NCBI GenBank assembly: GCA_030427885.1
Contig: JAUICM010000004.1
Coordinates: 124,001 to 188,000 of the forward strand
DNA: 64,000 nucleotides
Source of the DNA: Rhodothermia bacterium
Lineage (GTDB): Bacteria > Bacteroidota > Rhodothermia > Balneolales > Balneolaceae
Direction: 5' to 3'
The translations under genes were made by a program, and so were the position numbers. Positions 1 through 64,000 of this stretch are shown here, in pieces (the stretch's first letter is position 1; each line of letters begins with the position of its first letter). Under the pieces are notes generated by a model. It ran no database searches, was not told the DNA's origin, and saw nothing but the letters and a program-made list of their open reading frames with translations.

Positions 1-103
1 ATCCATTTGCATTGATGTTGAACCTACTGCTGTACCGCAAAAAATTACTTTTAATCCCGGTTTCAAAAGATCAGATAACATTGGGGAAGCATCTTTGTTC
101 TAA
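1..103 (+). CDS. possible C-terminal end of a gene cut by the window edge
   Basis: Frame 2 stays open from the first base to a TAA at 101-103, giving about 33 residues ending in GEASLF. The stretch is short, so it could be open by chance. The perfect inverted repeat that starts five bases after the stop makes a real gene end more plausible. No family was recognised. Confidence 0.3.
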   Translation, partial: SICIDVEPTAVPQKITFNPGFKRSDNIGEASLF

Positions 104-107
104 ATGC

Positions 108-132
108 TCTAGGTAGAAATTTTCTACCTAGA
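108..132. repeat. perfect 12-bp inverted repeat, 1-nt spacer
   Basis: TCTAGGTAGAAA (108-119) and its exact reverse complement (121-132) flank a single T. It lies just after the stop of the putative left-edge gene. It lacks a GC-rich stem and a T-tract, so it is a poor intrinsic terminator and could instead be an operator or recombinase site. Bases 133-358 hold nothing recognisable beyond AT-rich DNA. Confidence 0.6.
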
Positions 133-358
133 ATTCAAATTCTTTGAAGGCTTTGAATAAATACTGATAGGATATTGCTCGAAAACCTAATTATCCACCT
201 AAGACGTCTAAAATTTATTGATTTCGTTCAAATCATAGTAGATATAGTACAACCTTGAGTTTTTAGCTTCAGCGTGTTCATATTAGTGTGAGTAAAATAT
301 TTCAGAGTCTATAAAAGAAAGGTATCGTTTGCTGTCAAAAATTAATTGATAGTTTCAG

Positions 359-610
359 TTACAAGTTCTTTACATATTCAAACCTACTCTCAACTTCCTC
401 AATCAACTCGCTCATCTTCATACCCAGTGAAAGTGCTACAAGCATAAGAGATTGTGCGGTAGGGTTTTTGATCCCTCTCTCTATTTCTGAAATATAAACG
501 GCACTGGTATCACACCTCTCAGCCAGTTCTTCTTGAGTAAGATTTCTATCGACCCTCAATTCCTTGATGGTTTCTCCAATGGCAATATTTAATCCTTCCA
601 CTTTTTTCAC
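359..610 (-). CDS. XRE-family HTH transcriptional regulator
   Basis: An 83-residue protein that is essentially one HTH_3/XRE domain. Helices are visible around IGETIKELR, LTQEELAER, SAVYISEIERG and the closing LMLVALSLGMKMSELI. It contains no other domain, as is typical of small repressors of integrative elements. It is transcribed away from the gene at 677, and a perfect palindrome (662-677) lies in the gap between them, so autoregulation and control of the divergent genes are likely. The DNA-binding family is sure; the role as the element's immunity or maintenance repressor is inferred from position. Confidence 0.85.
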   Translation of the reverse strand: MKKVEGLNIAIGETIKELRVDRNLTQEELAERCDTSAVYISEIERGIKNPTAQSLMLVALSLGMKMSELIEEVESRFEYVKNL

Positions 611-661
611 TTGCCAATCTTAAAGCGGATGGATAGCTTAAACCATAAACTATAGCATTAG

Positions 662-677
662 TAATTATATATAATTA
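662..677. promoter_or_regulatory. perfect 16-bp palindrome, candidate operator of the XRE regulator
   Basis: TAATTATATATAATTA is self-complementary. Its last base is the first base of the ATG of the gene at 677. It sits in the divergent intergenic region next to the XRE gene, where an autoregulatory operator is expected. No Shine-Dalgarno can be placed before that ATG, so binding here would block its initiation region. An AT-rich palindrome can arise by chance, hence the moderate score. Confidence 0.4.
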
Positions 678-955
678 TGTCCTTTTTTAAGCAAATATTC
701 GCAGGTAAAAGCCAAAAAGAACAAATTGCAGATACTATATATGATAGTCTAAGGAAGTGCGCTTTAGAGGTATACAAAAAAGAGGGGGATCACATGATGA
801 CCGGAGCGTTAATTCAAGCAAGTGTTGTAGAATTAGCAGAGAGCCTTAAAAAATCATATACGCTTCGTAGTAAAGAATTAGGCTTGAGCCGTGATGAAAT
901 TGATAAAATAACACATAATGCTTGTAAGAAAATCCTCTCCCAGATATTGGAGTGA
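677..955 (+). CDS. small hypothetical protein of the integrative element
   Basis: A 92-residue, lysine-rich and probably all-helical cytoplasmic protein without a signal peptide, membrane segment or motif I recognise. The ATG abuts the AT-rich palindrome and has no Shine-Dalgarno. The next gene starts 31 bases downstream on the same strand, so the two are probably one transcript ended by the hairpin at 1392-1434. Base composition is AT-rich like the rest of the element. Function unknown. Confidence 0.6.
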   Translation: MSFFKQIFAGKSQKEQIADTIYDSLRKCALEVYKKEGDHMMTGALIQASVVELAESLKKSYTLRSKELGLSRDEIDKITHNACKKILSQILE

Positions 956-986
956 GATAGACATAAAATTTTAGAGGCTAATTAAT

Positions 987-1391
987 ATGATTTGGACGCT
1001 CGCAATAATTGTTGTTGTGATTTTTGGAGTAAAATTCTTCAAAGATTACACGAGTCAAGCAAATGAAATCGCAAGTTCCGGTGGTATGAAAATAAGATAC
1101 TCTATTTTAATAAATAGAATTATCAGTGATGACTATAGGAATCAGGTTGTTGATCAGGGTAATAATTTTATTGTGGTGGGTTATAATAGCCATGGTGGTA
1201 GTTATTGGTTTGATATCTCTGAAAATTTTGGGGGAGTCACCATTAAGTACTATTCAAAAAATATCGCTAAGGATTTCGAAGTTGTACGTGAATTTGACGT
1301 AAATGAAAATCAAAATGCAATGTATGAGATATTCAAAGAAGATTTGGTACAGGCAAATACTAGAATTCTTAAAAATTTAAAGAATCGTTGA
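987..1391 (+). CDS. hypothetical membrane-anchored protein
   Basis: A 134-residue protein with one N-terminal hydrophobic segment (residues 2-17, rich in I and V) followed by a soluble domain of about 110 residues with alternating beta-like stretches. There is no lipobox or cleavage motif, so it looks like an N-terminally anchored protein. A GAGG Shine-Dalgarno lies about nine bases before the ATG. It follows the gene at 677 and is closed by a strong terminator. No family recognised. Confidence 0.6.
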   Translation: MIWTLAIIVVVIFGVKFFKDYTSQANEIASSGGMKIRYSILINRIISDDYRNQVVDQGNNFIVVGYNSHGGSYWFDISENFGGVTIKYYSKNIAKDFEVVREFDVNENQNAMYEIFKEDLVQANTRILKNLKNR

Positions 1392-1434
1392 GGCACCCCA
1401 CCCCTAGATAGTCCTAAGGGTGGGGTACCCTTTT
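1392..1434 (+). terminator. intrinsic terminator after the 677-1391 gene pair
   Basis: A GC-rich stem starts directly after the TGA: ACCCCACCCCT (1395-1405) pairs with AGGGTGGGGT (1417-1426) with one bulged C. A short T run follows at 1431-1434. It stands out in otherwise AT-rich DNA. Confidence 0.75.
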
Positions 1435-1535
1435 AGTCAATGTTATACATGCTTTACTTTTGGATATTTCTTTAAAATTTTTTCCACTAACACTACACTC
1501 GGTACATGTTTTTTCAGTATTGAGTAAGCGGGTTT

Positions 1536-3014
1536 TCAACTACTTGAATAAAATATTCCTTCGGCCCTCCTGGATCTGTTTAATCCACAGGATTTTAACT
1601 TAACATAAAAGTCCCTGTCGCCGAGTACATTAAACCCATTCTCTTTACAATGTAAAAGATACTTCTCATGTAACTCGGAAGCCCTAGCGGGTAAAGTTAC
1701 TTCTTTAAATAAGTCCGATTCAATAAAAGAGTGAACAGTATCAGTGCTTTGCTTATACCATTCCAATATTTGATCAGAGCTCTCACAAGGGCTGAAAGCT
1801 TCTTGTTCTTCCAGCCTGACAAGCCCCTCCAAAATCCAGTTCATAATTCCCGGAAGTTCGGTAGCAATAATTTCTTCAGCCAAATGCTTATTACGTTCAT
1901 CTTTTGGAATGTATTCATCAAACGGAACGATTAAAAAGCGTCTATAAAAGCCTTCTGAAGTATCATTAGTTTCTGGGAGTTCATTACAATTGAATGCTAA
2001 TCGTGCATAGTTCTTAACCTCAAAAGGTCTACCATATGGATATCTTGCAGTAGTGGGTTCTCTCGATGCCAATTTCTTAAACTCGTCACTACTTACTTTT
2101 GTGGAGATTTCTCCGGAATAATTAAGCAATTTCCCTGCCAATTGTCCCCGGTAATATCCAGAGGGATGTGTCAATGACTCTAATGAATTGCTAATTACAT
2201 TTACCTCACCAAAAGTAGAAGTAATGATAAATAGAAGAACACTTTTTCCATTAGCGCCGGTTCCAAAGGCAATAAGAACTTTTTCATGTTTAATCGTAGA
2301 AAAGCAGGAGGCAAAAAACTCAGCTAATACGAGTTGTTTATCCCTTTGCGGTAGTACTCTGTCTAAAAACCGTTGGAATTTTGGACAGGTCGTTGTAGGC
2401 TCATAATTATATGGTAAAACGTAGGTAATAAGGTCACGATAATCATGAGCTTTAAAAGAGAATGTCCCTTGTTGAAATACAAGTGTACCATTTTGGAAAT
2501 TGAGCTTGGTTATATTCTCGTTTACTACCGAGCTTATATGTGCAGCTACCTGTAATTGCTTAACACATTTATTCGTAAAATCAGTGTCCATTGCAATCAA
2601 TTTTGGGACACCAATTTTTTTTCCAGCTTCCCGCAAAAAATAGTTGAGAGTATCAGAATCGATTACTCGCCAATGGGTTCCTGAGTAAACACTTGTTTCA
2701 CCATTAAAGTCAGATACGGGATGTCCCATCATCAAGGTTTGTTCACGGAGTGCTTCAACAAAAAGGATCTTATAGTCCTTTAAGTTAAGTTTAACAATTG
2801 AGTTATTTTGTTCAACTCGTGGATTTCCTTTCTGATCATCTTCAGAGGAATCGTCTATTTCTTCATCTTCATCTATAATATCATCGAGATCAATTTTAAG
2901 AGCATATTCTGTGAAATCGATGAGTTCAAGTTGTTCTAAAATGTTATTCAAGATAACGCTGATATCATCTGTAGGATGTGTAGCATTACCATCTAAATTT
3001 TTATAAAAGTTCAT
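1536..3014 (-). CDS. P4/D5-type primase-helicase (phage/plasmid replication protein)
   Basis: A 492-residue protein. Residues 43-60 are a run of Asp/Glu. A D5_N-like region precedes an SF3 helicase core with Walker A GTGANGKS at about 251-258 and a downstream FNCNELPE segment typical of P4/D5 proteins. The C-terminal part resembles the usual winged-helix DNA-binding tail. Proteins of this family unwind DNA at the origin of phages, satellites and small islands. The start overlaps the stop of the upstream HTH gene by four bases, so the two are translationally coupled. No catalytic primase motif was recognised at the N-terminus, so it may be a helicase that relies on a host primase. Confidence 0.85.
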   Translation of the reverse strand: MNFYKNLDGNATHPTDDISVILNNILEQLELIDFTEYALKIDLDDIIDEDEEIDDSSEDDQKGNPRVEQNNSIVKLNLKDYKILFVEALREQTLMMGHPVSDFNGETSVYSGTHWRVIDSDTLNYFLREAGKKIGVPKLIAMDTDFTNKCVKQLQVAAHISSVVNENITKLNFQNGTLVFQQGTFSFKAHDYRDLITYVLPYNYEPTTTCPKFQRFLDRVLPQRDKQLVLAEFFASCFSTIKHEKVLIAFGTGANGKSVLLFIITSTFGEVNVISNSLESLTHPSGYYRGQLAGKLLNYSGEISTKVSSDEFKKLASREPTTARYPYGRPFEVKNYARLAFNCNELPETNDTSEGFYRRFLIVPFDEYIPKDERNKHLAEEIIATELPGIMNWILEGLVRLEEQEAFSPCESSDQILEWYKQSTDTVHSFIESDLFKEVTLPARASELHEKYLLHCKENGFNVLGDRDFYVKLKSCGLNRSRRAEGIFYSSS

Positions 3015-3316
3015 TTTTTAACCGAATTAGAATTAGGGGTAACAGTATTTCGATCAAGAAACTCCAGGATTCCTTTTACTGGGTATAGAATCTTCCGTCC
3101 ATGTTGGGAATAAGTGATCTGTTTGGTGTCCCGTAAATTTTGTAGAGTTCTCTCTGACCAACCAGTCATTTTTAAAACCTCTTCTTTGGTATAATACTGG
3201 TTAGAAAGGATGATTTTCTCTAGATCTGAGTAGCTGTCTTTTACAGCCTTATCGATCGTTTTTTTGAGGATGTCTTCTATTTGACCCTCGGATATTATGG
3301 TGAGTTTATTCTCCAT
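3011..3316 (-). CDS. helix-turn-helix DNA-binding protein, excisionase/AlpA-like
   Basis: A 101-residue protein with an N-terminal helical region and then a MerR/HTH_17-like domain: YTKEEVLKMTGWSERTLQNL, followed by KQITYSQHGRKILYPVKGILEFLDR. The GRKILYP wing is typical of excisionase or helix-turn-helix proteins found beside integrases in Bacteroidota islands. It overlaps the primase-helicase gene by four bases. The likely roles are recombination directionality factor or replication-origin binder; sequence alone does not decide between them. Confidence 0.8.
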   Translation of the reverse strand: MENKLTIISEGQIEDILKKTIDKAVKDSYSDLEKIILSNQYYTKEEVLKMTGWSERTLQNLRDTKQITYSQHGRKILYPVKGILEFLDRNTVTPNSNSVKK

Positions 3317-3413
3317 TTGTTTGGGGTTTGTTAATATTTACCCCAATGATCGGAGAGTAGCTTTAGAATAGCACACTACTATTCCGAGTAGAAATAGTCA
3401 AAACGATCAATTA

Positions 3414-3447
3414 ATAGACGAAAAGAATTTTTTATAGACGAAAAGAA
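3414..3447. repeat. two 14-bp direct repeats spaced by 20 bp
   Basis: ATAGACGAAAAGAA occurs at 3414-3427 and again at 3434-3447, two helical turns apart, directly downstream of the stop of the gene at 3450-4139 and upstream of the HTH/primase operon. The position and period fit a binding site for an initiator or regulator of that operon. Two copies are too few to call an iteron origin. Confidence 0.45.
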
Positions 3448-3449
3448 AA

Positions 3450-4139
3450 TTATTTAATTCTGAAATATTTTCCGTCAAATCTAGTTCGTGACCTGAAATT
3501 GTCACCAATTCTTTTTTCGTCGTACTTAAAATCATACTCCGCCTCAATTTTCTTATTGATCATTCCTGAGGTCTTACGATTATTCTGGGGCTGGTAAGTT
3601 TCTTTATCTTGGTCTAAGAGGTCATTTGCATAATTAACCATTTCAGAAAAAATAGCATCAGAAATTCTTTTAGCCTTGTATTCTGGGTTCCCTCTTGTCT
3701 CAATAGTTAATTTTGGGGCAGTGATTCCGAATAATTGTGTGCACCGAGCGAACAATTTTATTAGTGCGGGTTTTAGCTTAGGTACGATATTATCTACACC
3801 AGATTTCCTAAATTCCAAAGCAAGCCTATCGACAGACAATTGAATATCCGAGGATATTTTTTCATTGTAGTGTCGGTAATCTGTGTCTATAACTGCGAGA
3901 TCTATTCTAGCCCTCTTGATGACTTCACTGAAATAGTATTCAAAAAACGACAAGGTATATTCCTCTAAATATATAGCTCCATTTTCGTCCCTTTCCTCAA
4001 CACTATACCTTAAAGTTTCTGCTTTTTCATCAAAATTGTGGTGAACATGATGCTCTTCATCTTTAAATCTAAAACTAGTCCTCTCTTCATAGAGTTTCTC
4101 CATGTTTAACCACTTAATGGTTTCTTTAAAATACCGCAT
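3450..4139 (-). CDS. hypothetical protein between integrase and HTH gene
   Basis: A 229-residue soluble protein rich in charged residues and predicted mostly helical, with no signal peptide. It lies 17 bases after the integrase stop and is probably co-transcribed with it. Bacteroidota elements often carry RteC-type accessory proteins in this slot, and the helical N-terminal part is compatible with one, but I see no diagnostic motif. It is best treated as an element-specific unknown. Confidence 0.6.
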   Translation of the reverse strand: MRYFKETIKWLNMEKLYEERTSFRFKDEEHHVHHNFDEKAETLRYSVEERDENGAIYLEEYTLSFFEYYFSEVIKRARIDLAVIDTDYRHYNEKISSDIQLSVDRLALEFRKSGVDNIVPKLKPALIKLFARCTQLFGITAPKLTIETRGNPEYKAKRISDAIFSEMVNYANDLLDQDKETYQPQNNRKTSGMINKKIEAEYDFKYDEKRIGDNFRSRTRFDGKYFRIK

Positions 4140-4156
4140 TAGAGTAAAACGAATTA

Positions 4157-5362
4157 TTAGTTGTAGATCACTGAAAGCGCCTCATCATAAGTCTCTGGAT
4201 CAATAGATGCTAAATAATTTTCAGTGATTTTGATACTAGAATGCCCCAGCAATTTAGAAATATCGTAAATGCTCACACCCTTTTTCCTACTAATATCAGC
4301 AAACGAATGGCGTGATTGGTGAAAATGAATTTTCTTCGATATACCAACCTCAGTTGCAATGGTTTTTAGAGTTGAATTAACCTGTGAATTTCTAGAAGAA
4401 ATATCATTGGAAAGGGTGTCGATGTCGGAATAATCCGTTTCTTGATTCAACAATGGGAAAATGAAATCTTCATCCTCCTTTTCTTTAACCCCATAATACT
4501 CAAAGATTCTACTTAAGTGCGCATTTATTGGTAGCGACATACTTCTCCCTGTTTTTGACATAACGTAGTTTAACCGCCCATTTTGAATATTCTTCACTTT
4601 CAAAAGACAGAGATCACCAAACCGAATACCTGCCATATAATATGCGGCCAAGAAATAGTTTTGTGTATGCCATTTAAAAGAGTTTCTTGCAAACTGATGT
4701 TTAGCGAATAATGAAAGCTCACTCTCAGTTAGTTTCTCTTTATAGACAGGTTCTGTTTTAAGTTTGAAAATAAAGAATGGGTTTTTCTCCTGGCTAGCTA
4801 ACCCTTCTCTGATAGCCTGATAGTAAATCGAACGAACAATTTTAAGATTACTATATATAGTATTCGTTTTATTTCCAAGCCCAGCCAAATAGTTTTCAAA
4901 TTTGGTTAAAAACGTTACATCAATGTCAGAAAATCTAAGAGAAGAGTTAGAGAATTCTTTTAGTTTATTCAGGACGGTGTTATGTCTCTTAAAAGAAGTG
5001 TTTCTTCGGTTCCGCTTATATTTTTGGATATAATTTTCAGCAAAGGGAAAGAAAAAATCTTCTGGAGTCTCCGCAGTGGGTATGTCAATAATGTCATCGA
5101 CTGAAAAGGCGATAGCTCCTAGAAGTAATTGATTAAGTCGGTTTCTGAATAATTCTTCGAGAGCTTCAATTCTTTCATTTATACTTATCCAACCTGTTAA
5201 CGTCTTTTTAACCCTTCCACCACTAGTAGACCAGTATTTAGGTAGTATGGTTTCTTCTGTAGAGATATACCGTGTTTCTCCTTTATGGGAGATTCTAACA
5301 TAGATCTTCTTTTCTCCGTCTTTATTTTTGTAGGGGCGTGTTACTGTTTTAATTTTTGCCAT
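4157..5362 (-). CDS. tyrosine site-specific recombinase (integrase)
   Basis: About 401 residues from the preferred start. An N-terminal Arm-like domain (VTRPYKNKDGEKKIYVRIS) is followed by a SAM-like core-binding domain and a C-terminal catalytic domain. The visible catalytic residues are R in MAGIRFGDLCLL, HQSRHSFA, GH in LLGHSSIKITENY and the terminal Tyr nucleophile. The ATG at 5362 is preferred because an AGGA lies five bases upstream; a TTG and an ATG slightly upstream also stay in frame. It catalyses integration and excision of the element. An orphan terminator 170 bases beyond its start marks the probable attachment side. Confidence 0.92.
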   Translation of the reverse strand: MAKIKTVTRPYKNKDGEKKIYVRISHKGETRYISTEETILPKYWSTSGGRVKKTLTGWISINERIEALEELFRNRLNQLLLGAIAFSVDDIIDIPTAETPEDFFFPFAENYIQKYKRNRRNTSFKRHNTVLNKLKEFSNSSLRFSDIDVTFLTKFENYLAGLGNKTNTIYSNLKIVRSIYYQAIREGLASQEKNPFFIFKLKTEPVYKEKLTESELSLFAKHQFARNSFKWHTQNYFLAAYYMAGIRFGDLCLLKVKNIQNGRLNYVMSKTGRSMSLPINAHLSRIFEYYGVKEKEDEDFIFPLLNQETDYSDIDTLSNDISSRNSQVNSTLKTIATEVGISKKIHFHQSRHSFADISRKKGVSIYDISKLLGHSSIKITENYLASIDPETYDEALSVIYN

Positions 5363-5530
5363 AAGTTTCCTCATCAATTTTTGTACAACATTTGTACAAG
5401 TTTTAGGTGATAGATAACCAGACTTTACTTCTGGATACTAATGATGATGGTACTTATTGATGCTTTACGAGCATCTAAGAGCATGAAACTGCATGAAATT
5501 ACATTCAGTCTAACCCCTCCGGGCGTACAT

Positions 5531-5562
5531 ACCCAGCATAGTTTACTGTGCTGGGTTTTTTA
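5531..5562 (+). terminator. orphan plus-strand terminator at the element edge
   Basis: ACCCAGCA (5531-5538) pairs with TGCTGGGT (5549-5556), followed by a T run to 5561. It points rightward and terminates transcription coming from the left, yet every gene to its left is on the minus strand. It therefore probably belongs to a plus-strand gene whose 3' end lay here before the element inserted, or to a small RNA. It overlaps the stop codon of the LytTR gene. Bases 5400-5530 contain no ORF or tRNA that I can recognise. Confidence 0.7.
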
Positions 5563-6231
5563 TTTCCCGAATTGATTTAGAAACTCTTCTTTGTACGCAT
5601 TACCAATAGGGATCTCTTTTCTGTTTATATAGATAAGGTTCCCTTCCAAATAGTCGATCTTACTTATTGCCACCAGATAGGATTTGTGAACCCGAATGAA
5701 TTCAGGTGAAGGCAATTCTTCAGCGAGGCTTTTCATCGTTTTATAAAAAGTGAACTTCTGATTCGATGTGTGAACAGTAAGATAATCTCCCAGACTTTCA
5801 ACATAGAGGATCTCAGTAGTTAACACCCTGTACGATTTGCCATCGGCTTTTATAACTATTGCGGAATCCCGGTCAACAACCCGTTCTTTGCTCATAATTT
5901 TATTAATGGCCTTTAAAAAACGCTCAAAGGAGAATGGTTTCAGCAGGTAGTCAACAACATCCAGTTCAAATCCCTCGAGAGCATATTCAGAGTAAGCTGT
6001 TGTAAGAATGACCCCGGGAGGATTGCTAAGGCTTTTCAGAAAACTGATGCCGGACAGTTTGGGCATATTCACATCCAGAAAAAGCAAATCAACGGAATGT
6101 TCTTTCAGAAACTCCAATGCTGATAGCGCACTTTCACACTCTCCTGCGAGCTCAAGTGCAGGAGTATCGCTGATATACTGTCGTAAGATATCACGGGCAA
6201 CGGGCTCATCATCTATAATCAGGCAACGCAT
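5560..6231 (-). CDS. LytTR-family response regulator
   Basis: A 223-residue protein. The N-terminal receiver domain has the acidic DDEP start, the phosphoacceptor Asp in LLFLDVNMP, Thr in TTAYS and Lys in LLKPF. The C-terminal LytTR DNA-binding domain (about 125-223) contains VESLGDYLTVHT and FIRVHKSYLV. It shares its boundary base with the sensor kinase stop, so the two form a tightly coupled operon with the lipoprotein gene upstream. It presumably activates target genes when phosphorylated by the partner kinase. The targets are not visible. Confidence 0.92.
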   Translation of the reverse strand: MRCLIIDDEPVARDILRQYISDTPALELAGECESALSALEFLKEHSVDLLFLDVNMPKLSGISFLKSLSNPPGVILTTAYSEYALEGFELDVVDYLLKPFSFERFLKAINKIMSKERVVDRDSAIVIKADGKSYRVLTTEILYVESLGDYLTVHTSNQKFTFYKTMKSLAEELPSPEFIRVHKSYLVAISKIDYLEGNLIYINRKEIPIGNAYKEEFLNQFGK

Positions 6232-7259
6232 TAGCTAAGAGTCATGGTTAAGGTTAAAAAGAACTGGTTGTCGCGGCGGTGGTATTCAAGGGTATGTTTA
6301 TCCGGGTAAACCAGACTTAAACGCCTTTTTGCATTTATAAGTCCGGTAGAATTGCCGGGCTCCAGCTGGGGTGTTTCCGAATTTATTACATTTTCGGTAT
6401 TGATAGTCAGTACATCTCCCTCGACAAAGATGGAGATCGTAACCCGTTCACTTTTCTCAGAAATGGAACCATGTTTAAAACAGTTCTCAATAAAAGTGAT
6501 CAAAAGAAGGGGTGTGATACGTAATGATTTGGGGTCACCATTGATAACCAGCTCAACATTCTCCGGATAGTTCAGGCGTTCTTGTTGAAGTGTTACGAAT
6601 TTTTTGATGTATTCGAGTTCATCACTCAGAGACACAAGTTCTTTGTCCGAATTGTCAACTACATATCGGAGTATCTCAGATAATCCCAAAATGAGGGAGG
6701 GAGCCTTATCCGTTTTTTTAAGCGCCTCCCCGTAGATCATATTCAAACTGTTAAAGAGGAAATGAGGATTAACCTGGGATCGTAATGCCTGGAGCTCTGC
6801 TTTAACTTTCTCTTCCTGTGCATGAGAAAGCTGGAGTATTGTTTCTTGCTGCCGGAACCAACCCCGTGCTAAATGCAGCAAAAGAGTAACAATAATATAG
6901 ATAAAAGTTATACCTGCGATCTCATACCACTCATAAACGGCGATGAAATAATAATCACTGAACAGGAGGTCGGACAGGAAATTAAAAACCAGATAATAAG
7001 TTCCGACACTTAATGCAATTGAGGATAAAACACCGGTTCCATAAAGAACATATCTTGCTTGATTGAGAAAACGAGATAGAGACTGACTGTGAATAAATAC
7101 GGCGATCAACAGAGGAATGTGAAAGAGAGAAGTATATATAACATCGATCTCACGGATCTCATCAGTACGGGTGAAAATTCGCAGCAGAACCAAAAAGGAG
7201 ATCGTCCAGAAGAGTATGATCTGAACGATCCGGGAATTTAAGAGAGACCTATAGTGCAT
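6231..7259 (-). CDS. LytS/YehU-type sensor histidine kinase
   Basis: A 342-residue protein with four hydrophobic segments in the first 135 residues and a short coiled linker. The His_kinase domain carries the phosphoacceptor motif LRSQVNPHFLFNSLN, and a HATPase_c domain has an N-box in LITFIENCFKHG. No extracytoplasmic sensor domain is present, so the signal is probably sensed within the membrane. It overlaps the upstream lipoprotein gene by 11 bases and abuts the response regulator, so a three-gene operon is likely. Confidence 0.92.
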   Translation of the reverse strand: MHYRSLLNSRIVQIILFWTISFLVLLRIFTRTDEIREIDVIYTSLFHIPLLIAVFIHSQSLSRFLNQARYVLYGTGVLSSIALSVGTYYLVFNFLSDLLFSDYYFIAVYEWYEIAGITFIYIIVTLLLHLARGWFRQQETILQLSHAQEEKVKAELQALRSQVNPHFLFNSLNMIYGEALKKTDKAPSLILGLSEILRYVVDNSDKELVSLSDELEYIKKFVTLQQERLNYPENVELVINGDPKSLRITPLLLITFIENCFKHGSISEKSERVTISIFVEGDVLTINTENVINSETPQLEPGNSTGLINAKRRLSLVYPDKHTLEYHRRDNQFFLTLTMTLS

Positions 7260-7893
7260 TTGAAGACCGCCTTAAATTTAGAGGTTCATCAAAAGCTTTA
7301 GGGTCATCAGAATATTTGGTGACAAACTTCTGTAACTCTTTTGTTGAAGCGGTGATCAGAACATTGCCATTCTCATTCTGTTCATGTTTGATGCGAACGC
7401 GGTTGTTCTCGATCTGATGTTTGATCCATGAACTTTCAAAATACTCTAAAGACAGCACCTCGTTTTCGATGTTGATCTTGGAGAAGAGGTGAACGGGGAA
7501 GTTATAATATCCCTCCACTTTTGATTCGTCATTGTGGAACAACGAAAGGTCAATAAAGTATTCGTCATTGAATTTTCCGATAGAACCAACCAGCAGAACG
7601 CTGTCCTCTGAAGAACTTTGAAGGTCTTCCAGAATGATCAGATAAAGAGATTCGAATTCTTTTTTGTCTTCTTCTGACATTTCAATATCTCCCCCGAAAG
7701 GGTTACGGGTAAAATGGGAAGGGTCATTTATAAATGTCCAACGCTGATCCCCGCTTTCCCACCGGCCCTCAAGTTTGTCCAAAAGAATGGCATCTTTAAA
7801 AGGAACCAAAGGATGGACTGACTGAAGATAACATCCGGTAAACAGGTACAGGATAACTGAAGTGTAAAGTATATTTTTGATTGTGCGTTTCAT
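7249..7893 (-). CDS. hypothetical lipoprotein upstream of a two-component pair
   Basis: About 214 residues from the ATG at 7893; a further in-frame start at 7926 would add eleven residues before the signal peptide. A lipoprotein signal (LYLFTGCYLQ) puts the mature protein in the envelope. The body has alternating beta-like segments and no known domain. Its stop overlaps the kinase start by 11 bases, which suggests it is the target, the ligand-binding partner or an accessory of the LytS/LytTR pair. Confidence 0.8.
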   Translation of the reverse strand: MKRTIKNILYTSVILYLFTGCYLQSVHPLVPFKDAILLDKLEGRWESGDQRWTFINDPSHFTRNPFGGDIEMSEEDKKEFESLYLIILEDLQSSSEDSVLLVGSIGKFNDEYFIDLSLFHNDESKVEGYYNFPVHLFSKINIENEVLSLEYFESSWIKHQIENNRVRIKHEQNENGNVLITASTKELQKFVTKYSDDPKAFDEPLNLRRSSNAL

Positions 7894-8045
7894 TTCAATT
7901 GATGTTTGTTTGAGATTGCACAACAAAGAAACGGACGTTTAAAAAATTGTTGAAATCGTTTCGATGAACAAGGTTTTTTACCCGACAAACAAGCTGAAAT
8001 TCACGGGTTAAAGAAAAACAATAATCAGTATAAGCTTTTTCTATT

Positions 8046-8063
8046 AGGAGGGGAACTAAAGTG
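8046..8063 (+). promoter_or_regulatory. strong Shine-Dalgarno upstream of YceI, possible leader peptide
   Basis: AGGAGGGG (8046-8053) is one of the best ribosome-binding sites in the window, but it lies about 66 bases before the YceI ATG. It is well spaced for GTG at 8061, which gives an eight-codon ORF ending at 8087. It is also in range of GTG at 8063, which is in frame with YceI and would add 19 residues. Confidence 0.45.
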
Positions 8064-8119
8064 TGTGTAATTTTTGTTCAACATTAAACTATTTAATATT
8101 AACTTTAATACATATTATT

Positions 8120-8659
8120 ATGGAAACCGCTGTAAAGACCCTTTGGAATATTGACACCACTCACTCTGAAGTACAATTCAAAGTGAAGCATCTTGTTATC
8201 TCAACTGTTACAGGTCATTTTAAAACCTTTGACGCTAAAGTTGAAACCGATGGCGATAGCTTTGAAGGCGCAAATATTACATTTGAAGCTGATATTGACA
8301 GTATTACTACCAACAATTCAGATCGTGATGCTCACCTGAAATCAGATGACTTTTTCAACGCTGCAGAATATCCCAAACTGAAATTCAGTTCTGATTCATT
8401 TGAAAAAACAGGGGAAGGCACTTTTAAACTAACAGGTGACCTGACAATTCGTGATATCACTAAAAAAGTAACTCTTGAAGCAGAATACGGTGGAACTGTA
8501 GTAGATCCATACGGTCAGACCAAAGCTGGATTTGAAGTGACTGGTAAGATCAACCGTAAAGAATTCGGACTTAAGTGGAACGCTGTGACAGAGGCCGGAA
8601 GCGTGGTTGTAGGTGATGATGTAAAGCTGATCATGAATGTACAGTTTGTACAAAGTTAA
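8120..8659 (+). CDS. YceI-family lipid-binding protein
   Basis: About 179 residues from the ATG. The sequence begins at once with the YceI signature (WNIDTTHSEVQFKVKHLVISTVTGHF) and continues through HLKSDDFFNAAEYP and GDLTIRDITKKVTLE, covering the whole lipocalin-like barrel that binds polyisoprenoid or amide ligands. There is no signal peptide from this start. A GTG at 8063 would add a hydrophobic stretch (LNYLILTLIHII), and the only good ribosome-binding site serves that position. It stands alone, ended by the hairpin at 8684. Confidence 0.9.
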   Translation: METAVKTLWNIDTTHSEVQFKVKHLVISTVTGHFKTFDAKVETDGDSFEGANITFEADIDSITTNNSDRDAHLKSDDFFNAAEYPKLKFSSDSFEKTGEGTFKLTGDLTIRDITKKVTLEAEYGGTVVDPYGQTKAGFEVTGKINRKEFGLKWNAVTEAGSVVVGDDVKLIMNVQFVQS

Positions 8660-8683
8660 TCCCCCGCATACTATAACGAAGCT

Positions 8684-8714
8684 AAAAAAGGGTGCCTGAT
8701 CGCACCCTTTTTTT
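8684..8714. terminator. intrinsic terminator after yceI
   Basis: An A run and GGGTGC (8690-8695) pair with GCACCC (8702-8707) and the following T run. Runs on both sides make it bidirectional, but the only gene nearby that needs it is yceI. Confidence 0.85.
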
Positions 8715-8783
8715 ATGGAATGATATTCCTTTTAAGGTTGAGAATGGATGATTATGTAAGTATGTTAACTACATTATATAATT

Positions 8784-8802
8784 AGCTTAAATTTTTTAAG
8801 CT
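8784..8802. promoter_or_regulatory. 8-bp inverted repeat upstream of the solute operon
   Basis: AGCTTAAA (8784-8791) and TTTAAGCT (8795-8802) are separated by TTT, 30 bases before the first ATG of the 8832-13362 operon. The spacing suits an operator or transcription-factor site over the promoter. It is AT-rich, so chance is possible. Confidence 0.35.
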
Positions 8803-8831
8803 TTTCATCAATTAGTCATTAATTTAATAGA

Positions 8832-10022
8832 ATGACGAGCAAAAAAAATGGAGCAAAAAGAAATTCAGAATTCATTGGAAATAAATTACCCGAGATATTA
8901 GAGGTAATAAAATCATCCAGAGAAACCCTTCTTGCAAACCTGATCCTTTTAGGGGAGATACCTGCAGAGACATTCCATGAAGAAAGAAGAAATCAGGCGC
9001 TGATAAACCGATTCAGCGAGTTGGGTTTGCTAAATACTTCCATCGATGAAATGCATAATGGAGTGGGTTTACTGGCCGGTTCAGAGGGGCATAGTAATAT
9101 TCTTATAGTTGCTCATTCAGATACCGTTTTTTCAGAAACACGTGATCATGCGTTGACCATAAGTCCTGATGAAGTATCAGGGCCAGGGGTTGCGGACAAT
9201 AGTCTTGGTGTGGCCACATTAGCAACTCTGCCCGACATCCTGAAAAAACTGAATATACATTTGAAGAATAACCTCATCCTGATGGGGTCGTCAAGAAGTT
9301 TGGGTAAGGGTAACATCAAGGGGCTTAAATTTTTTCTTGATAATAATAAACTACCCATAAAGGCTGGATTATGTGTTGAAGGGGTTGAACTGGGTAGAAT
9401 CAGTCATGTCTCAATGGGGATGCTCAGGGGTGAGATCGTTTGCAAGATACCGGCAGAAAAAGAGTGGTCTGGCTTTGGTAACGAGAGTGCTATCATGACC
9501 CTGAATGAGATGATCAATAAGATCAATGAGATCCCGATCCCGAGGAAACCCAGGTGCAGTATAATTCTGGGAAGAATCGAAGGAGGAACAGATCCAAATA
9601 AGAAAGCTCTGAAAGCGAAATTGGGTTTTGAGGTTCGATCGGAATCAAGCGAAGCGGTAGAGGAAATTGGTTTCTTACTGGAAGAGGCGGTTGCTGAGAT
9701 CCGGTCTCAAACAAAAGACCAGATCACTCTGGAAATATTTGCGAAGAGATCGCCGGGCGGAATTCAGTTTACACATCCACTGGTTAGAAATGCAAGAAAT
9801 ATACTTGAACACCTGGATATTGTACCAAGATATAATCCAAGCACTTCTGAGTTAGGAGGGCTGATTGACGAAGGCATTCCGGCTCTGACCATAGGCTTGA
9901 CCCAAAGCAAGTTGCTTGAACTTGAGACCGAAGTCATTGAAATAGAACCAGTATATAAAGGACTGGCCCAGCTTGTGGCACTGATCCTGATGATAGATGG
10001 AGGGTACGCTGATGAGCATTAA
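8832..10022 (+). CDS. M20/M28-like peptidase homolog with degraded active site
   Basis: A 396-residue protein with the two-domain layout of M20 peptidases and deacetylases. The metal-site remnants HSD (H95, D97), ADN (D122) and VEG (E183) are present. The catalytic Glu-Glu motif expected near residue 155 reads SSRSLG instead, and the usual C-terminal His before the last helix is absent (SKLLELETEVIEI). Hydrolysis is therefore doubtful; a binding or scaffold role is possible. It overlaps gpgS by 11 bases, so it belongs to the solute operon, an unusual partner for GpgS. Confidence 0.75.
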   Translation: MTSKKNGAKRNSEFIGNKLPEILEVIKSSRETLLANLILLGEIPAETFHEERRNQALINRFSELGLLNTSIDEMHNGVGLLAGSEGHSNILIVAHSDTVFSETRDHALTISPDEVSGPGVADNSLGVATLATLPDILKKLNIHLKNNLILMGSSRSLGKGNIKGLKFFLDNNKLPIKAGLCVEGVELGRISHVSMGMLRGEIVCKIPAEKEWSGFGNESAIMTLNEMINKINEIPIPRKPRCSIILGRIEGGTDPNKKALKAKLGFEVRSESSEAVEEIGFLLEEAVAEIRSQTKDQITLEIFAKRSPGGIQFTHPLVRNARNILEHLDIVPRYNPSTSELGGLIDEGIPALTIGLTQSKLLELETEVIEIEPVYKGLAQLVALILMIDGGYADEH

Positions 10023-10989
10023 ACAGTGGTTAGAACAGAACACCTATCATCACGATGACTTCTGGGATCTGAAGAAGATGATCAAAGAGAAAGAGAAAAA
10101 AAATCTGAAAGTATCTCTGTGCATACCGACTCTGAATGAGGAAAAGACTATTGGTAAAGAAGTGGTGCTTTTCAAATCAGAATTAATGAACCGCTATCCG
10201 CTTCTGGATGAGATCGCGGTCATAGATTCAGGCTCTACTGATAAAACACTCGAAGTTGCAGCCAATTTTGGAGCTGATACCTATCTGTCGACTGAGATCA
10301 TCCCGAGGCTTGGAATTAAAAAGGGAAAAGGTGAGAACCTCTGGAAAGCGATCTATCAGCTGGAAGGGGATGTGATCGTATATGTAGATGCAGATATCAA
10401 AAATATACACCCAAGATTTGTGTATGGCCTCGTTGGTCCTTTGATCTATCGTGATGAAGTTCAATATGTGAAGGCTTTTTATGATCGTCCATTGGCTGTT
10501 TCAGAAAACATAAGGGTGTCTGGTGGCGGACGGGTTACAGAAATCCTGACTCGCCCGATCTTTTCGCTGTTCTATCCGGAACTGACGGCCATCATACAGC
10601 CCCTTTCAGGGGAATATGCTGTTCGCAGAGAAGTACTCGAACAGATCCCTTTTCCGATCGGTTATGGGGTTGAAACTTCCCACCTGATCGATGTTTACAA
10701 CAAATATGGATTAGAGGCTTTTGCACAAACCGATCTGGATAAAAGGGTTCACCGAAATCAGCCAACAACCTCACTTGGTAAGATGGCGTTCGGTATTCTT
10801 CAGACCTTTCTGCATCGTGCGGAAGAACATGGGAAAGTAAAAGTACTGGAAAACATGTCAACGGTATTAAAACAGTTTCAGGCCAGAGCGGAGAAATATG
10901 AGATACTTGAGAATGAGATCATTGAAGACGAACGCCCTCCGATGATCACGATCCCAGAATACCGGGAAAAGTTCAATATAGATCAATAA
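10012..10989 (+). CDS. gpgS: glucosyl-3-phosphoglycerate synthase (GT81)
   Basis: About 325 residues from the ATG at 10012, which overlaps the preceding gene; an upstream in-frame ATG at 9997 is less likely. The GT-A fold motifs are VSLCIPTLNEEKTIG (nucleotide-binding start), AVIDSGSTDKT, the metal-binding DAD in VYVDADI and PLSGEYAVRR. These match the GpgS family, which transfers glucose from NDP-glucose to 3-phosphoglycerate, the first step to glucosylglycerate-type compatible solutes. The next gene starts at its stop codon. The pathway assignment is supported by the phosphorylase at 13364. Confidence 0.88.
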   Translation: MSIKQWLEQNTYHHDDFWDLKKMIKEKEKKNLKVSLCIPTLNEEKTIGKEVVLFKSELMNRYPLLDEIAVIDSGSTDKTLEVAANFGADTYLSTEIIPRLGIKKGKGENLWKAIYQLEGDVIVYVDADIKNIHPRFVYGLVGPLIYRDEVQYVKAFYDRPLAVSENIRVSGGGRVTEILTRPIFSLFYPELTAIIQPLSGEYAVRREVLEQIPFPIGYGVETSHLIDVYNKYGLEAFAQTDLDKRVHRNQPTTSLGKMAFGILQTFLHRAEEHGKVKVLENMSTVLKQFQARAEKYEILENEIIEDERPPMITIPEYREKFNIDQ

Positions 10990-12455
10990 TGAAGAGGCTT
11001 AAAATAGCCATTGTACATCACCATCTGAGAGGGGGTGGAGTTACTCGTGTAATAGAACGAACCGTTCAGGCTTTGGTGAAATACAAGGCTGATGTTTGTG
11101 TACTGTCAGGTGAAGAACTGCCCGGAAATGCTGTTCTGAATGAATCAATAACAGGAGTTATTTCCGGGCTTTCCTATGGAGGGGAAGTTCGGGATATAAA
11201 AGGGGAAGAACTCTACAAAAGGCTCGTGAAGAAAGCGAATGAGTTATTGGGTGATGAGCCGGATGTGTGGCATATTCATAATCACAGTTTGGGGAAGAAT
11301 GCGAACTATACTGGGGCTGCTGTAATACTAGCTGAAAAAGGAAAGAAGGTTATATATCAGCTCCATGACTTTGCAGAAGACAACAGGCCGGGTAATTACA
11401 AGAAACTGAAAGCGCTTAATTCAGAATCAGTTCTTACAGGGAAGATGTATCCCCATGCAAATCATATAAAGTATGCCGTACTAAACAGTAGAGACCGATT
11501 GGCGCTGATGGAGGCGGGTTTAGAAGTGAATGAAGTAATGGTACTAGAAAATCCAGTTGAACTGGAAAACTTAGCCTCAGAAAGAAGGAATGAATTACCA
11601 AAGAGGATATACGGTAAAAAGCTTTTGATCTATCCGGTTAGGGCAATACCCAGAAAAAATATTGGCGAAATACTGCTGTGGTCAGAACTGGAGAAGGAAG
11701 AGATTCATGTCGGTATTACATTGGCTCCTAAGAATCCGGTATACCATGAGCAGTATGAGGATTGGGTGGCCTTTTCAAAAGAATACTCTTTGCCGGTAAC
11801 TTTTGAAGCAGGTAAGCAATGGAATATTGATTTTCGGGAGTTGATCGAGCTGGCTGATGGTATAATAACAACCAGTATTGCGGAAGGGTTTGGATTGGTA
11901 TATCTGGAATCATGGCTGGCAGATAAACCACTTTACGGAAGGCTGATAAGGGACATCGTTGTTGAGTTTGAGTCGAAAGGAATAGAATTTCAGGGAATGT
12001 ATGAGAAGATATTGATCCCGGTTTCATGGTTGGAGGAGAATGAACTAATAGAAAGCTTCAAAAAGGGTATTTCAATTATGCTGGACAGCTACGGGATAAT
12101 GGCCGGTGAGAAAAATATAAATGACTGGTATTCTGTGATGATAGAAGGGAATAAAATCGACTTTGGAAGATTAAGCAATGGAATGCAGAAACAGGTTATC
12201 AGAAAAGTGATAGAAAAGCCGGAACTGAAAACAGAAATTCAGACAAGTATTTCAAGGCAAATACCTGAGGAGGTCATCAGGAGCAACAAAAAAATTATAG
12301 AAAGTGAGTACAACCAGGATAAGTATGGGGAGAATCTGATTCGTTTATATGAAAACCTGATGGAGTCAGAAGTAACGAATATCGAATACCTTGATCCTGA
12401 CAAAGTGCTGGAGCAGTTTTTATCTCCGAACTATTTTTCATTGCTTAGAGAGTAG
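10989..12455 (+). CDS. GT4-like glycosyltransferase of the solute operon
   Basis: A 488-residue GT-B enzyme. The N-terminal Rossmann half starts with HHHLRGGGVTRVIERT, and the C-terminal half has IYPVRAIPRKNIGEIL and the donor-site motif SIAEGFGLVYLESW (the EX7E equivalent). Its start shares a base with the gpgS stop, which means coupled translation. By position it could be the mannosyltransferase that extends glucosyl-3-phosphoglycerate (MggA-like, as described in Petrotoga), but I cannot tell the sugar donor from sequence. It is longer than most GT4 enzymes because of a helical C-terminal extension. Confidence 0.8.
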   Translation: MKRLKIAIVHHHLRGGGVTRVIERTVQALVKYKADVCVLSGEELPGNAVLNESITGVISGLSYGGEVRDIKGEELYKRLVKKANELLGDEPDVWHIHNHSLGKNANYTGAAVILAEKGKKVIYQLHDFAEDNRPGNYKKLKALNSESVLTGKMYPHANHIKYAVLNSRDRLALMEAGLEVNEVMVLENPVELENLASERRNELPKRIYGKKLLIYPVRAIPRKNIGEILLWSELEKEEIHVGITLAPKNPVYHEQYEDWVAFSKEYSLPVTFEAGKQWNIDFRELIELADGIITTSIAEGFGLVYLESWLADKPLYGRLIRDIVVEFESKGIEFQGMYEKILIPVSWLEENELIESFKKGISIMLDSYGIMAGEKNINDWYSVMIEGNKIDFGRLSNGMQKQVIRKVIEKPELKTEIQTSISRQIPEEVIRSNKKIIESEYNQDKYGENLIRLYENLMESEVTNIEYLDPDKVLEQFLSPNYFSLLRE

Positions 12456-12456
12456 T

Positions 12457-13362
12457 ATGCATTATTCAACATCTGAGTCACACGACCAACGTTTAAGAGA
12501 AAGAATAAGAAAACTTTGCTCAGAGAAAGAGCCTTTTACAACCGGAGTCGATCCAAAGCTGAGTAAGCTGGAAGGAATCCGTGCGGTATACTTTGATGTG
12601 TATGGAACAATACTGATCTCTGGTACAGAACCAATGTTGAGGTCAGATCAGAACAGGGAGCTGAAGCATCTGAGTGATAGTTTTAAGGCATTTGGCCTGA
12701 ATCAGAATGTGAAGATCATAAAATGGGCAATAGACCGGCTTCACCATCACGTGGGGGAAAGCCACAGGGATAAAAAAGCGAAAGGAATCGATTATCCGGA
12801 GGTGGATATTATAGCCATCTGGCAGAATGTAATAGAAGATCTTAAAACAGAAAGTAAGCTCTCTTCATTTGATAATGATTTGGTTCCGGATCTGTTAACG
12901 GATTTTGTGACCCGGTACGATGAGCCCTGGTTAATGCCCGGACTTGAAACAACCCTGAATGAGTTGGAAGTAGCTGGAAAAGACATAGGTATTATATCCA
13001 ATTCGCAATTCTATACACCTATTACCCTGGAAGCCCTGACGGGAAGATCTGTTACAGATCTTGGTTTTGAAGCGGAGAAATGCTTTTGGTCGTATAGTGA
13101 GGATATTGCTAAACCATCGATTGAGTTTTATGAACGAGCAGTGTCATATTTAAATACAATTGGTATGGATTCCCGGGAAGTGTTGTTTGTCGGGAATGAT
13201 ATGTTGAATGATATCTATCCTGCACAAAAGGCTGGGTTTAAAACGGCGCTTTTTGCAGGTGATAAACGGTCACTCAGACTCAGAGAAGATGATGAAAGAT
13301 GTATAGATTTGAAGCCAGATCTGGTGATCACAAGACTTTCACAGATCACGGATTGTGTTTAG
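12457..13362 (+). CDS. HAD-superfamily hydrolase, candidate solute phosphatase
   Basis: About 301 residues from the ATG at 12457, one base after the previous stop. The HAD motifs are motif I FDVYGT (nucleophile D47), motif II IISNSQ, motif III Lys in DIAKPS and motif IV VGNDMLND. Motif I is DxY rather than the DxD of typical phosphatases, a pattern seen in haloacid-dehalogenase-type members. Position after GpgS and a GT4 suggests dephosphorylation of a glycosyl-phosphoglycerate (GpgP or MggB role), which the DxY motif makes less certain. Its stop lies one base from that of the convergent phosphorylase gene. Confidence 0.82.
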   Translation: MHYSTSESHDQRLRERIRKLCSEKEPFTTGVDPKLSKLEGIRAVYFDVYGTILISGTEPMLRSDQNRELKHLSDSFKAFGLNQNVKIIKWAIDRLHHHVGESHRDKKAKGIDYPEVDIIAIWQNVIEDLKTESKLSSFDNDLVPDLLTDFVTRYDEPWLMPGLETTLNELEVAGKDIGIISNSQFYTPITLEALTGRSVTDLGFEAEKCFWSYSEDIAKPSIEFYERAVSYLNTIGMDSREVLFVGNDMLNDIYPAQKAGFKTALFAGDKRSLRLREDDERCIDLKPDLVITRLSQITDCV

Positions 13363-13363
13363 A

Positions 13364-15097
13364 TCAGAGTTCTAACCAGAGTGATTCATAAGGTTTCAGA
13401 ACGATCGGTTCATCTCCTTCTTGTATGTCTTCCCCGATAAGGTTCTTATAGTCACGTTTTTTAGATATTGGAAGAGCATATGCTTCTTTAAATAAGGTCT
13501 GTTCCTTTTCAGTCACATTATTGATCGCAAGAATAGTTTGAGATTTATCCCCAGATGACCTCATCACAATAAAGAAGGCCGGGTCTACCGAGTACACACG
13601 TTGAAGTGCTTCCGGGTGGAATGCCGGCTGTTCAGACCGGATAGTTAGCAACTCTTTTAGCCTTGCAAAAATTAATGAAGTAGTTGTGGTTTTATCGTCA
13701 ATAAGAGAGGTTAATTCTTTGTAGTCCCATTGCTTACGGTTTATAGCCCGGTTGTGTCCCTTCTCCTTTACCCCTTCCAGATCATTAGGTGTAGCCGTGA
13801 AAGAGTGTATATAGATACCGGGCACCCCCTGCAAACAAAACATGATCGCATGAGCACTTAAAAATCGTTCGGACTGAAACTTGGTTTCAGTGTCCTTTTT
13901 ATCAGCAAGTGCGGAAAAGTAGGTGATGTTCAGTTCGTAGGGACTCTCAGATCCATCAGCATTTTTCTTTTTAGAGACAAATCCACCTAACTCAGAAACT
14001 GAATCGACGAGGGCTTTAAACTCTTCATCCGGCACAATTCCTTCTAGTGGACGAACGCCGATACCATCATGTGATGCCAGAAAATTAAAATAATAGCAAT
14101 TGGATGGAGGCGATTCGAGATTCTTGGCCCAGAGGGTTAGATACTCAGCGCTTCCAAACATCAGTGCGTGCAGCAGAAGAGGCGGGAGGCTGAACTGGTA
14201 GATCATATGTGCTTCATCACCCATTCCGAAATACTCCACATTTTCTTTATGGGGAACATTCGTCTCTGTGATGATAGTCACGTGCGGAGCAACCACATCC
14301 AGGACATCACGGAGTAATTTTACAGCTTCATGGGTTTCAGGGAGGTGAATACAGGTAGTTCCAACCTTTTTCCACAAATAAGCCACGGCATCCAGACGGA
14401 GAATAGTTACGCCATTAGAGATGTAGAACATTATGATGTCCAGAAATTCGAAAAGGACATCCGGATTTGAAAAATCGACATCAATTTGATCCGCGCTGAA
14501 AGTGGTCCAAAGATGACGCAGGTCATTTTCAGTTTGAACAGGCGTTAAAAGCGGGGACATTCTTGGGCGGGTAACCTGGCTCAGGTCAGTTTCAGGATCT
14601 TCCTCAATAAAGTAATTACAAGCGGGAGCTACGCCTTTCTTAAAGTCACTGAACCAGTCACTTTTCTGGGAAACATGATTAATAACAAGGTCTGCCATTA
14701 ACCGGTATTCATCTGAAAGATCTTTGATATGCCACCAGCCTCCCAGATCTTCACGGACCTTTCTGTAATCTATCACAGAAAAGCCATCATCCGAAGAAAA
14801 TGGAAAGAAAGGAAGGATGTGAACACCATTCACTGAGTCACCAAGATAGGTGTTCAAAAATTTACGGAGGGTTTTAAGCGGATAAACGTCTTTCAGTTTC
14901 ACAGAATCCCCGTAGGTAATGAGGATGGAATCTTTCTCCGTCCAGTCCAGCGCATTTTTTTCAGGGTCAGGGAGAACTCCATATCGTCCTATCAGCATCT
15001 GAAGGCGTTTGATGCATTGGTCGGCCTCTTCACCATAGAGAAAGCGCAGCCGGTCTCTGATCTTACCTAGAAAATTTAATGATACCTCGTTATTCAT
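13364..15097 (-). CDS. GH13_18 phosphorylase, probable glucosylglycerate phosphorylase
   Basis: A 577-residue alpha-amylase-fold enzyme of the sucrose-phosphorylase subfamily. The GH13 residues are all present: nucleophile D236 in LRLDAVAYLWK, acid/base E278 in ITETN and transition-state stabiliser D344 in ASHDGIG. The subfamily includes sucrose phosphorylase, sucrose-6-phosphate phosphorylase and glucosylglycerate phosphorylase. The neighbouring gpgS favours the last: reversible phosphorolysis of glucosylglycerate to glucose-1-phosphate and glycerate. It follows the GT4 gene at 15099 by one base, so the two form an operon. Confidence 0.85.
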   Translation of the reverse strand: MNNEVSLNFLGKIRDRLRFLYGEEADQCIKRLQMLIGRYGVLPDPEKNALDWTEKDSILITYGDSVKLKDVYPLKTLRKFLNTYLGDSVNGVHILPFFPFSSDDGFSVIDYRKVREDLGGWWHIKDLSDEYRLMADLVINHVSQKSDWFSDFKKGVAPACNYFIEEDPETDLSQVTRPRMSPLLTPVQTENDLRHLWTTFSADQIDVDFSNPDVLFEFLDIIMFYISNGVTILRLDAVAYLWKKVGTTCIHLPETHEAVKLLRDVLDVVAPHVTIITETNVPHKENVEYFGMGDEAHMIYQFSLPPLLLHALMFGSAEYLTLWAKNLESPPSNCYYFNFLASHDGIGVRPLEGIVPDEEFKALVDSVSELGGFVSKKKNADGSESPYELNITYFSALADKKDTETKFQSERFLSAHAIMFCLQGVPGIYIHSFTATPNDLEGVKEKGHNRAINRKQWDYKELTSLIDDKTTTTSLIFARLKELLTIRSEQPAFHPEALQRVYSVDPAFFIVMRSSGDKSQTILAINNVTEKEQTLFKEAYALPISKKRDYKNLIGEDIQEGDEPIVLKPYESLWLEL

Positions 15098-15098
15098 T

Positions 15099-16358
15099 TT
15101 ACTCTCCCCTGATCGAATTTAGAATGAGTCGCAGTTTTCGCCTTAGAACATCATAACTGTAGTACTTCTTACCCAGATCGTAATTGGTATCGGTCATTTT
15201 TTTGATCTTTTCCGGATTTTTAAGCAGGCGCTCAACCTGTTCCACGGTATAGTTTGTTACATAGCCGTCGATAGTAATGGCCTGAAATCCTTTTGGTTCA
15301 ATATCTCTCATGAAGATATCGTAGCGGTTTACCAGTAATGGCTTGCGGTAGTAAATGGCTTCCAGAAAAGCATTACCAAAACCCTCGTATAAACTTGGAT
15401 ATGTTACCAGGTCAGCGATTGCATATACATCCCACAAGGAATAAGTGGTATCTCCGCTGGGCGAGATCTTTCGTTCTTCTCCGACTTTTGTATTCACGAA
15501 TCTCATATCAACCTGCTCCCGGTTGGCTGTTTCACGAAGCATGTATTCGTAATCAAATCCTTCGTCACCGGAATCATGTGAAATGCAGAGTTTGATCTTG
15601 TCGTTTTTTAGCATGCTGATTAGCCGGATAGCATGCTCAATTCCTTTTCGGGGAACTACACGAGTGGGTTGTAAGAAGATAATATCGTCTTCCTCAAAAC
15701 CCAGCTCCTTCTTCATTTTTACAGCGTCAATATTTTCGTTCGGATCATCTTCGATGAAATCAATCACATTTGGAACGAGTGTTGAGGAACTCCCTTTTCT
15801 CCAGGCGAGGTCATCAGCTGCATTTTTATTGATCACTGTGTGATAAAGCTCGGTATCTTTGGGCGGAAAGGCCATTTCCAGATAGTCGTTGACGGAGTTA
15901 ACCGAAAACCGGCTGCGTTCCCAGTAAAAATCGTGATGATGAGCAATTGCGGGGAGTTCAATTTCGAGCAGGAACTCAGCCAGTGCCACACCCAGCGGCA
16001 GGTTCATGGGTATAGTTACCGCATTCTCAATTACAAGCAGGCTTATGTCAAATTTGTGCACAAACTGATGTAGCGAGTCTTTCAGATAATGAGAGATACT
16101 TCTTATACGATCCGTTACAAAACGGGAGCGCTTGGTGGTTCCCCATATTCGTTTATTTAGCCAAATTATCTCGGGATGTTCAAAGTGTGCTTCAGGTACA
16201 CAGAAGCTGATCTCATCAGGACGGTTGATTCTTCCGGCATACCAGAAAACCTCATGTCCATCCTCCTCAAAAACCTTAGCCCATTTAGCTGCTTCCAGTG
16301 ATACCCCATCCGTTCCTGCAAACCGGGTTGAGATAAAACCTATCCGCTCCTTTTCCAT
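15099..16358 (-). CDS. GT4 glycosyltransferase, possible mannosylglucosylglycerate synthase
   Basis: A 419-residue GT-B enzyme. The acceptor half begins GFISTRFAGTDGVSLEAAKW and includes AHHHDFYWERSRF. The donor half has QPTRVVPRKGIEHAI and the EX7E motif YEGFGNAFLEAI. It heads the minus-strand operon with the GH13_18 phosphorylase, converging on the gpgS operon. A glycosyltransferase beside glucosylglycerate enzymes fits a role extending glucosylglycerate (MggS-like), but donor and acceptor are not readable from sequence. No signal peptide; cytoplasmic. Confidence 0.82.
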   Translation of the reverse strand: MEKERIGFISTRFAGTDGVSLEAAKWAKVFEEDGHEVFWYAGRINRPDEISFCVPEAHFEHPEIIWLNKRIWGTTKRSRFVTDRIRSISHYLKDSLHQFVHKFDISLLVIENAVTIPMNLPLGVALAEFLLEIELPAIAHHHDFYWERSRFSVNSVNDYLEMAFPPKDTELYHTVINKNAADDLAWRKGSSSTLVPNVIDFIEDDPNENIDAVKMKKELGFEEDDIIFLQPTRVVPRKGIEHAIRLISMLKNDKIKLCISHDSGDEGFDYEYMLRETANREQVDMRFVNTKVGEERKISPSGDTTYSLWDVYAIADLVTYPSLYEGFGNAFLEAIYYRKPLLVNRYDIFMRDIEPKGFQAITIDGYVTNYTVEQVERLLKNPEKIKKMTDTNYDLGKKYYSYDVLRRKLRLILNSIRGE

Positions 16359-16525
16359 AGATGATTAAATAAATTCTCTGATTTATGCTTTTTGCTTAAA
16401 ATAAATAGTCGAAATAATCGCCTCTATTAATAAGCTTACAGTGTGATAAAACTATAGCTAAATATCAAATACTGAGGTGGGAATTCAAGAATGAATATTT
16501 AAGTCAAGTATAATTTTATACTTAA

Positions 16526-16551
16526 CAAAAAAAGGGTGCCAATAAGCACCC
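16526..16551 (-). terminator. intrinsic terminator of the acidic-protein gene
   Basis: GGGTGC (16534-16539) pairs with GCACCC (16546-16551). The A run at 16526-16533 becomes a T run on the minus strand, directly downstream of the gene ending at 16579. The stem is the same GGGTGC used by the yceI terminator. Confidence 0.8.
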
Positions 16552-16578
16552 TGTATCAAAAAGAAATGGATAAAAATT

Positions 16579-17355
16579 TTAATCTAAACCGAAACGGAAG
16601 CGGTCGCGAAGTTCCTGAACATATACTCCGATGTCGTTACGAAGTTCGAAGATACGTCCATGAAGATCTGAATAAACAGAAGTCTCAAAGTAGCCGTCCG
16701 TTTTGATTGACTGCAACAGCGCTAATGACAAGTTTGCATATTTGAGTGCTTTTTTAGTGTAGGCAATATTAGCACCGAGATAATCAGCTTCAAAACCGAA
16801 CGAGTAGCCACCGGCAAGTTTGGCACCGATCTTTAAAGACTCACCCACAAATTCCTGGAATGCTTTAGACTGAGATTTAGATGGAACATGCTCGGCCAGC
16901 TTCAAAATCTCGATAGCGAGGTCTTTTGCATTTATATAGATATTTAGATTATCGAGTGATCCGTAATCAGAGTCAGCGAAGTCTTCACTCAGCGATTTCC
17001 ATTCTTCCCCGGAGTCAAAGTCTTCTCCGTCTGAGTCCATGTCTTCCAGATCTGAGAATTCATCTAATGATCCAAAAAGAAAGTCTTCATCATCATAATC
17101 ATCCTCATCCTCCCAGTCATCATCTTCCTCAGGAAAGTATGCTTCATCCAGAAGGAGTTCCTCTTCCACATACGCTTCGAAAGCGTCATCTTCATTAATA
17201 CTCTCGTTCAGGAGGGTGATCCATCGAGGGGTATTTCCTTTAGGGTCAGAAGAGATAAATTTTCGGAGTTGATCACTCTTTTTTTCTACTTCATCGAGGT
17301 GGGCTTCCCAGCGGAATTCATCCCAAAGCTCACCATCAAATCCATCTAAGTGCAT
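16579..17355 (-). CDS. highly acidic hypothetical protein
   Basis: A 258-residue protein. Residues about 75-125 are dominated by Asp and Glu (a nearly continuous D/E stretch with EEDDDWEDEDDYDDEDF). The flanking parts are helical: a charged N-terminus and a C-terminal region of about 120 residues ending in DRFRFGLD. There is no signal peptide or membrane segment. It is a single-gene unit with its own terminator. Such acidic tracts occur in histone-like, chaperone or metal/RNA-mimic proteins; no function can be assigned. Confidence 0.75.
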   Translation of the reverse strand: MHLDGFDGELWDEFRWEAHLDEVEKKSDQLRKFISSDPKGNTPRWITLLNESINEDDAFEAYVEEELLLDEAYFPEEDDDWEDEDDYDDEDFLFGSLDEFSDLEDMDSDGEDFDSGEEWKSLSEDFADSDYGSLDNLNIYINAKDLAIEILKLAEHVPSKSQSKAFQEFVGESLKIGAKLAGGYSFGFEADYLGANIAYTKKALKYANLSLALLQSIKTDGYFETSVYSDLHGRIFELRNDIGVYVQELRDRFRFGLD

Positions 17356-17458
17356 ATATTCAGAAATAACGATGGTTATTGTTTACTATAGAAACGAATT
17401 TCGCAACTCGTTTGCAAGCACACGTGGAAAAATAACGATTTTTGTGGATAATTATTTG

Positions 17459-18295
17459 TTATAAGCGTTCTAAAACACCAATAATTATTTGAGTCATTTT
17501 AGGCTCAGCTTTAGCTGCAGCTTCAAGCACATCATCAAGACTTACAGGCTCCAGCGCATCGGGAAAACACTCGTCTGTTATAACAGAAACTCCGAGGACA
17601 TCTAGGCCCATGTGAACCGCTGCAATAACTTCTGGCACTGTACTCATTCCAACCACATCGGCACCCAGCTGGCGCATAAAACGGTACTCGGCTTTGGTTT
17701 CGAGCATAGGTCCGGAAGTGGCCAGATACACACCCTGGTGTAGTTTAATGGCATTATCCAGTGCTACGGTTTCAGCAGTTTCGATCAGTCGCTCTGTATA
17801 AGGTTCACTCATGTCAGGAAAGCGGGGCCCGAGCTCATCGTCATTCGGACCGATAAGGGGGTTATCACCCAGAAAGTTGATATGATCATTAATGAGCATT
17901 ACATCGCCTCGGCTGAAATTCGGATTTAAACCGCCACAGGCATTACTAACAACCAGAGTTTGCGCGCCAAGGGCTTTGGCCACTCTAACCGGGAACACGA
18001 TCTGTTGCATGGTATAACCTTCGTAGTAATGGAATCGACCCTGCATAGCAACAACGGGTTTACCACCCAGGTGCCCAAAGATCAATTTACCCGCATGACT
18101 TTCAACCGTAGATACAGGAAAGTGCGGAATGTCTTTATAGGAAATAACGATCTCGGCTTCGATTTCTTCAGCAAGCTGGCCAAGGCCAGTTCCAAGGATT
18201 AACAGATATTCAGGTTGAAAGTCCGTCTGTTCAAGAATGAAACTAACGGCCGCGTCACGTTTAGAGCGAAATTCTTCGACAGTATCGTATGCCAT
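17459..18295 (-). CDS. punA: purine nucleoside phosphorylase
   Basis: A 278-residue protein of the trimeric PNP/MTAP family. It cleaves purine nucleosides with phosphate to base and ribose-1-phosphate for salvage. Visible motifs are LILGTGLGQLAEEI (phosphate loop), ESHAGK, GRFHYYEGY, SNACGGLN and the substrate loop TSGPMLETKAEYRFMRQLGAD. The base-contacting segment reads VITDECFPD where many PNPs have ITN. It is the last gene of a minus-strand run with divIVA 30 bases upstream. Length is normal. Confidence 0.93.
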   Translation of the reverse strand: MAYDTVEEFRSKRDAAVSFILEQTDFQPEYLLILGTGLGQLAEEIEAEIVISYKDIPHFPVSTVESHAGKLIFGHLGGKPVVAMQGRFHYYEGYTMQQIVFPVRVAKALGAQTLVVSNACGGLNPNFSRGDVMLINDHINFLGDNPLIGPNDDELGPRFPDMSEPYTERLIETAETVALDNAIKLHQGVYLATSGPMLETKAEYRFMRQLGADVVGMSTVPEVIAAVHMGLDVLGVSVITDECFPDALEPVSLDDVLEAAAKAEPKMTQIIIGVLERL

Positions 18296-18325
18296 TTACA
18301 AAAATATGATCAGTTAGGAGATGGG

Positions 18326-18967
18326 TTAATCGATCTCATCAAGGATGTCGTCAAGGCGATCAGTTCCTGGAGGGAAGTCGCTGTCATTCTCATCAATGAC
18401 ATCAGAAGTATTGTCATCATCGTCTTCAGTTTCTTCATCAAATAAGAAACGGGAGCCGTTAGAATCATCTTCTTCAATAACTTTTGGAGCTTCTTTTGGA
18501 AGTTCAAAGATCTTCATTTCATCTTTGGAGAATTTCTCTACTGATGCTGAAGCATTTTCGAGATAGGATGAAATACCCGAGATGATCTCATCTCTTTTGT
18601 CAATAAGGCGCAGAATGCTTTGACGAACCTGATTGCGCTGTTGATTGGCTTCCTTGATAATACTTTCAGCCTCCATTTGGGCTTTATCAACAGTATTTTT
18701 AGCCTCGATACGGGCGTTGTCCATCTTTTGAGCAATGGATTCTTTAGTAGTCTGAAGGGTCTCGTGAAGAGCTTCCTCAACGCGTTCATAATGTTTAACT
18801 CTGTCACTCAGTTTCTCGATCTGATCTTCGAGTTCTTTATTCTTGGTGATCAGGTGTTCATATTCATTTGATACCAACGTTAGAAAAGCCTGCACATCCG
18901 CCACATCAAAACCCCGGAGGGATTTCTCAAACTGCTGCTGCTTGATTTCTATGGGTGTGAGTTTCAT
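18326..18967 (-). CDS. divIVA: DivIVA-domain protein
   Basis: A 213-residue protein. The N-terminal DivIVA membrane-curvature motif is clear (MKLTPIEIKQQQFEKSLRGFD with the FL of VQAFL). It is followed by a long coiled coil (about 35-150) and an acidic, disordered C-terminal tail rich in D and N. Such proteins mark curved membranes or septa and recruit division or growth factors. Its neighbours YggS, two small membrane proteins and PNP resemble the ylm/divIVA neighbourhoods of other bacteria, which supports a cell-envelope role. Confidence 0.88.
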   Translation of the reverse strand: MKLTPIEIKQQQFEKSLRGFDVADVQAFLTLVSNEYEHLITKNKELEDQIEKLSDRVKHYERVEEALHETLQTTKESIAQKMDNARIEAKNTVDKAQMEAESIIKEANQQRNQVRQSILRLIDKRDEIISGISSYLENASASVEKFSKDEMKIFELPKEAPKVIEEDDSNGSRFLFDEETEDDDDNTSDVIDENDSDFPPGTDRLDDILDEID

Positions 18968-19010
18968 AATATGTGTTCTGTTATTCGAAAAAGCGTATTT
19001 AAAGTAACAC

Positions 19011-19355
19011 TTATTCGTTTAACATGTTCCGCAGATTATTATTCTCTTTTGAATCTGACTTCCCTCGAACTTCCTCATCTTCAATCTCAATATCGCCGGC
19101 ACTACCGCTGTCAGAAATAAGAATTTTCTCCTCTTCGTACTCATTAATAATGGCTTCGAGGTTGGCTATTCGTCGCTCTGTTGATTTCTTGAATTCTCCC
19201 AGGGCTTTAAAAAACTGGGGATTGATCTCTCCGGAACTATTTTTCTGGTTTATCTTTGCTTTGATAAGGCTAAAGATGTTATGAAAGATCAAACCGACTA
19301 AACCACAACCAAAAACAATACCAACTAACGATAGAATGAAAATCTCTTCAGCCAT
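19011..19355 (-). CDS. PspB-like small membrane protein, copy 1
   Basis: A 114-residue protein with one N-terminal membrane helix (residues 5-30), then a coiled segment containing RRIANLEAIINEYEE and an acidic tail. The R-I-x-x-LEaIl motif after a single membrane helix is the hallmark of PspB, a partner in phage-shock membrane-stress responses. It shares this design with the next gene (RVENLEAIVSD), so the two look paralogous. Four bases separate the genes and divIVA follows. The PspB role is inferred; no PspA or PspC gene is in the window. Confidence 0.65.
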   Translation of the reverse strand: MAEEIFILSLVGIVFGCGLVGLIFHNIFSLIKAKINQKNSSGEINPQFFKALGEFKKSTERRIANLEAIINEYEEEKILISDSGSAGDIEIEDEEVRGKSDSKENNNLRNMLNE

Positions 19356-19359
19356 AATA

Positions 19360-19662
19360 TTATCCTCTCATCCGGGATGATTGTTTAATTTGATCAGATT
19401 CCTCAAGGTCGTTTCTAATCTCAATATCGTCAAGAGGAATTTCAGGTTCTTTTTCCTGGGCATTTGTGTCTGAAACTATAGCTTCAAGATTCTCAACCCT
19501 GCCCTTTAGATTTACGACCTGTTTACGTAGTTCATGGAATTCTTTAGCATTTCCATATCTCTTTTCTTCTGCTTTAAGCTCTTTCTCTTTGTATGCATAG
19601 TACATTCCGCCAAGGGGAACTAGAATTGCAACAATAGCAAACCATGGTAATCCAAATATCAT
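19360..19662 (-). CDS. PspB-like small membrane protein, copy 2
   Basis: A 100-residue protein with an N-terminal hydrophobic helix (PWFAIVAILVPLGGMYYAY), a basic and acidic coiled helix, the motif GRVENLEAIVSD around residues 55-66 and an acidic C-terminus. It is shorter than its neighbour but has the same helix-coil-acid layout, consistent with tandem duplication. It lies between yggS and the first copy on the minus strand. Confidence 0.65.
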   Translation of the reverse strand: MIFGLPWFAIVAILVPLGGMYYAYKEKELKAEEKRYGNAKEFHELRKQVVNLKGRVENLEAIVSDTNAQEKEPEIPLDDIEIRNDLEESDQIKQSSRMRG

Positions 19663-19712
19663 AACGCCCTCACTATTTTATTTTCTAAAAGTGTAAACAG
19701 CTACGCAATTAA

Positions 19713-20417
19713 TCAAGCATAGTTTCGGGAACCAAAAATGGAACTGCCTACCCGAACCATGGTTGCTCCTTCCTCGATCGCGACTTCGAAATCGCCACTC
19801 ATTCCCATGGAAAGCTCAGTCAATTCAATATTTCCACCATTGTATTGTTGGTGAGAATCAAGGGTCTCCTTTAGCAGCCTGAATTCGGAGCGCACATCTT
19901 CTGCATCATCCACAAAACGGGCCATGCCCATTAATCCGCGAATTCGAATATGAGAAAGGTGTTTTGCGTGCTCAAGGATTCCGGCAAGATCAGACACATC
20001 ACAACCACTTTTCTGGTCCTCATCACTGATATTCACCTGTATCAATACATTGATGGTTCGATCATATTCGGCAGCTCTCTTTTCGATCTCATTGAGGTAT
20101 TTAGCTTTGGAAACAGAATGAATCCAGTCAACACGGTGAGCAATGTACTTGATCTTATTTGATTGCATGGTGCCAATCATATGCCACTGAATTCCGGGCA
20201 GATCAATGGCATCCATTTTGTCCTGAAGTTCCTGCATCCTGTTTTCGCCAAAATGCATTTGCTGGTGCGAGTAAGCCTCAATAATATCTTCATTAGGTTT
20301 GGTCTTACTCACCGCAATAAGTGAGACTTCTTCAGGATCACGGCCACACTTTTTGCAGGTTTCGATGATCTGATTTCTGATTTCTTCAAGGTTTTGAGGA
20401 ATAAAACGGTCAGACAT
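19713..20417 (-). CDS. yggS: YggS/PLPBP-family pyridoxal-phosphate homeostasis protein
   Basis: A 234-residue protein with the single-domain alanine-racemase-like fold that binds PLP without catalysing a known reaction. Diagnostic motifs are LIAVSKTKPNEDI (PLP-binding Lys), HFGENRMQEL, WHMIGTMQSNKIK, VNISDEDQKSGC, GLMGMA and ELSMGMSGDFEVAI with the final VRVGSSIFG. Family members buffer PLP and influence amino-acid metabolism. It is the first gene of the minus-strand run towards divIVA and diverges from nif3. Confidence 0.93.
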   Translation of the reverse strand: MSDRFIPQNLEEIRNQIIETCKKCGRDPEEVSLIAVSKTKPNEDIIEAYSHQQMHFGENRMQELQDKMDAIDLPGIQWHMIGTMQSNKIKYIAHRVDWIHSVSKAKYLNEIEKRAAEYDRTINVLIQVNISDEDQKSGCDVSDLAGILEHAKHLSHIRIRGLMGMARFVDDAEDVRSEFRLLKETLDSHQQYNGGNIELTELSMGMSGDFEVAIEEGATMVRVGSSIFGSRNYA

Positions 20418-20494
20418 ATCTGAAAATCGGTGTATTTGAGTAAAATTTAAGTTATTAACACTAAGATAGCCTTTTATAATTCGGCATTTAATGT

Positions 20495-20574
20495 TATTTT
20501 TGGGAGCTCAAAGAAGATGTAAATTTTATCTGTTTGATACTGAACTTCTACGAAAACATAATCCCGACGTCGGG
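20495..20574 (+). promoter_or_regulatory. candidate promoter and palindrome upstream of the Nif3 gene
   Basis: TATTTTTG (20495-20502) fits the Bacteroidota -7 box TAnnTTTG. The -33 position has TTTT rather than TTTG. A perfect palindrome CCCGACGTCGGG lies at 20563-20574 in the presumed leader. Both are suggestive only. Confidence 0.3.
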
Positions 20575-20612
20575 CCACAAATCAAAACCCATTTTTGAAC
20601 AGGGGAGATAAA

Positions 20613-21674
20613 GTGGCAACCAGAATCCGACATATTTCCACTTTCCTGAATCAGTGGGCGCCCCCAAGCATAAAGATGGATTATGATAATGTTGGATTAC
20701 TTGTAGGAGACCCGGATTCCGAAGTATCGTCAGTTCTTACCTGTCTTGACATCACCGATGAGGTTGTAGCCGAAGCAATTGAAAAAGATTGCCAGCTCAT
20801 TGTTGCTCATCATCCACTTATCTTCAGCAAGATCGGTTCCATTAATCCAACTAATGAGCAAGGTCGCATCATATACAAACTTATCAAAAATGATATTGGT
20901 TTACTGGTAGCACATACCAATCTGGATGCAGCCCTTGATGGCGTTTCTTTTGTACTGGCCAATATCCTTGGCCTGGACAATCTTAGATTTCTGGATAAAA
21001 GTTACGATATCAGCCGAAAGATCAGGCTGGTAACCGCCCATGATGATGCTGAAGCCGTTCTTAAACTTCTGAATTACTACTCAGCTGAGGAAGCACATTA
21101 TTTTGAAGTTGAGAATCGTGAACACGGACTCAAATGCTTCGAGGCAATTATTGATAAGCATCATGTAGCTGCATTGCGCGCTGGCCTGAAAAAAGAAGGA
21201 TTGCTCAAAGCAGGAACTTTTCAGGTAACCGAACTTGCTTCCACTTCCCAGAATTTTGGAATGGGAGTGATCGGCGAATATCCTGAAGAAGGTGTTGGCC
21301 AAAATGAATTTCTGCACCTGGTTTCAAAAGCTTTAAATGTACGCTCTGTGCGCTTTTCCGGAGAAGTGGACCGGATCAAAACAGTAGCCGTTTGTGGCGG
21401 AGCAGGTGTTTCTCTGAAGAAAACCGCGATGGCATCCGGAGCTCAGGCATTTGTAACAGCCGATATAAAGTATCACGACTATTTTACCGAAAAAGAAAAT
21501 TTCCTTTTGGTTGATGTAGGCCATTATGAAAGTGAGTTTCCTATTGCTGAAGCATTGCGAAATGAAATATCAGATGCCTTCGAAGACCTTTCAGTATCAG
21601 TAACCCAATCGGTTACGAACCCGATGAAAATTTACGTTTCTGAAATTGAACCCCAACCCATTCATCCAAGTTGA
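20613..21674 (+). CDS. Nif3-like dinuclear metal centre protein
   Basis: About 353 residues from GTG at 20613, chosen because AGGGGAGA sits about five bases upstream; an ATG at 20595 lacks a ribosome-binding site. Nif3/NGG1p-interacting family: PPSIKMDYDNVGLLVGDP, the metal ligands in VAHHPLIF, AHTNLDAALDGV and the C-terminal GHYESE. The middle insertion (about 125-230) is the PII/CutA-like domain typical of 350-residue members. Biochemical function is unsettled; some relatives are annotated as GTP cyclohydrolase I type 2. The following gene starts 10 bases after its stop. Confidence 0.88.
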   Translation: MATRIRHISTFLNQWAPPSIKMDYDNVGLLVGDPDSEVSSVLTCLDITDEVVAEAIEKDCQLIVAHHPLIFSKIGSINPTNEQGRIIYKLIKNDIGLLVAHTNLDAALDGVSFVLANILGLDNLRFLDKSYDISRKIRLVTAHDDAEAVLKLLNYYSAEEAHYFEVENREHGLKCFEAIIDKHHVAALRAGLKKEGLLKAGTFQVTELASTSQNFGMGVIGEYPEEGVGQNEFLHLVSKALNVRSVRFSGEVDRIKTVAVCGGAGVSLKKTAMASGAQAFVTADIKYHDYFTEKENFLLVDVGHYESEFPIAEALRNEISDAFEDLSVSVTQSVTNPMKIYVSEIEPQPIHPS

Positions 21675-21684
21675 CAAGCACTCC

Positions 21685-22419
21685 ATGAAAGAAATACTAC
21701 AACAATTAGCTAACCTTCAATACATCGACAGCCGTATCGATGAGCTTAAGCAGCTTCGAGGGGATCTTCCTGAAGAGATCCTGGATATTGAAACGGATAT
21801 CGCACGTGGCGAAGCCAGGTTGGCAAAACTGGAACAAGAAGAGAAAGACCTTACCGTTGAGTATGACAATCTCCTGCTTGAGATCAAAAGCTCCGAAGAA
21901 AAGGTCAAGAAGTATGAGGATCAGCAACTTTCAGTTAGAAATAACAGAGAGTATGATGCGCTTACCAAAGAGATTGAAGCTCAGAAACAGGTGATCGAGA
22001 ATTCACAGAAAAGAGTGGCTGAGATCGAAAAAAGAAAAGAAGAGATCGGCCCGGAGCTGGAAGACGCCAAGACTTCACTTGAGGAAGTACAGGCGCTTCA
22101 TGAAGATAAAAAGAGCAGTCTCGATAAAGTAATGCAATCCACAGAAGACGAGGAAGAACTGCTCGTTAAGAAAAGAAAAGAAGTGGAAAAAGATATCGAT
22201 GAGCGATATATGCGCAATTACAAGCGCCTCAGAAATGGCCTTAACAATGGTATTGCCGTTGTCGCCATGGATCGTGGTGCCGCTTTTGGTATGGCACTTC
22301 CCCCACAAACTCAGGTTGAAGTACGTCGTATGAATAAGATCATCTTTGATGAGAACAGCGGACGTATCGTAGTAGACCAATCATTTTTCGACAAAGCCAA
22401 AGAGCAACTGTCGATCTGA
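21685..22419 (+). CDS. coiled-coil protein related to the C4 zinc-ribbon family, without the cysteines
   Basis: About 244 residues from the ATG at 21685. A long antiparallel coiled coil (about 1-170) is followed by YMRNYKRLRNGLNNGIAVVAMDRGAAFGMALPPQTQVEVRR. This last part is the place where zf-RING_7 proteins carry a C4 zinc ribbon (GxCxGC before PPQ and a CxxCGRI pair after). Here the cysteine positions read GAAFGMALPPQ and FDENSGRIVV, so the zinc site is gone while the framework remains. It is paired with nif3, as is common for this family. It also has the SVRNNREYDALTKEIE motif of the family. Confidence 0.8.
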   Translation: MKEILQQLANLQYIDSRIDELKQLRGDLPEEILDIETDIARGEARLAKLEQEEKDLTVEYDNLLLEIKSSEEKVKKYEDQQLSVRNNREYDALTKEIEAQKQVIENSQKRVAEIEKRKEEIGPELEDAKTSLEEVQALHEDKKSSLDKVMQSTEDEEELLVKKRKEVEKDIDERYMRNYKRLRNGLNNGIAVVAMDRGAAFGMALPPQTQVEVRRMNKIIFDENSGRIVVDQSFFDKAKEQLSI

Positions 22420-22508
22420 TAAAACGTGATCAGCAGTATTATTGATTGAAAGGGAAAACCTGACCGGGTTTTCCCTTTTTTGTTTTGAAAGACATATAAA
22501 ATTCTAAA

Positions 22509-22602
22509 GTCATCCTGATCCGCCAGCTGGCGGAGAAGGATCTAATCGATGAATCGGTAAGTTCTTTCGCTTGTCTGCCGACAGGCAGGTTCAAGGGGAG
22601 AC
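22509..22602. repeat. family A and B repeat fragments upstream of rnpB
   Basis: GTCATCCTGA (22509-22518) is the left terminal motif of repeat family A. It is followed by the 16-bp perfect palindrome TCCGCCAGCTGGCGGA (22519-22534) and the shared core CTAATCGATGAATCGGTAAG. The right half is missing. At 22591-22602 TCAAGGGGAGAC matches the right end of family B. Confidence 0.65.
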
Positions 22603-22620
22603 TTATTCGTGCATAAATCG

Positions 22621-22628
22621 TATCTTTG
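22621..22628 (+). promoter_or_regulatory. probable -7 box of the rnpB promoter
   Basis: TATCTTTG fits TAnnTTTG and ends three bases before the predicted 5' end of the RNase P RNA, close to where a -7 element should be. No good TTTG is present at the -33 position, so it is a partial match. Confidence 0.5.
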
Positions 22629-22630
22629 AA

Positions 22631-22997
22631 ACCAGGAAAGTCGGGTGATCGCTCTGCATTTTGTGCGGGGAGGAAAGTCCGGACACCAACAAGTACCGCG
22701 CTCAGCGATCCTTCGGGCGAAGCTGAGGCCTGGTTGGGGTGACCTTGCCGGGACAGACAGTGCAACAGAAAATAAACCACTTCAGCGCTCCGCGTTGGAG
22801 CCAGGGTGAAAAGGTGAGGTAAGAGCTCACCGCCCCAAGGGCGACCGAGGGGGCATGGTAAACCTCGCGGGGTGCAAGCTCATGCAGGTGGAATACGCCG
22901 CTTGTCGTTACGCCACCGGGTGGAGTGCACCAGATAAATGATCACCGAATCCGTTTAACAGCGGAGGAACAGAATCCGGCTTACAGGCTTTCCTGCT
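22631..22997 (+). ncRNA. rnpB: RNase P RNA, bacterial type A
   Basis: The conserved core is readable: GGGGAGGAAAGTCCGGAC near the 5' end (about 22667-22684), ACAGAAAATAAACC (22763-22776), GAGGTAAGAGCTCACCG, GGCAUGGUAAACC-type sequence (about 22853-22865) and the terminal AGATAAATGATCACC. The ends AGGAAAGTC and GGCTTTCCT pair to form helix P1, setting the limits. It provides the catalytic RNA for tRNA 5' processing. It is immediately followed by a terminator shared with smpB. Confidence 0.93.
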
Positions 22998-23004
22998 AAA
23001 CATG

Positions 23005-23034
23005 AAAACCCCGTCCCCAAAAGGGCGGGGTTTT
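23005..23034. terminator. bidirectional terminator between rnpB and smpB
   Basis: CCCCGTCC (near 23009) pairs with GGGCGGGG, flanked by AAAA on the left and TTTT on the right, so both convergent transcripts end in a T run. It sits four bases from the smpB stop. Confidence 0.88.
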
Positions 23035-23037
23035 GTT

Positions 23038-23514
23038 TTACAAATTAACCTTATAACTCCCCTTCACATTGCGGTCGAGTTGCCGCTTCATATCCTTTTC
23101 TTTGATACTGTCTCTCTTGTCGAATTGCTTCTTACCCTTAGCCAGCCCGATCAGAACTTTTGCATAACCTGCTTTGAAGTAGATCTTGAGGGGGATGAGA
23201 GTATAACCCTTCTGCTGTACGGCCCTATCAAGTTCCCGGATCTCTTTTTTGTTGAGCAGTAATTTACGAGGCCGGCGCGGGTCGTGGTTATAGTAAGATC
23301 CCTGTTCGTAGGGTTTGATGTAAAGCTCGCGAAGAAACACCTCTTCATCCTGTATAAAGGCAAAAGCATCAGTAAAGCTTGCCTTTCCGTCACGCAGTGA
23401 TTTCACCTCCGTTCCCTGGAGTACGATCCCTGCCTCGTAAGTCTCATCTATCTGGTAATCGTGATAGGCCTTACGATTCTGGATGGTTGGGGTATTTTGT
23501 TTCTTGTCAGTCAA
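23038..23514 (-). CDS. smpB: SsrA-binding protein SmpB
   Basis: A 158-residue protein matching SmpB along its length: NRKAYHDYQIDETYEAGIVL, QGTEVKSLRDGKASFTDAFA, the EVFLRELYIKPYEQGSYYNHDPRRPRKLLL region and the basic C-terminal tail KGKKQFDKRDSIKEKDMKR. It binds tmRNA and delivers it to stalled ribosomes for trans-translation. No tmRNA gene was recognised in the window. It converges on rnpB with a shared terminator. Confidence 0.96.
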   Translation of the reverse strand: MTDKKQNTPTIQNRKAYHDYQIDETYEAGIVLQGTEVKSLRDGKASFTDAFAFIQDEEVFLRELYIKPYEQGSYYNHDPRRPRKLLLNKKEIRELDRAVQQKGYTLIPLKIYFKAGYAKVLIGLAKGKKQFDKRDSIKEKDMKRQLDRNVKGSYKVNL

Positions 23515-23534
23515 ATAAATCGAAAATAAAATAA

Positions 23535-23608
23535 AGTCATTCTGAGGCCACTACCGAAGAACCTAATCGATGCGTCGGGTAGTTCCTTCACTAATCACTC
23601 AGGATGAC
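23535..23608. repeat. family A repeat, complete copy
   Basis: GTCATTCTGA (23535-23544) and TCAGGATGAC (23599-23608) are near-perfect terminal inverted repeats around a core with CCTAATCGATGCGTCGGG and AGTTCCTTC. It lies between smpB and the lipoprotein gene. Confidence 0.8.
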
Positions 23609-23618
23609 TAATAAAATG

Positions 23619-24029
23619 TTAAACGTTAAAACCGAGTTCTCTTAACTCATTCATTACGTCCTCATTCGGCTGGCGGTCAGGGAATGTGGAATAAATACCT
23701 AAGATCTGCTCGATCTCGGAAATGGCTTTTTCATTATCCTTATTGATCTTCAGTACTTCAACATACTGCATTAGTGCACTGGTCATTTTATCGCGCATGT
23801 TGGTAGTGTTAGAGTCGCGGTACTCGAGAAAAAGTCCGTAATTCAGATGTACGGTTTCTTTCAATTTGAGCACTTCAGCAGATTCTTCCTGTGCTTCCAG
23901 TAAGGTTAACGCTTCGACATACCGGTCTTCTGAGATCATTGAATCAACAGATTCAGCGATATTCTGAGATTTATTTTGTGAGCAAGCTACTGTACCTGCG
24001 ATCAGCAGGAGTAGAAAAAAACGTTTCAT
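23619..24029 (-). CDS. hypothetical lipoprotein with helical repeats
   Basis: A 136-residue protein. A lipoprotein signal peptide ends at VACSQN (Cys16). The mature part is helical and TPR-like (VEALTLLEAQEESAEVLKLKE, ALMQYVEVLKINKDNEKAISEIEQIL), suggesting a scaffold in the outer envelope. It lies eight bases after the site-2 protease gene on the same strand and is probably co-transcribed, so it may be a partner of that protease. No named family recognised. Confidence 0.75.
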   Translation of the reverse strand: MKRFFLLLLIAGTVACSQNKSQNIAESVDSMISEDRYVEALTLLEAQEESAEVLKLKETVHLNYGLFLEYRDSNTTNMRDKMTSALMQYVEVLKINKDNEKAISEIEQILGIYSTFPDRQPNEDVMNELRELGFNV

Positions 24030-24036
24030 GAAGAAA

Positions 24037-25281
24037 TTATTTAAAGGATAATGGATTCAAACTTATACAGAGCACAAATATAAGCATACTTAGCCATCCT
24101 ATCACTTTTCTTCCGGTAGAAAGTTCTGCTTCGATCAACACCGGCGGATGCTCAACTTTAACAATGAAAGCAATGAAGATCGTCCAGAATATCCAGATCA
24201 TAGACGACTCCGGAGCTTCATTTCCTTTTATCACATATAAGTACAGTCCGGTACCAATCAGAGAAGAGGGCATCAAAGCCGCAATCCAGGGTTGATCTTG
24301 TTCAAAAGCACGCTGAAATACCAAAAACAGGACCAGGGTCCAGATCAGCCACGCAAGTAAGCCGAAGCTGTTATCATACTTTAGAACCCATTCGTGAATC
24401 AAAGGCACGGCTTCAATTCCGGCAAGAATAGTGATAAAAGTGAAGAAGGATCGGGCCACGATTTTATGCTTCTTTTTACCGATCAATGAATAAAGGATGT
24501 GTCCGCCATCAAGCTGGCCAACCGGCATCAGATTCAGAGCTGTAAAGAAAAGCCCAAACCAACCTGCCAGTAAGAACGGATAATGCTGGATCTCCCAAAG
24601 CGGCGGAGCCTTATCAAATAAAGAAGAAAAAAAATGATAGAGCGGGGTGTCGCCAAAATAAAAAGCGATCTGTCCTTCTTCCAGATGGGGTTCATCCGGA
24701 TAAGCCCCGTGTTCGTTGAAATATTCAACTACGTAACTATGGTCTCCGAACTCATTAAGGAACTCAGCGTCAGGCAGAGTCGCAAATCCGATCATCAAAA
24801 TGATGATGGAGACAATAAATCCTGCTATTGGACCTGCCGCTCCTATATCAAATAATTTCTTAGTCTCGTTTATCTGTTCTTTGATGCGAATAACGGCACC
24901 AAGTGTACCAATCCCAACCGGAATAGGTATGTAGTAAGGTAAGGTAACTTTCACTTTATGATATACAGCAGCAAAATAGTGGCCAAATTCATGTACAGTA
25001 AGAAAACTGAGGAGAAGGCTTGCAAAAAGCACTCCCCTGAGAAGATCGGACTTAGGCGGAAAAGGAATGGGTATTGAACCTATTGTTACGGTTTCCAGGG
25101 ACTGGCCGACCAGGAAAGTACTTACAAAGGAAACAGAGATAAAGGTTAAAACGAAGAGTACCACATGTCTGAAAATGGTACGGGCATCAGGCCTGTTTTT
25201 GGGAGCCTCTTGAATAATAACTGGCTCTCTTTTCTTCTCTGGTTCCGGGTAATAAAAATGTTCTTTAGGGTCTGAACTCAA
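24037..25281 (-). CDS. site-2 protease family (M50) intramembrane metalloprotease
   Basis: A 414-residue multi-pass membrane protein with about seven hydrophobic segments. The zinc site HEFGH (H97, E98, H101) lies in the third segment, and the third ligand is in the LMPVGQLDGGHILYSL motif. S2P enzymes cut transmembrane substrates to release signals. There is no PDZ domain, so it belongs to the short FtsH/archaeal-like S2P subgroup rather than RseP. The N-terminal 30 residues are charged and cytoplasmic. It is next to a lipoprotein gene and downstream of arcA. Confidence 0.9.
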   Translation of the reverse strand: MSSDPKEHFYYPEPEKKREPVIIQEAPKNRPDARTIFRHVVLFVLTFISVSFVSTFLVGQSLETVTIGSIPIPFPPKSDLLRGVLFASLLLSFLTVHEFGHYFAAVYHKVKVTLPYYIPIPVGIGTLGAVIRIKEQINETKKLFDIGAAGPIAGFIVSIIILMIGFATLPDAEFLNEFGDHSYVVEYFNEHGAYPDEPHLEEGQIAFYFGDTPLYHFFSSLFDKAPPLWEIQHYPFLLAGWFGLFFTALNLMPVGQLDGGHILYSLIGKKKHKIVARSFFTFITILAGIEAVPLIHEWVLKYDNSFGLLAWLIWTLVLFLVFQRAFEQDQPWIAALMPSSLIGTGLYLYVIKGNEAPESSMIWIFWTIFIAFIVKVEHPPVLIEAELSTGRKVIGWLSMLIFVLCISLNPLSFK

Positions 25282-25294
25282 AAAGGTAGAATTA

Positions 25295-26527
25295 TTAGGT
25301 TAAGGCTGCTCTTGAAACAGGCATGGTCATACAGCGGGCACCTCCTCTTCCCCGACATAATTCATGCCCCTGAAAACTTATTGCGATCTTATTGTCTGGA
25401 TCTATCTCGAGGTCTTTATCGGCGTATTCTTCTACAAACTCAAACTGATTCATAAAGGAATAGCCATGATCGATTAGAGTATTGAAGGTCCTGGTATTAC
25501 GCTCATAACCCACGATTACGCCGGGAGCCAGAGCAAACACATTTGCGCCATCAGTCCATTGTTCACGGAACTGGCTGGTTCGGCTTTCTCCTCCGCATTT
25601 GATGAAGTCGTAATCTGTTCCTGAAAATTCTTTCAAAGCACTATATAGGTTAGAACGGGATTCAACGTAGATCTTATCTCCGCTTTTATTCAAAGCCACT
25701 ACGTTATCCTGTTGTTCAATAATTGCGGGAGGGAAGGCAATGCATTCGTTCGCACTGGCAAAAGTAAAAATAGTATCGAGGTGCATGGAAGCACGTTGTT
25801 TCGGAATATCCACGGCAAGAACGGTTTCCACTCCGTGATTCAGCAGGCCATCAGCGGCCTTCATCAATCCGGTAAAAGAAGTTCGTTCACTCATCCCAAT
25901 AAGCACGAGTTTATCGGATTCTACGAGCACATCACCGCCTTCAATAGACTGATGTCCCGAAATCCGAATAGCTTTGTCTTTAACAGATTCAAAAACCGGA
26001 TGAAAATGAACCAGAGTTTCCATCAGCAACGACTCGCGAAGCCGGGCATGAGTGGCTGCCCTGGATAACAGAATATTATCTCCAACAACAGCAGCCAGAT
26101 CGCGGGTAAAAAGCAGGTTTGGGGAGGGGTGCAGATTAAATTCAGTAGATGTTTTGAGGGTCCCCTGAATACTGAAGGTCAGCAGATCGTCTGGATCCAG
26201 GCTGAGGAGTTCTTTCTCAATTACAGAAAGATTTTCCTCGGGGAAATTCCGGATCAGCTGCTCAATGTAATAGGCCCGTGCATTTTCATTAGCAATGGCA
26301 TCTTTGAAAAGGTCCACGATCTCAAGTACTTGTCCGTCTTTGGGCATGGCTGCTTTAAAGACGTCGATCATATCCAGGTGTTCGCCCCGTGCGTCCTCCT
26401 CGAAAATAATATCGTCGAAAAGAAGTTCATCCTTTATCTCAGGATTAACCAAAGAAACTTCGTGTCCCGGGGTGTGAACTATTACCCCCTGAAGGTGACC
26501 TATCTCTGATGAAACGTTTATGTTCAT
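25295..26527 (-). CDS. arcA: arginine deiminase
   Basis: About 410 residues from the ATG at 26527, where the conserved SEIGHLQGVIVHTPG begins. The catalytic motifs of the guanidino-group hydrolase fold are present: FTRDLAAVV, SIEGGDVLV, MHLDTIFTF and the nucleophilic Cys in GGARCMTMP near the C-terminus. It converts arginine to citrulline and ammonia. No arcB or arcC gene is nearby, so it may serve arginine catabolism or acid tolerance rather than the full ADI pathway. It diverges from the SirB1-like gene at 26640. Confidence 0.93.
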   Translation of the reverse strand: MNINVSSEIGHLQGVIVHTPGHEVSLVNPEIKDELLFDDIIFEEDARGEHLDMIDVFKAAMPKDGQVLEIVDLFKDAIANENARAYYIEQLIRNFPEENLSVIEKELLSLDPDDLLTFSIQGTLKTSTEFNLHPSPNLLFTRDLAAVVGDNILLSRAATHARLRESLLMETLVHFHPVFESVKDKAIRISGHQSIEGGDVLVESDKLVLIGMSERTSFTGLMKAADGLLNHGVETVLAVDIPKQRASMHLDTIFTFASANECIAFPPAIIEQQDNVVALNKSGDKIYVESRSNLYSALKEFSGTDYDFIKCGGESRTSQFREQWTDGANVFALAPGVIVGYERNTRTFNTLIDHGYSFMNQFEFVEEYADKDLEIDPDNKIAISFQGHELCRGRGGARCMTMPVSRAALT

Positions 26528-26639
26528 AATACTATCAAGCAATGAAAGTGGATTCAAATATAGGACTTAGCCAAGCCATTTTTAAACTGTATTTCTAAGA
26601 CTGATTATCTATCTTGAAAAACGAGAGAAAAAATCATTT

Positions 26640-27494
26640 ATGACCTCAAAAACTGAAATAGAATCCTTATTAGTGCTTTTGGATGACCCCGATCCATTTA
26701 TCCGGGAAAGTGTGCAAAGCCGTTTTTCTGAATTGGGAGAGAATGCCGTTCCATTGCTTGATGAGTACAGGCTCGAATTGAGTGACCTTGAAGAGCGGAA
26801 AAGAGTGGCTGATATCATTCATAAACTTACTTTTGCCACACTTAGAGATGATTTTCATGAAGTGCTGGAAAAAGGGGTTAACAATAGAAAAGGACTTGAA
26901 AGAGCAGTTTTTACCCTGGCCAGATTTGGGAATCCCACTCTCAGGATCAAAGACTATCAGCGAAAACTGGATCATTTTGCCGAAATGGTGGAACCAACTA
27001 TACGGTACCGATTGGATGAAAGGCGTAAGATGCGCCAGCTTATAAAATTCGTTTTTGAGGATCTCAATTTCAGTGGGGATACAGAAGATTACCATAACCC
27101 TGCGAATTGCTTTTTGGATCAGGTGATCAATCGTCGTCGTGGACTTCCAATCACATTAAGTTTAATTGTGATGTTTTTGGCGCGCCGGCTGGATATGCCT
27201 TTCTTTGGGGTAAACATGCCCATCCATTTTATGCTCAATTATGTGGGGGAAAAAGAAGAAGTACTTATCGATCCCTATGATAACGGAGCAATTGTCACCT
27301 ACGACCAATGCTACTTTTTTCTGAAAAAGAATAATATCGAACCAAAACCGGATCATTTTAAGATCGCATCAGATCTGGAGATCCTGATCAGATGTATTCG
27401 GAACCTAATACATAGTTTTGAGAGACAGGAACTTACGGCCAGAGTAGAAGATCTCAAGGAATTACTTTCTCTGGCCGAGATGTACGAGGGATAA
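26640..27494 (+). CDS. SirB1-like transglutaminase-fold protein
   Basis: A 284-residue protein. The N-terminal helical, HEAT-like region (DPDPFIRESVQSRFSELGE) is followed by a Transglut_core2/SirB1 domain with the conserved NCFLDQVINRRRGLPITLSLI segment (Cys), MPIHFML (His) and LIDPYDNG (Asp). Family members are widespread but of unknown reaction; some sit near release-factor or methyltransferase genes. The next gene (DUF3052) starts four bases after its stop, so they are co-transcribed. Confidence 0.85.
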   Translation: MTSKTEIESLLVLLDDPDPFIRESVQSRFSELGENAVPLLDEYRLELSDLEERKRVADIIHKLTFATLRDDFHEVLEKGVNNRKGLERAVFTLARFGNPTLRIKDYQRKLDHFAEMVEPTIRYRLDERRKMRQLIKFVFEDLNFSGDTEDYHNPANCFLDQVINRRRGLPITLSLIVMFLARRLDMPFFGVNMPIHFMLNYVGEKEEVLIDPYDNGAIVTYDQCYFFLKKNNIEPKPDHFKIASDLEILIRCIRNLIHSFERQELTARVEDLKELLSLAEMYEG

Positions 27495-27497
27495 GCA

Positions 27498-27911
27498 ATG
27501 CCAGCCGGTTATTCTGGAACCCCACTGGTTAAGAAACTGGGGATAAAACCCGGCAATAAAGTTCTTATTGTGAATGAACCAGTTCACTATTTCGAATTGT
27601 TGGTCGACTTGCCGGCTGATACTACTGTTCTGGAACCGGAGTCAGACGAATCAGCTGATTTCATTCATATCTTTTGTGAAAACAGAGAGCAGCTGCACAA
27701 TTTATTTCCGGTCTTTAAGCCAAGACTCGCCAAAACCGGAAGTCTCTGGATATCATGGATCAAAAAGGCGTCCAAAAACTATGAATGGTCTTTTACAGGA
27801 AATGATGTACGTGACCTGGGCCTGAGTATTGGCCTCGTTGATGTTAAGGTTTGTGCGTTTGATGAGGATTGGAGCGGGCTCAAATTCATGTACCGCAAAG
27901 AGGATCGATAG
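27498..27911 (+). CDS. DUF3052-family protein
   Basis: A 137-residue protein with the family pattern GYSGTPLVKKLGIKPG at the start, then ADFIHIFCENREQL, LAKTGSLWISWIKK and DVRDLGLSIGLVDVKVCAFDEDWSGLKF. The pattern resembles a reduced Rossmann fold. Function unknown in the family. It follows the SirB1-like gene by four bases. Confidence 0.88.
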   Translation: MPAGYSGTPLVKKLGIKPGNKVLIVNEPVHYFELLVDLPADTTVLEPESDESADFIHIFCENREQLHNLFPVFKPRLAKTGSLWISWIKKASKNYEWSFTGNDVRDLGLSIGLVDVKVCAFDEDWSGLKFMYRKEDR

Positions 27912-27977
27912 CATAGGGTAAACGCTTGTGGAAATGCGGGGTTTTTCTAAATTGAGGCCCAAAAAAGCCGTGAAACT

Positions 27978-29024
27978 ATGAAAGCCATAACTTTTCAGGG
28001 GATCAGAAAAGTAAGCATATCGGATGTTCCTGAACCAGGGATAGAGTCGCCCGGTGATATAATCGTTAAAGTTGAAAGTGCGGCCATCTGTGGCTCTGAC
28101 CTGCATGTATATCACGGAAGAGAAACCGGGATCGATATTGGAACAACCATGGGGCATGAATTCACTGGAATTGTTGCAGAAGTTGGCTCTGAAGTCCAGA
28201 ATTTCAAAGTCGGGGATAGAATTGTCTCTCCATTCACAACCAATTGCGGAACATGCTTCTATTGTAAAAAAGGGCTAACCGCCAGATGTGAAAAAGGTAA
28301 TTTATTCGGATGGGTCAGTAAGGGAAAAGGATTACTAGGGGTGCATGCCGAATATGTAAGAGTTCCGATGGGAGATTCTACCTTAGTGTCACTCCCGGAT
28401 GATCTGAGTTGGGAGCAGGGTAATTTGTTAGCTGATATTTGTTGTACAGGATTCTTTTGTGCAGAGATGGCTGAGATTGAACCGGAAGGTATATATGCAG
28501 TGATCGGTTGTGGCCCGGTCGGACAGATGGCAATAAAAGCGGCAAAATATCTGGGAGCTGAGAAATTATATGCTATTGACAGTATCCCGTTCCGGCTGGA
28601 AATGGCTGAGCGAAACGGTGCGCTACCTCTGAATTTTGAAAACCAGGATGTGCTGGATGAAATTCAAAATGTGACCCATGGCAAAGGTGCAGATGCAGTA
28701 TTGGAAGCAGCTGGTGGATACGAACCCATGAAGACTGCATTCAGATTATTGAGGCCCGGTGGAATCCTGGCTTCAGCTGGAGTTCAGGCCTACGAACAAT
28801 TTCCGTTCTCCCCTCCTGATATCTACGATAAAAACCTGATTCTTAAAGCAGGCAGATGTTCCGTCCGCCAATATCTCGACAAGCTAATTCCTCTGGTGCA
28901 AAAAGGAGAGCTTCAGATCACCGATGTCATCACTCATGCTATGGCGCTGAAAGAAGGTGTTGAGGCCTATCGTCTTTTCGATAAAGAGAAGAATGTTGCG
29001 ATGAAAGTTCTTCTTAAACCATGA
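27978..29024 (+). CDS. zinc-dependent alcohol dehydrogenase (MDR superfamily)
   Basis: A 348-residue MDR enzyme. The catalytic zinc site is AAICGSDLHVYHG with GHEFTGIV, the structural-zinc cysteines are in CGTCFYCKKGLTARC, and the cofactor fold is GCGPVGQMAIKAAKYLGA followed by AIDS (acidic residue, suggesting NAD preference). It oxidises an alcohol or reduces an aldehyde; the substrate is not readable. It is 66 bases after the DUF3052 gene and convergent with the FtsX permease, whose stop is adjacent. Confidence 0.9.
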   Translation: MKAITFQGIRKVSISDVPEPGIESPGDIIVKVESAAICGSDLHVYHGRETGIDIGTTMGHEFTGIVAEVGSEVQNFKVGDRIVSPFTTNCGTCFYCKKGLTARCEKGNLFGWVSKGKGLLGVHAEYVRVPMGDSTLVSLPDDLSWEQGNLLADICCTGFFCAEMAEIEPEGIYAVIGCGPVGQMAIKAAKYLGAEKLYAIDSIPFRLEMAERNGALPLNFENQDVLDEIQNVTHGKGADAVLEAAGGYEPMKTAFRLLRPGGILASAGVQAYEQFPFSPPDIYDKNLILKAGRCSVRQYLDKLIPLVQKGELQITDVITHAMALKEGVEAYRLFDKEKNVAMKVLLKP

Positions 29025-31634
29025 TCATTCACTCCTCAGGTTGTCGATTGCATTAATTCTTGAAGCACGGTATGACTGTGTCCAGATCGTAAATCCAGCC
29101 AGAACTACAACAGCAAGAGTTCCGCCAATAAATACCATTGGATTGAGGCCAACCTTATTGGTTACCACTTTCATCCAGAGATTATTTATCAACCAGGATA
29201 ATGGAACGGCTAATGAAATAGATATGGCGACCAATACCAGAAATTCACGAGAAAGCATAAGCATGATATTCTGTGTTGAAGCCCCAAGAACCTTGCGGAT
29301 ACCGATCTCTTTTACGCGTCGCTCAGCAGAATACATTGCCATTCCAAGTAAGCCGAGGCAGGATATTATTACTGAAAAAATACCAAGCAGCGACAGGATC
29401 TTTATGAAGTCGGTAAATACCAGGATAATGGGATTCTCTTTAAGCTGATCATCAAAGATCTGGTATTTCAGGGAGAACAGGCTGTTGAACTCAGGCCAGG
29501 TGGTTTCGAGGTCGGCGATGAGCTCGGCCGTTTTACCGGGTTGTGTTCTGATGACAGCATATCGTGCATATTCGGGACGGAATAATATCACAATAGGATC
29601 ACCTGATCGCATAGGGTCTGCAGAGAGGAATCCTTCAATAATTCCAACGATGGTCATTTGTTTTTCGCCAACCTGAATGAGTTGCCCCAGTGATGATGAG
29701 GCAGATGAAAAACCAAACTGTATAGCTGCGTCGTCGCTTATGATAACCGCTGAAGTAGAATCGGTTCCTAATTCAGGATTAAAATTTCGGCCATACATCA
29801 AATTAAGACCCATCGTTTGCAGATAGTTTTCATCCACATTAAAAGAGTGTGCGTTCACCTTTTGGCTGATGGAGTCAGTTTTGATCCATACTCCATCGAC
29901 GGAACCAATAGCAGGAACTTTAGATGAAGCACTGATAGACACCAGCCCGGGGTTTTGGTTTATCTCGTATTTAAATTGGCTGAATGGAACATCCTGCAGG
30001 GCCACATTCACAATGTTCTCCCGGTTGAATCCATAGTCAGTATTACCCATAAACCTGAACTGCTGGTAAAGTATCACAGAAGTGATCACAAATATGATGG
30101 AAAAGGTGAACTGCATCACAGTTAGTATTTTCTTAAGCAACTGTCCCGAAAGAGAGCCGGGAGTGAAGGTTCCTTTTAAAACGCGGGCAGGACTGAATGA
30201 GGAAAGGTAGAGGGAGGGATAGATCCCGGCACCAATACCTATAAATACACTGAACAAAAGAAACAGCAGCAATACCATTCCGTTTGTGGCAAGGCCGGGT
30301 GTTATTTGATTATTGGTAAAGCTGATAAAGAATAAGCTGTTAAATTCAGGAAGTAACCAGCGAAGTATCAGCGTTGAGAAAACCAGCGCCAAAAGAGAGA
30401 TCAGTACTGACTCAAAAAGGAATTGTTTGATAACACTAAAGCGCCAGGCTCCAAGAACTTTTCGTACGCCGACTTCCTTCCCTCTGTTGAGAGATCGTGC
30501 AACAGTGAGGCTTACATAATTAAATGAAGCAATTAACATGATGATAACGGCGAATCCAGTAAGAAACCACGCTATGAATCCGGGCATTACCATACCGATC
30601 TCATTAGAAAGTGCCGGCCCCAGATTGATCTTAGTTAGTGGCTGAACAATCAGGCGTAGCAGCTTACTGTTACCACTTTCATCAAAAAAGTCAGATTTGA
30701 TCAATGGTTGTAAGCGCGCTTCAAAATCATCAAAATCGGTATTCTTTTGCAGGAGCAGATAGGTATAAGAATCAAAAATACTATTCCGCCAGTTGTCGAG
30801 AATATCCTGCTCGTCCGGGTCGCTTGTGAGTGTGGAATAGGAGGCGATGACTTCAAATAGAAAATGGGTTTGTCTTTTGAATCTAATGAGGCCGGTGATG
30901 GTAAAGTCTCTGTCGCCAAGTGCAGTAATTACTTTTCCAACCGGATCTTCCTTTCCGAACATCTTCTCAGCGGCTTCGGTGGTGATCAGGATATTTCCGG
31001 GCTTTGAAAGGGCTGTTTCAGGATCTCCCGCAATTAGTTCAAAATTGAACATATTCAGAAATTCACCATCAGCGTAGATCCCTTCCAGGGGTAGTACTTT
31101 CTCACCAAATCGAAATTCTTCCCCGAAGTTACCTCGCACATGAGTGGCTTTTTCGACCTCCGGAAAGCGTTCCAGCAGGATATCGGTGAGAGGCGCCGGA
31201 GAAGTGGCATACAGTGTGCTTTCATTATTGTAAGGCGACTGAAAGTCACTTATCACACGTACTATACGCTCATCATTGTTATGAAAACGGTCATAGCTGA
31301 ATTGATCGGTGAGGAATAAGATGATCAGCAGGCAGATAGACATACTGGCTGCCAAACCAAAAATATTAATGAAGGAGAATGAACTGTGTTTCTTGATATT
31401 TCTCCAGGTTACTTTCAGATAGTTGTAAAGCATTTCAGTATTCCATATTAAAGATTGAAAGATGAGCCAGGGGGCTGAGCGAAATAACTGCCACCAAAAG
31501 CGAACCCGGGCGGAAGTAAGGCTGTCGGTTTGCCGGGTATAATGAAACTCCTCCTCAAGATCCCCAATCAGATGATGAAGATCAGGGGGAAGCAGATTAT
31601 CCAGTATTTTTACTATGATGGATGACTTTGGCAT
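29025..31634 (-). CDS. FtsX-like ABC permease with N-terminal prefix domain
   Basis: An 869-residue MacB/FtsX-type permease. Residues 1-75 form the permease-prefix domain found in PadR-linked transporters. Two repeated units follow, each with a MacB periplasmic core and FtsX helices: one around NIFGLAASMSICLLIILFL and the helices at about 350-480, the second ending with ERRVKEIGIRKVLGAS and the final helices. No ATP-binding subunit is next to it. It lies three bases after the PadR gene. The exported substrate is unknown; such systems often affect stress or peptide efflux. Confidence 0.88.
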   Translation of the reverse strand: MPKSSIIVKILDNLLPPDLHHLIGDLEEEFHYTRQTDSLTSARVRFWWQLFRSAPWLIFQSLIWNTEMLYNYLKVTWRNIKKHSSFSFINIFGLAASMSICLLIILFLTDQFSYDRFHNNDERIVRVISDFQSPYNNESTLYATSPAPLTDILLERFPEVEKATHVRGNFGEEFRFGEKVLPLEGIYADGEFLNMFNFELIAGDPETALSKPGNILITTEAAEKMFGKEDPVGKVITALGDRDFTITGLIRFKRQTHFLFEVIASYSTLTSDPDEQDILDNWRNSIFDSYTYLLLQKNTDFDDFEARLQPLIKSDFFDESGNSKLLRLIVQPLTKINLGPALSNEIGMVMPGFIAWFLTGFAVIIMLIASFNYVSLTVARSLNRGKEVGVRKVLGAWRFSVIKQFLFESVLISLLALVFSTLILRWLLPEFNSLFFISFTNNQITPGLATNGMVLLLFLLFSVFIGIGAGIYPSLYLSSFSPARVLKGTFTPGSLSGQLLKKILTVMQFTFSIIFVITSVILYQQFRFMGNTDYGFNRENIVNVALQDVPFSQFKYEINQNPGLVSISASSKVPAIGSVDGVWIKTDSISQKVNAHSFNVDENYLQTMGLNLMYGRNFNPELGTDSTSAVIISDDAAIQFGFSSASSSLGQLIQVGEKQMTIVGIIEGFLSADPMRSGDPIVILFRPEYARYAVIRTQPGKTAELIADLETTWPEFNSLFSLKYQIFDDQLKENPIILVFTDFIKILSLLGIFSVIISCLGLLGMAMYSAERRVKEIGIRKVLGASTQNIMLMLSREFLVLVAISISLAVPLSWLINNLWMKVVTNKVGLNPMVFIGGTLAVVVLAGFTIWTQSYRASRINAIDNLRSE

Positions 31635-31637
31635 AGA

Positions 31638-31976
31638 TCAGGAATGAACAGGTTTCCACCCCAATCCCAGATCGGGTAATCCCGACCAGGCCGACTGTTG
31701 CACATTGTGCACTTGCTGTAGTGCACCAACTCCTTTTTCGGTAAGTTTGAAGAAGCGCTTGGACCGGCCACCACGTTCGTCGGTAGGTTCGCTATCCCAG
31801 GATGCCAGATAGCCACGTTTTTTTAGCCGCTTCAGGGGAACATACACGGCCCCGACCGAAAGTTCGTGGTTTAATAATTCGGAAAGGTGAGTCCGGATCT
31901 GCAGTCCGTAAGCCTCTTCCTGAAGTTTCCAGACAGAAAGCAGAATCAGCTCTTCCATACGTGATAAGATATCCAT
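31638..31976 (-). CDS. PadR-family transcriptional regulator
   Basis: A 112-residue winged-helix protein: LSRMEELILLSVWKLQEEAYGLQI, the recognition region LSVGAVYVPLKRLKKRGYLAS and the wing RGGRSKRFFKLTEKG. It is typical of the short PadR proteins (class s) and is cotranscribed with the FtsX permease three bases downstream, so it probably represses that permease in response to a toxic or stress ligand. Confidence 0.92.
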   Translation of the reverse strand: MDILSRMEELILLSVWKLQEEAYGLQIRTHLSELLNHELSVGAVYVPLKRLKKRGYLASWDSEPTDERGGRSKRFFKLTEKGVGALQQVHNVQQSAWSGLPDLGLGWKPVHS

Positions 31977-32130
31977 GTCGTATTTGTTTTAAAATTTAGA
32001 ACAAATACGATATATCAGAATAAAGTTTCAATTAAGTCAAAAATTTTGGCAATTGGATTTTTGTGCAAGGAATAATTAATTGAGGAATGAAAAAAAGAAT
32101 AGTCTTTTATTCCCGGGAATCAGCCAGATC

Positions 32131-32997
32131 ATGAAATCAGCGATGCCATATCACTTCGGTTGCACGGTCTGGAGCCTTCCGGAATGGGTAGGTACGTTTT
32201 TCAAAAAGGACACCCGGCCAGGGGAATATTTGAAGCAGTATTCCTCTGTTTTCAATTCAGTGGAAGGGAATACGACATTTTATGGAACACCGGGAGTGGA
32301 AACCATCAGGCAATGGGGAGCGAATACTCCAGATGGGTTCAAGTTTTGCTTTAAATTTCCCAAAGAGATCACTCATGAAAAGCGACTTCATAACGTGGAA
32401 AATGAGGTAAAACGATTCGTTCATTCCTTTGATGATATCCGCGATAAACTTGGACCGTTTATGATCCAGCTTCCGGATGCTTTTGCACCGGGTGAGATCT
32501 CCAAACTGGAGGAAATGCTGTCTTATCTCCCGAAGACACTGGCGTATTCTGTGGAGGTACGCCATGCTGATTATTTTGATCATGGCAAGCACGAGCATAA
32601 TCTTAATGCCTTGCTGTCCAGTTATGGAGTAGATCGTGTTATTTTTGATACACGAAAGCTGCACGCTACCAGATCGAATGAGCAATCTATCCGTGAGGCC
32701 CAAAAGAAAAAGCCGAAAGTTCCGGTACGTTTCGAAGCATTAGGAAGCCGTCCGGTTCTTAGATATGTAGGAACTAATGATAAGCTCAATAACGAAGCCT
32801 ATTTAAAAGAATGGGGGATCATAGTGGCCGACTGGATCAAAGAAGGAAGACATCCTTATGTGTTTATTCATAGCCCTGATAAAGTATCTCAACCGATGTT
32901 GAACACCTATTTCCACGAGCTATTGTCGGAGCTTATTAAGATACCTGAACTTCCGGATTGGCCAGTGAACCGGGAAGCACAGTTAGGTTTGTTTTAA
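32131..32997 (+). CDS. DUF72 domain protein
   Basis: About 288 residues from the ATG at 32131 (MKSAMPYHFGCTVWSLPEW); an ATG at 32143 is equally possible. An upstream TTG would add 17 residues without a ribosome-binding site. The TIM-barrel-like DUF72 signature is present: FNSVEGNTTFYGTPGVETIRQW, FKFPKEITHEKRL, GPFMIQLPDAF and SVEVRH. It is related to the YecE family, function unsettled. Its stop overlaps by four bases the stop of the convergent gene at 32994. Confidence 0.88.
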   Translation: MKSAMPYHFGCTVWSLPEWVGTFFKKDTRPGEYLKQYSSVFNSVEGNTTFYGTPGVETIRQWGANTPDGFKFCFKFPKEITHEKRLHNVENEVKRFVHSFDDIRDKLGPFMIQLPDAFAPGEISKLEEMLSYLPKTLAYSVEVRHADYFDHGKHEHNLNALLSSYGVDRVIFDTRKLHATRSNEQSIREAQKKKPKVPVRFEALGSRPVLRYVGTNDKLNNEAYLKEWGIIVADWIKEGRHPYVFIHSPDKVSQPMLNTYFHELLSELIKIPELPDWPVNREAQLGLF

Positions 32998-33623
32998 TTC
33001 CCAAGAACAGCGATCAGAGCAGTACTTTGTACGAACGGAAGTTGCTCCGCTCTTTCCATAACCGAGCGTTCTTCACCTGGATCCGCTTTTATGTTTACTG
33101 TTCTGGGGAAATCCTGCTCAATAGAGTAGGCGAGGTCCCTGAATCCTCCCATGATTGTTTTTACCTGTTCAGATGTGATATTATAGTTGAACTGGATAAG
33201 GATATGCTGCTGGGGTCCGGCAGCAACAAGTCGCTGGACAGCCTGATCCAGAAGTTCTCCAGATAGACCCTGGGCACGAAGCTTTTCCCGGTACTCTTCC
33301 GTGTCGGGAGCAATCGTAATTACATCAACTTTTGCAATGTCAGGGTGTTGCCGAAGTGGTTCAAGCCTTGAGGAATCAGGAGAACTTACCACGCGGATAC
33401 CAACCGGATTGATATCTGAAAACACCACTTCAAAACCATTTTCTTCCAATTCAGAAAGTGCATAATCAGGGGAAACCGTATCGCTCAGGAAAGCAATGAA
33501 CTCTCCCTCCATAAAAGTAACATTACCCTGTTGCGCCTGTTGCAGGGCTGATTCATCCATTTGTTGTGCGGAAAGGTTTTGCACAAAGAGGGATAGAACG
33601 AATATGGAAAGCAGGGTCTTCAT
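32994..33623 (-). CDS. secreted protein with two inhibitor-I9-like modules, paralog 3
   Basis: A 209-residue protein. A signal peptide (to about AQQMDES) precedes two beta-alpha-beta modules. Module 1 (about 35-105) runs FIAFLSDTVSPDYALSELE, an IRVV strand and LEPLRQHPDIAKVDV. Module 2 (about 140-205) runs ILIQFNYNITSEQVKTI, TVNIKADPGEE and AEQLPFVQSTALIAV. Each ends with the L..hP.V..v pattern of subtilisin-type propeptides (I9). No protease domain is attached. It overlaps the upstream paralog by four bases. Confidence 0.8.
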   Translation of the reverse strand: MKTLLSIFVLSLFVQNLSAQQMDESALQQAQQGNVTFMEGEFIAFLSDTVSPDYALSELEENGFEVVFSDINPVGIRVVSSPDSSRLEPLRQHPDIAKVDVITIAPDTEEYREKLRAQGLSGELLDQAVQRLVAAGPQQHILIQFNYNITSEQVKTIMGGFRDLAYSIEQDFPRTVNIKADPGEERSVMERAEQLPFVQSTALIAVLGN

Positions 33624-34249
33624 TGAGCATTGTTCAGAGCAATGAACGAAGTTCCGGTGACAAAAGGCAGCGCATCAAGGACTTTCATTGCCTTCCGTTC
33701 TTCATCAACCTTAGTCCGAATAATTACAGACCTTGGAGTGAACATCATTAGTTTGATACCAATAGTGTTATTAGCGCTTACAAAGCCTTCAGCCATTTGC
33801 TCTGTAACATAATATTTAAATGTAATTTGATTGGTAATCATGCTGGTCATAGATCTGAATCGTTTTCGCGCAGCTGCAGAGTCTTCAGCACTCATGTTTT
33901 GATTTTTAACCATTCTTTGAAAAACGTCCTCATTCCAACCTTTGTTGCTGGATTGAATGCTTTCAACATATGGATGCCTGGCCAATCGGGATATTTCCTG
34001 AGACTCATGTTCTCCAATAAAATAACCCCTGAGCGGAAAGATATCCTCTTTTAGAATTTCATAGCCCAAAGCTGAAATTTGCTGGTCAATAAAAGCGGGT
34101 GCAACGGTGTCTGATAGGGAAACATGTACTGCCCCTTTAGTAAAATTATATTTTCCCGGAGGAAGTGTGGCAATACTATCTGTATCCGTTTGTGCATATA
34201 CCGAATAAGAAATAAGAAGAGTGGAAAAGATCAAGAGAGATTTCAGCAT
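33620..34249 (-). CDS. secreted protein with two inhibitor-I9-like modules, paralog 2
   Basis: A 209-residue signal-peptide protein of the same size and layout as its neighbour. Module 1 reads VHVSLSDTVAPAFIDQQIS, YFIGEHESQEISRLARHPYVESI. Module 2 reads ITFKYYVTEQMAEGF, SVIIRTKVDEERKAM, LDALPFVTGTSFIAL. The signal peptide (LLIFSTLLISYSVYAQT) is clean. It is the middle gene of the three and is translationally coupled to the next one (ATGA overlap). Confidence 0.8.
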   Translation of the reverse strand: MLKSLLIFSTLLISYSVYAQTDTDSIATLPPGKYNFTKGAVHVSLSDTVAPAFIDQQISALGYEILKEDIFPLRGYFIGEHESQEISRLARHPYVESIQSSNKGWNEDVFQRMVKNQNMSAEDSAAARKRFRSMTSMITNQITFKYYVTEQMAEGFVSANNTIGIKLMMFTPRSVIIRTKVDEERKAMKVLDALPFVTGTSFIALNNAQ

Positions 34250-34286
34250 ACAGACTTTAAATGTTTAAGAAGTAGGTGTGATCCGG

Positions 34287-34853
34287 TTAAGGTTGATTGG
34301 GCACAATAGTGGCCTTATTCACATATATCAAAGCCTCCAGATCGGAAACCAAGCGCTCGGGAGTCCAGTATTTCGTGGTTATGATAACCGATTTCTTAAT
34401 TCTCGGCTCAAGTTGAATGTTATACCCCGAGTGGATAGTCAAAAACTTGTGAATCATTTCATCTGAAGCCGTACGCTTAAAATGGATCTTGATCACAGGT
34501 TCAAGGTCAGCAAAGGGTTCCTGATAGGGATGCTCAACCGTGATCTCATCCACAAAAGGATGATACATCATTCGGAGCAGGTCGTCGTCGGAAACGGGTT
34601 CCTGAATGACAGCTTCAACCTGTTTGAGATTGGCTTCAATAACACGATAACGGAATAACCGGAAATAATGAGAGATCAATTCTGGTGAAACAGTATCGGT
34701 GAGTTGTAAATAAACGGTGGCTGTTGGTTTGTATGAAAACCCGGTACCATGGTAACTGGGCGGACGCGTCTGTGGGATAACACTGCCGGAAATAAACAAC
34801 ATGAATGCTGCTGTAATGGCGGCCCTAAAAGAAAGTGTGGCAAATCGGTTCAA
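34287..34853 (-). CDS. secreted protein with two inhibitor-I9-like modules, paralog 1
   Basis: A 188-residue protein, shortest and most diverged of the three. Module 1 has VYLQLTDTVSPELISHY and LLRMMYHPFVDEITVE. Module 2 has IKIHFKRTASDEMIHKF, SVIITTKYW and LEALIYVNKATIVPN. The start at 34853 is a TTG without a ribosome-binding site, kept because a later ATG at 34802 would remove most of the signal peptide (AAITAAFMLFISGSVIPQ). It is the first gene of the cluster, 37 bases upstream of paralog 2. Confidence 0.72.
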   Translation of the reverse strand: MNRFATLSFRAAITAAFMLFISGSVIPQTRPPSYHGTGFSYKPTATVYLQLTDTVSPELISHYFRLFRYRVIEANLKQVEAVIQEPVSDDDLLRMMYHPFVDEITVEHPYQEPFADLEPVIKIHFKRTASDEMIHKFLTIHSGYNIQLEPRIKKSVIITTKYWTPERLVSDLEALIYVNKATIVPNQP

Positions 34854-35041
34854 GTTGCAGATTTTAATTGGATATGAAACGAAGGATCAGGCTAAAAATT
34901 TTGCTAATACTTCTATATGTCAGTTTATATTCCGGTTATGAAATAAGAGATACACAAATAAACTATAAATCAGGAAATACAAAAGAGTGAAAAAGCTCGT
35001 ATTTTCAGGGCTCTTTAAATCCAGAAGACCAGATAAAAAAT

Positions 35042-36652
35042 ATGTCAAAGACGGCCGCAGCCGATACAGAAATACTTAGCGAAGCAAAGAAACGAAGAAC
35101 CTTTGCGATCATATCTCACCCGGATGCCGGTAAGACAACCCTTACCGAGAAGCTGTTGCTGTATGGTGGAGCGATCCATGAGGCGGGATCAGTTCGTGCA
35201 AGGAAAGCCGCACATCATGCTGCATCAGACTGGATGGCTATCGAGAAAGAGCGCGGAATCTCGGTTACTTCTTCTGTAATGCGCTTCGAGAAGGACGGCA
35301 TCAAATACAACCTGCTGGACACACCGGGCCACAAAGACTTCTCGGAAGATACCCTGAGAACATTGGTAGCGGCCGATTCGGGTTTGATGGTGATCGATGT
35401 GGCTAAAGGAGTGGAGGAACAAACTGAAAAATTATTTGAGGTTTGTAAGCTACGCGAAGTGCCGGTTATAACTTTTGTGAATAAATGTGATCGTCCCGGG
35501 ATGGATCCGCTTGAAGTGCTGAGCAATGTGGAATCAAAACTGGGAATTGAAGCATTACCTGCAAGCTGGCCCATGGGATACGGGCAGAAATTTCAGGGTA
35601 TTTATGATGTGCTGGGTAAGAGAGTTCACGTGTATGAAAAGACCGATCACGGAACCAAGAAAGCCGCCACGGAGATCATGGATGTAGAAGACGCTCTCGC
35701 ACAAAGTAATTTGTCGGAAGCTGAGAAAGATGCCTTCCGGGAAGAGCTGATGCTCATCGAGGATATGTATCCGAATATGGATAAGGAATTGTATAGCTCC
35801 GGTAAAGTGACACCTGTGTTCTTTGGTTCAGCGTTGAATAACTTCGGACTGGATGTGTTTCTGAATTACTTCCATCAGCTTGCTCCGCAACCACAGGGTT
35901 ATGAGCAGGCAGAGGGAGGAGAGCGGGATCTTTCGGAAGGATTCTCAGGATTCATTTTTAAGATGCAGGCCAACATGAATCCGGGTCACCGTGATTGCGC
36001 CGCATTTATCCGGGTAGCTTCCGGGAAATTTCAGCGCGGACAGGAAGTTGTAGTTTCCAGTACCGGACGCAAGATCAAAATGGCAACGCCACATACATTG
36101 ATGGGTGATGAGCGCCAATTGATGGAAGAGGCTTTCCCGGGTGATATTGTCTCGATCTTCAATCCTGGCGATTTCAGGATCGGAAGTACTATTTATGAGA
36201 AAAATCCCGTGCGTTTTGATGTGATCCCGCTGTTTACTCCGGAGCATTTTCAGAAAGTGGCGACTAAAGATCCTTTCAAGAGAAAACAACTTCGTGAAGG
36301 ACTGAGACAACTTTCAGAGGAAGGCGTGGTTCATGTATTTGAGGTACCGAATGGTGTGGGTAACGAATTACTGTTGGGTACAGTTGGTGTTCTTCAGTTT
36401 GAGGTTGTGGAACACAGAATGAAAGAGGAATATGGGGTGGAACTGGTGAAAACACCGGTCTCATATTACTGCGCGAGGTGGCTGCCAAACGACAGAAATG
36501 ATGTAATTGAGAAACTGGAATCGAGCTACTCAACTCATGTCACCAAAGACATGGAAGAAAATCCGATCGTGCTCTTCGATTCCATGTATGCCCTAAATCA
36601 GGGAGAAGAGAAAGTAGGCGCCGAAAATCTCTTCAAGTTCAAGCAAGGGTAA
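35042..36652 (+). CDS. prfC: peptide chain release factor 3
   Basis: A 536-residue translational GTPase. G1 SHPDAGKTTLTEKL, a switch region with the DWMAIEKERGISV motif typical of RF3, G3 DTPGHKDFSEDT and G4 NKCDR are present. The domains continue to the end with the RF3 C-terminal region (PNGVGNELLLGTVGVLQFEVV). It removes RF1 and RF2 from the ribosome after termination. Length is normal. It stands alone, followed by a long inverted repeat. Confidence 0.95.
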   Translation: MSKTAAADTEILSEAKKRRTFAIISHPDAGKTTLTEKLLLYGGAIHEAGSVRARKAAHHAASDWMAIEKERGISVTSSVMRFEKDGIKYNLLDTPGHKDFSEDTLRTLVAADSGLMVIDVAKGVEEQTEKLFEVCKLREVPVITFVNKCDRPGMDPLEVLSNVESKLGIEALPASWPMGYGQKFQGIYDVLGKRVHVYEKTDHGTKKAATEIMDVEDALAQSNLSEAEKDAFREELMLIEDMYPNMDKELYSSGKVTPVFFGSALNNFGLDVFLNYFHQLAPQPQGYEQAEGGERDLSEGFSGFIFKMQANMNPGHRDCAAFIRVASGKFQRGQEVVVSSTGRKIKMATPHTLMGDERQLMEEAFPGDIVSIFNPGDFRIGSTIYEKNPVRFDVIPLFTPEHFQKVATKDPFKRKQLREGLRQLSEEGVVHVFEVPNGVGNELLLGTVGVLQFEVVEHRMKEEYGVELVKTPVSYYCARWLPNDRNDVIEKLESSYSTHVTKDMEENPIVLFDSMYALNQGEEKVGAENLFKFKQG

Positions 36653-36659
36653 AAATTAT

Positions 36660-36727
36660 CAATTAAGAATGTTTCAATTAACAATGAAGACTTCATTATT
36701 AATTGATCATTGAACAATTCTTAATTG
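36660..36727. terminator. long imperfect inverted repeat between prfC and the metzincin gene
   Basis: CAATTAAGAATGTTTCAATT... on the left arm pairs with ...AATTGATCATTGAACAATTC and TTAATTG on the right, about 30 bases per arm with a few mismatches. It lies between two convergent genes and probably ends both, although the stem is AT-rich. Confidence 0.55.
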
Positions 36728-36729
36728 AA

Positions 36730-37497
36730 CTACTTTCCCCCATTGGCTTGCAGGTCCTGAATGCAGTTTTTGTCGAGATCAGGGATAGATCCTCCGGTCA
36801 GATTCCCCATCAGATCTGTAGTTTGGATGGCCCAGTACATCAGGCAATTTTCGTTGTTGCAGTGTTTTTCATGCTCCCCGTCTTCATGGTTTGTCACCAT
36901 TGATGAACCCGTATCTACCAGTCCCAGAATGTGACCGAATTCATGCATTAAAACAGAGCTCTCCACGGTTGCTGCACTGGGTTGACCGAAACCACCGGTG
37001 TTTTGCTTGATCACACCTTCAAACAAGGCCATGGAAGTATTGAAATAGGCAACACCAAGTACATTTTCCTGCTGATAAGGGGCATCGAGGATAATAAAGT
37101 ATGCAGCCAGAGTTTTATCCTCGGTAAAGGAATCCCGATGTTCTTTCTCAATTTCATAGACCTGTTGTGTGGTGAAGGAGCTCATTCCCGGGGAGCTTAT
37201 TTCATCGTCAAGAACAATGGAAATACCTCCGGGTTTATTCAGTCGGGATTCCAGAAAGCTCTGAAGGTTGTTCAATGCAGTCTGGGAAGGTTGATATCCT
37301 GAAACATAATCTACCTCGATCTCAAGGCGGGTATAATCAGAGCTAAGAAGATCAGCGGAAGAAGCTCCAACGGATAAAGTATGTGAGTAAGAGTTTTTAT
37401 TGTCTCCCGGACTTTCAGAACACCCCATTATAAGAAGCAGTCCGAAAAGAAATACAATACTGGTAGTTTTAAACATGGTTCTAATAAGATTGAACAT
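36730..37497 (-). CDS. metzincin-like zinc metallopeptidase lipoprotein
   Basis: About 256 residues from the ATG at 37497; a TTG at 37509 and an ATG at 37476 are alternatives. The signal peptide ends in a lipobox (LLLIMGCSES). The body contains the extended zinc motif HEFGHILGLVDTG, where a third His or Asp ligand follows the glycine, as in metzincins, and a downstream NCLMYW segment that may supply the Met-turn. A cluster with His and Cys (HEDGEHEKHCNNENC) between them is unusual. It is predicted to be an envelope-anchored protease; substrate unknown. Confidence 0.78.
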   Translation of the reverse strand: MFNLIRTMFKTTSIVFLFGLLLIMGCSESPGDNKNSYSHTLSVGASSADLLSSDYTRLEIEVDYVSGYQPSQTALNNLQSFLESRLNKPGGISIVLDDEISSPGMSSFTTQQVYEIEKEHRDSFTEDKTLAAYFIILDAPYQQENVLGVAYFNTSMALFEGVIKQNTGGFGQPSAATVESSVLMHEFGHILGLVDTGSSMVTNHEDGEHEKHCNNENCLMYWAIQTTDLMGNLTGGSIPDLDKNCIQDLQANGGK

Positions 37498-37656
37498 TCT
37501 TCTAAACAAAGAAAAACGGTAATTGTTCCATGGGATTGATTGATACTATTTTGACCCGTTTGCTATTAAAGTATCAGTGATAGTAAAAAATGGTCTTGTT
37601 TGGGATGTCCAGTCTTGACAACTTCGCAGGTAGTTTGATAACAAAATTAAGGGTTG

Positions 37657-38127
37657 ATGAGTCTTAATATAATAGAAGCGGATCTTGAAAATTCGGGACA
37701 TGCGGAGCATATCTTATTTCTGACCAATACCTATGCCATGGATATTATGGGTGGAGGAAAACCACTAAAGGATTCGGTTCAGCAAAATCTGGTTGAAGGC
37801 ATGAAAAAGATGCCGACGGCTGTTGTATTTATCGCTTATGAAGATGATAAGCCGGTCGGGATTGCAAACTGCTTTTATGGGTATTCAACCTTCTATGCCA
37901 AGAAACTTATCAATATTCATGATCTGGGCGTAGTTCCTGAAGCCCGGGGTAAAGGAGTTGGAGCGGCACTTATTCAAGCGGTTTCTGAGAAAGCCAAAGC
38001 TACAGATTGTTGTAAAGTGACGCTGGAAGTTCTGGAAAATAATCCGGCGCGTAGATTATATGAGCGGCAGGGTTTCGAATATGGTGATCCCCACTATTTC
38101 TTCATGTCTAAATATCTGGAGAAATGA
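37657..38127 (+). CDS. GNAT-family N-acetyltransferase, paralog 1
   Basis: A 156-residue protein from the ATG at 37657 with AAGGG upstream. The GNAT core is clear: VFIAYEDDKPVGIANCF, the acetyl-CoA loop VVPEARGKGVGAALI, VTLEVLENNPARRLYERQGF. It is clearly paralogous to the gene at 43500 (shared IHD-V-P-ARG-GVG and RRLYER-GFEYG patterns). The ATG of the GH2 gene overlaps its TGA, so the two are translated together. Confidence 0.9.
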   Translation: MSLNIIEADLENSGHAEHILFLTNTYAMDIMGGGKPLKDSVQQNLVEGMKKMPTAVVFIAYEDDKPVGIANCFYGYSTFYAKKLINIHDLGVVPEARGKGVGAALIQAVSEKAKATDCCKVTLEVLENNPARRLYERQGFEYGDPHYFFMSKYLEK

Positions 38128-40685
38128 AGGGTTCGGAGTTTGAAGCAAAAGGCCCCCCTCTGTCTCCCCCTTTAAAATGGGGAGTACCCGGGAATTTGGA
38201 TTCAGATTTTATCAAGGATTTACCTTCTTCCTATGAAGGAAATAGGACATGGAATAGGTCAGTATTGTGGAGAAATTTACTTGTTTCAGTATGGGTGTTA
38301 TTTACAATTAGCTGCAGTTCAAAAAATTATAATCCAGTCCGATCTGTTCAGGAGTTCAACAATGACTGGCAGTTTACTTTAGATGAGATTAAAGACATTT
38401 ATCACATAAACGACCCTGAAATAAATTGGAGAACACTGAACCTTCCCCACGACTGGAGTATTGAAGGTGAATTCAGTCCGGATCATCCGGCCGGAGTAGG
38501 CGGGGGAGCGTTGCCGGGAGGAACAGGTTGGTACAAGAAAAATTTCTTTATTGAGGAATCTGATTCCTCAAAACTAACAGCCATTCGATTTGATGGTGTG
38601 TATATGAATAGCGAGGTCTGGATAAACGGGAAGTATTTAGGGAAAAGGCCAAACGGTTATATTGGGTTCTCTTACAACCTTTCTGAATACTTACTATTTG
38701 GTGAGGACAATCAAATAGTGGTAAAAGTAGATAATTCCCAGCAACCAAACTCCCGATGGTATTCCGGCTCGGGGATCTACAGGAATGTGTGGCTTATCAA
38801 AACCAATAAAGTGCATGTGGCAGAAAACGGCACCTATGTGACTACCCCGGAGATCTCGGAATCAGAGGTAAAAGTATCAGTGGAAACAACACTGGAAAAT
38901 AGTAGTGATAATACAAAGGCAGGAGTTCTTGTCAATGAGGTAGTGCGCAAGGGTGATATCCTGAGTAATGTGGAGTATGAATTTACCCTTGGACCCGAGC
39001 AGAAAATTGAAGTACAACAGTTCCTGAAAATTCCAGACCCGAAGCTGTGGAGTGTTCGGGATCCAGAGTTGTATGAGGTTCAAACTTACATTGAAATTGA
39101 TGGCAGGAAAGTGGATTCTTATAAAACCAGCTTTGGGATCCGAAGTTTTGAGTTTGATCTGGATAAAGGATTTATACTGAACGGTGAACAGGTCAAAATT
39201 AAAGGAGTTAATAACCACCATGATCTGGGTGCCTTGGGAGCTGCTGTAAACAAAAGAGCAATAGAGCGTCAGCTAGAGATCCTGAAGGATATGGGCGTGA
39301 ATGCCATTCGAACCTCCCACAATCCACCGGCACCGGAACTTCTGGAGCTCACAGATAAAATGGGTTTTATCGTGATGGATGAAGCCTTCGATGTTTGGAA
39401 GAGATCAAAAGTGGAATTCGATTACGGAATTTACTGGGACGAATGGCACGAAAGAGATCTAAGAGATTTTATTAAACGTGACCGAAATCATCCGAGTGTG
39501 ATCATTTGGAGTATCGGGAATGAGATATTGGAACAATGGGGTGATCCAGCTGGAACCACGATCGCAAAAGAGCTCAGGGAAATAGTAAGAAGCCTGGACA
39601 CCACCCGAGTAATCACAGACGGAATGAATCCTCCTGGTCCGGGAAATACCATTGCAAGCTCAGGTGTTCTGGATGTGATCGGGTATAATTATCATCACGA
39701 AATGTATCCGGATCATTACGGGCAATATCCGAATACACCTATGATCGGAACGGAAACAACGTCTGCTTTGGCAACACGGGGTAGCTATGACATTTATCTC
39801 CCGTCAGATTCAATTCGCAGGTGGCCGGTACGATGGGATATACTTTTTGAAGATGGAAACCCAGGGAACACTGTTTCGGCCTATGACCATGTGAGTGCTC
39901 CCTGGGGTTCAACACACGAAGAGACCTGGAAAGTGGTAAAGAAACACGATTTCATTTCAGGAATGTTTATCTGGACGGGTTTCGATTACATCGGAGAACC
40001 TACACCTTATGTATGGCCATCGCGCAGTTCCTATTTCGGAGTGGTTGATCTGGCCGGATTTCCAAAAGACAGTTATTACATGTATCAGAGCGAATGGACC
40101 GATAAAGAAGTGCTACACATTTTTCCACACTGGAACTGGAGTCCCGGAGATACGGTGGATATATGGGCGTATTATAACCACGCGGACGAGGTTGAGCTAT
40201 TCCTGAACGGTGAGTCACTTGGAATAATATCCAAAGAAGGCGATGATATGCATGTATCATGGAGAGTGCCGTTTACACCGGGCACATTGAAAGCGATCTC
40301 CCGAAAGTCAGGTAGCGTAGTGCAGACCAAAGAGATACATACCGCAGGGGCTCCGGGTCAGATAAGATTAGAATCAGACAGGGAAGTGATTACTGCTGAT
40401 GGTAAAGACCTTTCCTTTGTTACAGTGAGCGTCTTGGACAATGATGGCAATTTAGTGCCCAAGGCATCAAACCGGGTAAAGTTTGAAGTGGAAGGGCCCG
40501 GGTTTATAGCAGGAGTTGATAATGGTGATCAAACAAGTCATGAGTCATTTAAGTCCAATCAAAGAGAAGTATTTAATGGTTTGGCTTTAGTTATAATACA
40601 GTCATCAGGTGAACAGGGGCCGATTAAATTAAGAGCAGTTTCGGAAGGACTGGTAAGCGCAGAAATTACAATAAGAACTAAATAA
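38124..40685 (+). CDS. glycoside hydrolase family 2 beta-galactosidase-type lipoprotein
   Basis: An 853-residue enzyme. Family 2 sugar-binding, Ig-like and TIM-barrel domains are followed by C-terminal beta domains (DUF4982-like region after about 640 and an Ig-like tail). Acid/base E467 is in IWSIGNE and the nucleophile E544 in IGTETTSA. It removes terminal galactose or related beta-linked sugars. A lipobox (FTISCS, Cys64) implies export, but the first 24 codons run through an intergenic repeat (38148-38195). The true start may be the overlapping ATG at 38124 or a later non-ATG codon such as TTG at 38265. Confidence 0.88.
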   Translation: MKGSEFEAKGPPLSPPLKWGVPGNLDSDFIKDLPSSYEGNRTWNRSVLWRNLLVSVWVLFTISCSSKNYNPVRSVQEFNNDWQFTLDEIKDIYHINDPEINWRTLNLPHDWSIEGEFSPDHPAGVGGGALPGGTGWYKKNFFIEESDSSKLTAIRFDGVYMNSEVWINGKYLGKRPNGYIGFSYNLSEYLLFGEDNQIVVKVDNSQQPNSRWYSGSGIYRNVWLIKTNKVHVAENGTYVTTPEISESEVKVSVETTLENSSDNTKAGVLVNEVVRKGDILSNVEYEFTLGPEQKIEVQQFLKIPDPKLWSVRDPELYEVQTYIEIDGRKVDSYKTSFGIRSFEFDLDKGFILNGEQVKIKGVNNHHDLGALGAAVNKRAIERQLEILKDMGVNAIRTSHNPPAPELLELTDKMGFIVMDEAFDVWKRSKVEFDYGIYWDEWHERDLRDFIKRDRNHPSVIIWSIGNEILEQWGDPAGTTIAKELREIVRSLDTTRVITDGMNPPGPGNTIASSGVLDVIGYNYHHEMYPDHYGQYPNTPMIGTETTSALATRGSYDIYLPSDSIRRWPVRWDILFEDGNPGNTVSAYDHVSAPWGSTHEETWKVVKKHDFISGMFIWTGFDYIGEPTPYVWPSRSSYFGVVDLAGFPKDSYYMYQSEWTDKEVLHIFPHWNWSPGDTVDIWAYYNHADEVELFLNGESLGIISKEGDDMHVSWRVPFTPGTLKAISRKSGSVVQTKEIHTAGAPGQIRLESDREVITADGKDLSFVTVSVLDNDGNLVPKASNRVKFEVEGPGFIAGVDNGDQTSHESFKSNQREVFNGLALVIIQSSGEQGPIKLRAVSEGLVSAEITIRTK

Positions 40686-40714
40686 CGAGTCGTTAGTAAA
40701 ACGGGATAAGAACA

Positions 40715-43078
40715 ATGAAAAAGTTAAGCATATTACTAGGAGCATTAGCGGTAGTTTTAATGTACTCCAACAGCTTTGCCCAGCTTCAGGGAACGGATGT
40801 GTTGAATGAGCCAACGGATATTTCATCTGATTTTTCAGATTACCGGAACACCTATTATGTGGCGGAGGAGTTGTCTTCTTTTGATCCGAAAACAGCGAAA
40901 GGGACCATCAAATACAATAGGTATGAGTATTCGACGGCGATGGCCTTTAATAACCTGCTGTCGCGATTAAGTCCGGTTAATGCGAATGAGTTTCCCGGAA
41001 CGGAGTATGCAGCTTCTCCTGAACTTCCGTTCTCGATTCAGTTTGTAAGTGACCGAACGTTCAGGATCAAAGCGACATCCGGACCACAATATGTGAGTAA
41101 TGAGCCATCACTCATGCTTGTAACTGGAACTGCTCCGGATAATATGTCGGCATGGAAATATGCAAAAGTAGAAGGCGGACATTCTTACACCAGCGCTCAT
41201 GGTAAAGTGGTGATCACAGAAAAGCCATGGCATGTATACATTTATGATGAAGAAGGAAAATTGCTAACCAGCACAGTCCATGTGTCAGATGTCTCAAACA
41301 CATTTACCCCGGTAACTCCATTTTCTTATGTTCGCCGGGCAAGTGATTACTCCCGCAGTTATGCCGCATCAATGTCATTATCGCCAGGGGAAAAGATATT
41401 CGGCTTCGGGGAATCATTTACAGAGTTCAACAAGCGCGGACAGAAAGTGGTGCTTTGGGTGGATGATGCCAACGGGACTCAAAACGAGACCATGTACAAG
41501 CCCATTCCATTCTACATGAGCAGCCGTGGATATGGCGTGTTCATGCATCATACTACTCCTATTTCCGTGGATGTCGGAAAATATTACAGTCCAGTTAATA
41601 CTATGATGATCGGAGATGATGAGCTGGATCTGTTTTATTTCATTGGTGATCCAAAAGATATTCTGGATGAATACACCGACCTCACCGGAAAAGCACCAAT
41701 GCCGCCGCTATGGACCTTTGGTTTCTGGATGAGCCGCATCACTTATTTTTCAGAAGCAGATGGACGTGAAGTGATCAGCAAGCTCAGAGAAGAAAAGATC
41801 CCTTCAGATGTGATCCATTTTGATACCGGCTGGTTTGGAGTGGATTGGAGAGCTGATTACATCTTCCCAAAAGACCGGTTTCCGAATCCGAAGAAAATGA
41901 TCAGCGATTTTAAAGATGAGGGATTCCATATCTCACTCTGGCAGCTTCCATATATGACACCAAAGAATAAACTGTATGATGAGCTGGTGGAGAATGGATA
42001 CGCCATCAAAGACAGAAAAGGAAATATCCCTGTTGAAGATGCGATCATTGATTTTTCCAATCCTGGTGCAGTGAAATGGTATCAGGAAAAACTACGCCCG
42101 CTCATCGAGATGGGTGTGGGCGCGATCAAAGTAGATTTTGGAGAGGCAGCTCCTGAAGAGGGATTATATGCTTCCGGTAAAACGGGGTTTTATGAGCATA
42201 ACCTGTACCCGTTGCGCTATAATAAAGCTGTATCAGATCTGACCCGGGAAGTGAATGGGGAAGGATTCATCTGGGCCAGAAGTACCTGGGCTGGAAGTCA
42301 GCGTTATCCGGTGCACTGGGGTGGTGATCCGGCGACCACCACTTCTGCAATGGCAGCGACCCTGAGGGCAGGATTGTCCATCGGATTGAGTGGGTTCACA
42401 TTCTGGAGCCATGATATTGGTGGCTTTGTAACAGCGACGCCCGAAGATGTGTACCGTCTCTGGACTCCATTTGGAATGCTGACCTCTCATGTGCGATCGC
42501 ACGGAAATCCGCCAACCGAACCCTGGGAGTACAGCGATGAGTTTCTGGACGGATTCCGAAAAGCGGATAACATGAGATATAAATTGATGCCATATATCTA
42601 TTCACAAGCGAAAGAAAGTTCAGAACAGGGTATTCCGATGTTCCGTGCACTCTTTGTAGAATTTCCGGATGATGCTGGTTCCTGGCTCATCGATAATCAA
42701 TACATGTTCGGTTCGGATATGTTGGTGGCACCTCTGTTCGATAACTCTGGTGAACGCGACGTGTATCTGCCGGATGGAAAATGGATCGATTATCAAAGCG
42801 GTGAGGTGTACGATGAGGGCTGGCATACCATTGAAGCCGGGGAGATTCCGATCATAGCCCTGATCAAAGATGGAAGTATCATTCCTCATATCGAACTGGC
42901 TCAATCAACAAAGTATATGGATTGGTCGAAGATCCGGCTGAAAGTCTATTCAACCACTGGAACCGCAGATGGAATTTTGTTTACTCCGGATTCTGATAGA
43001 ATTGAAACGATCTCGGTTCAGGATAAAAAGCTGTCCAAAAACCCATACGGCCGAAAAGTAAGCTTTACCGTGGAGTAA
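40715..43078 (+). CDS. glycoside hydrolase family 31, probable alpha-xylosidase
   Basis: A 787-residue enzyme with a signal peptide (to about SFAQ). The GH31 layout runs N-terminal beta domain, TIM barrel with FWMSRITYFSE and HFDTGWFGVDWRADY, nucleophile D474 in IKVDFGE, acid D538 in VHWGGDPA, then proximal and distal beta domains. The HFDTGWF motif and the pairing with a beta-galactosidase suggest removal of xylosyl units from galactosylated xyloglucan-type oligosaccharides, but alpha-glucosidase activity cannot be excluded. It lies 29 bases after the GH2 gene. Confidence 0.88.
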   Translation: MKKLSILLGALAVVLMYSNSFAQLQGTDVLNEPTDISSDFSDYRNTYYVAEELSSFDPKTAKGTIKYNRYEYSTAMAFNNLLSRLSPVNANEFPGTEYAASPELPFSIQFVSDRTFRIKATSGPQYVSNEPSLMLVTGTAPDNMSAWKYAKVEGGHSYTSAHGKVVITEKPWHVYIYDEEGKLLTSTVHVSDVSNTFTPVTPFSYVRRASDYSRSYAASMSLSPGEKIFGFGESFTEFNKRGQKVVLWVDDANGTQNETMYKPIPFYMSSRGYGVFMHHTTPISVDVGKYYSPVNTMMIGDDELDLFYFIGDPKDILDEYTDLTGKAPMPPLWTFGFWMSRITYFSEADGREVISKLREEKIPSDVIHFDTGWFGVDWRADYIFPKDRFPNPKKMISDFKDEGFHISLWQLPYMTPKNKLYDELVENGYAIKDRKGNIPVEDAIIDFSNPGAVKWYQEKLRPLIEMGVGAIKVDFGEAAPEEGLYASGKTGFYEHNLYPLRYNKAVSDLTREVNGEGFIWARSTWAGSQRYPVHWGGDPATTTSAMAATLRAGLSIGLSGFTFWSHDIGGFVTATPEDVYRLWTPFGMLTSHVRSHGNPPTEPWEYSDEFLDGFRKADNMRYKLMPYIYSQAKESSEQGIPMFRALFVEFPDDAGSWLIDNQYMFGSDMLVAPLFDNSGERDVYLPDGKWIDYQSGEVYDEGWHTIEAGEIPIIALIKDGSIIPHIELAQSTKYMDWSKIRLKVYSTTGTADGILFTPDSDRIETISVQDKKLSKNPYGRKVSFTVE

Positions 43079-43158
43079 GAGTAGGCGTGACCCTCTCCTT
43101 TGTTTCCTATCCCGGGAGAGGAAGAAGCGTTGTACTATTTCAGGAAGATATCAAAGAG

Positions 43159-43236
43159 CGTCCCCTCCATTGGAGGGGATTGAGGGGTGGGTTCATCGCG
43201 GCACTGACCTATCTCCTAAACCCCTCAAAAGGAGAC
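43159..43236. repeat. family B repeat, short version
   Basis: TCCCCTCCATTGGAGGGGAT at 43160-43179 forms one hairpin. After GAGGGGTGGGT the copy closes with AACCCCTCAAAAGGAGAC (43219-43236). It lies directly before a family A copy at 43260. Confidence 0.6.
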
Positions 43237-43259
43237 TGCTACTGAATCCACTTTCATTA

Positions 43260-43343
43260 GTCATCCTGAGGAAACTTCCGAAGGACCTAATCGCAGAAAC
43301 AGCTGGTCCATCGATCAGGTCCTTCGCTATTGCTCAGGATGAC
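43260..43343. repeat. family A repeat, complete copy
   Basis: GTCATCCTGA (43260-43269) and TCAGGATGAC (43334-43343) are exact terminal inverted repeats. The core contains GGAAACTTCCGAAGGACCTA and AGGTCCTTCGC. Bases 43344-43499 have no gene of their own. Confidence 0.85.
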
Positions 43344-43499
43344 TTTTCTTTTTAAGCACAAAGCCCTTCCAGACCTAATAAATATTAACTCATTGTTATT
43401 ATTGGACAATTATAACGGGTAATCAGGAACAAAACTTTAAGAACTGAATTAATAGCCGTAGTTTATACCGAACTAAAATTTCAGTCTAACCAAAGACAA

Positions 43500-43991
43500 G
43501 TGAGTTTAGAATTAGACGTTGCTGCCGACGTTCAGATAATCAAGGCAGACTTAGACAACAAGAAACACGCATTAGATATCGTCAAGATCGTCGATCTGTT
43601 TGCCCGTGATCCTATGGGACAGGATGAGCCTCTGGAAGAGGAAGTAAGGGTGGATATGATCGCAGAGATGAAAAAGATCCCGACTACGATGACCTACATC
43701 GCCTACCATGATGATGAACCGGTCGGTATCGTTACCTGCTTTATTGGGTTTTCAACCTTTACTGCAAGCAAGACCTTCAAGATCCATGATGTGGCCGTTC
43801 ACCCGGATGCACGTGGATTGGGAGTAGGAACCAAGCTGCTTAATAAAGTAAAAGAAGAAGCGGAAGAAATGGGCTGCTCCAAAGTGACCCTCGAAGTACG
43901 TGAGGACAATCCTGCCAAAAGACTCTACGAAAGAGAAGGCTTCGAATACGGCGAACCACGCTGGTGGTATATGACGCATGAACTTAATTAA
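43500..43991 (+). CDS. GNAT-family N-acetyltransferase, paralog 2
   Basis: A 163-residue protein that starts with GTG; no better start exists because the GNAT domain begins at VQIIKADLDN. The acetyl-CoA motif is VHPDARGLGVGTKLL, followed by VTLEVREDNPAKRLYEREGFEYGEPRW. It resembles the gene at 37657 over the full length. The pair flanks the GH2/GH31 genes, 5.4 kb apart and in the same orientation. The acceptor is unknown. Confidence 0.88.
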   Translation: MSLELDVAADVQIIKADLDNKKHALDIVKIVDLFARDPMGQDEPLEEEVRVDMIAEMKKIPTTMTYIAYHDDEPVGIVTCFIGFSTFTASKTFKIHDVAVHPDARGLGVGTKLLNKVKEEAEEMGCSKVTLEVREDNPAKRLYEREGFEYGEPRWWYMTHELN

Positions 43992-44015
43992 TTACCGAAT
44001 ATTGAAAGTGTGAGA

Positions 44016-44961
44016 TAAGTCCCCCTTAGAAGGGGGGCGAATCAGCACTAATGTTCTGTGCTGATTTCGGGGAGGTGGTTATTGGTCATTTATGTTGATC
44101 CGATATTCATCGGGACACGTTCATTCAAATTCACTTTCTCCACAAATATTTCAGAGGTCGGGTTATTGCCCCACGTATTCAATGTTGGCACCAATTTAAA
44201 TAGCAACTAAAAGTCCTTCCTTGAGGGAGGTGTCATTTTGAACAAGTTCAAAAGACGGAAGGTGTTCGATATGCGGGGGCGCTGCTCAAATTCCAACACC
44301 CCTCACAACATCGTTTGAACAACGATGTTGATCTCCCCTCAAGGGGAGACTCTTTTTTTGTTCTCAGAATGACTGTGTAGGCAAACAACGACTGCCGTTA
44401 ATGGTTTACTCGTTCTTTTGTGCTGACCCTGAGCTACCTCAGGGCAGGCTCCAGAACCAAAAGCACCCGACTGAGATAGCTTATGGGCATTAAATCCCTT
44501 GAATGCTATTCCTTCACCTATCCAAGGCCGGTTTTAGTTGTATTTGATCAACTAAAAGTCATCCTGAACTTGATTCAGGATCTTTGTGGAGATCGGCATT
44601 TTAATTGGGTTAAAATCCCGATCAAAGTTATTCTAACGGCTTCTTTACTTTTGGCTTGACCCAAAAGTAACAAATATTTCAGAGTCGGGTTATTCCACCT
44701 TCTATTTAAGGCTGAAAATTGAATATCTATATCCAAAAAAGAGTCCGGAAGAAATGCGGCAGGGATTAGTTGAAGAAAAGAGCTATCCAGAAACTGAAAG
44801 AATATCAACGGACAGATAGAACGACATCTTCATTTCTTACGGCGAGTTTTGGGTACTTTTGCTCGTTCAAAAGTACCAGAAAGAAAATGGAAAACATTTA
44901 TCCGATCAGGTCCTTCGCGTTCGCTCAGGATGACTGTTAATAAGAATTCATAACTCGTCAT
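44016..44961. repeat. gene-free nest of intergenic repeats left of the BlaR array
   Basis: This stretch has no convincing gene. It holds a family-B-like hairpin (44016-44085, with TCAGCAC/GTGCTGA), a full family B copy (44212-44350), family A fragments (44558-44583 and 44901-44934), a family D copy (44644-44692) and the sequence GGTACTTTTGCTCGTTC with its near complement AAAAGTACC (about 44853-44878). Open frames here are translations of repeats. Confidence 0.7.
44212..44350 (+). repeat. family B repeat, full copy (left of the BlaR array)
   Basis: The copy starts GTCCTTCCTTGAGGGAGG. It contains TTTTGAACAAGTTCAAAA and the palindrome CAACATCGTTTGAACAACGA with TGTTG, and ends CTCAAGGGGAGAC. A copy of the same length and orientation lies at 50464-50603 on the other side of the array. 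Confidence 0.85.
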
Positions 44962-45630
44962 TCATTTTACCTTCTCGACCATCTCGCCCATATCGTAGCG
45001 CTCCATAGCGAGGATGTTTCCATCTTTGTCATAAGAAGCCATCAGACCATCGTATTCACCATGGGTGGTTTCATAGGCGTATTCGAATTCGACCTGCTTG
45101 TCAGGGTAATATTTCTTGACTACAGTTACAGAATCAAAGGAAATGTATTCCCAATCAAGGACGGGTTCCATTCCATTATCTGTTCGATAGATGCTTGATA
45201 CTTTAACTCCTGAATCTCCAATCGACCACGAAGTTTCGAAACGAGATATTTGTGAACCATCAGGATCAAAAAGATCAACCTGAACTTCCTGGCCCTCATA
45301 AAAAACATGCTTCCTGTGAAGGATACCGGTTTTACTGTAGTACCAATTTTGCTCTCCCGTATAAGAGATTCCATCCGGGCCATAGTAAATACTATTAGCG
45401 GAGTTATAGGGAAGATTATCATGGATCTTCTTTGAAATAAGCTCAATATCAGAATAGATTGCATCTTCAGGGACAGGCTCTTCAGTGCAAAAGGTGAGAG
45501 TCAGAAAGATCAACACGGGCAGGGTCACAAAACTTACCATAGCAGATCTGATTCGGGAGCTATTTCGTCCCATCATCAGGAATCTCTTCTTAGTAAGCTT
45601 AAAATCCAGATCACTGGTCAGATGTATCAT
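44962..45630 (-). CDS. BlaR1-tail paralog 4: membrane segment plus YwqK/MORN-like domain
   Basis: A 222-residue protein. It starts MIHLTSDLDFKLTKKRFLMM, which aligns with residues 277-292 of the BlaR1 protein at 48167. A single membrane helix ending LTFCTE follows, then a YwqK/MORN-like domain of about 170 residues with Y/F-rich, DG-containing repeat units (ISYTGEQNWYYSKTGILHRK, MASYDKDGNILAMERYD). Cys after the helix is conserved in all five tails. The start overlaps the upstream gene by four bases. It cannot be a protease; a sensor or decoy role is possible. Confidence 0.8.
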   Translation of the reverse strand: MIHLTSDLDFKLTKKRFLMMGRNSSRIRSAMVSFVTLPVLIFLTLTFCTEEPVPEDAIYSDIELISKKIHDNLPYNSANSIYYGPDGISYTGEQNWYYSKTGILHRKHVFYEGQEVQVDLFDPDGSQISRFETSWSIGDSGVKVSSIYRTDNGMEPVLDWEYISFDSVTVVKKYYPDKQVEFEYAYETTHGEYDGLMASYDKDGNILAMERYDMGEMVEKVK

Positions 45631-46520
45631 CCTTCTTCCCCGTTGTTAATTTCTTCAACAATCTCACCGTTAACTTTGTGTTCATACCGGACGATGTTGC
45701 CCGTTTCGTCCCATTCAGTCGTTTTAGTCTCAATGGTTCCAGAAGGGTATCTTGTTATGGTTGAATGGAACTGAAGGTCACCGTTCTCAAAGTACCCGTT
45801 GTGGATATTACTAGAGGTATCTTTACCACTAAAGTAGCTAAATTCGTATGTCAAAACTTCGGCATCATTTACGATATCGTATACTTTAGTCTCTGAAAAA
45901 TGGGGCTTTGGGTAGGTATAAACAAACTTCTGTACCAGAGTGCCATCTGAGGAAAAGGTATGTCTCGCTTTCGGGGAGCCTAGCTCAGCAAACTTCTCTT
46001 CTGGTCCTGTATAAGTATGTATGGTTCTTCGTACTAAACTATCCTCGGAGTTAAAGTACAAGGTCTCTAATGCCCGCCCGATTTTAGCATATCCCTCATC
46101 AAAATCCGTACTTGCATAAAAGGTTTTCGTGGATAGAGACCCAGTTGAATCGAAGGTAGAGCTCTCAAGCAGGTAGCCATTTTTCACAATATGTTCGAAT
46201 TTGATCAGGTTGGTTTGCCAATCAAACGTTTTTGACGTGCCTGTATAGACTTCTCGTTCCCCGTTAACTTCCGAATAGATCAGCTGATCCGATCCCTTCC
46301 TGTATAAAGGAGGCTTCATATTGCTAAACATAAGCCGGTACTCCGGAAACCAGTAGTCGTTTGAGTCCGTTTTTGTACAGAAGACAAAAGTAGTGATCAA
46401 AAGAGCGGGTAGCAGAACAGATAAAGCCAGACGCACCCTTGTTCTTGAGAACCTTCTCCCCATCATCACAAATCTCTTCTTAGTAAGCTTGAAATCCAGA
46501 TCGCTTGTGAGTTTTATCAT
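45627..46520 (-). CDS. BlaR1-tail paralog 3
   Basis: About 297 residues from the ATG at 46520, with AGGA nine bases upstream; a GTG at 46526 is also in frame. The N-terminus MIKLTSDLDFKLTKKRFVMM is almost identical to that of paralog 4. After the helix ending FVFCTK come about 240 residues of beta-repeat units (ESTFDSTGSLSTKTFYA, TFSSDGTLVQKFVYTYP, TTEWDETGNIVRYEH). The C-terminus GEIVEEI matches the GELIEKI ending of the other tails. It is the third tail of the array. Confidence 0.8.
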   Translation of the reverse strand: MIKLTSDLDFKLTKKRFVMMGRRFSRTRVRLALSVLLPALLITTFVFCTKTDSNDYWFPEYRLMFSNMKPPLYRKGSDQLIYSEVNGEREVYTGTSKTFDWQTNLIKFEHIVKNGYLLESSTFDSTGSLSTKTFYASTDFDEGYAKIGRALETLYFNSEDSLVRRTIHTYTGPEEKFAELGSPKARHTFSSDGTLVQKFVYTYPKPHFSETKVYDIVNDAEVLTYEFSYFSGKDTSSNIHNGYFENGDLQFHSTITRYPSGTIETKTTEWDETGNIVRYEHKVNGEIVEEINNGEEG

Positions 46521-46525
46521 GATCA

Positions 46526-47467
46526 CTAATCCTGATTATTTGCTAATAGTTTCTCAGGTTCTGGTGGAAGAGGCGGGGCTGGTTTTAAGTTCTCATTATC
46601 AAGGTCTTTGCTGAGATTGTTAATGATAATATTCAGCATGAATAGCTGATCATAGAGTTTAGAAAGATCTTCCTGAGAAACGTGCTGTTTGCCTTTCTCT
46701 AAATATTCAGATGTGAGCTCGATATATTTCTGAGTGGCATTTTTATGTTGTTCTTCCAGATAGGCGTTAGCCTGGCGCAGGGTGTTAACATTCTCAGGAA
46801 GAGCAGTCGACATCGAGAAATTTCTATCATAAGGACTCCCGTCTTTAGCATAGCGCTGTGATTGGATATCAAACACAAGAATGCCACTTGGATTAATAGT
46901 TCCAACTCCTTCAAACTTCAGAGTTCCGTCATCGTAATACTGGCGTTTTGATACCAGACTATCAGGGTGATACTCTGATTCTGAACTTAATACCCCTCTT
47001 ATACTGGTGCTTTTGGAAATCAGGGAACCATTTTCATATTTACGTTCAATTTTTTGAAGTTCCGAGCCATCATCATCAAAGCTTATCTCAGTAGTTTTTA
47101 GTCCATTTTCAAACTCGATGGTTTTATCCAGCTGATCATTCCTGGTTAAATAGATCGATTGAGTGCCTGTAAAGGGTTTTCCGTTCGAGGAGTAATACCG
47201 GTTTGTCCGGGAATCATTTTGGCTAAATGCCAGAGGGATGTCGGCATAACGGCCATCATCATAACTGATCCGCAGCTTAGGGTTGGCATCAATTTCAGAG
47301 ATGTCGTCTTTTTTGAATTCTGTGCAGAACATGAAAACGCTGGTTGCCAGTATGGGAAGTAAAAGCAGAGCAGTCCTTGTTGTCCTTTTTCGGGAGTGCT
47401 TTTTTCTCATCATGCCAAAGCGTTTTTTGGCGAGTTTAAAATCCAGATCACTTGTAAGTTTGATCAT
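46526..47467 (-). CDS. BlaR1-tail paralog 2, with coiled C-terminal extension
   Basis: A 313-residue protein: the same start (MIKLTSDLDFKLAKKRFGMM), a membrane helix ending VFMFCTE and MORN-like units (YSSNGKPFTGTQSIYLT, QYYDDGTLKFEGVG). From about residue 220 it differs from the others, with helices and coiled-coil segments (NAYLEEQHKNATQKYIELTS) and a proline-rich end (APPLPPEPEKL). The extension suggests a distinct periplasmic partner. It lies 11 bases after paralog 1. Confidence 0.8.
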   Translation of the reverse strand: MIKLTSDLDFKLAKKRFGMMRKKHSRKRTTRTALLLLPILATSVFMFCTEFKKDDISEIDANPKLRISYDDGRYADIPLAFSQNDSRTNRYYSSNGKPFTGTQSIYLTRNDQLDKTIEFENGLKTTEISFDDDGSELQKIERKYENGSLISKSTSIRGVLSSESEYHPDSLVSKRQYYDDGTLKFEGVGTINPSGILVFDIQSQRYAKDGSPYDRNFSMSTALPENVNTLRQANAYLEEQHKNATQKYIELTSEYLEKGKQHVSQEDLSKLYDQLFMLNIIINNLSKDLDNENLKPAPPLPPEPEKLLANNQD

Positions 47468-47478
47468 AACTTTCTCTC

Positions 47479-48156
47479 CTATTTAATCTTCTCGATAAGT
47501 TCACCGTCTTTGTATAACTCCTGCTGTAGAACGTCTCCGTTCTCTGCATACATAGTCATCATGCCCTGATATTTTCGATTGGAATCCGTGGCCATTTCAA
47601 ATTTTAGCTGGCCGTTTGGATACCATTCTTTCATGGAGCCATCTCCTCGTCCTGGAACTAATATTGAACCCACTGACTCCTTGATCAGCGTATTGTTCTC
47701 ATCATATAATCGGTATCCGGAAGAAAAACCCTGATCATAAGTAAATTCGGTTCGGGTTTTCTGTGCTCCGGTTGAATCAAATCGGGTAGTAGAAACAAAC
47801 AGGCCTTCTTCATATATGGTTTCATGAAGAAGTTTATCGTCTTTTTTACGATAAGTTCGAAGAGTATCATTCACCAAACCGCCATCCCGGGTGTAATATT
47901 CGAGGGCATTTCCTTTGCTGGGAATAGCAGGGTAATAACCTATTTCCAAATTATAGTACACATTCTCATTCTCTCGGGTAGACAGGAAAAAGTAGTCACT
48001 TGAACTACGATCAGTGCAAAAGACCAAAGAAGTGATTCCGACCAGAGGCAAAAGAACAATCCGGGCTATGTTAGTACGAATCCTTGATGAGTTCCTGCTC
48101 ATCATTTTCAGGCGTTTCTTAGTAAGGGAATAATCGAGGCTACTGGTTAAATTCAT
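47479..48156 (-). CDS. BlaR1-tail paralog 1
   Basis: About 225 residues from the ATG at 48156 (MNLTSSLDYSLTKKRLKMM), chosen because it aligns with the other tails and has AGAGA upstream. A longer open frame to 48237 overlaps BlaR1. A membrane helix ends LVFCTD, then come YwqK units (LRTYRKKDDKLLHETIYEEG, WYPNGQLKFEMATDSNRKYQ) and the ending YKDGELIEKIK. It is the closest of the four to the BlaR1 C-terminus, so it was probably the first or latest duplicate. It starts about ten bases after the BlaR1 stop. Confidence 0.82.
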   Translation of the reverse strand: MNLTSSLDYSLTKKRLKMMSRNSSRIRTNIARIVLLPLVGITSLVFCTDRSSSDYFFLSTRENENVYYNLEIGYYPAIPSKGNALEYYTRDGGLVNDTLRTYRKKDDKLLHETIYEEGLFVSTTRFDSTGAQKTRTEFTYDQGFSSGYRLYDENNTLIKESVGSILVPGRGDGSMKEWYPNGQLKFEMATDSNRKYQGMMTMYAENGDVLQQELYKDGELIEKIK

Positions 48157-48166
48157 ATTAATCTCT

Positions 48167-49663
48167 CTATTTAATTTTCTTGATGAGCTCACCGTTTTCG
48201 TATAGCTCTTGTTTAGAGATTCCCCCCTGAGGGTCATATAAGGTTATCAGTCCCTGATAATCCTTCTCAGAGTTTAATGGAATCTCGAATTTCAGCTGCC
48301 CGTTTGGATACCATTGTCTCCATATTTTCAGCCCATCCTCGGTCAAAGACCCTGAAGTACGTTCATCAATGAGAACTTCATCCGAATTAAAAAACCGGGT
48401 AGCTACCCAATCATGATCTATATATTCAGTCTCAGTAATGCCTTTTTCTCCGAGAAAATCATTCATCCCATAAAATGAAGAGCTAACCATATATCCATTT
48501 TCATAATGCTCGGTGGTCAGAAGGGAATCTGTTTGTTTGTCGTACCTTTTAACAACACCGGAAAAAAGTTTGCCATTGTTATCGTAATAGAGTTTTGAGC
48601 CAAATGTACGATTGCCATTCTCTGGATGGGTGAGTTTATAATAAAGCGCAGTGTCCGAATCACCACCGTTGGCTCTGATGAATCCTTCGGGCGCTATATC
48701 GGAACAAAAGCTAAAAGCCAGGATTGCGATAAAAGGAACCATAAGTAGTCGCATAATTCCGGAGCGTATCTTATTGCCAACTTTAGTCATCATCGAAAAC
48801 CGTTTCTTAGTCAGTCCATAATTCAAACTGCTGGTAACGGCTTCTTCCTGAGTTCTCCCTGCTACAGAAAGAAGGAGCTTCTGATAATCCTTGACATCGG
48901 TGCCGGAGCTAAGTGCAAATTCGTCGGCCAGAAACTCATGGTTCAACTGAATGGATCGTTTGAAGATGTACAACAAAGGGTTAAACCAGAACAAAGCTTT
49001 GAGGAATTCAAGGAACAACACATCCCAGGAATGACGTTGCTGAACATGAGCCAGTTCATGATCAAGGATCTCGGGAGTGATCTTGCCGGCCTCGTAATCG
49101 TCTTTATTGAGGAATACATATCGCAGAAAACTGTGCGGTACGATCTTCTCATCCAGCAATACCAGTTTCGATTTCCTGAACAGAACGATCTGGTTACCTT
49201 TTGGTTTGCGGATCAGATTTAAAATTCCCCCGAAAAGCCTGATGACTAACACAGCCGTTACAATTCCATATATACTCCATAACACTGTTTTGAGAGGAAA
49301 AGGGGCAGAGGCCTCCGATGCTGTTGTTGCAGGCTGGATCTGAGTTTCAGAATCAGTAATAGTTTTCTGTCCGGAAGTATCCACATTATTTACCGGAGGG
49401 GCCGTGATCTTGTCTATGGAACCTTCTATAAATTCTGCAGGAGCTTTTACCAACGGCTCTACTGTTGGAATAGGGACATTTCCCTGTGAGGAAAACATAC
49501 CATCTAACTCAAATGTGATTAGGGGTCCGGTTAACCCAAAGACCAAGGCGAAGATCAGAAACGCACGATTAAAGCGGTGCATTTTCTCATTTTCCAGGAT
49601 CAGCTTGTAGATCAGGAAAAGTACTCCCAGCAAAAGAATAGATTTAATGAAATAGGCGATCAT
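48167..49663 (-). CDS. BlaR1-type M56 sensor protease with YwqK/MORN-like C-terminus
   Basis: A 498-residue protein. N-terminal membrane helices are followed by a peptidase M56 domain with the zinc motif HELAH (202-206) and NHE (241-243). The M56 end reads TSSLNYGLTKKRFSMM (277-292), then comes a helix to Cys320, and a YwqK/MORN-like extracytoplasmic domain (about 325-498: LYYDNNGKLFSGVVKRY, WYPNGQLKFEIPLNSEKDYQG). The usual penicillin-binding sensor domain of BlaR1 is absent. It is predicted to cleave the BlaI partner on a signal. It overlaps blaI by four bases. Confidence 0.88.
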   Translation of the reverse strand: MIAYFIKSILLLGVLFLIYKLILENEKMHRFNRAFLIFALVFGLTGPLITFELDGMFSSQGNVPIPTVEPLVKAPAEFIEGSIDKITAPPVNNVDTSGQKTITDSETQIQPATTASEASAPFPLKTVLWSIYGIVTAVLVIRLFGGILNLIRKPKGNQIVLFRKSKLVLLDEKIVPHSFLRYVFLNKDDYEAGKITPEILDHELAHVQQRHSWDVLFLEFLKALFWFNPLLYIFKRSIQLNHEFLADEFALSSGTDVKDYQKLLLSVAGRTQEEAVTSSLNYGLTKKRFSMMTKVGNKIRSGIMRLLMVPFIAILAFSFCSDIAPEGFIRANGGDSDTALYYKLTHPENGNRTFGSKLYYDNNGKLFSGVVKRYDKQTDSLLTTEHYENGYMVSSSFYGMNDFLGEKGITETEYIDHDWVATRFFNSDEVLIDERTSGSLTEDGLKIWRQWYPNGQLKFEIPLNSEKDYQGLITLYDPQGGISKQELYENGELIKKIK

Positions 49664-50031
49664 TGGTTCTTCCTCTCTATTTCTTTTTCAACGATGGATT
49701 TCAACTCCTCCAGTTCTTTGGAAGAGAGATTGGTTTCGGCGGTAAAAAAGGAAGCAAATTGCGCCGCTGAGTTATTAAAGAACTTTTTGATCAGTCCGTT
49801 TACATGCTTCGAGAAATAATCCGATTTCTTAACCAGCGGGAAATACTCTCTTGACCGGCCCCGCTGGTTATAATCGATAAATCCTTTTTCATGCATCCGC
49901 TTCAATAAAGTGGCAACCGTGGTGGGCGCTGGCTTTGGGTCGGGATACATTTCAAGCAAATCACTCATGTAGGCTTTTTCAAGCTTCCAGAGATATTGCA
50001 TCAGTTCTTCTTCTGTTTGTGATAGCTGCAT
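49660..50031 (-). CDS. blaI: BlaI/MecI/CopY-family repressor
   Basis: A 123-residue winged-helix protein: QLSQTEEELMQYLWKLEKAYMSDLLEMYPD and APTTVATLLKRMHEKGFIDYNQRGRSREYFPLV (recognition helix and wing), then a dimerisation helix. It is the DNA-binding partner of the M56 protein, inactivated by proteolysis in this family. It has twin operator-like palindromes within 40 bases of its ATG (50033-50068), lying on its own promoter, so autorepression is very likely. It leads the whole array. Confidence 0.93.
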   Translation of the reverse strand: MQLSQTEEELMQYLWKLEKAYMSDLLEMYPDPKPAPTTVATLLKRMHEKGFIDYNQRGRSREYFPLVKKSDYFSKHVNGLIKKFFNNSAAQFASFFTAETNLSSKELEELKSIVEKEIERKNQ

Positions 50032-50032
50032 T

Positions 50033-50068
50033 TTCTACAATCTTAGAATTATTTCTACAAATGTAGAA
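50033..50068 (-). promoter_or_regulatory. two BlaI-type operators in the blaI leader
   Basis: TTCTACAAATGTAGAA (50053-50068) is a perfect palindrome with the TACA-nn-TGTA core known for BlaI/MecI operators. An imperfect copy TTCTACAATCTTAGAA lies at 50033-50048. The centres are 20 bp apart, two helical turns, which suits cooperative binding of two dimers. The first copy covers the -7 box and the second lies between the start site and the ATG. Confidence 0.8.
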
Positions 50069-50088
50069 TAAAAAATTATAAATGCAAA
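50058..50088 (-). promoter_or_regulatory. Bacteroidota-type promoter of the blaI array
   Basis: On the minus strand TTTG (50085-50088) is followed by 19 nt and TACATTTG (50058-50065), an exact fit to the -33/-7 consensus of the phylum. It would give a transcript starting about 20 nt before the BlaI ATG. The -7 box lies inside the distal operator. Confidence 0.75.
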
Positions 50089-50157
50089 CAAAAGAGATAA
50101 TTAGGAATAAAGAGTGACGAATGCCGATCTACGAATAGAGAGATTAGTCTGTATAAA

Positions 50158-50656
50158 GTCATCCTGATCCGCCAACTGGCGGAGAAGGATCTTGTTGATG
50201 TGGGGCTTCAAAGTTAGAGATATCAAGATAATTAATTAACGGCCTCTCGTCGATAAGGTCCTTCTCTTTCGCTCAGGATGACTCTGAAATGAAAGAGTTC
50301 TCCCCCTTGTTAAGGGGCAGACAGAGGAGGTCTGAAGATATTACTGATGTGGAGTTTCGGATAAACCTTACTTTTGGCTTGACCCAAAAATAACAAATAT
50401 TTCAGAGGTCGGGTTATTCTTACATCTATCGGATCAGGATGACTTTAATTTTAAGGCGAAAAAAGTCCTCCCTTGAGGGAGGTGTCATTTTGAACATGTT
50501 CAAAAGACGGAGGGTGTTCGAAAGGGCAGTGGCCTTTATTTAATCGCAACACCCCTCACAACATCGTTTGGACAACGATGTTGATCTCCCCTCAAGGGGA
50601 GACTTTATTAAATTCCAATACGGAGTGAATTTTTGGGTACTTTTGCTCAGGATGAC
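50158..50656. repeat. gene-free nest of intergenic repeats right of the BlaR array
   Basis: It holds a long family A copy (50158-50282, with the palindrome TCCGCCAACTGGCGGA variant), a family D copy (50370-50419), a family A end (50434-50443), a full family B copy (50464-50603) and a GGGTACTTTTGCTCAGGATG fragment (50635-50654). The open frames here are repeat translations. Bases 50657-50737 are unassigned. Confidence 0.7.
50464..50603 (+). repeat. family B repeat, full copy (right of the BlaR array)
   Basis: Same orientation and length as the copy at 44212-44350. It has the perfect palindrome TTTTGAACATGTTCAAAA and the hairpin CAACATCGTTTGGACAACGA plus TGTTG, ending CTCAAGGGGAGAC. Confidence 0.85.
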
Positions 50657-50737
50657 TTTAGATTTGAACGCGAAAAGATCATCACTTGTGACCTGTCTGC
50701 CAACTGGTGGCTCAGGATGAATGGAAAGGTAGTCACT

Positions 50738-51502
50738 TCACTCCCCGGAGGTGGCATGAACCTCTGCCTCCTGGGCAAGAGCAAGCACCGCCTGCTGGTA
50801 CATGGAGCTTGGGTTGTAGCGAAGAATTGATTTTTCGAGGGAGCCAGTAACTTCTTTATAGTGTGATAAATAGTTGGCCACCGAATAGATATTGCTGGGC
50901 ATATCGTAGAGATCGCCACCTACAAACCAACGGTTAAGAGACCACGGAATGAACTGAGCATAGGACATTGCCCCGGCATAACTGGATTCCATCTCCATGA
51001 TATCAAGTTTATGATCTTCGGCGAATTCAAGTAGTTCTTCGAGTTGAGCCAGAGCCCACTTTTTGCGATATCCTTCCACATACATACTCACATAGGCATT
51101 GAACGGATTATAACTGCCTCGATATTTACCAAATTCTGATTCTACTCCAATGATTCCAACAATCACCGTTTTGGGAATTCCATAATCGCTTTCCGCTTTC
51201 TCAAGTTCAGCAGCATAGGTTCTCATGAACTCAGCAGCTTTGCCTTTTTTGCGATCGAAATTGATCACTTTTTTATAGTCTTCGATCCCTTCGATCTTGA
51301 TCTCAACGGCGCGCTTGAATTTTCCGGTGATATTCTCGATCAGGCCAAACCGGGAATCCTCAAGAAGAGGTTTTATATCTTTTCCCTTTTTATTGAAATG
51401 TTCGATAAGAGCTTTGATCTCTTTGTCAGAGTCATTAGCCGAGGCCAGTCCTGAAATAAATATCAGCATACAAATGGTGAATAATACTCTCGCTCTCATC
51501 AT
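50738..51502 (-). CDS. MltB-like lytic murein transglycosylase
   Basis: A 254-residue exported protein with a signal peptide (to about ASAND) and an SLT_2/MltB-type domain. Catalytic Glu is in GIIGVESEFGKYRGSYNPFNA. The motifs YAGAMSYAQFIPWSLNRW and YDMPSNIYSVANYLSHYK are typical of the family. It cleaves the MurNAc-GlcNAc bond of peptidoglycan. It has no lipobox, so it is soluble in the periplasm. The last codons run into the repeat-rich region. A peptidoglycan enzyme beside a BlaI/BlaR1 system may be no coincidence, although the strand unit is separate. Confidence 0.88.
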   Translation of the reverse strand: MMRARVLFTICMLIFISGLASANDSDKEIKALIEHFNKKGKDIKPLLEDSRFGLIENITGKFKRAVEIKIEGIEDYKKVINFDRKKGKAAEFMRTYAAELEKAESDYGIPKTVIVGIIGVESEFGKYRGSYNPFNAYVSMYVEGYRKKWALAQLEELLEFAEDHKLDIMEMESSYAGAMSYAQFIPWSLNRWFVGGDLYDMPSNIYSVANYLSHYKEVTGSLEKSILRYNPSSMYQQAVLALAQEAEVHATSGE

Positions 51503-51585
51503 AATATTACTTAAATAGCCTTGATTAGTCAGTGCTGTAGATAACGCATTAGTATACTAAATCTGATTCAAATCAGGAAAAGTAG

Positions 51586-52383
51586 TTAATCTGCTAAAAA
51601 AGCAACGATTCTCAGTGGTGCACCGCTCCCGTCTTTGATCTTCATAGGAAGAGCGATCACATAGGCACCGGTAGCGGGAAGCTGATCCAGATTAGTCAGA
51701 TTCTCGAAGCCGGGGATGTTGTTGGCAAAAAGGATCTGATGGGTCTCATACATTTCTGACATTCCAAAATCGATGCTGGGAGTGTCCAGACCAACAGCCT
51801 TCACTTTCCTGTTATCAACCAGCCATTGTGAAGCTTCCGGATGGATACCAGGGAAGCTAAGATTGGCAACGCCTTTCTCACCACGCAAAGTAGTTCCCAG
51901 GTATGCTTCTGCATCAGGCCATTTAGCTCCAAAACCGGTATGAAAAAGCAGGATGGATCCATTGGGTATTACTCCATGCACTTCTTCCCAATGTTGAATA
52001 TCCTGAGCTGAGATCTGATAATCACGATTCTCCATAACTTTGTCAGAGACATCAATTACGATGGCGTTGCCTGTCAGCTGGTCAATGGTTAGTTCATCCA
52101 CCGTTTGCTTTCCTTCGGAGAAATGGATCGGGGCATCCAGATGGGTTCCACCATGTTCCGCTGTACTGAATTTGAATGCTTCATAGTAATAGCCTTTATC
52201 GGTCTGGCCAACAAATACGGTATCAAATTGCCAGGTGTCGGAAGTAGGCCAGTAGAGCGTTTCATGGGAGTAATCATGGGTCAGATCCACCCAACGTCCA
52301 TCATTAAAAGAATGCTTCTCGACTGGAGTACAATTAGCAATGATGAACAAAAACAGAAGTCCATAAAGAGATACAGTTTTCAT
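51586..52383 (-). CDS. cyclase-family lipoprotein (metal-dependent hydrolase)
   Basis: About 265 residues from the ATG at 52383, where a signal peptide with lipobox begins (YGLLFLFIIANCTPVE). A longer open frame to 52464 has no advantage. The cyclase/kynurenine-formamidase motif HGGTHLDAPIHFSEG supplies the metal ligands. Downstream are GSILLFHTGF and AVGLDTPSIDFG. Family members hydrolyse formylkynurenine or isatin-like substrates, but the envelope location here is unusual and the substrate is not evident. Confidence 0.87.
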   Translation of the reverse strand: MKTVSLYGLLFLFIIANCTPVEKHSFNDGRWVDLTHDYSHETLYWPTSDTWQFDTVFVGQTDKGYYYEAFKFSTAEHGGTHLDAPIHFSEGKQTVDELTIDQLTGNAIVIDVSDKVMENRDYQISAQDIQHWEEVHGVIPNGSILLFHTGFGAKWPDAEAYLGTTLRGEKGVANLSFPGIHPEASQWLVDNRKVKAVGLDTPSIDFGMSEMYETHQILFANNIPGFENLTNLDQLPATGAYVIALPMKIKDGSGAPLRIVAFLAD

Positions 52384-52491
52384 AATACAGCATTTATTGA
52401 AAGTCTTTTTAAATAAAAGTATATACCAGCTAACAAAAAAGGCTTTTGGCATTAACAGGATCAATTGAAATTTTTAGAAAATCAGGGAATT

Positions 52492-53283
52492 ATGAACACT
52501 GTTTCAAAAGATATATCGAATGTATTCAGGTTAGCTATACTGATCATCTTAGCTATGAAAATAGAGGCCAATGCCCAGAACCTAACTGATGGAATGCCAA
52601 ATTGGTTTTTGGTACCTCCTGCTGATACTGAAGAGTATATGTATACGGTTTCTTCAGGTGATTCCTATTCAGAAGCAGTGGCACTTTCTTTGCAATCAAT
52701 GGCTGGCAAACTGGAAACCAAAGTAGAGGCTCTTAAAAAGGTATTTCAGGAAGAAGTTGATGCTGGAACAACTAATAATGATGCTTCATTTAGTTCTAAC
52801 CAAAAATTTGTAATGAACCAAAATTTTGGAAAGATCAGTGTTCAGGGAATGCAAAAAAGTTTCGAAGAAGAGCAAGGTGGTGGATATAAATCGATCTATG
52901 AAAATGTAGTGAGGATAACATACTCCAAAAGTGAATTTGAGACATTTCAAATAGACTTGTATACGACTGAGGAATCGGGTTATAGCTTAAGTAAGTATGT
53001 TATCAGCGACAAAAAAATAGAGGCTGGTGCGTCCTTTGAAGATATGCTTAGTTATATGGATGAGTCAGGTATTATGACTATTAAGACAGAAAGTGTGCCC
53101 AGTAAAACCGGGCATACCTATTTTATTCAGCTTGGATTGTCTCTGGATAAATCCCTGAAAGCAACAGAGAAAGAGACTGCCCGTCAGGATTCTGTATTAT
53201 ATGAGAAGTTCAAAAAGAGTAAAGCTTTTGAAGAGCTCCAAGAGAGATTGAAAGAATTCGATGAGGATCAGGACGATCAGTAG
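52492..53283 (+). CDS. LPP20-like exported protein
   Basis: About 263 residues from the ATG at 52492. A signal peptide ends near EANAQN, then DGMPNWFLVPPADTEEYMYTVSSGDSYSEAVALSLQSMAGKLE. The P-W-F or P-E-W start, the a-y-e-A repeat and the later VRITYSKSEFETFQIDLY resemble the LPP20/FlgT-N type of fold. The C-terminal third is charged and helical (FEELQERLKEFDEDQDDQ). Possible outer-envelope protein. It stands alone between divergent neighbours. Confidence 0.7.
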   Translation: MNTVSKDISNVFRLAILIILAMKIEANAQNLTDGMPNWFLVPPADTEEYMYTVSSGDSYSEAVALSLQSMAGKLETKVEALKKVFQEEVDAGTTNNDASFSSNQKFVMNQNFGKISVQGMQKSFEEEQGGGYKSIYENVVRITYSKSEFETFQIDLYTTEESGYSLSKYVISDKKIEAGASFEDMLSYMDESGIMTIKTESVPSKTGHTYFIQLGLSLDKSLKATEKETARQDSVLYEKFKKSKAFEELQERLKEFDEDQDDQ

Positions 53284-53321
53284 TTAGTTTCAATAAAGTT
53301 AATAGAGACTTCATTTTATAA

Positions 53322-53400
53322 CTCTCGGCTAAAAGTCTTACCTTATCCTGCCTTTGAAAAAAAGCTCCTTATCCTGTTGGGAGTCCGGACTTCCCGAGAG
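53322..53400 (+). promoter_or_regulatory. structured leader candidate upstream of lpdA
   Basis: CTCTCGG (53322-53328) and AAGTC (53333-53337) pair with GACTT (53388-53392) and CCGAGAG (53394-53400). GGGAGTCCGGACTTCCC is a rival hairpin inside, and CCTTATCCTG occurs twice (53341-53350 and 53367-53376). The whole could be a regulatory leader or an mRNA end structure. Confidence 0.35.
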
Positions 53401-53458
53401 AAGTATTTAGTTTGGAAAAGGCGCCAGGAAACAAGAAAACTATTATCAAAAGGAAATC

Positions 53459-54877
53459 ATGGCAAAAGAATTTGACGTATGTGTGATCGGGTCAGGCCCC
53501 GGAGGTTATGTAGCTGCGATCCGTGCTTCTCAACTAGGGTTTAAAACAGCAATCGTGGAAAAAAGGCATCTCGGTGGAGTATGTCTGAACATTGGTTGTA
53601 TCCCTACTAAAGCACTGTTACGTTCTGCAGAGGTATTAGAGTCTATCAATCATTCAGAAGATTACGGCATCACCGTTAAGGATGTAAAAGCTGATTTTGA
53701 TGGTATTGTGAAAAGGAGCCGTGGTGTTGCCAATAAGATGAGCAAAGGTGTTCAGTTCCTGATGAAAGCAAACAAGATCGACGTTTTCATGGGAACGGGT
53801 GTTTTCAAATCGAAAACAGAACTGGCGGTTAATGATGAAAACGGTAAAGAAACCGAAAGCATCAAAGCAAAGCATTTCATTATTGCTACAGGTGCCCGTC
53901 CGCGTCAGCTTCCGGGTCTTGAGATCGATGGCGAAATGATCATTGATTCTGAAAAGGCAATGACCATGGAAAAACAGCCTAAGAAAATGGTGATCGTTGG
54001 TGCCGGAGCTATTGGTGTTGAATTTGCATACTTCTATAACACTATCGGAACAGAAGTGACTATTGTTGAGCTTCAGAAGACATTGGTTCCGGTTGAGGAT
54101 GCAGATGTGGGTCGTGAGCTCGGTAAGATCTACAAGAAAAAAGGAATTAACTGCCTCACCGAAAGCACTGTTGAAAAAGTAGAGAAGAAAGGAAAAGGTG
54201 TAGCAGTTACTGTTAAGACCAAGAAAGGCGAAGAAGTGATCGAAGCCGATGTGGTTCTTTCAGCTGTTGGTGTTACCGGAAATGTGGAAGGTCTGGGACT
54301 CGAAGATATCGGCGTTAAAGTAGAGCGTGGCGCTATCGTTGTTGATCGTTCTACCTATTCAACCGGTGTTGATGGAATTTACGCGATCGGTGATATCATC
54401 GGTGCTCCGTGGCTGGCACATAAAGCCTCTCACGAAGCGGTTGTACTGGCAGAGAAATTAGCAGGTCATAATCCAAAGCCGATCAATTACAGCAATATTC
54501 CTGGTTGTACTTATTGTGAGCCTCAGGTTGCTTCTGTTGGTTTGACTGAAGCTGCAGCCAAAGAAGAAGGCTATGATATTAAAGTGGGTAAGTTCCCGCT
54601 TTCGGCAAGTGGTAAAGCAACAGCTCTTGGCCATGAAGAAGGTTTTGTGAAAGTGGTATTTGATGCTAAATACGGCGAGTGGCTGGGTTGTCATATGATC
54701 GGTTTCGGTGTTACTGAAATGATCGCGGAAGCAGTAGTTGCCCGTGACCTGGAAACAACCGGACATGAGATCATCAGCGCGGTTCATCCACACCCAACGT
54801 TGTCTGAGGCAGTGATGGAAGCCGTGGCTGAAGCATACAACGAAGGTGTTCACTTAGGAACCCCGGTTAAGAAATAA
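53459..54877 (+). CDS. lpdA: dihydrolipoyl dehydrogenase
   Basis: A 472-residue flavoprotein. N-terminal FAD motif GSGPGGYVAAIRASQLG, redox-active pair in GGVCLNIGCIPTKAL, NAD motif GAGAIGVEFAYFYNTIG, second FAD site GVDGIYAIGDI and dimer/catalytic residues AVHPHPTLSEAVMEA. It reoxidises the lipoyl group of 2-oxoacid dehydrogenase and glycine-cleavage complexes. An AGGAAA precedes the ATG. It is followed by lipB and lipA, so the lipoate genes are grouped. Confidence 0.95.
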   Translation: MAKEFDVCVIGSGPGGYVAAIRASQLGFKTAIVEKRHLGGVCLNIGCIPTKALLRSAEVLESINHSEDYGITVKDVKADFDGIVKRSRGVANKMSKGVQFLMKANKIDVFMGTGVFKSKTELAVNDENGKETESIKAKHFIIATGARPRQLPGLEIDGEMIIDSEKAMTMEKQPKKMVIVGAGAIGVEFAYFYNTIGTEVTIVELQKTLVPVEDADVGRELGKIYKKKGINCLTESTVEKVEKKGKGVAVTVKTKKGEEVIEADVVLSAVGVTGNVEGLGLEDIGVKVERGAIVVDRSTYSTGVDGIYAIGDIIGAPWLAHKASHEAVVLAEKLAGHNPKPINYSNIPGCTYCEPQVASVGLTEAAAKEEGYDIKVGKFPLSASGKATALGHEEGFVKVVFDAKYGEWLGCHMIGFGVTEMIAEAVVARDLETTGHEIISAVHPHPTLSEAVMEAVAEAYNEGVHLGTPVKK

Positions 54878-54890
54878 GAAATATGTTGCT

Positions 54891-54967
54891 GTCATTTCGA
54901 CCAGCGGGAGAAATCTAAAGAAAGGAATTAAAGAACCCGTTAGATTTCTCATTTCACTCGAAATGAC
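54891..54967. repeat. family C repeat, 77-bp copy 1
   Basis: GTCATTTCGA (54891-54900) and TCGAAATGAC (54958-54967) are exact inverted ends. Inside, GAGAAATCTAA and TTAGATTTCTC pair, giving a long hairpin. A 77-bp copy with the same interior lies at 55943-56019. Both flank lipB. Confidence 0.85.
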
Positions 54968-54977
54968 GAAGAAAAAA

Positions 54978-55005
54978 TTTGGCTCCCGTAGGGGAGCCAT
55001 TTTTG
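54978..55005 (+). terminator. intrinsic terminator downstream of lpdA
   Basis: TGGCTCCC (54980-54987) pairs with GGGAGCCA (54992-54999) around a four-base loop, followed by a run of T (55000-55004). The A run before it makes it bidirectional. Confidence 0.85.
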
Positions 55006-55009
55006 TCTG

Positions 55010-55163
55010 AGAAAGTCTCCCCTTGAGGGGAGTGCCGCGAAGCGGGAGGGGTGTACACCCTCCGTCTTTTTGGTTTGGGAAATTAATTTAAAGGTCATCC
55101 TGAGGAAACTTCCGAAGGAACTAATCGGATAAACAACGAGGTCCTTCGCTTTTGATCAGGATA
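55010..55163. repeat. family B fragment and family A copy between lpdA and lipB
   Basis: 55010-55070 has AGTCTCCCCTTGAGGGGAGTG with GGGTGTACACCCTCC. 55094-55163 has GGTCATCCTGA with TCCGAAGGAACTAATCGG and GGTCCTTCGC, ending with TCAGGAT at 55156 (the last bases differ from the exact end). Confidence 0.7.
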
Positions 55164-55174
55164 TCTTAGAATAT

Positions 55175-55903
55175 ATGAGCGTAAAAAAAACCATCGAACT
55201 TTACGACCTGGGAACAGGTTCCTACCAGCCGGTGTGGGATCTCCAGCATAAGGTGCAGGCCAGCATTATAGAAGAAAAGCGTGCAGAGCAAAAGGGAGAT
55301 TTTAAAGGAACAAGAAAGAACGACGCGTTACTCTTTGTGGAACATCCTCATGTATATACGCTCGGCAAAAGCGGGGAAGAAGAAAATATGCTCCGTTCAA
55401 TGGCAGAGCTCACAAATCTGCATGCTGAATATGTCAAGATCGACAGAGGTGGTGATATCACCTATCACGGGCCAGGACAAATCGTTGGGTACCCCATTCT
55501 GGATCTGGATCGTTATTTCACTGATATCCACAAATATCTGCGGTATCTGGAAGAGGTATTGATCAAAATATGCGCAGATTATGGATTTGAAGCAGGAAGG
55601 ATAGACGGCCTGACCGGTGTATGGGTGGGTGAGGAAAAAATAGCTGCTATGGGAATACGATGCTCAAGATGGGTAACTATGCACGGTTTTGCATTTAATG
55701 TGAATACCGACCTGAATTACTTCAATAACATCGTGCCTTGTGGAATTCAGGACAAAGCAGTGACAAGCCTTCAAAAATTAACTGGTCGTGAAATTGACTT
55801 AAAGGAAGTGAAGGAAAGGATCGTATCTCATTTCGAAAATGTTTTCGGAGTAAACATTGAAGTGATGGGTTCAGGGCAGGAACTAGAGAAGAATTTTTTG
55901 TAA
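55175..55903 (+). CDS. lipB: octanoyltransferase (lipoyl biosynthesis)
   Basis: A 242-residue protein with the LipB motifs: FVEHPHVYTLGKSG, VKIDRGGDITYHGPGQIVGYPIL and GVWVGEEKIAAMGIRCSRWVTMHGFAFNVN, with the catalytic Cys in IVPCGI. The Lys of EKIAAMG is the other catalytic residue. It transfers octanoyl groups from acyl carrier protein to lipoyl domains. The 5' end lies right behind a family A repeat. It sits between lpdA and lipA. Confidence 0.95.
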   Translation: MSVKKTIELYDLGTGSYQPVWDLQHKVQASIIEEKRAEQKGDFKGTRKNDALLFVEHPHVYTLGKSGEEENMLRSMAELTNLHAEYVKIDRGGDITYHGPGQIVGYPILDLDRYFTDIHKYLRYLEEVLIKICADYGFEAGRIDGLTGVWVGEEKIAAMGIRCSRWVTMHGFAFNVNTDLNYFNNIVPCGIQDKAVTSLQKLTGREIDLKEVKERIVSHFENVFGVNIEVMGSGQELEKNFL

Positions 55904-55942
55904 TTTTAATGTCAGCGAAAGGGGATAAATTTTCCCTTGATT

Positions 55943-56019
55943 GGCATTTCGACCAGCGGGAGAAATCTAAAGAGAGGAATTCAAGAATCCATTAGATTTC
56001 TCGTTTCACTCGAAATGAC
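55943..56019. repeat. family C repeat, 77-bp copy 2
   Basis: GGCATTTCGA and TCGAAATGAC (56010-56019) bound the copy. It has the same length and inner AGAAATCTAAAG/TTAGATTTCTC as copy 1; the first base pair has decayed (GTCAT to GGCAT). Confidence 0.83.
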
Positions 56020-56050
56020 AAACTTATAGTATTGTTTGCAGGAAGAAATC

Positions 56051-56926
56051 ATGATCAAAGAACTTCAGGTAGTAGAGAAAAACTCAAAGCAGCGCAGACC
56101 GGAATGGTTGCGTGTTAAGCTTCCATCAGGAGAGAAGTTTAAGGAAGTACTGGATACGATCAATGAGCATAAACTGAACACGGTGTGCTCTGAAGCCCGT
56201 TGCCCGAATATGGGAGAATGCTGGGGAGCAGGTACTGCCACTTTTATGCTGTTAGGCGATGTTTGTACTCGATCGTGTGCATTTTGTGCGGTGAAAACAG
56301 GCCGTCCACCAGCCGATCTCGATTGGGATGAACCAGTTCGCGTAGCAGACGCAGCCCGAAAAATGAATTTAAAACACGTAGTTCTGACTTCCATCAACCG
56401 GGACGACAGAAAAGATGGCGGAGCCCCTATATTTGCAGCTACGCATACCGAATTAAGAAAAGTGATTCCCGGTGTTACCATTGAATCACTTATCCCGGAT
56501 TTCAGAGGTGACTGGGATACTCTGCAAATCGTTTTGGATACTCCACCAGATGTACTGAGCCATAACCTGGAAACCGTTCCGAACAAGTACAGAAGAGTTC
56601 GTCCCCAGGCTAAATATGAGCGTTCACTGGAATTGCTGCTCAGAACGAAACAAGCGGGAATTAAATCAAAAACCGGGATCATGGTTGGACTTGGCGAGAC
56701 CCGGGAAGAGGTTATTGAATTAATGCAGGACTGTGTTGATCATCAGGTAGACGTACTTACGATCGGACAGTATATGCAACCAACAAAAATGCATCATCCG
56801 GTATTAGATTGGGTACATCCGGATCAGTTTGCGGAATACAAAGAAATAGGCGAGAAACTGGGTATTGGACATGTTGAAAGCGGACCGCTGGTTCGTTCTT
56901 CTTATCATGCCGAAAGACACGTATAG
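56051..56926 (+). CDS. lipA: lipoyl synthase (radical SAM)
   Basis: About 291 residues from ATG 56051, with AGGAAG five bases upstream; a TTG at 56036 is in frame but unlikely. The auxiliary cluster is NTVCSEARCPNMGECW and the radical SAM cluster is CTRSCAFCAVKTG. VLTSINRDD, GLGETREEV and the C-terminal SGPLVRSSYHAE (Ser ligand) are all typical. It inserts sulfur into the octanoyl chains attached by LipB. Length is normal. Confidence 0.96.
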   Translation: MIKELQVVEKNSKQRRPEWLRVKLPSGEKFKEVLDTINEHKLNTVCSEARCPNMGECWGAGTATFMLLGDVCTRSCAFCAVKTGRPPADLDWDEPVRVADAARKMNLKHVVLTSINRDDRKDGGAPIFAATHTELRKVIPGVTIESLIPDFRGDWDTLQIVLDTPPDVLSHNLETVPNKYRRVRPQAKYERSLELLLRTKQAGIKSKTGIMVGLGETREEVIELMQDCVDHQVDVLTIGQYMQPTKMHHPVLDWVHPDQFAEYKEIGEKLGIGHVESGPLVRSSYHAERHV

Positions 56927-56974
56927 TGTTTGTTCCTTTTTCCTCTTCTGTTATCTTAGACAAAAATTTCAGAC

Positions 56975-57673
56975 ATGCTCTCAACTCTAACCGTATTATT
57001 TGTTAGTTATCTGATGGGGTCGATACCTTCAGCTATTTGGGTCGGTAAGATCTTCAAAGGCGTTGATATCAGGGAGCACGGAAGTGGAAATGCGGGTACT
57101 ACAAATACCTTCCGGGTGTTGGGGGTGCCGTTCGGTATCACTGTTTTTGTAATGGATTTTTTAAAGGGATTTATCCCTTCTTTTGTTTTAAGTGCTTATG
57201 CATTCGATCTGTTTGCAGGTCCGCTTGCTCCCCCTAACTGGGAAGTAGAAGCATTTCTGAAGATCGCCTGTGGTTTGTTTGCTGTGATTGGGCATATGTT
57301 TCCGATCTTTGCAAGGTTCAAAGGAGGTAAGGGAGCGGCTACCGCATGTGGTATGCTTTTTGGTATTGAACCGATCTCAATTTCGATCTCTTCCATCATT
57401 TTTATATCAACCATTTTCATCTCCAGGTACGTATCTCTCGCGTCCATGCTTGCATCCTTTTTCTACCCGATCGCACTCCTTGTTTTACGATTCGGTTTCG
57501 GGATGAAGATCGATTCCAGTATTGTCATTTTTGGAGCGATCGTAGCCGCAGGTATCATCATCAAACATAAATCCAATATTCAGCGCCTGCTTGCAGGAAC
57601 CGAGAGTAAAGTGGGTAAAAAGAAAAAAGAAGATTGCGCTACTGAAACAGAGGCGGTCGAGGTAGGAGCATGA
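56975..57673 (+). CDS. plsY: acyl-phosphate glycerol-3-phosphate acyltransferase
   Basis: A 232-residue membrane protein with about five helices. The PlsY motifs are SYLMGSIPSAIWVGK, the HGSGNAGTTNTFRVLG block, GHMFPIFARFKGGKGAATACG and the later IKHKSNIQRLLAGTESKVG. It makes lysophosphatidic acid, the first step of phospholipid synthesis with acyl-phosphate. It overlaps gpsA by four bases, which links supply of glycerol-3-phosphate to its use. Confidence 0.95.
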   Translation: MLSTLTVLFVSYLMGSIPSAIWVGKIFKGVDIREHGSGNAGTTNTFRVLGVPFGITVFVMDFLKGFIPSFVLSAYAFDLFAGPLAPPNWEVEAFLKIACGLFAVIGHMFPIFARFKGGKGAATACGMLFGIEPISISISSIIFISTIFISRYVSLASMLASFFYPIALLVLRFGFGMKIDSSIVIFGAIVAAGIIIKHKSNIQRLLAGTESKVGKKKKEDCATETEAVEVGA

Positions 57674-58680
57674 AAAATGTAACTATTGTCGGTGCGGGAA
57701 GTTTCGGAACAGCGCTGGCAACGGTATTGGACACCGCCGGAAATAATGTTCAGATCTGGGCCCGGGAAAAAGAGATCGTAGATTCGATCAATAATGAGCA
57801 CCGAAACCTGGCCTATCTACAGGATCTGAAGCTTCCTGATTCGATCAAAGCGTATCATGATCTGGAAAAATGTCTGAGAAATCAGGATATGGTGTTGTTT
57901 GCGACCCCATCACATACACTGCGAGAGGTTGCAGCAAGAATAAAACCCTGCCTGGATGGAGATGAGATCCTGGTGACAGTATCAAAAGGAATAGAAAATG
58001 AGACCTTTAAGACCATGTCTCAGATACTGATAGAGGTGATGGAAGGAGTAACCTATGAGGATAAGATAGGTGTGCTGTACGGCCCAAGTCACGCAGAGGA
58101 AGTAGCTACACTGAAACCAACTACAGTAGTGGCAGCAGCGTATTCATCCAGAACAGCTAAAGAAATTCAGAATACCTTTCTCACACCCATGTTCAGAGTG
58201 TATGTGAACAACGATGTGGTTGGAGTTGAGATCGGTGGTTCCGTCAAGAATATCATGGCTATTGCAGCCGGAGTAATTGATGGAGCTGAGCTTGGAGACA
58301 ATGCCAAAGCAGCACTCATCACCCGCGGGCTTCACGAAATGAAAAGAATGGGAGCAATGATGGGAGCTCACCCGGATACTTTTTCAGGATTAACAGGGAT
58401 GGGTGATCTCATCGTAACCTGTACTTCCGCGCACAGCCGGAACAGATATGTGGGACATCAGATCGGATTAGGTAGAAAATTAGATGAGATCATTGAAAGT
58501 ATGAGTATGGTGGCTGAGGGGATCAAGACCACCAAATCAGTTCACGACTGGGCTGTAAAGAACAGAGTTGATATGCCCATCACTTCAGCGGTTTACAAAG
58601 TTTTATTTGAGGATGTAGACCCTAAAGACGCAATGAATGCGTTAATGACACGTGATCCCAAAGACGAAATTATAATTTAA
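57670..58680 (+). CDS. gpsA: NAD(P)-dependent glycerol-3-phosphate dehydrogenase
   Basis: A 336-residue enzyme. Cofactor loop VGAGSFGTALATVLDTAGNNV, VSKGIE, GPSHAEEVA, the catalytic Lys in GGSVKNIMAIAAGV and the TFSGLTGMGDLIVTC loop are present. It makes glycerol-3-phosphate from dihydroxyacetone phosphate for PlsY. The start codon overlaps the plsY stop. The end falls 34 bases before the next transcription unit. Confidence 0.96.
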   Translation: MKNVTIVGAGSFGTALATVLDTAGNNVQIWAREKEIVDSINNEHRNLAYLQDLKLPDSIKAYHDLEKCLRNQDMVLFATPSHTLREVAARIKPCLDGDEILVTVSKGIENETFKTMSQILIEVMEGVTYEDKIGVLYGPSHAEEVATLKPTTVVAAAYSSRTAKEIQNTFLTPMFRVYVNNDVVGVEIGGSVKNIMAIAAGVIDGAELGDNAKAALITRGLHEMKRMGAMMGAHPDTFSGLTGMGDLIVTCTSAHSRNRYVGHQIGLGRKLDEIIESMSMVAEGIKTTKSVHDWAVKNRVDMPITSAVYKVLFEDVDPKDAMNALMTRDPKDEIII

Positions 58681-58728
58681 CACGACTTAAGACGGCAATC
58701 CTAAAGTCGAAAGTTGAAGATCGTAACA

Positions 58729-59427
58729 ATGAAGAACGAACTCGACTTTTACCTTCAGCATACGGGCTCGGTAGAGGTATCGTCCATGACCCGTCAGGAC
58801 CTGAAAAACCTGATCGCTACAGGCGAAAGCTCCTTTTTAGAATTTAAGCACAGAGTATCATCTCCGGAGAAGATCGCTCGCGAAATAGCTGCCTTTGCAA
58901 ACACAAAAGGCGGGACTATTCTCATCGGTGTAAGTGATAACGGCGACCTCACAGGCGTGGAAAGCTATATGGAAGAAGAATTCTGGCTTTCTCAGGCAGC
59001 ACATGATGTATGTACCCCCCGGGTAGAAATTAAGATAGAACTGTTCAACAAGGGCAATCGGGATATTCTGATCGTGACCGTTCCCGAGGTTGAGGAGAAG
59101 CCCGTTTACCTGAAAGGAAAGAAACAAAGAACGGTGTATGTGCGCCAGGAGGATGAAAGTGTGGTTGCATCAGATGAGTTCGTTGAGGTTTTGAAAAGAG
59201 GAGGTTCAGACGAAGGAGTCACCTTCGAGTATGGGGAAAAAGAACAATTACTGTTTCGCTTCCTGAATGAGTATGGAGATATCACGGTTAAGCGGTTCTC
59301 CATTATCATTAATGCTACAACATACCGGGCTGCGCAAATACTGGTAAATTTGGTGAGCGCCGGCATTCTGGACCTTTATGAAAAGGATGGAGTTGCACAC
59401 TATACTTTTTCCAAGAAAAGTGCGTAA
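58729..59427 (+). CDS. AlbA_2 (Schlafen-like) DNA/RNA-binding protein
   Basis: About 232 residues from the ATG at 58729; a TTG at 58714 is in frame. The AlbA_2 domain is clear: GESSFLEFKHRVSSPEKIAREIAAFANTKGGTILIGVSDNG (about 32-72), then YMEEEFWLSQA and the beta part up to KPVYLKGKKQRTVYVRQED. A C-terminal winged helix follows (LLFRFLNEYGDITVKRFSI). Such proteins often act as transcription regulators or nucleic-acid sensors. It lies between gpsA and the Fe-S carrier; the link is unclear. Confidence 0.85.
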   Translation: MKNELDFYLQHTGSVEVSSMTRQDLKNLIATGESSFLEFKHRVSSPEKIAREIAAFANTKGGTILIGVSDNGDLTGVESYMEEEFWLSQAAHDVCTPRVEIKIELFNKGNRDILIVTVPEVEEKPVYLKGKKQRTVYVRQEDESVVASDEFVEVLKRGGSDEGVTFEYGEKEQLLFRFLNEYGDITVKRFSIIINATTYRAAQILVNLVSAGILDLYEKDGVAHYTFSKKSA

Positions 59428-59457
59428 TTTTGAAGGGTTCTAAATAAAGAGAAGAAA

Positions 59458-59889
59458 ATGAATACCCAAGAAGAAAATCTGGATGATGTTATTTCCTCCC
59501 TGATCGATTTCGATGATGAGGAAACTACATCAGCAAACCAGGAAGAAAGAGAGTTAACCGGAGAACCTGTTCGTTTGACTGAACGGGCTGCTCGTCAAGT
59601 AACTAAGATCAAAGCCGAGGAAGGGCTGGACTCGAACCTCTATCTGCGCGTAGCTGTGGAAGGTGGTGGTTGCTCCGGATTGAGTTATAAACTGGGCCTG
59701 GATCATCGCGAAGAAAAAGATACCATCTTCGAAAGTTTTGGAATCGAACTGATCGTAAACCCGGATCACCTGATGTATCTGGAAGGAATTGAAATTGATT
59801 ATCCTGACGGACTTGACGCCCGCGGTTTCACCTTCGATAACCCAAACGCCGTTGACAACTGCGGCTGTGGTACCAGCTTTTCTATTTAG
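59458..59889 (+). CDS. A-type iron-sulfur carrier (HesB/IscA family)
   Basis: A 143-residue protein. A 35-residue acidic N-terminal extension precedes the carrier domain: VRLTERAARQVTKIKAEEG, first ligand GGGCSGLSYKLGLD, and the closing NCGCGTSFSI. It delivers or assembles Fe-S clusters. LipA and other clients are close, which suits. Whether it is erpA, sufA or iscA is not clear, so no symbol is given. Confidence 0.92.
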   Translation: MNTQEENLDDVISSLIDFDDEETTSANQEERELTGEPVRLTERAARQVTKIKAEEGLDSNLYLRVAVEGGGCSGLSYKLGLDHREEKDTIFESFGIELIVNPDHLMYLEGIEIDYPDGLDARGFTFDNPNAVDNCGCGTSFSI

Positions 59890-59950
59890 TAAAATGCGTC
59901 GTGCTGAACTTGTTTCAGCATCTGTGTCAGCCTCGTAAGTAATGTCCACT

Positions 59951-60072
59951 AGTCATCCTGAGGATACCTCCGAAGGATCTGGACGATGTGGGGTTTATAA
60001 AGTTGTTTTAATTCAGACTCTAAATAAGGGCAATTACCCGATAAGTTCCTTCAGCGGTAGCTTCAGGATGAC
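59951..60072. repeat. family A repeat, long copy
   Basis: GTCATCCTGA (59951-59960) and TCAGGATGAC (60063-60072) are exact ends. The core has CTCCGAAGGATCTGGACGAT and AGTTCCTTCAG, plus an extra AT-rich middle like that of 50158-50282. Confidence 0.83.
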
Positions 60073-60113
60073 TATAGAGTGATGTTGGTACAGCGTTTTG
60101 GGAAAAAAGGGTA

Positions 60114-61361
60114 TCACTCATCCTTATCATGTGAGATCAAACGAACACCCCGCTTGAATGTCACATAATGCCAGATCCATTCTGCAAAAACACGGAACCT
60201 GTTTCGGAATCCAATCAGAAAGAAAATGTGGATGAAGCCCCACATCAGCCAGGCTAAAAACCCATTCACTTTAAACCCTCTGATATCAGCCACAGCTTTG
60301 GCACGGCCGATGGTGGCCATGGTCCCTTTATCAACATAATGAAACTCAGGGCGCGCTCTGGATTCAGAATCTTTGCTGATCAGTTTTCCAATAAAACGAC
60401 CTTCCTGAAGGGCGACAGGTGCGAGTCCGGGGAGAGGCTTATCCTTTTTATCTTTCACATGAGCGGCATCGCCCAAAACAAAAATATTCTTATTAGAAGG
60501 GATGGAAAGGTCCTTATTCACGATAAGACGTCCCATCCGATCCTGTTCATCTCCCAGTGTTTTCAGTAAGGGAGAGGCAGACACACCAGCGGCCCACATC
60601 ACATTGGGTGTTTCAATAAAGTGGTTTTTGAGATGAACACCATTTTCAGTGATCTTTTGAACAGGTGAATTCAGGATCACCTGAACGCCCATTTTATTCA
60701 GGGTATCAAGTGCTTTGTCAGATAATTTATCCGGGAAGCCATTCAACACATTACCGGCAGCTTCGACCAGGTAGATAGTAGTCTCGTTGCGGTGGAAGTT
60801 CCTGTAATCGCGCATCATATTACGCTTTGCGATCTCAGCTATTGAACCTGCCATCTCAACACCGGTTGGACCGGCACCAATTACCACATAAGTGAGATAA
60901 GGTTTTCTTTTTTCCAGATCACTGATGGTTTCAGCCTTTTCAAGAGAGAGCAAAATTCGTTCTCTGATCTCAAGGGCATTGGAAAGTGATTTAAGTCCCG
61001 GAGCATGTTTCTTCCAGTCGTCATTACCGAAGTAATTATACTGAGCCCCTGGAGCCAGTACGAGGTAGTCGAATGAAATCTCATTACCATCGGTAAGTGA
61101 AACCGTTTGCTTTTCTTTGTCTACTGAGACTACTTCTCCCAATACCACTTTAATATTCTTACGCTTGGTAAAAAGCGCGCGAATGGGAATAGCGATATCT
61201 CCAGGAGAAAGAGCAGCTGTGGCTACCTGGTAGAGCAGCGGTTGAAAGAGGTGATGATTGGATTTATCAATGATGGTGACTTCGAATTCGGAGGACTTAA
61301 GTTTCTTCGCCACATTGATACCGGCGAATCCACCTCCGACAACTACTACTTTTTTGGCCAT
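60114..61361 (-). CDS. ndh: type II NADH dehydrogenase (NDH-2)
   Basis: A 415-residue flavoprotein. FAD motif VVGGGFAGINVAKKL, HHLFQPLLYQVATAALSPGDIA, NADH loop VIGAGPTGVEMAGSIAE, second FAD contact IFVLGDAAHV and LPGLAPVALQEGRFIGKLI. The C-terminus has a hydrophobic membrane-bound segment (GFLAWLMWGFIHIFFLIGF). It transfers electrons from NADH to quinone without proton pumping. Twelve bases after the membrane-protein gene at 61373, so probably in one operon. Confidence 0.93.
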   Translation of the reverse strand: MAKKVVVVGGGFAGINVAKKLKSSEFEVTIIDKSNHHLFQPLLYQVATAALSPGDIAIPIRALFTKRKNIKVVLGEVVSVDKEKQTVSLTDGNEISFDYLVLAPGAQYNYFGNDDWKKHAPGLKSLSNALEIRERILLSLEKAETISDLEKRKPYLTYVVIGAGPTGVEMAGSIAEIAKRNMMRDYRNFHRNETTIYLVEAAGNVLNGFPDKLSDKALDTLNKMGVQVILNSPVQKITENGVHLKNHFIETPNVMWAAGVSASPLLKTLGDEQDRMGRLIVNKDLSIPSNKNIFVLGDAAHVKDKKDKPLPGLAPVALQEGRFIGKLISKDSESRARPEFHYVDKGTMATIGRAKAVADIRGFKVNGFLAWLMWGFIHIFFLIGFRNRFRVFAEWIWHYVTFKRGVRLISHDKDE

Positions 61362-61372
61362 ACGCCCTTAGG

Positions 61373-62209
61373 CTATGATTTAACCTTTTTTGTTACCTGG
61401 GTCTCGTCAAGTTCTTTGTCTGAGACCTCAATATCTTCAAGTTCGGGAATTGTAATGGAAGGTGCAGGTTCTTTTTCTTTAAAAGTTCGGGCGCGGAATC
61501 TGCGTTCAGCAGTGTGTTGAAGTACCTCCATCAGATCTCTGAGTTTGTCTTTTCTTTTGTCTTTTCTTCCCTTTACAAAGCGAGCCAGCAAAGCACTAAT
61601 ACCAAAAAAGATAACGGCGGCGACCAACATAGGGCCTTCGTCGTTACCAGCTCGATTAAAAATAATAGCTGCTAAAAACATAAATGACCCAAAGAGACCA
61701 GCCAGAGAGGGTAGAAAAAATTTATTTATGGTTTTAAGACTTTGACGAAGGCTGAATTTAAGACGCCCGTTTTTGTCTTCAATTTCCAGCTCAGGAGAAC
61801 GCATGGTTGCAAACAGTCGGGCCGGGCCAGCGGGTTTGGCATTCCAGAATAATTTATTTTTTCTGCGATGAACAGTACCCACTGTATTAAAATGGTACTC
61901 AAGCTGTGCTTTTAGTTCATTTACCAGATTTCCTTCTAAGGGACCATTGGCATGTGCCTGCACTTCAACTTTACTGAAGCTGTTGGTTTCTATCTGAATG
62001 GGATCGTCAAGTGGGATGCCCTGATGTTCAATAAGGGCTTCCATCACATATTCCCTTTTAATATTCAGGGAATCAGATATCTCAAATAGCTGCTCATGGG
62101 TTTCAGGATCATTACTGAAGGTTCTGGACGGAGAATTATCATAGAATTTCTGAAAAACGGATGCCCGCTTAATGATCTTCCTGATTTCGTCTTCGTTCAA
62201 CATGCCCAT
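61373..62209 (-). CDS. hypothetical protein with two central membrane helices
   Basis: A 278-residue protein. An N-terminal soluble part (about 1-150, with EDEIRKIIKRASVFQKFYDN, a helical regulatory-like start) is followed by two hydrophobic segments (FLPSLAGLFGSFMFLAAIIF and MLVAAVIFFGISALLARF, about 165-210) and a basic, then acidic C-terminal tail. No family is assigned. It lies between hslO (13 bases) and ndh (12 bases) on the same strand, so it probably shares their operon. Confidence 0.75.
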   Translation of the reverse strand: MGMLNEDEIRKIIKRASVFQKFYDNSPSRTFSNDPETHEQLFEISDSLNIKREYVMEALIEHQGIPLDDPIQIETNSFSKVEVQAHANGPLEGNLVNELKAQLEYHFNTVGTVHRRKNKLFWNAKPAGPARLFATMRSPELEIEDKNGRLKFSLRQSLKTINKFFLPSLAGLFGSFMFLAAIIFNRAGNDEGPMLVAAVIFFGISALLARFVKGRKDKRKDKLRDLMEVLQHTAERRFRARTFKEKEPAPSITIPELEDIEVSDKELDETQVTKKVKS

Positions 62210-62221
62210 GATCAGATCCCG

Positions 62222-63124
62222 TTAGTTAAGTTTAGCCTGTGCCTCAGTAATTAGCCTCGAAATGTCCTCTTTCGAAATCTCCTCCTTATTGTTGCAATAG
62301 TGGCAAACCACTTCCTGAGATTCCCCTTCCATATCCTTGAGGTCTTCAAAACTAAGCATTGCCAGAGCGTCCATAAAACGGTCCTTGGAGCAACGGCAGA
62401 AGAAATCAACCAGTTGGCGTGAAAGCTCCTTCACCCTGATCGGTGAAATGGCCTTTGTCATTATTTCATCAATATACTGGCCGTCTGCAAGCAGTTCATT
62501 AATAGGAGGAAAAGAACCGAGGCGTTCCTGAAGCATATCAATTTGTCCGTCAGGCGCACCCGGAAGGCGCTGTAATAACAAGCCACCAGCTTCTGATACT
62601 TCGCCACTTTCTGTGATACCCACATCCAGGATAACAGCAGAAGGGATCTGTTCCGACTGAGCCAGGTAATGAGCCACATCAGAATTCACATCTCCAGTGA
62701 TAATTTCAATAGTACTTGTTCTGGGTTCCGCCTCATTGTAAAGCGTTTTAGTAAAAGTGAGAATCCCCAATCCGATACCGTCTCCGATTGTTACATTCGG
62801 GTTTGAGTAATCCAGCTCGGCAGCGGGATCTCCCACATAGCCCCGGATCTCACCCAAACTGTTAGCTTCGGCAAGAATAGTTTTTACAGGCCCGTCACCA
62901 TCCATACGAAGTTGAACCCGCTCTTCCTTTTTCAGCTCTGAGGCCAGTAGCATGGTTGCCGTCATTGCCCGACCCAGAAGTACGGTATTTAGTACAGATA
63001 GCTGATGACGGTCTTTGGCTTCCTTTACAACATCGGTGGTTTTAATAACAGAGATCTTGAAATTTCCATCCTCTGTAATTCCCTTGATCAAGCGGTCTTT
63101 AAATTGAAAATCTTCTTTCTTCAT
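62222..63124 (-). CDS. hslO: redox-regulated chaperone Hsp33
   Basis: A 300-residue protein with the Hsp33 fold: KEDFQFKDRLIKGI, ATMLLASELKKEERVQLRMDGDGPVKTILAEA and GDGIGLGILTFTKTL. The zinc switch cysteines are in FFCRCSKDR and VVCHYCNNK, at the C-terminus. It is activated by oxidation to hold unfolded proteins. First gene of the operon with the membrane protein and NDH-2; a link between redox stress and respiration is inferred. Confidence 0.95.
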   Translation of the reverse strand: MKKEDFQFKDRLIKGITEDGNFKISVIKTTDVVKEAKDRHQLSVLNTVLLGRAMTATMLLASELKKEERVQLRMDGDGPVKTILAEANSLGEIRGYVGDPAAELDYSNPNVTIGDGIGLGILTFTKTLYNEAEPRTSTIEIITGDVNSDVAHYLAQSEQIPSAVILDVGITESGEVSEAGGLLLQRLPGAPDGQIDMLQERLGSFPPINELLADGQYIDEIMTKAISPIRVKELSRQLVDFFCRCSKDRFMDALAMLSFEDLKDMEGESQEVVCHYCNNKEEISKEDISRLITEAQAKLN

Positions 63125-63885
63125 TAATGTAATAGTGGTATAAAATACGTTGAATAATAGTCCTCACATAAGCTGTATGCGCGATCCAAAGATACGAATT
63201 TTAGAAATGGGATTTAATACTGAACAGAACCAAGCAGTGGTAGATAGCGATTAGTAAAAGTCCTCCCCTAAGGGAGGTGAGGTTTTCAACCTGTTGAAAA
63301 ATCGGAGGGTGTTTTAATGAGGATATACTGGGAAAGGGTCCTGCGACCCACCCCTTAATCCCCTCCGTGGGAGGGGAACTTCTTTATATGTCTGTTGTTA
63401 GCTGTCAACTCAGAACATTAGCAAGCAAGGCCTTCAGGCCTGCGAGGGGAGGCCGAAAAGCTGTGTGCTGACTGCGTAAAGGAAATCCAACATCACACAT
63501 TGGTCTTTCGATCATAGAACATTTGAAATGCGAAGGACAGATACTCTCCGTATAACCTTCCGCATTTCTTCCGGTCGTAGTTTTGGAGGCAGAACGTTAG
63601 TGTAACAACCCATCAAGATTGTATTGATAACAAAGTCCTCTCCCCTGAAGTCAGTGGAGAGACAGAGAGGGGGCTTGAAGGAGTGAGATGCGGGGTAAGG
63701 AATGTGTGTCTGGAAAGAGTATGGTAACCCACCCACGTCCGCCGTAAGTTTACTCTGGAGTGCGGGCCTGTATCCCCTCTCAAGAGGGGAACTCTTATAG
63801 TTGAGTTGTTAGCTGTCAACTCGAACATTAGCAAGCAAGACCTTCAGGCCTGCGCGATATGGGAGTTAGAGTTCAGAGAATTAAG
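63125..63885. repeat. gene-free region with family B copies and a long direct repeat
   Basis: No gene is supported here. It holds a family B copy at 63259-63380 (with the palindrome TTTTCAACCTGTTGAAAA) and a diverged one at 63633-63792. It also holds a direct repeat of about 49 bp, TTGTTAGCTGTCAACTC with GAACATTAGCAAGCAAGNCC and TTCAGGCCTGCG, at 63395-63444 and 63806-63854. Open frames in the region are repeat translations. Confidence 0.65.
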
Positions 63886-64000
63886 CTACTTCCTGTCTGT
63901 CATATACATTTCACCAAGGCGACCAGAGAAATGGCTGCGTGATGAGTATACCGATTTGATCCTGGCGACACTGGCAATACGTTCTTCAGCAAGAATATTA
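63886..64000 (-). CDS. C-terminal end of a gene cut by the right window edge
   Basis: On the minus strand the frame is open from the edge to a TAG at 63886-63888, giving 37 residues that end RLGEMYMTDRK. The composition looks protein-like (ILAEERIASVARIKSVYSSR). The family cannot be recognised from the tail. The adjacent 760 bases carry only repeats. Confidence 0.4.
   Translation of the reverse strand, partial: NILAEERIASVARIKSVYSSRSHFSGRLGEMYMTDRK

Follow-up and report, generated by a model that had tools for sequence, protein, structure and literature searches.

Organisation of the blaI-M56 operon

The operon described here raises the question of why a single membrane protease of the M56 family should be followed by four genes that each encode only its C-terminal module. 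In the window (the whole 64,000-nucleotide stretch of DNA analysed), six co-directional genes on the minus strand comprise blaI (49660..50031), coding for a BlaI/MecI-type repressor of 123 aa (Pfam Penicillinase_R, E = 1.1e-27, above the cut-off), an M56 metalloprotease with a fused sensor (48167..49663; 498 aa; Pfam M56, E = 1.5e-13), and four short genes, the tails T1 (47479..48156; 225 aa), T2 (46526..47467; 313 aa), T3 (45627..46520; 297 aa, or 299 aa with an alternative GTG start) and T4 (44962..45630; 222 aa). The blaI and M56 genes overlap by four bases, 10 bases separate M56 from T1, 11 separate T1 from T2 and five separate T2 from T3 (-1 if T3 uses the GTG start), and T3 and T4 share a four-base ATGA overlap. 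These coordinates, a shared linker motif and the Pfam matches confirm the layout given in a preliminary description of the locus, namely blaI-M56 followed by four genes with the C-terminal module only.

The repressor and its operator

In an alignment to MecI (1okr), FASFF of the window BlaI falls on the MecI/BlaI cleavage site (LVLN|F), and the combination of a Penicillinase_R domain with a Phe at the P1' position of this site identifies it as a BlaI/MecI repressor. Two putative operators are located upstream of its gene, a perfect inverted repeat TTCTACA-AA-TGTAGAA (50053..50068) and an imperfect copy, TTCTACAATCTTAGAA (50033..50048), immediately 5' of the blaI start codon. A double operator upstream of blaI is also present in most of the Balneolaceae loci read. 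Of the 13 related genomes, 11 contain a single copy of the operator TTCTACAnnTGTAGAA, and a reversed-pattern control has no occurrences; the perfect operator is thus limited to the operon's own site in most genomes, and the sole strong operator site is the one before blaI itself. The operon is probably self-regulated. A wider BlaI regulon was rejected, as, with one mismatch allowed, the 14-base operator is found in the genome of the window no more often than the reversed control, and a second perfect 14-mer (C12:8526), near a NAD synthetase gene, looks like a chance occurrence.

The M56 protease resembles BlaR1

The window M56 protein passes the PF05569 model (51.1 bits against a cut-off of 31) and contains HELAH at residues 202-206, as well as E243, D247, Y260 and R288. 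When 64 M56 proteins were aligned with BlaR1, the catalytic H, E, H, E and D residues (HExxH and ExxxD) and the equivalents of Arg294, Asp246 and Tyr261 were found in every one (64/64), and the putative P1' column was likewise occupied by L, I or F in 64/64, although its register differs by four residues between alignments (Leu284 versus Leu280). The five best PDB fold matches of the predicted window M56 model are all BlaR1 entries, with an rmsd of 3.3 over 176 columns and a TMt of 0.54 against 8exr, and the model places a loop at about 270-281 and a helix at 282-292; Arg288 is the counterpart of Arg294' by alignment only. No Pfam match to a class-D-like penicillin-binding sensor domain was found in the window M56, and its score with the NCBIfam BlaR1 model is far below the cut-off (24.4 versus 400 bits). 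A search of a plasmid collection returned nothing but distant M56 proteins of Bacteroidales. A second M56 gene is encoded in the genome, distant from the operon.

The tails correspond to the domain-swapped module of BlaR1

Each of T1-T4 carries just the C-terminal module of the protease, consisting of a 17-residue linker, the last membrane helix and a periplasmic domain of YwqK/MORN-like beta-hairpin repeats. The linker of the fused sensor, VTSSLNYGLTKKRFSMM (48788..48838), corresponds in BlaR1 to helix 9 together with the final part of the autocleavage loop, and its counterparts in T1 (LTSSLDYSLTKKRLKMM, 48100..48150), T2 (LTSDLDFKLAKKRFGMM, 47408..47458), T3 (LTSDLDFKLTKKRFVMM, 46461..46511) and T4 (LTSDLDFKLTKKRFLMM, 45571..45621) are likewise on the minus strand. 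In each window tail, just 2-3 residues precede the motif [LF]TSx[LI][DN][FY]xL[TA]KKRxxMM, in which T, S, L, L, K, K, R, M and M are invariant in all five window modules. The tails are 24-36% identical to the fused tail. Their proposed homology to the end of the protease, of which the proteolytic part is absent, is supported, and profile searches also detect the relatedness of the tails. The linker is the most conserved part of the tails, with a mean pairwise identity of 0.63 versus 0.23-0.33 elsewhere, and its Arg, equivalent to Arg294', is the only residue that never varies in an alignment of 24 linkers and is invariant in every tail of the tree.

In Staphylococcus aureus BlaR1, autocleavage occurs at S283|F284, and helices 9 and 10 are domain-swapped between protomers, Arg294' contacting Asp246 of the other chain (PMC9834060). 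The boundary of the tail genes coincides with this swapped part, i.e. the autocleavage loop, helix 9 with Arg294', helix 10 and the sensor. To our knowledge, the domain swap is known in S. aureus BlaR1 only.

The periplasmic domains have diverged further. PF07661 (MORN_2) is above the cut-off only in T1 (3.9e-8), with weak matches in T2 and T4 and none in T3, in which the repeat domain is longest. T2 has a helical, Pro-rich C-terminal extension, previously taken to be a gain of its own; similar endings (PPxPPxPEQR type) also close the M56 proteins of four relatives (G016, G019, G003 and G081). The observation that a Cys follows the helix holds for the window, where F-C is invariant in all five modules, but does not extend to all relatives, where this Cys is common rather than universal and is preceded mostly by Phe. 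As the residue before the Cys is mostly Phe (4/4 window tails and most others), rather than the small residue of a lipobox, the tails were rejected as lipoproteins. The earlier proposal that they are shed decoys is similarly not supported, because the window tails lack a lipobox and are best conserved in the cytosolic linker, a part for which a shed decoy acting in the periplasm would have no use.

Distribution of free tails and split proteases

Arrays of 1-7 free tails are present in 13 Balneolaceae genomes from six genera, with many of the array genes linked by four-base overlaps and between 0 and 7 copies at the equivalent locus. No free tails were found outside Balneolaceae among 297 sampled Bacteroidota genomes (part of these themselves Balneolaceae), the linker there always being fused to a protease, one apparent frameshift aside. 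A set of 30 tails was gathered with a loose motif, and profile searches added four motif-less tails, one degenerate copy (G033, L035:6235-6987) and three orphans away from any M56 gene (G024, G034 and G065). The three orphans have lost the linker start, whereas tails adjoining an M56 gene share their start point. The window itself derives from a marine-type bacterium.

Most arrays also retain a fused sensor, and there the free tails are not strictly needed. In two genomes from two genera, however, the protease has no fused sensor: the M56 proteins of G033 (271 aa) and G010 (263 aa) both end just before the linker, retain the catalytic residues and have an unremarkable pN. The former is followed by five free tails, plus the degenerate copy further on, and the latter by three, most of the tails at these split loci being joined by four-base overlaps. 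The C-terminus of the G033 protein is EKIK, as is usual for the sensors, as though a deletion had removed exactly the fused sensor. A frameshift artefact is unlikely, as the G033 genome consists of one contig and its first tail has a typical free-tail start, and the split in G010 is independent, with a 3-base gap. Two apparently frameshifted M56 genes (G299 and G079) were left out of the split count. Since the split proteases end before the module, it could therefore be supplied only by the free tails.

Selection and exchange of sensor domains

The dN/dS ratio is about 0.14-0.28 in the tails and 0.13-0.14 in the fused sensors. This purifying selection rules out that the tails are pseudogenes in relatives. 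Assembly duplication is likewise excluded, as the tail paralogues are only about 30-38% identical and their synonymous sites are near saturation. In the tree, the periplasmic sensor domains of the fused proteases interleave with those of the free tails, and a single clade of free tails is rejected (p-AU 3.2e-6), so that sensors switch between the fused and the free position; the linkers, unlike the sensor domains, remain of the fused or free type. As judged from their sequences, the free tails are maintained, selected copies of the domain-swapped module of BlaR1, the fused copy has disappeared from related operons, which retain free copies alone, and sensor domains have moved between the two positions.

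Possible roles of the free tails

The split relatives, the exchange between fused and free sensors and the match to the domain-swapped module of BlaR1 lend support to the suggestion that the tails act as co-receptors. It is likely, from these sequence comparisons, that the tails are free receptor subunits which dock in trans on the one M56 protein and complete or gate its active site, so that several signals control BlaI cleavage. The operon would then encode a BlaR1-like signalling unit in which a single M56 protease is served by five sensor modules, its own fused one and the four free tails. A free tail may insert beside M56 in the manner of the swapped module, its Arg pairing with the active-site Asp and its [LF]TSx[LI] segment gating the active site from within or close by. 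A periplasmic signal bound by any one of the diverged sensors would shift the helix and allow the protease to cut BlaI, and the array would therefore be a many-input, one-output receptor. Cut BlaI would leave the double operator, and the operon with its sensors would be induced.

The [LF]TSx[LI] segment at the tail N-terminus is similar to FASFF at the BlaI cut site as well as to the autocleavage loop of BlaR1, and it is possible that it competes for the M56 active site. Tails could thus be inhibitory or decoy subunits that hold the protease inactive, with the N-terminus as a pseudo-substrate in the active site or at the swap interface and the periplasmic domain only anchoring or tuning this effect. 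The intact loop of BlaR1 hinders BlaI cleavage (PMC9834060), and negative feedback by the tails could follow from the probable self-regulation of the operon. Such a role is nonetheless unlikely, as the split proteases would have inhibitors but no sensor, and the exchange of periplasmic domains with fused sensors indicates that these domains act as sensors.

Still less probable is a role as circuit output, in which the tails would be envelope proteins produced upon BlaI cleavage and anchored by a membrane helix borrowed from the protease gene. With a perfect operator unique to the operon in most genomes, its own products are the only obvious targets, along with the MltB-type lytic transglycosylase and cyclase adjacent to it in some genomes. 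In the window the MltB-like gene lies at 50738..51502 (minus strand); it is a recurrent neighbour, near an array or blaI in 10 loci, and a functional link to the operon is possible. An output protein would not, however, need a cytosolic linker with an invariant Arg as its most conserved part, nor would loss of the protease's sensor be expected where free tails exist. The orphan tails distant from M56 genes, and the second M56 gene of the window genome, could point to tails that sense for another partner (other M56 proteins or homodimers), but this is quite improbable given that the arrays lie inside the blaI-M56 operon with overlapping starts, that the orphans lose the linker start and that some M56 proteins lack the module. 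It is very improbable that the tails are functionless, decaying by-products of tandem duplication, the variable copy number and the degenerate and orphan copies notwithstanding, as their frames are open throughout, dN/dS is low, the start point is conserved, translation is coupled and orthologous tails exist between species.

Extending the co-receptor reading, the locus may, on balance, be a regulated-proteolysis hub. Interchangeable free receptor subunits would complete and control a single M56 protease in trans, and new inputs would arise when a 220-residue subunit, rather than a whole receptor, is duplicated and diverges. In some genera the protease would be an obligate hetero-oligomer. How an outside signal drives the inside M56 protease is an outstanding question for BlaR1 (PMC9834060), and the natural split of M56 from separate helix 9-helix 10-sensor subunits would offer a separable system for probing the swapped helix and its Arg, by supplying or omitting a subunit. 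If true, the array would show how bacteria can give one protease many inputs.

Comparison with known systems

No description of such free-tail arrays was found in the literature searched. Relatives whose protease has lost its fused sensor and retains only separate ones suggest that several sensors plug into a single protease, an arrangement not known to have been described in the well-studied, antibiotic-sensing BlaR1 family. As in the BlaR1-BlaI and MecR1-MecI systems of S. aureus (MEROPS M56), a repressor and a membrane M56 protease share an operon, with HExxH and ExxxD, equivalents of Tyr261, Asp246 and Arg294, the order loop-helix 9-helix 10-sensor and the operator core TACAnnTGTA in common. 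The window operon differs in having a beta-hairpin-repeat sensor instead of a penicillin-binding domain and four extra sensor modules as separate genes, and some relatives in having a protease without any fused sensor. Fused BlaI-M56 systems of other Bacteroidota (Polaribacter, Algoriphagus, Kordia and others) share a related BlaI, the M56 N-domain, the LTKKRxxMM linker and, in most, a similar operator, but have a different, often longer C-terminal domain in one protein and no free tails in the sample. No toxin partner gene was recognised beside the tails. YwqK/MORN_2-repeat proteins (PF07661) have similar short beta-hairpin repeats; in the tails these instead follow a membrane helix and a linker of the BlaR1 type. 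The predicted repeat sheet of the tails also resembles OspA and Rhs/YD-repeat proteins (best Foldseek E of 3.6e-5, TM-scores < 0.5), a generic hairpin-repeat likeness at 11-15% sequence identity.

Organisation of the operon

The operon lies on the minus strand and begins with blaI (49660-50031), the gene of a BlaI-type repressor. Next come the gene of an M56 protease to which a sensor is fused (48167-49663) and those of the free tails T1 (47479-48156), T2 (46526-47467), T3 (45627-46520) and T4 (44962-45630), with operon-like spacing throughout. The M56 domain and the repressor both exceed the Pfam cut-offs, and the repeat domain of the tails is MORN_2-like, surpassing the cut-off in T1 only. 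When aligned, T1-T4 match the M56 protein over its residues 275-498 (24-36% identity). The T, S, L, L, K, K, R, M and M residues of the linker, which precedes the last membrane helix, and the Phe-Cys behind this helix are common to the fused tail and all four free tails. No penicillin-binding sensor was found among the operon proteins by domain-profile comparison, setting the operon outside the beta-lactam-sensing group although it is of the BlaR1-BlaI kind. The structure of T1, predicted with good confidence, comprises one long helix (residues 5-47) followed by a run of beta hairpins, and the predicted sensor domain weakly resembles the OspA and YD-repeat sheets.

The tails correspond to the swapped module of BlaR1

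The two chains of Staphylococcus aureus BlaR1 exchange helix 9, the last in the cytosol, and helix 10, the last in the membrane, with a salt bridge linking Arg294' of the swapped helix to Asp246 in the active site of the other chain, while the autocleavage loop (271-289, cleaved at Ser283-Phe284) lies directly ahead of helix 9 (PMC9834060). When aligned with BlaR1, all 64 M56 proteins carry the Arg of the KKR linker motif opposite Arg294, match Asp246 and Tyr261 and have a hydrophobic residue at P1'. In a linker alignment of 24 rows, no residue other than this Arg is invariant, and the Arg does not vary among the tails in the tree. The window M56 model (mean pLDDT 69) contains a helix (257-269), a loop, a second helix (282-292) and a membrane helix (298-320), a predicted order which is that of BlaR1, and its best PDB matches are BlaR1 structures. 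Taken together, the aligned Arg, Asp and Tyr residues, the predicted helix order and the structural matches identify the tail as the equivalent of the BlaR1 swapped module. BlaR1 Phe284 faces Leu284 by phmmer and Leu280 by multiple alignment, so that the register of the scissile bond is approximate. The N-terminus of the tails, [LF]TSx[LI], resembles the FASFF of the window BlaI, which occupies the position of the MecI cleavage site LVLN|F.

Distribution and split proteases

With the M56 protein as query, a search of 59 related genomes yielded short matches confined to approximately residues 266-498 and grouped beside M56 genes. Mapping of the matched loci and a linker-profile scan of 92 Balneolaceae genomes revealed that 13 genomes, from six genera, hold arrays of one to seven free-tail genes and that a seventh genus has three orphan tails. 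Among the named relatives that carry free tails are the MAGs Gracilimonas ALOHA_A2.5_46 and Balneolaceae KhS_metabat.64. Across 297 Bacteroidota genomes, the linker-profile matches outside the Balneolaceae were all fused M56 proteins, barring one apparently frameshifted gene; Polaribacter, Algoriphagus, Kordia and others have a single fused protein. In four genomes (the window genome, G005, G010 and G033) the array has the same neighbours, which we take to be lpd and lipB homologues, and is therefore one ancestral locus whose copy number changes.

The orphan tails (G024 C8:13690, L040; G034 C1:698150, L042; G065 C2:546771, L093) have no M56 gene nearby and retain the membrane helix and repeat domain, having lost the linker start. 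Many Balneolaceae operons encode a second tandem M56 protein (L033:7731-9578, L037:4817-6394, L043:7390-8970, L092:6658-8433), in which a linker of the LASSFNF sort is combined with another periplasmic domain, putatively of the ExbD/TolR type.

The M56 proteins of G033 (271 residues) and G010 (263 residues) end immediately ahead of the linker, retain the zinc-site residues and have diverged to an extent comparable to intact relatives. The shortened G033 protein terminates in EKIK, as the sensors usually do, and the stop codon of its gene contains the start of the next tail, such that the fused sensor appears to have been lost precisely and the free sensors retained. As both proteins lack the module, only the free genes can supply the helices and sensor, unless the protease needs neither.

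Sensor exchange and maintenance of the tails

Free tails and fused sensors are intermixed in a tree of 46 sequences, with at least five forced changes. For the periplasmic part alone (22 rows), a single free-tail clade was rejected (p-AU 3.2e-6) and the fused and free labels were spread no better than when shuffled. The fused sensor of G011 clusters with the free tails of G003, G031, G078 and G079, while its free tail clusters with the fused sensors of G024, G066, G068 and G085. Despite this mixing, the linkers are still of the fused (TTSG) or free (FTSH) type, placing the exchange point between linker and sensor; judged from sequence, the sensors are interchangeable between fused and free genes. 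Mean pairwise identity is 0.63 in the 17-residue linker, as opposed to 0.23-0.33 elsewhere in the tails.

The dN/dS ratios, limited to close pairs as synonymous sites are saturated in the remainder, are 0.14-0.28 for free tails and 0.13-0.14 for fused sensors, indicating at the sequence level that the free-tail genes are maintained. Many tail starts overlap the preceding stop by four bases, and in G033 such overlaps run through blaI, the M56 gene and five consecutive tails. The start lies two or three residues ahead of the motif [LF][TAS][SN]x[LIF][DN][FY] in 29 of 30 collected tails, a collection partly gathered with a loose version of this motif; a profile search added four tails without it, namely a degenerate G033 copy and the three orphans.

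We propose that each free tail would occupy the swapped-module position on the M56 protein and contribute the Arg, together with an N-terminal segment that would act as a gate. A ligand on any of several diverged sensors may then allow BlaI cleavage. The sequences themselves show what the module is, that it is conserved, selected and exchanged, and that some operons are split; physical docking, gating and activation by a ligand are inferred from them. The parts are already known, but a literature search found no description of their arrangement.

Regulation and genomic neighbourhood

Two sites lie upstream of blaI: a perfect inverted repeat (TTCTACA-N2-TGTAGAA) and, after it, a weaker copy at the start codon. 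Nearly all of the Balneolaceae loci that were read keep this arrangement. In 11 of the 13 genomes searched, the perfect 16-mer is present just once, ahead of blaI, and the operon is therefore most likely self-controlled, with additional targets possible through weaker operator sites.

In the window, genes for an MltB-like lytic transglycosylase and a cyclase-family protein (50738-51502 and 51586-52464, minus strand) neighbour the operon. In ten loci an MltB-type gene is close to the operon; this proximity hints at the cell envelope, although inherited synteny may equally explain it. Outside the window, such neighbours are found in L033, L034, L035, L037, L039, L043, L090, L091 and L096, with a cyclase-family gene in four loci; depending on the genome, they lie upstream of blaI, downstream of the tail array or inside it.

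An intergenic repeat of ~50 bases (96% identical) lies in the same orientation on both sides of the array (44653-44700, 50376-50425 and about 44142), with further partial copies elsewhere in the genome, and could support recombination at the locus. Two related GNAT-like acetyltransferase genes (37654-38127 and 43500-43991, plus strand) bracket two sugar-hydrolase genes, and one kind of GNAT-like gene adjoins the array in several relatives. Another small tandem family is found at 32994-34853 (minus strand), where three successive, apparently related genes code for proteins of about 190-210 aa with a common segment like FMEGEFIAFLSDTVSP. Genes for a phage/plasmid-type primase-helicase and a tyrosine integrase (1536-5377, minus strand) point to an integrated element close to where the window begins.
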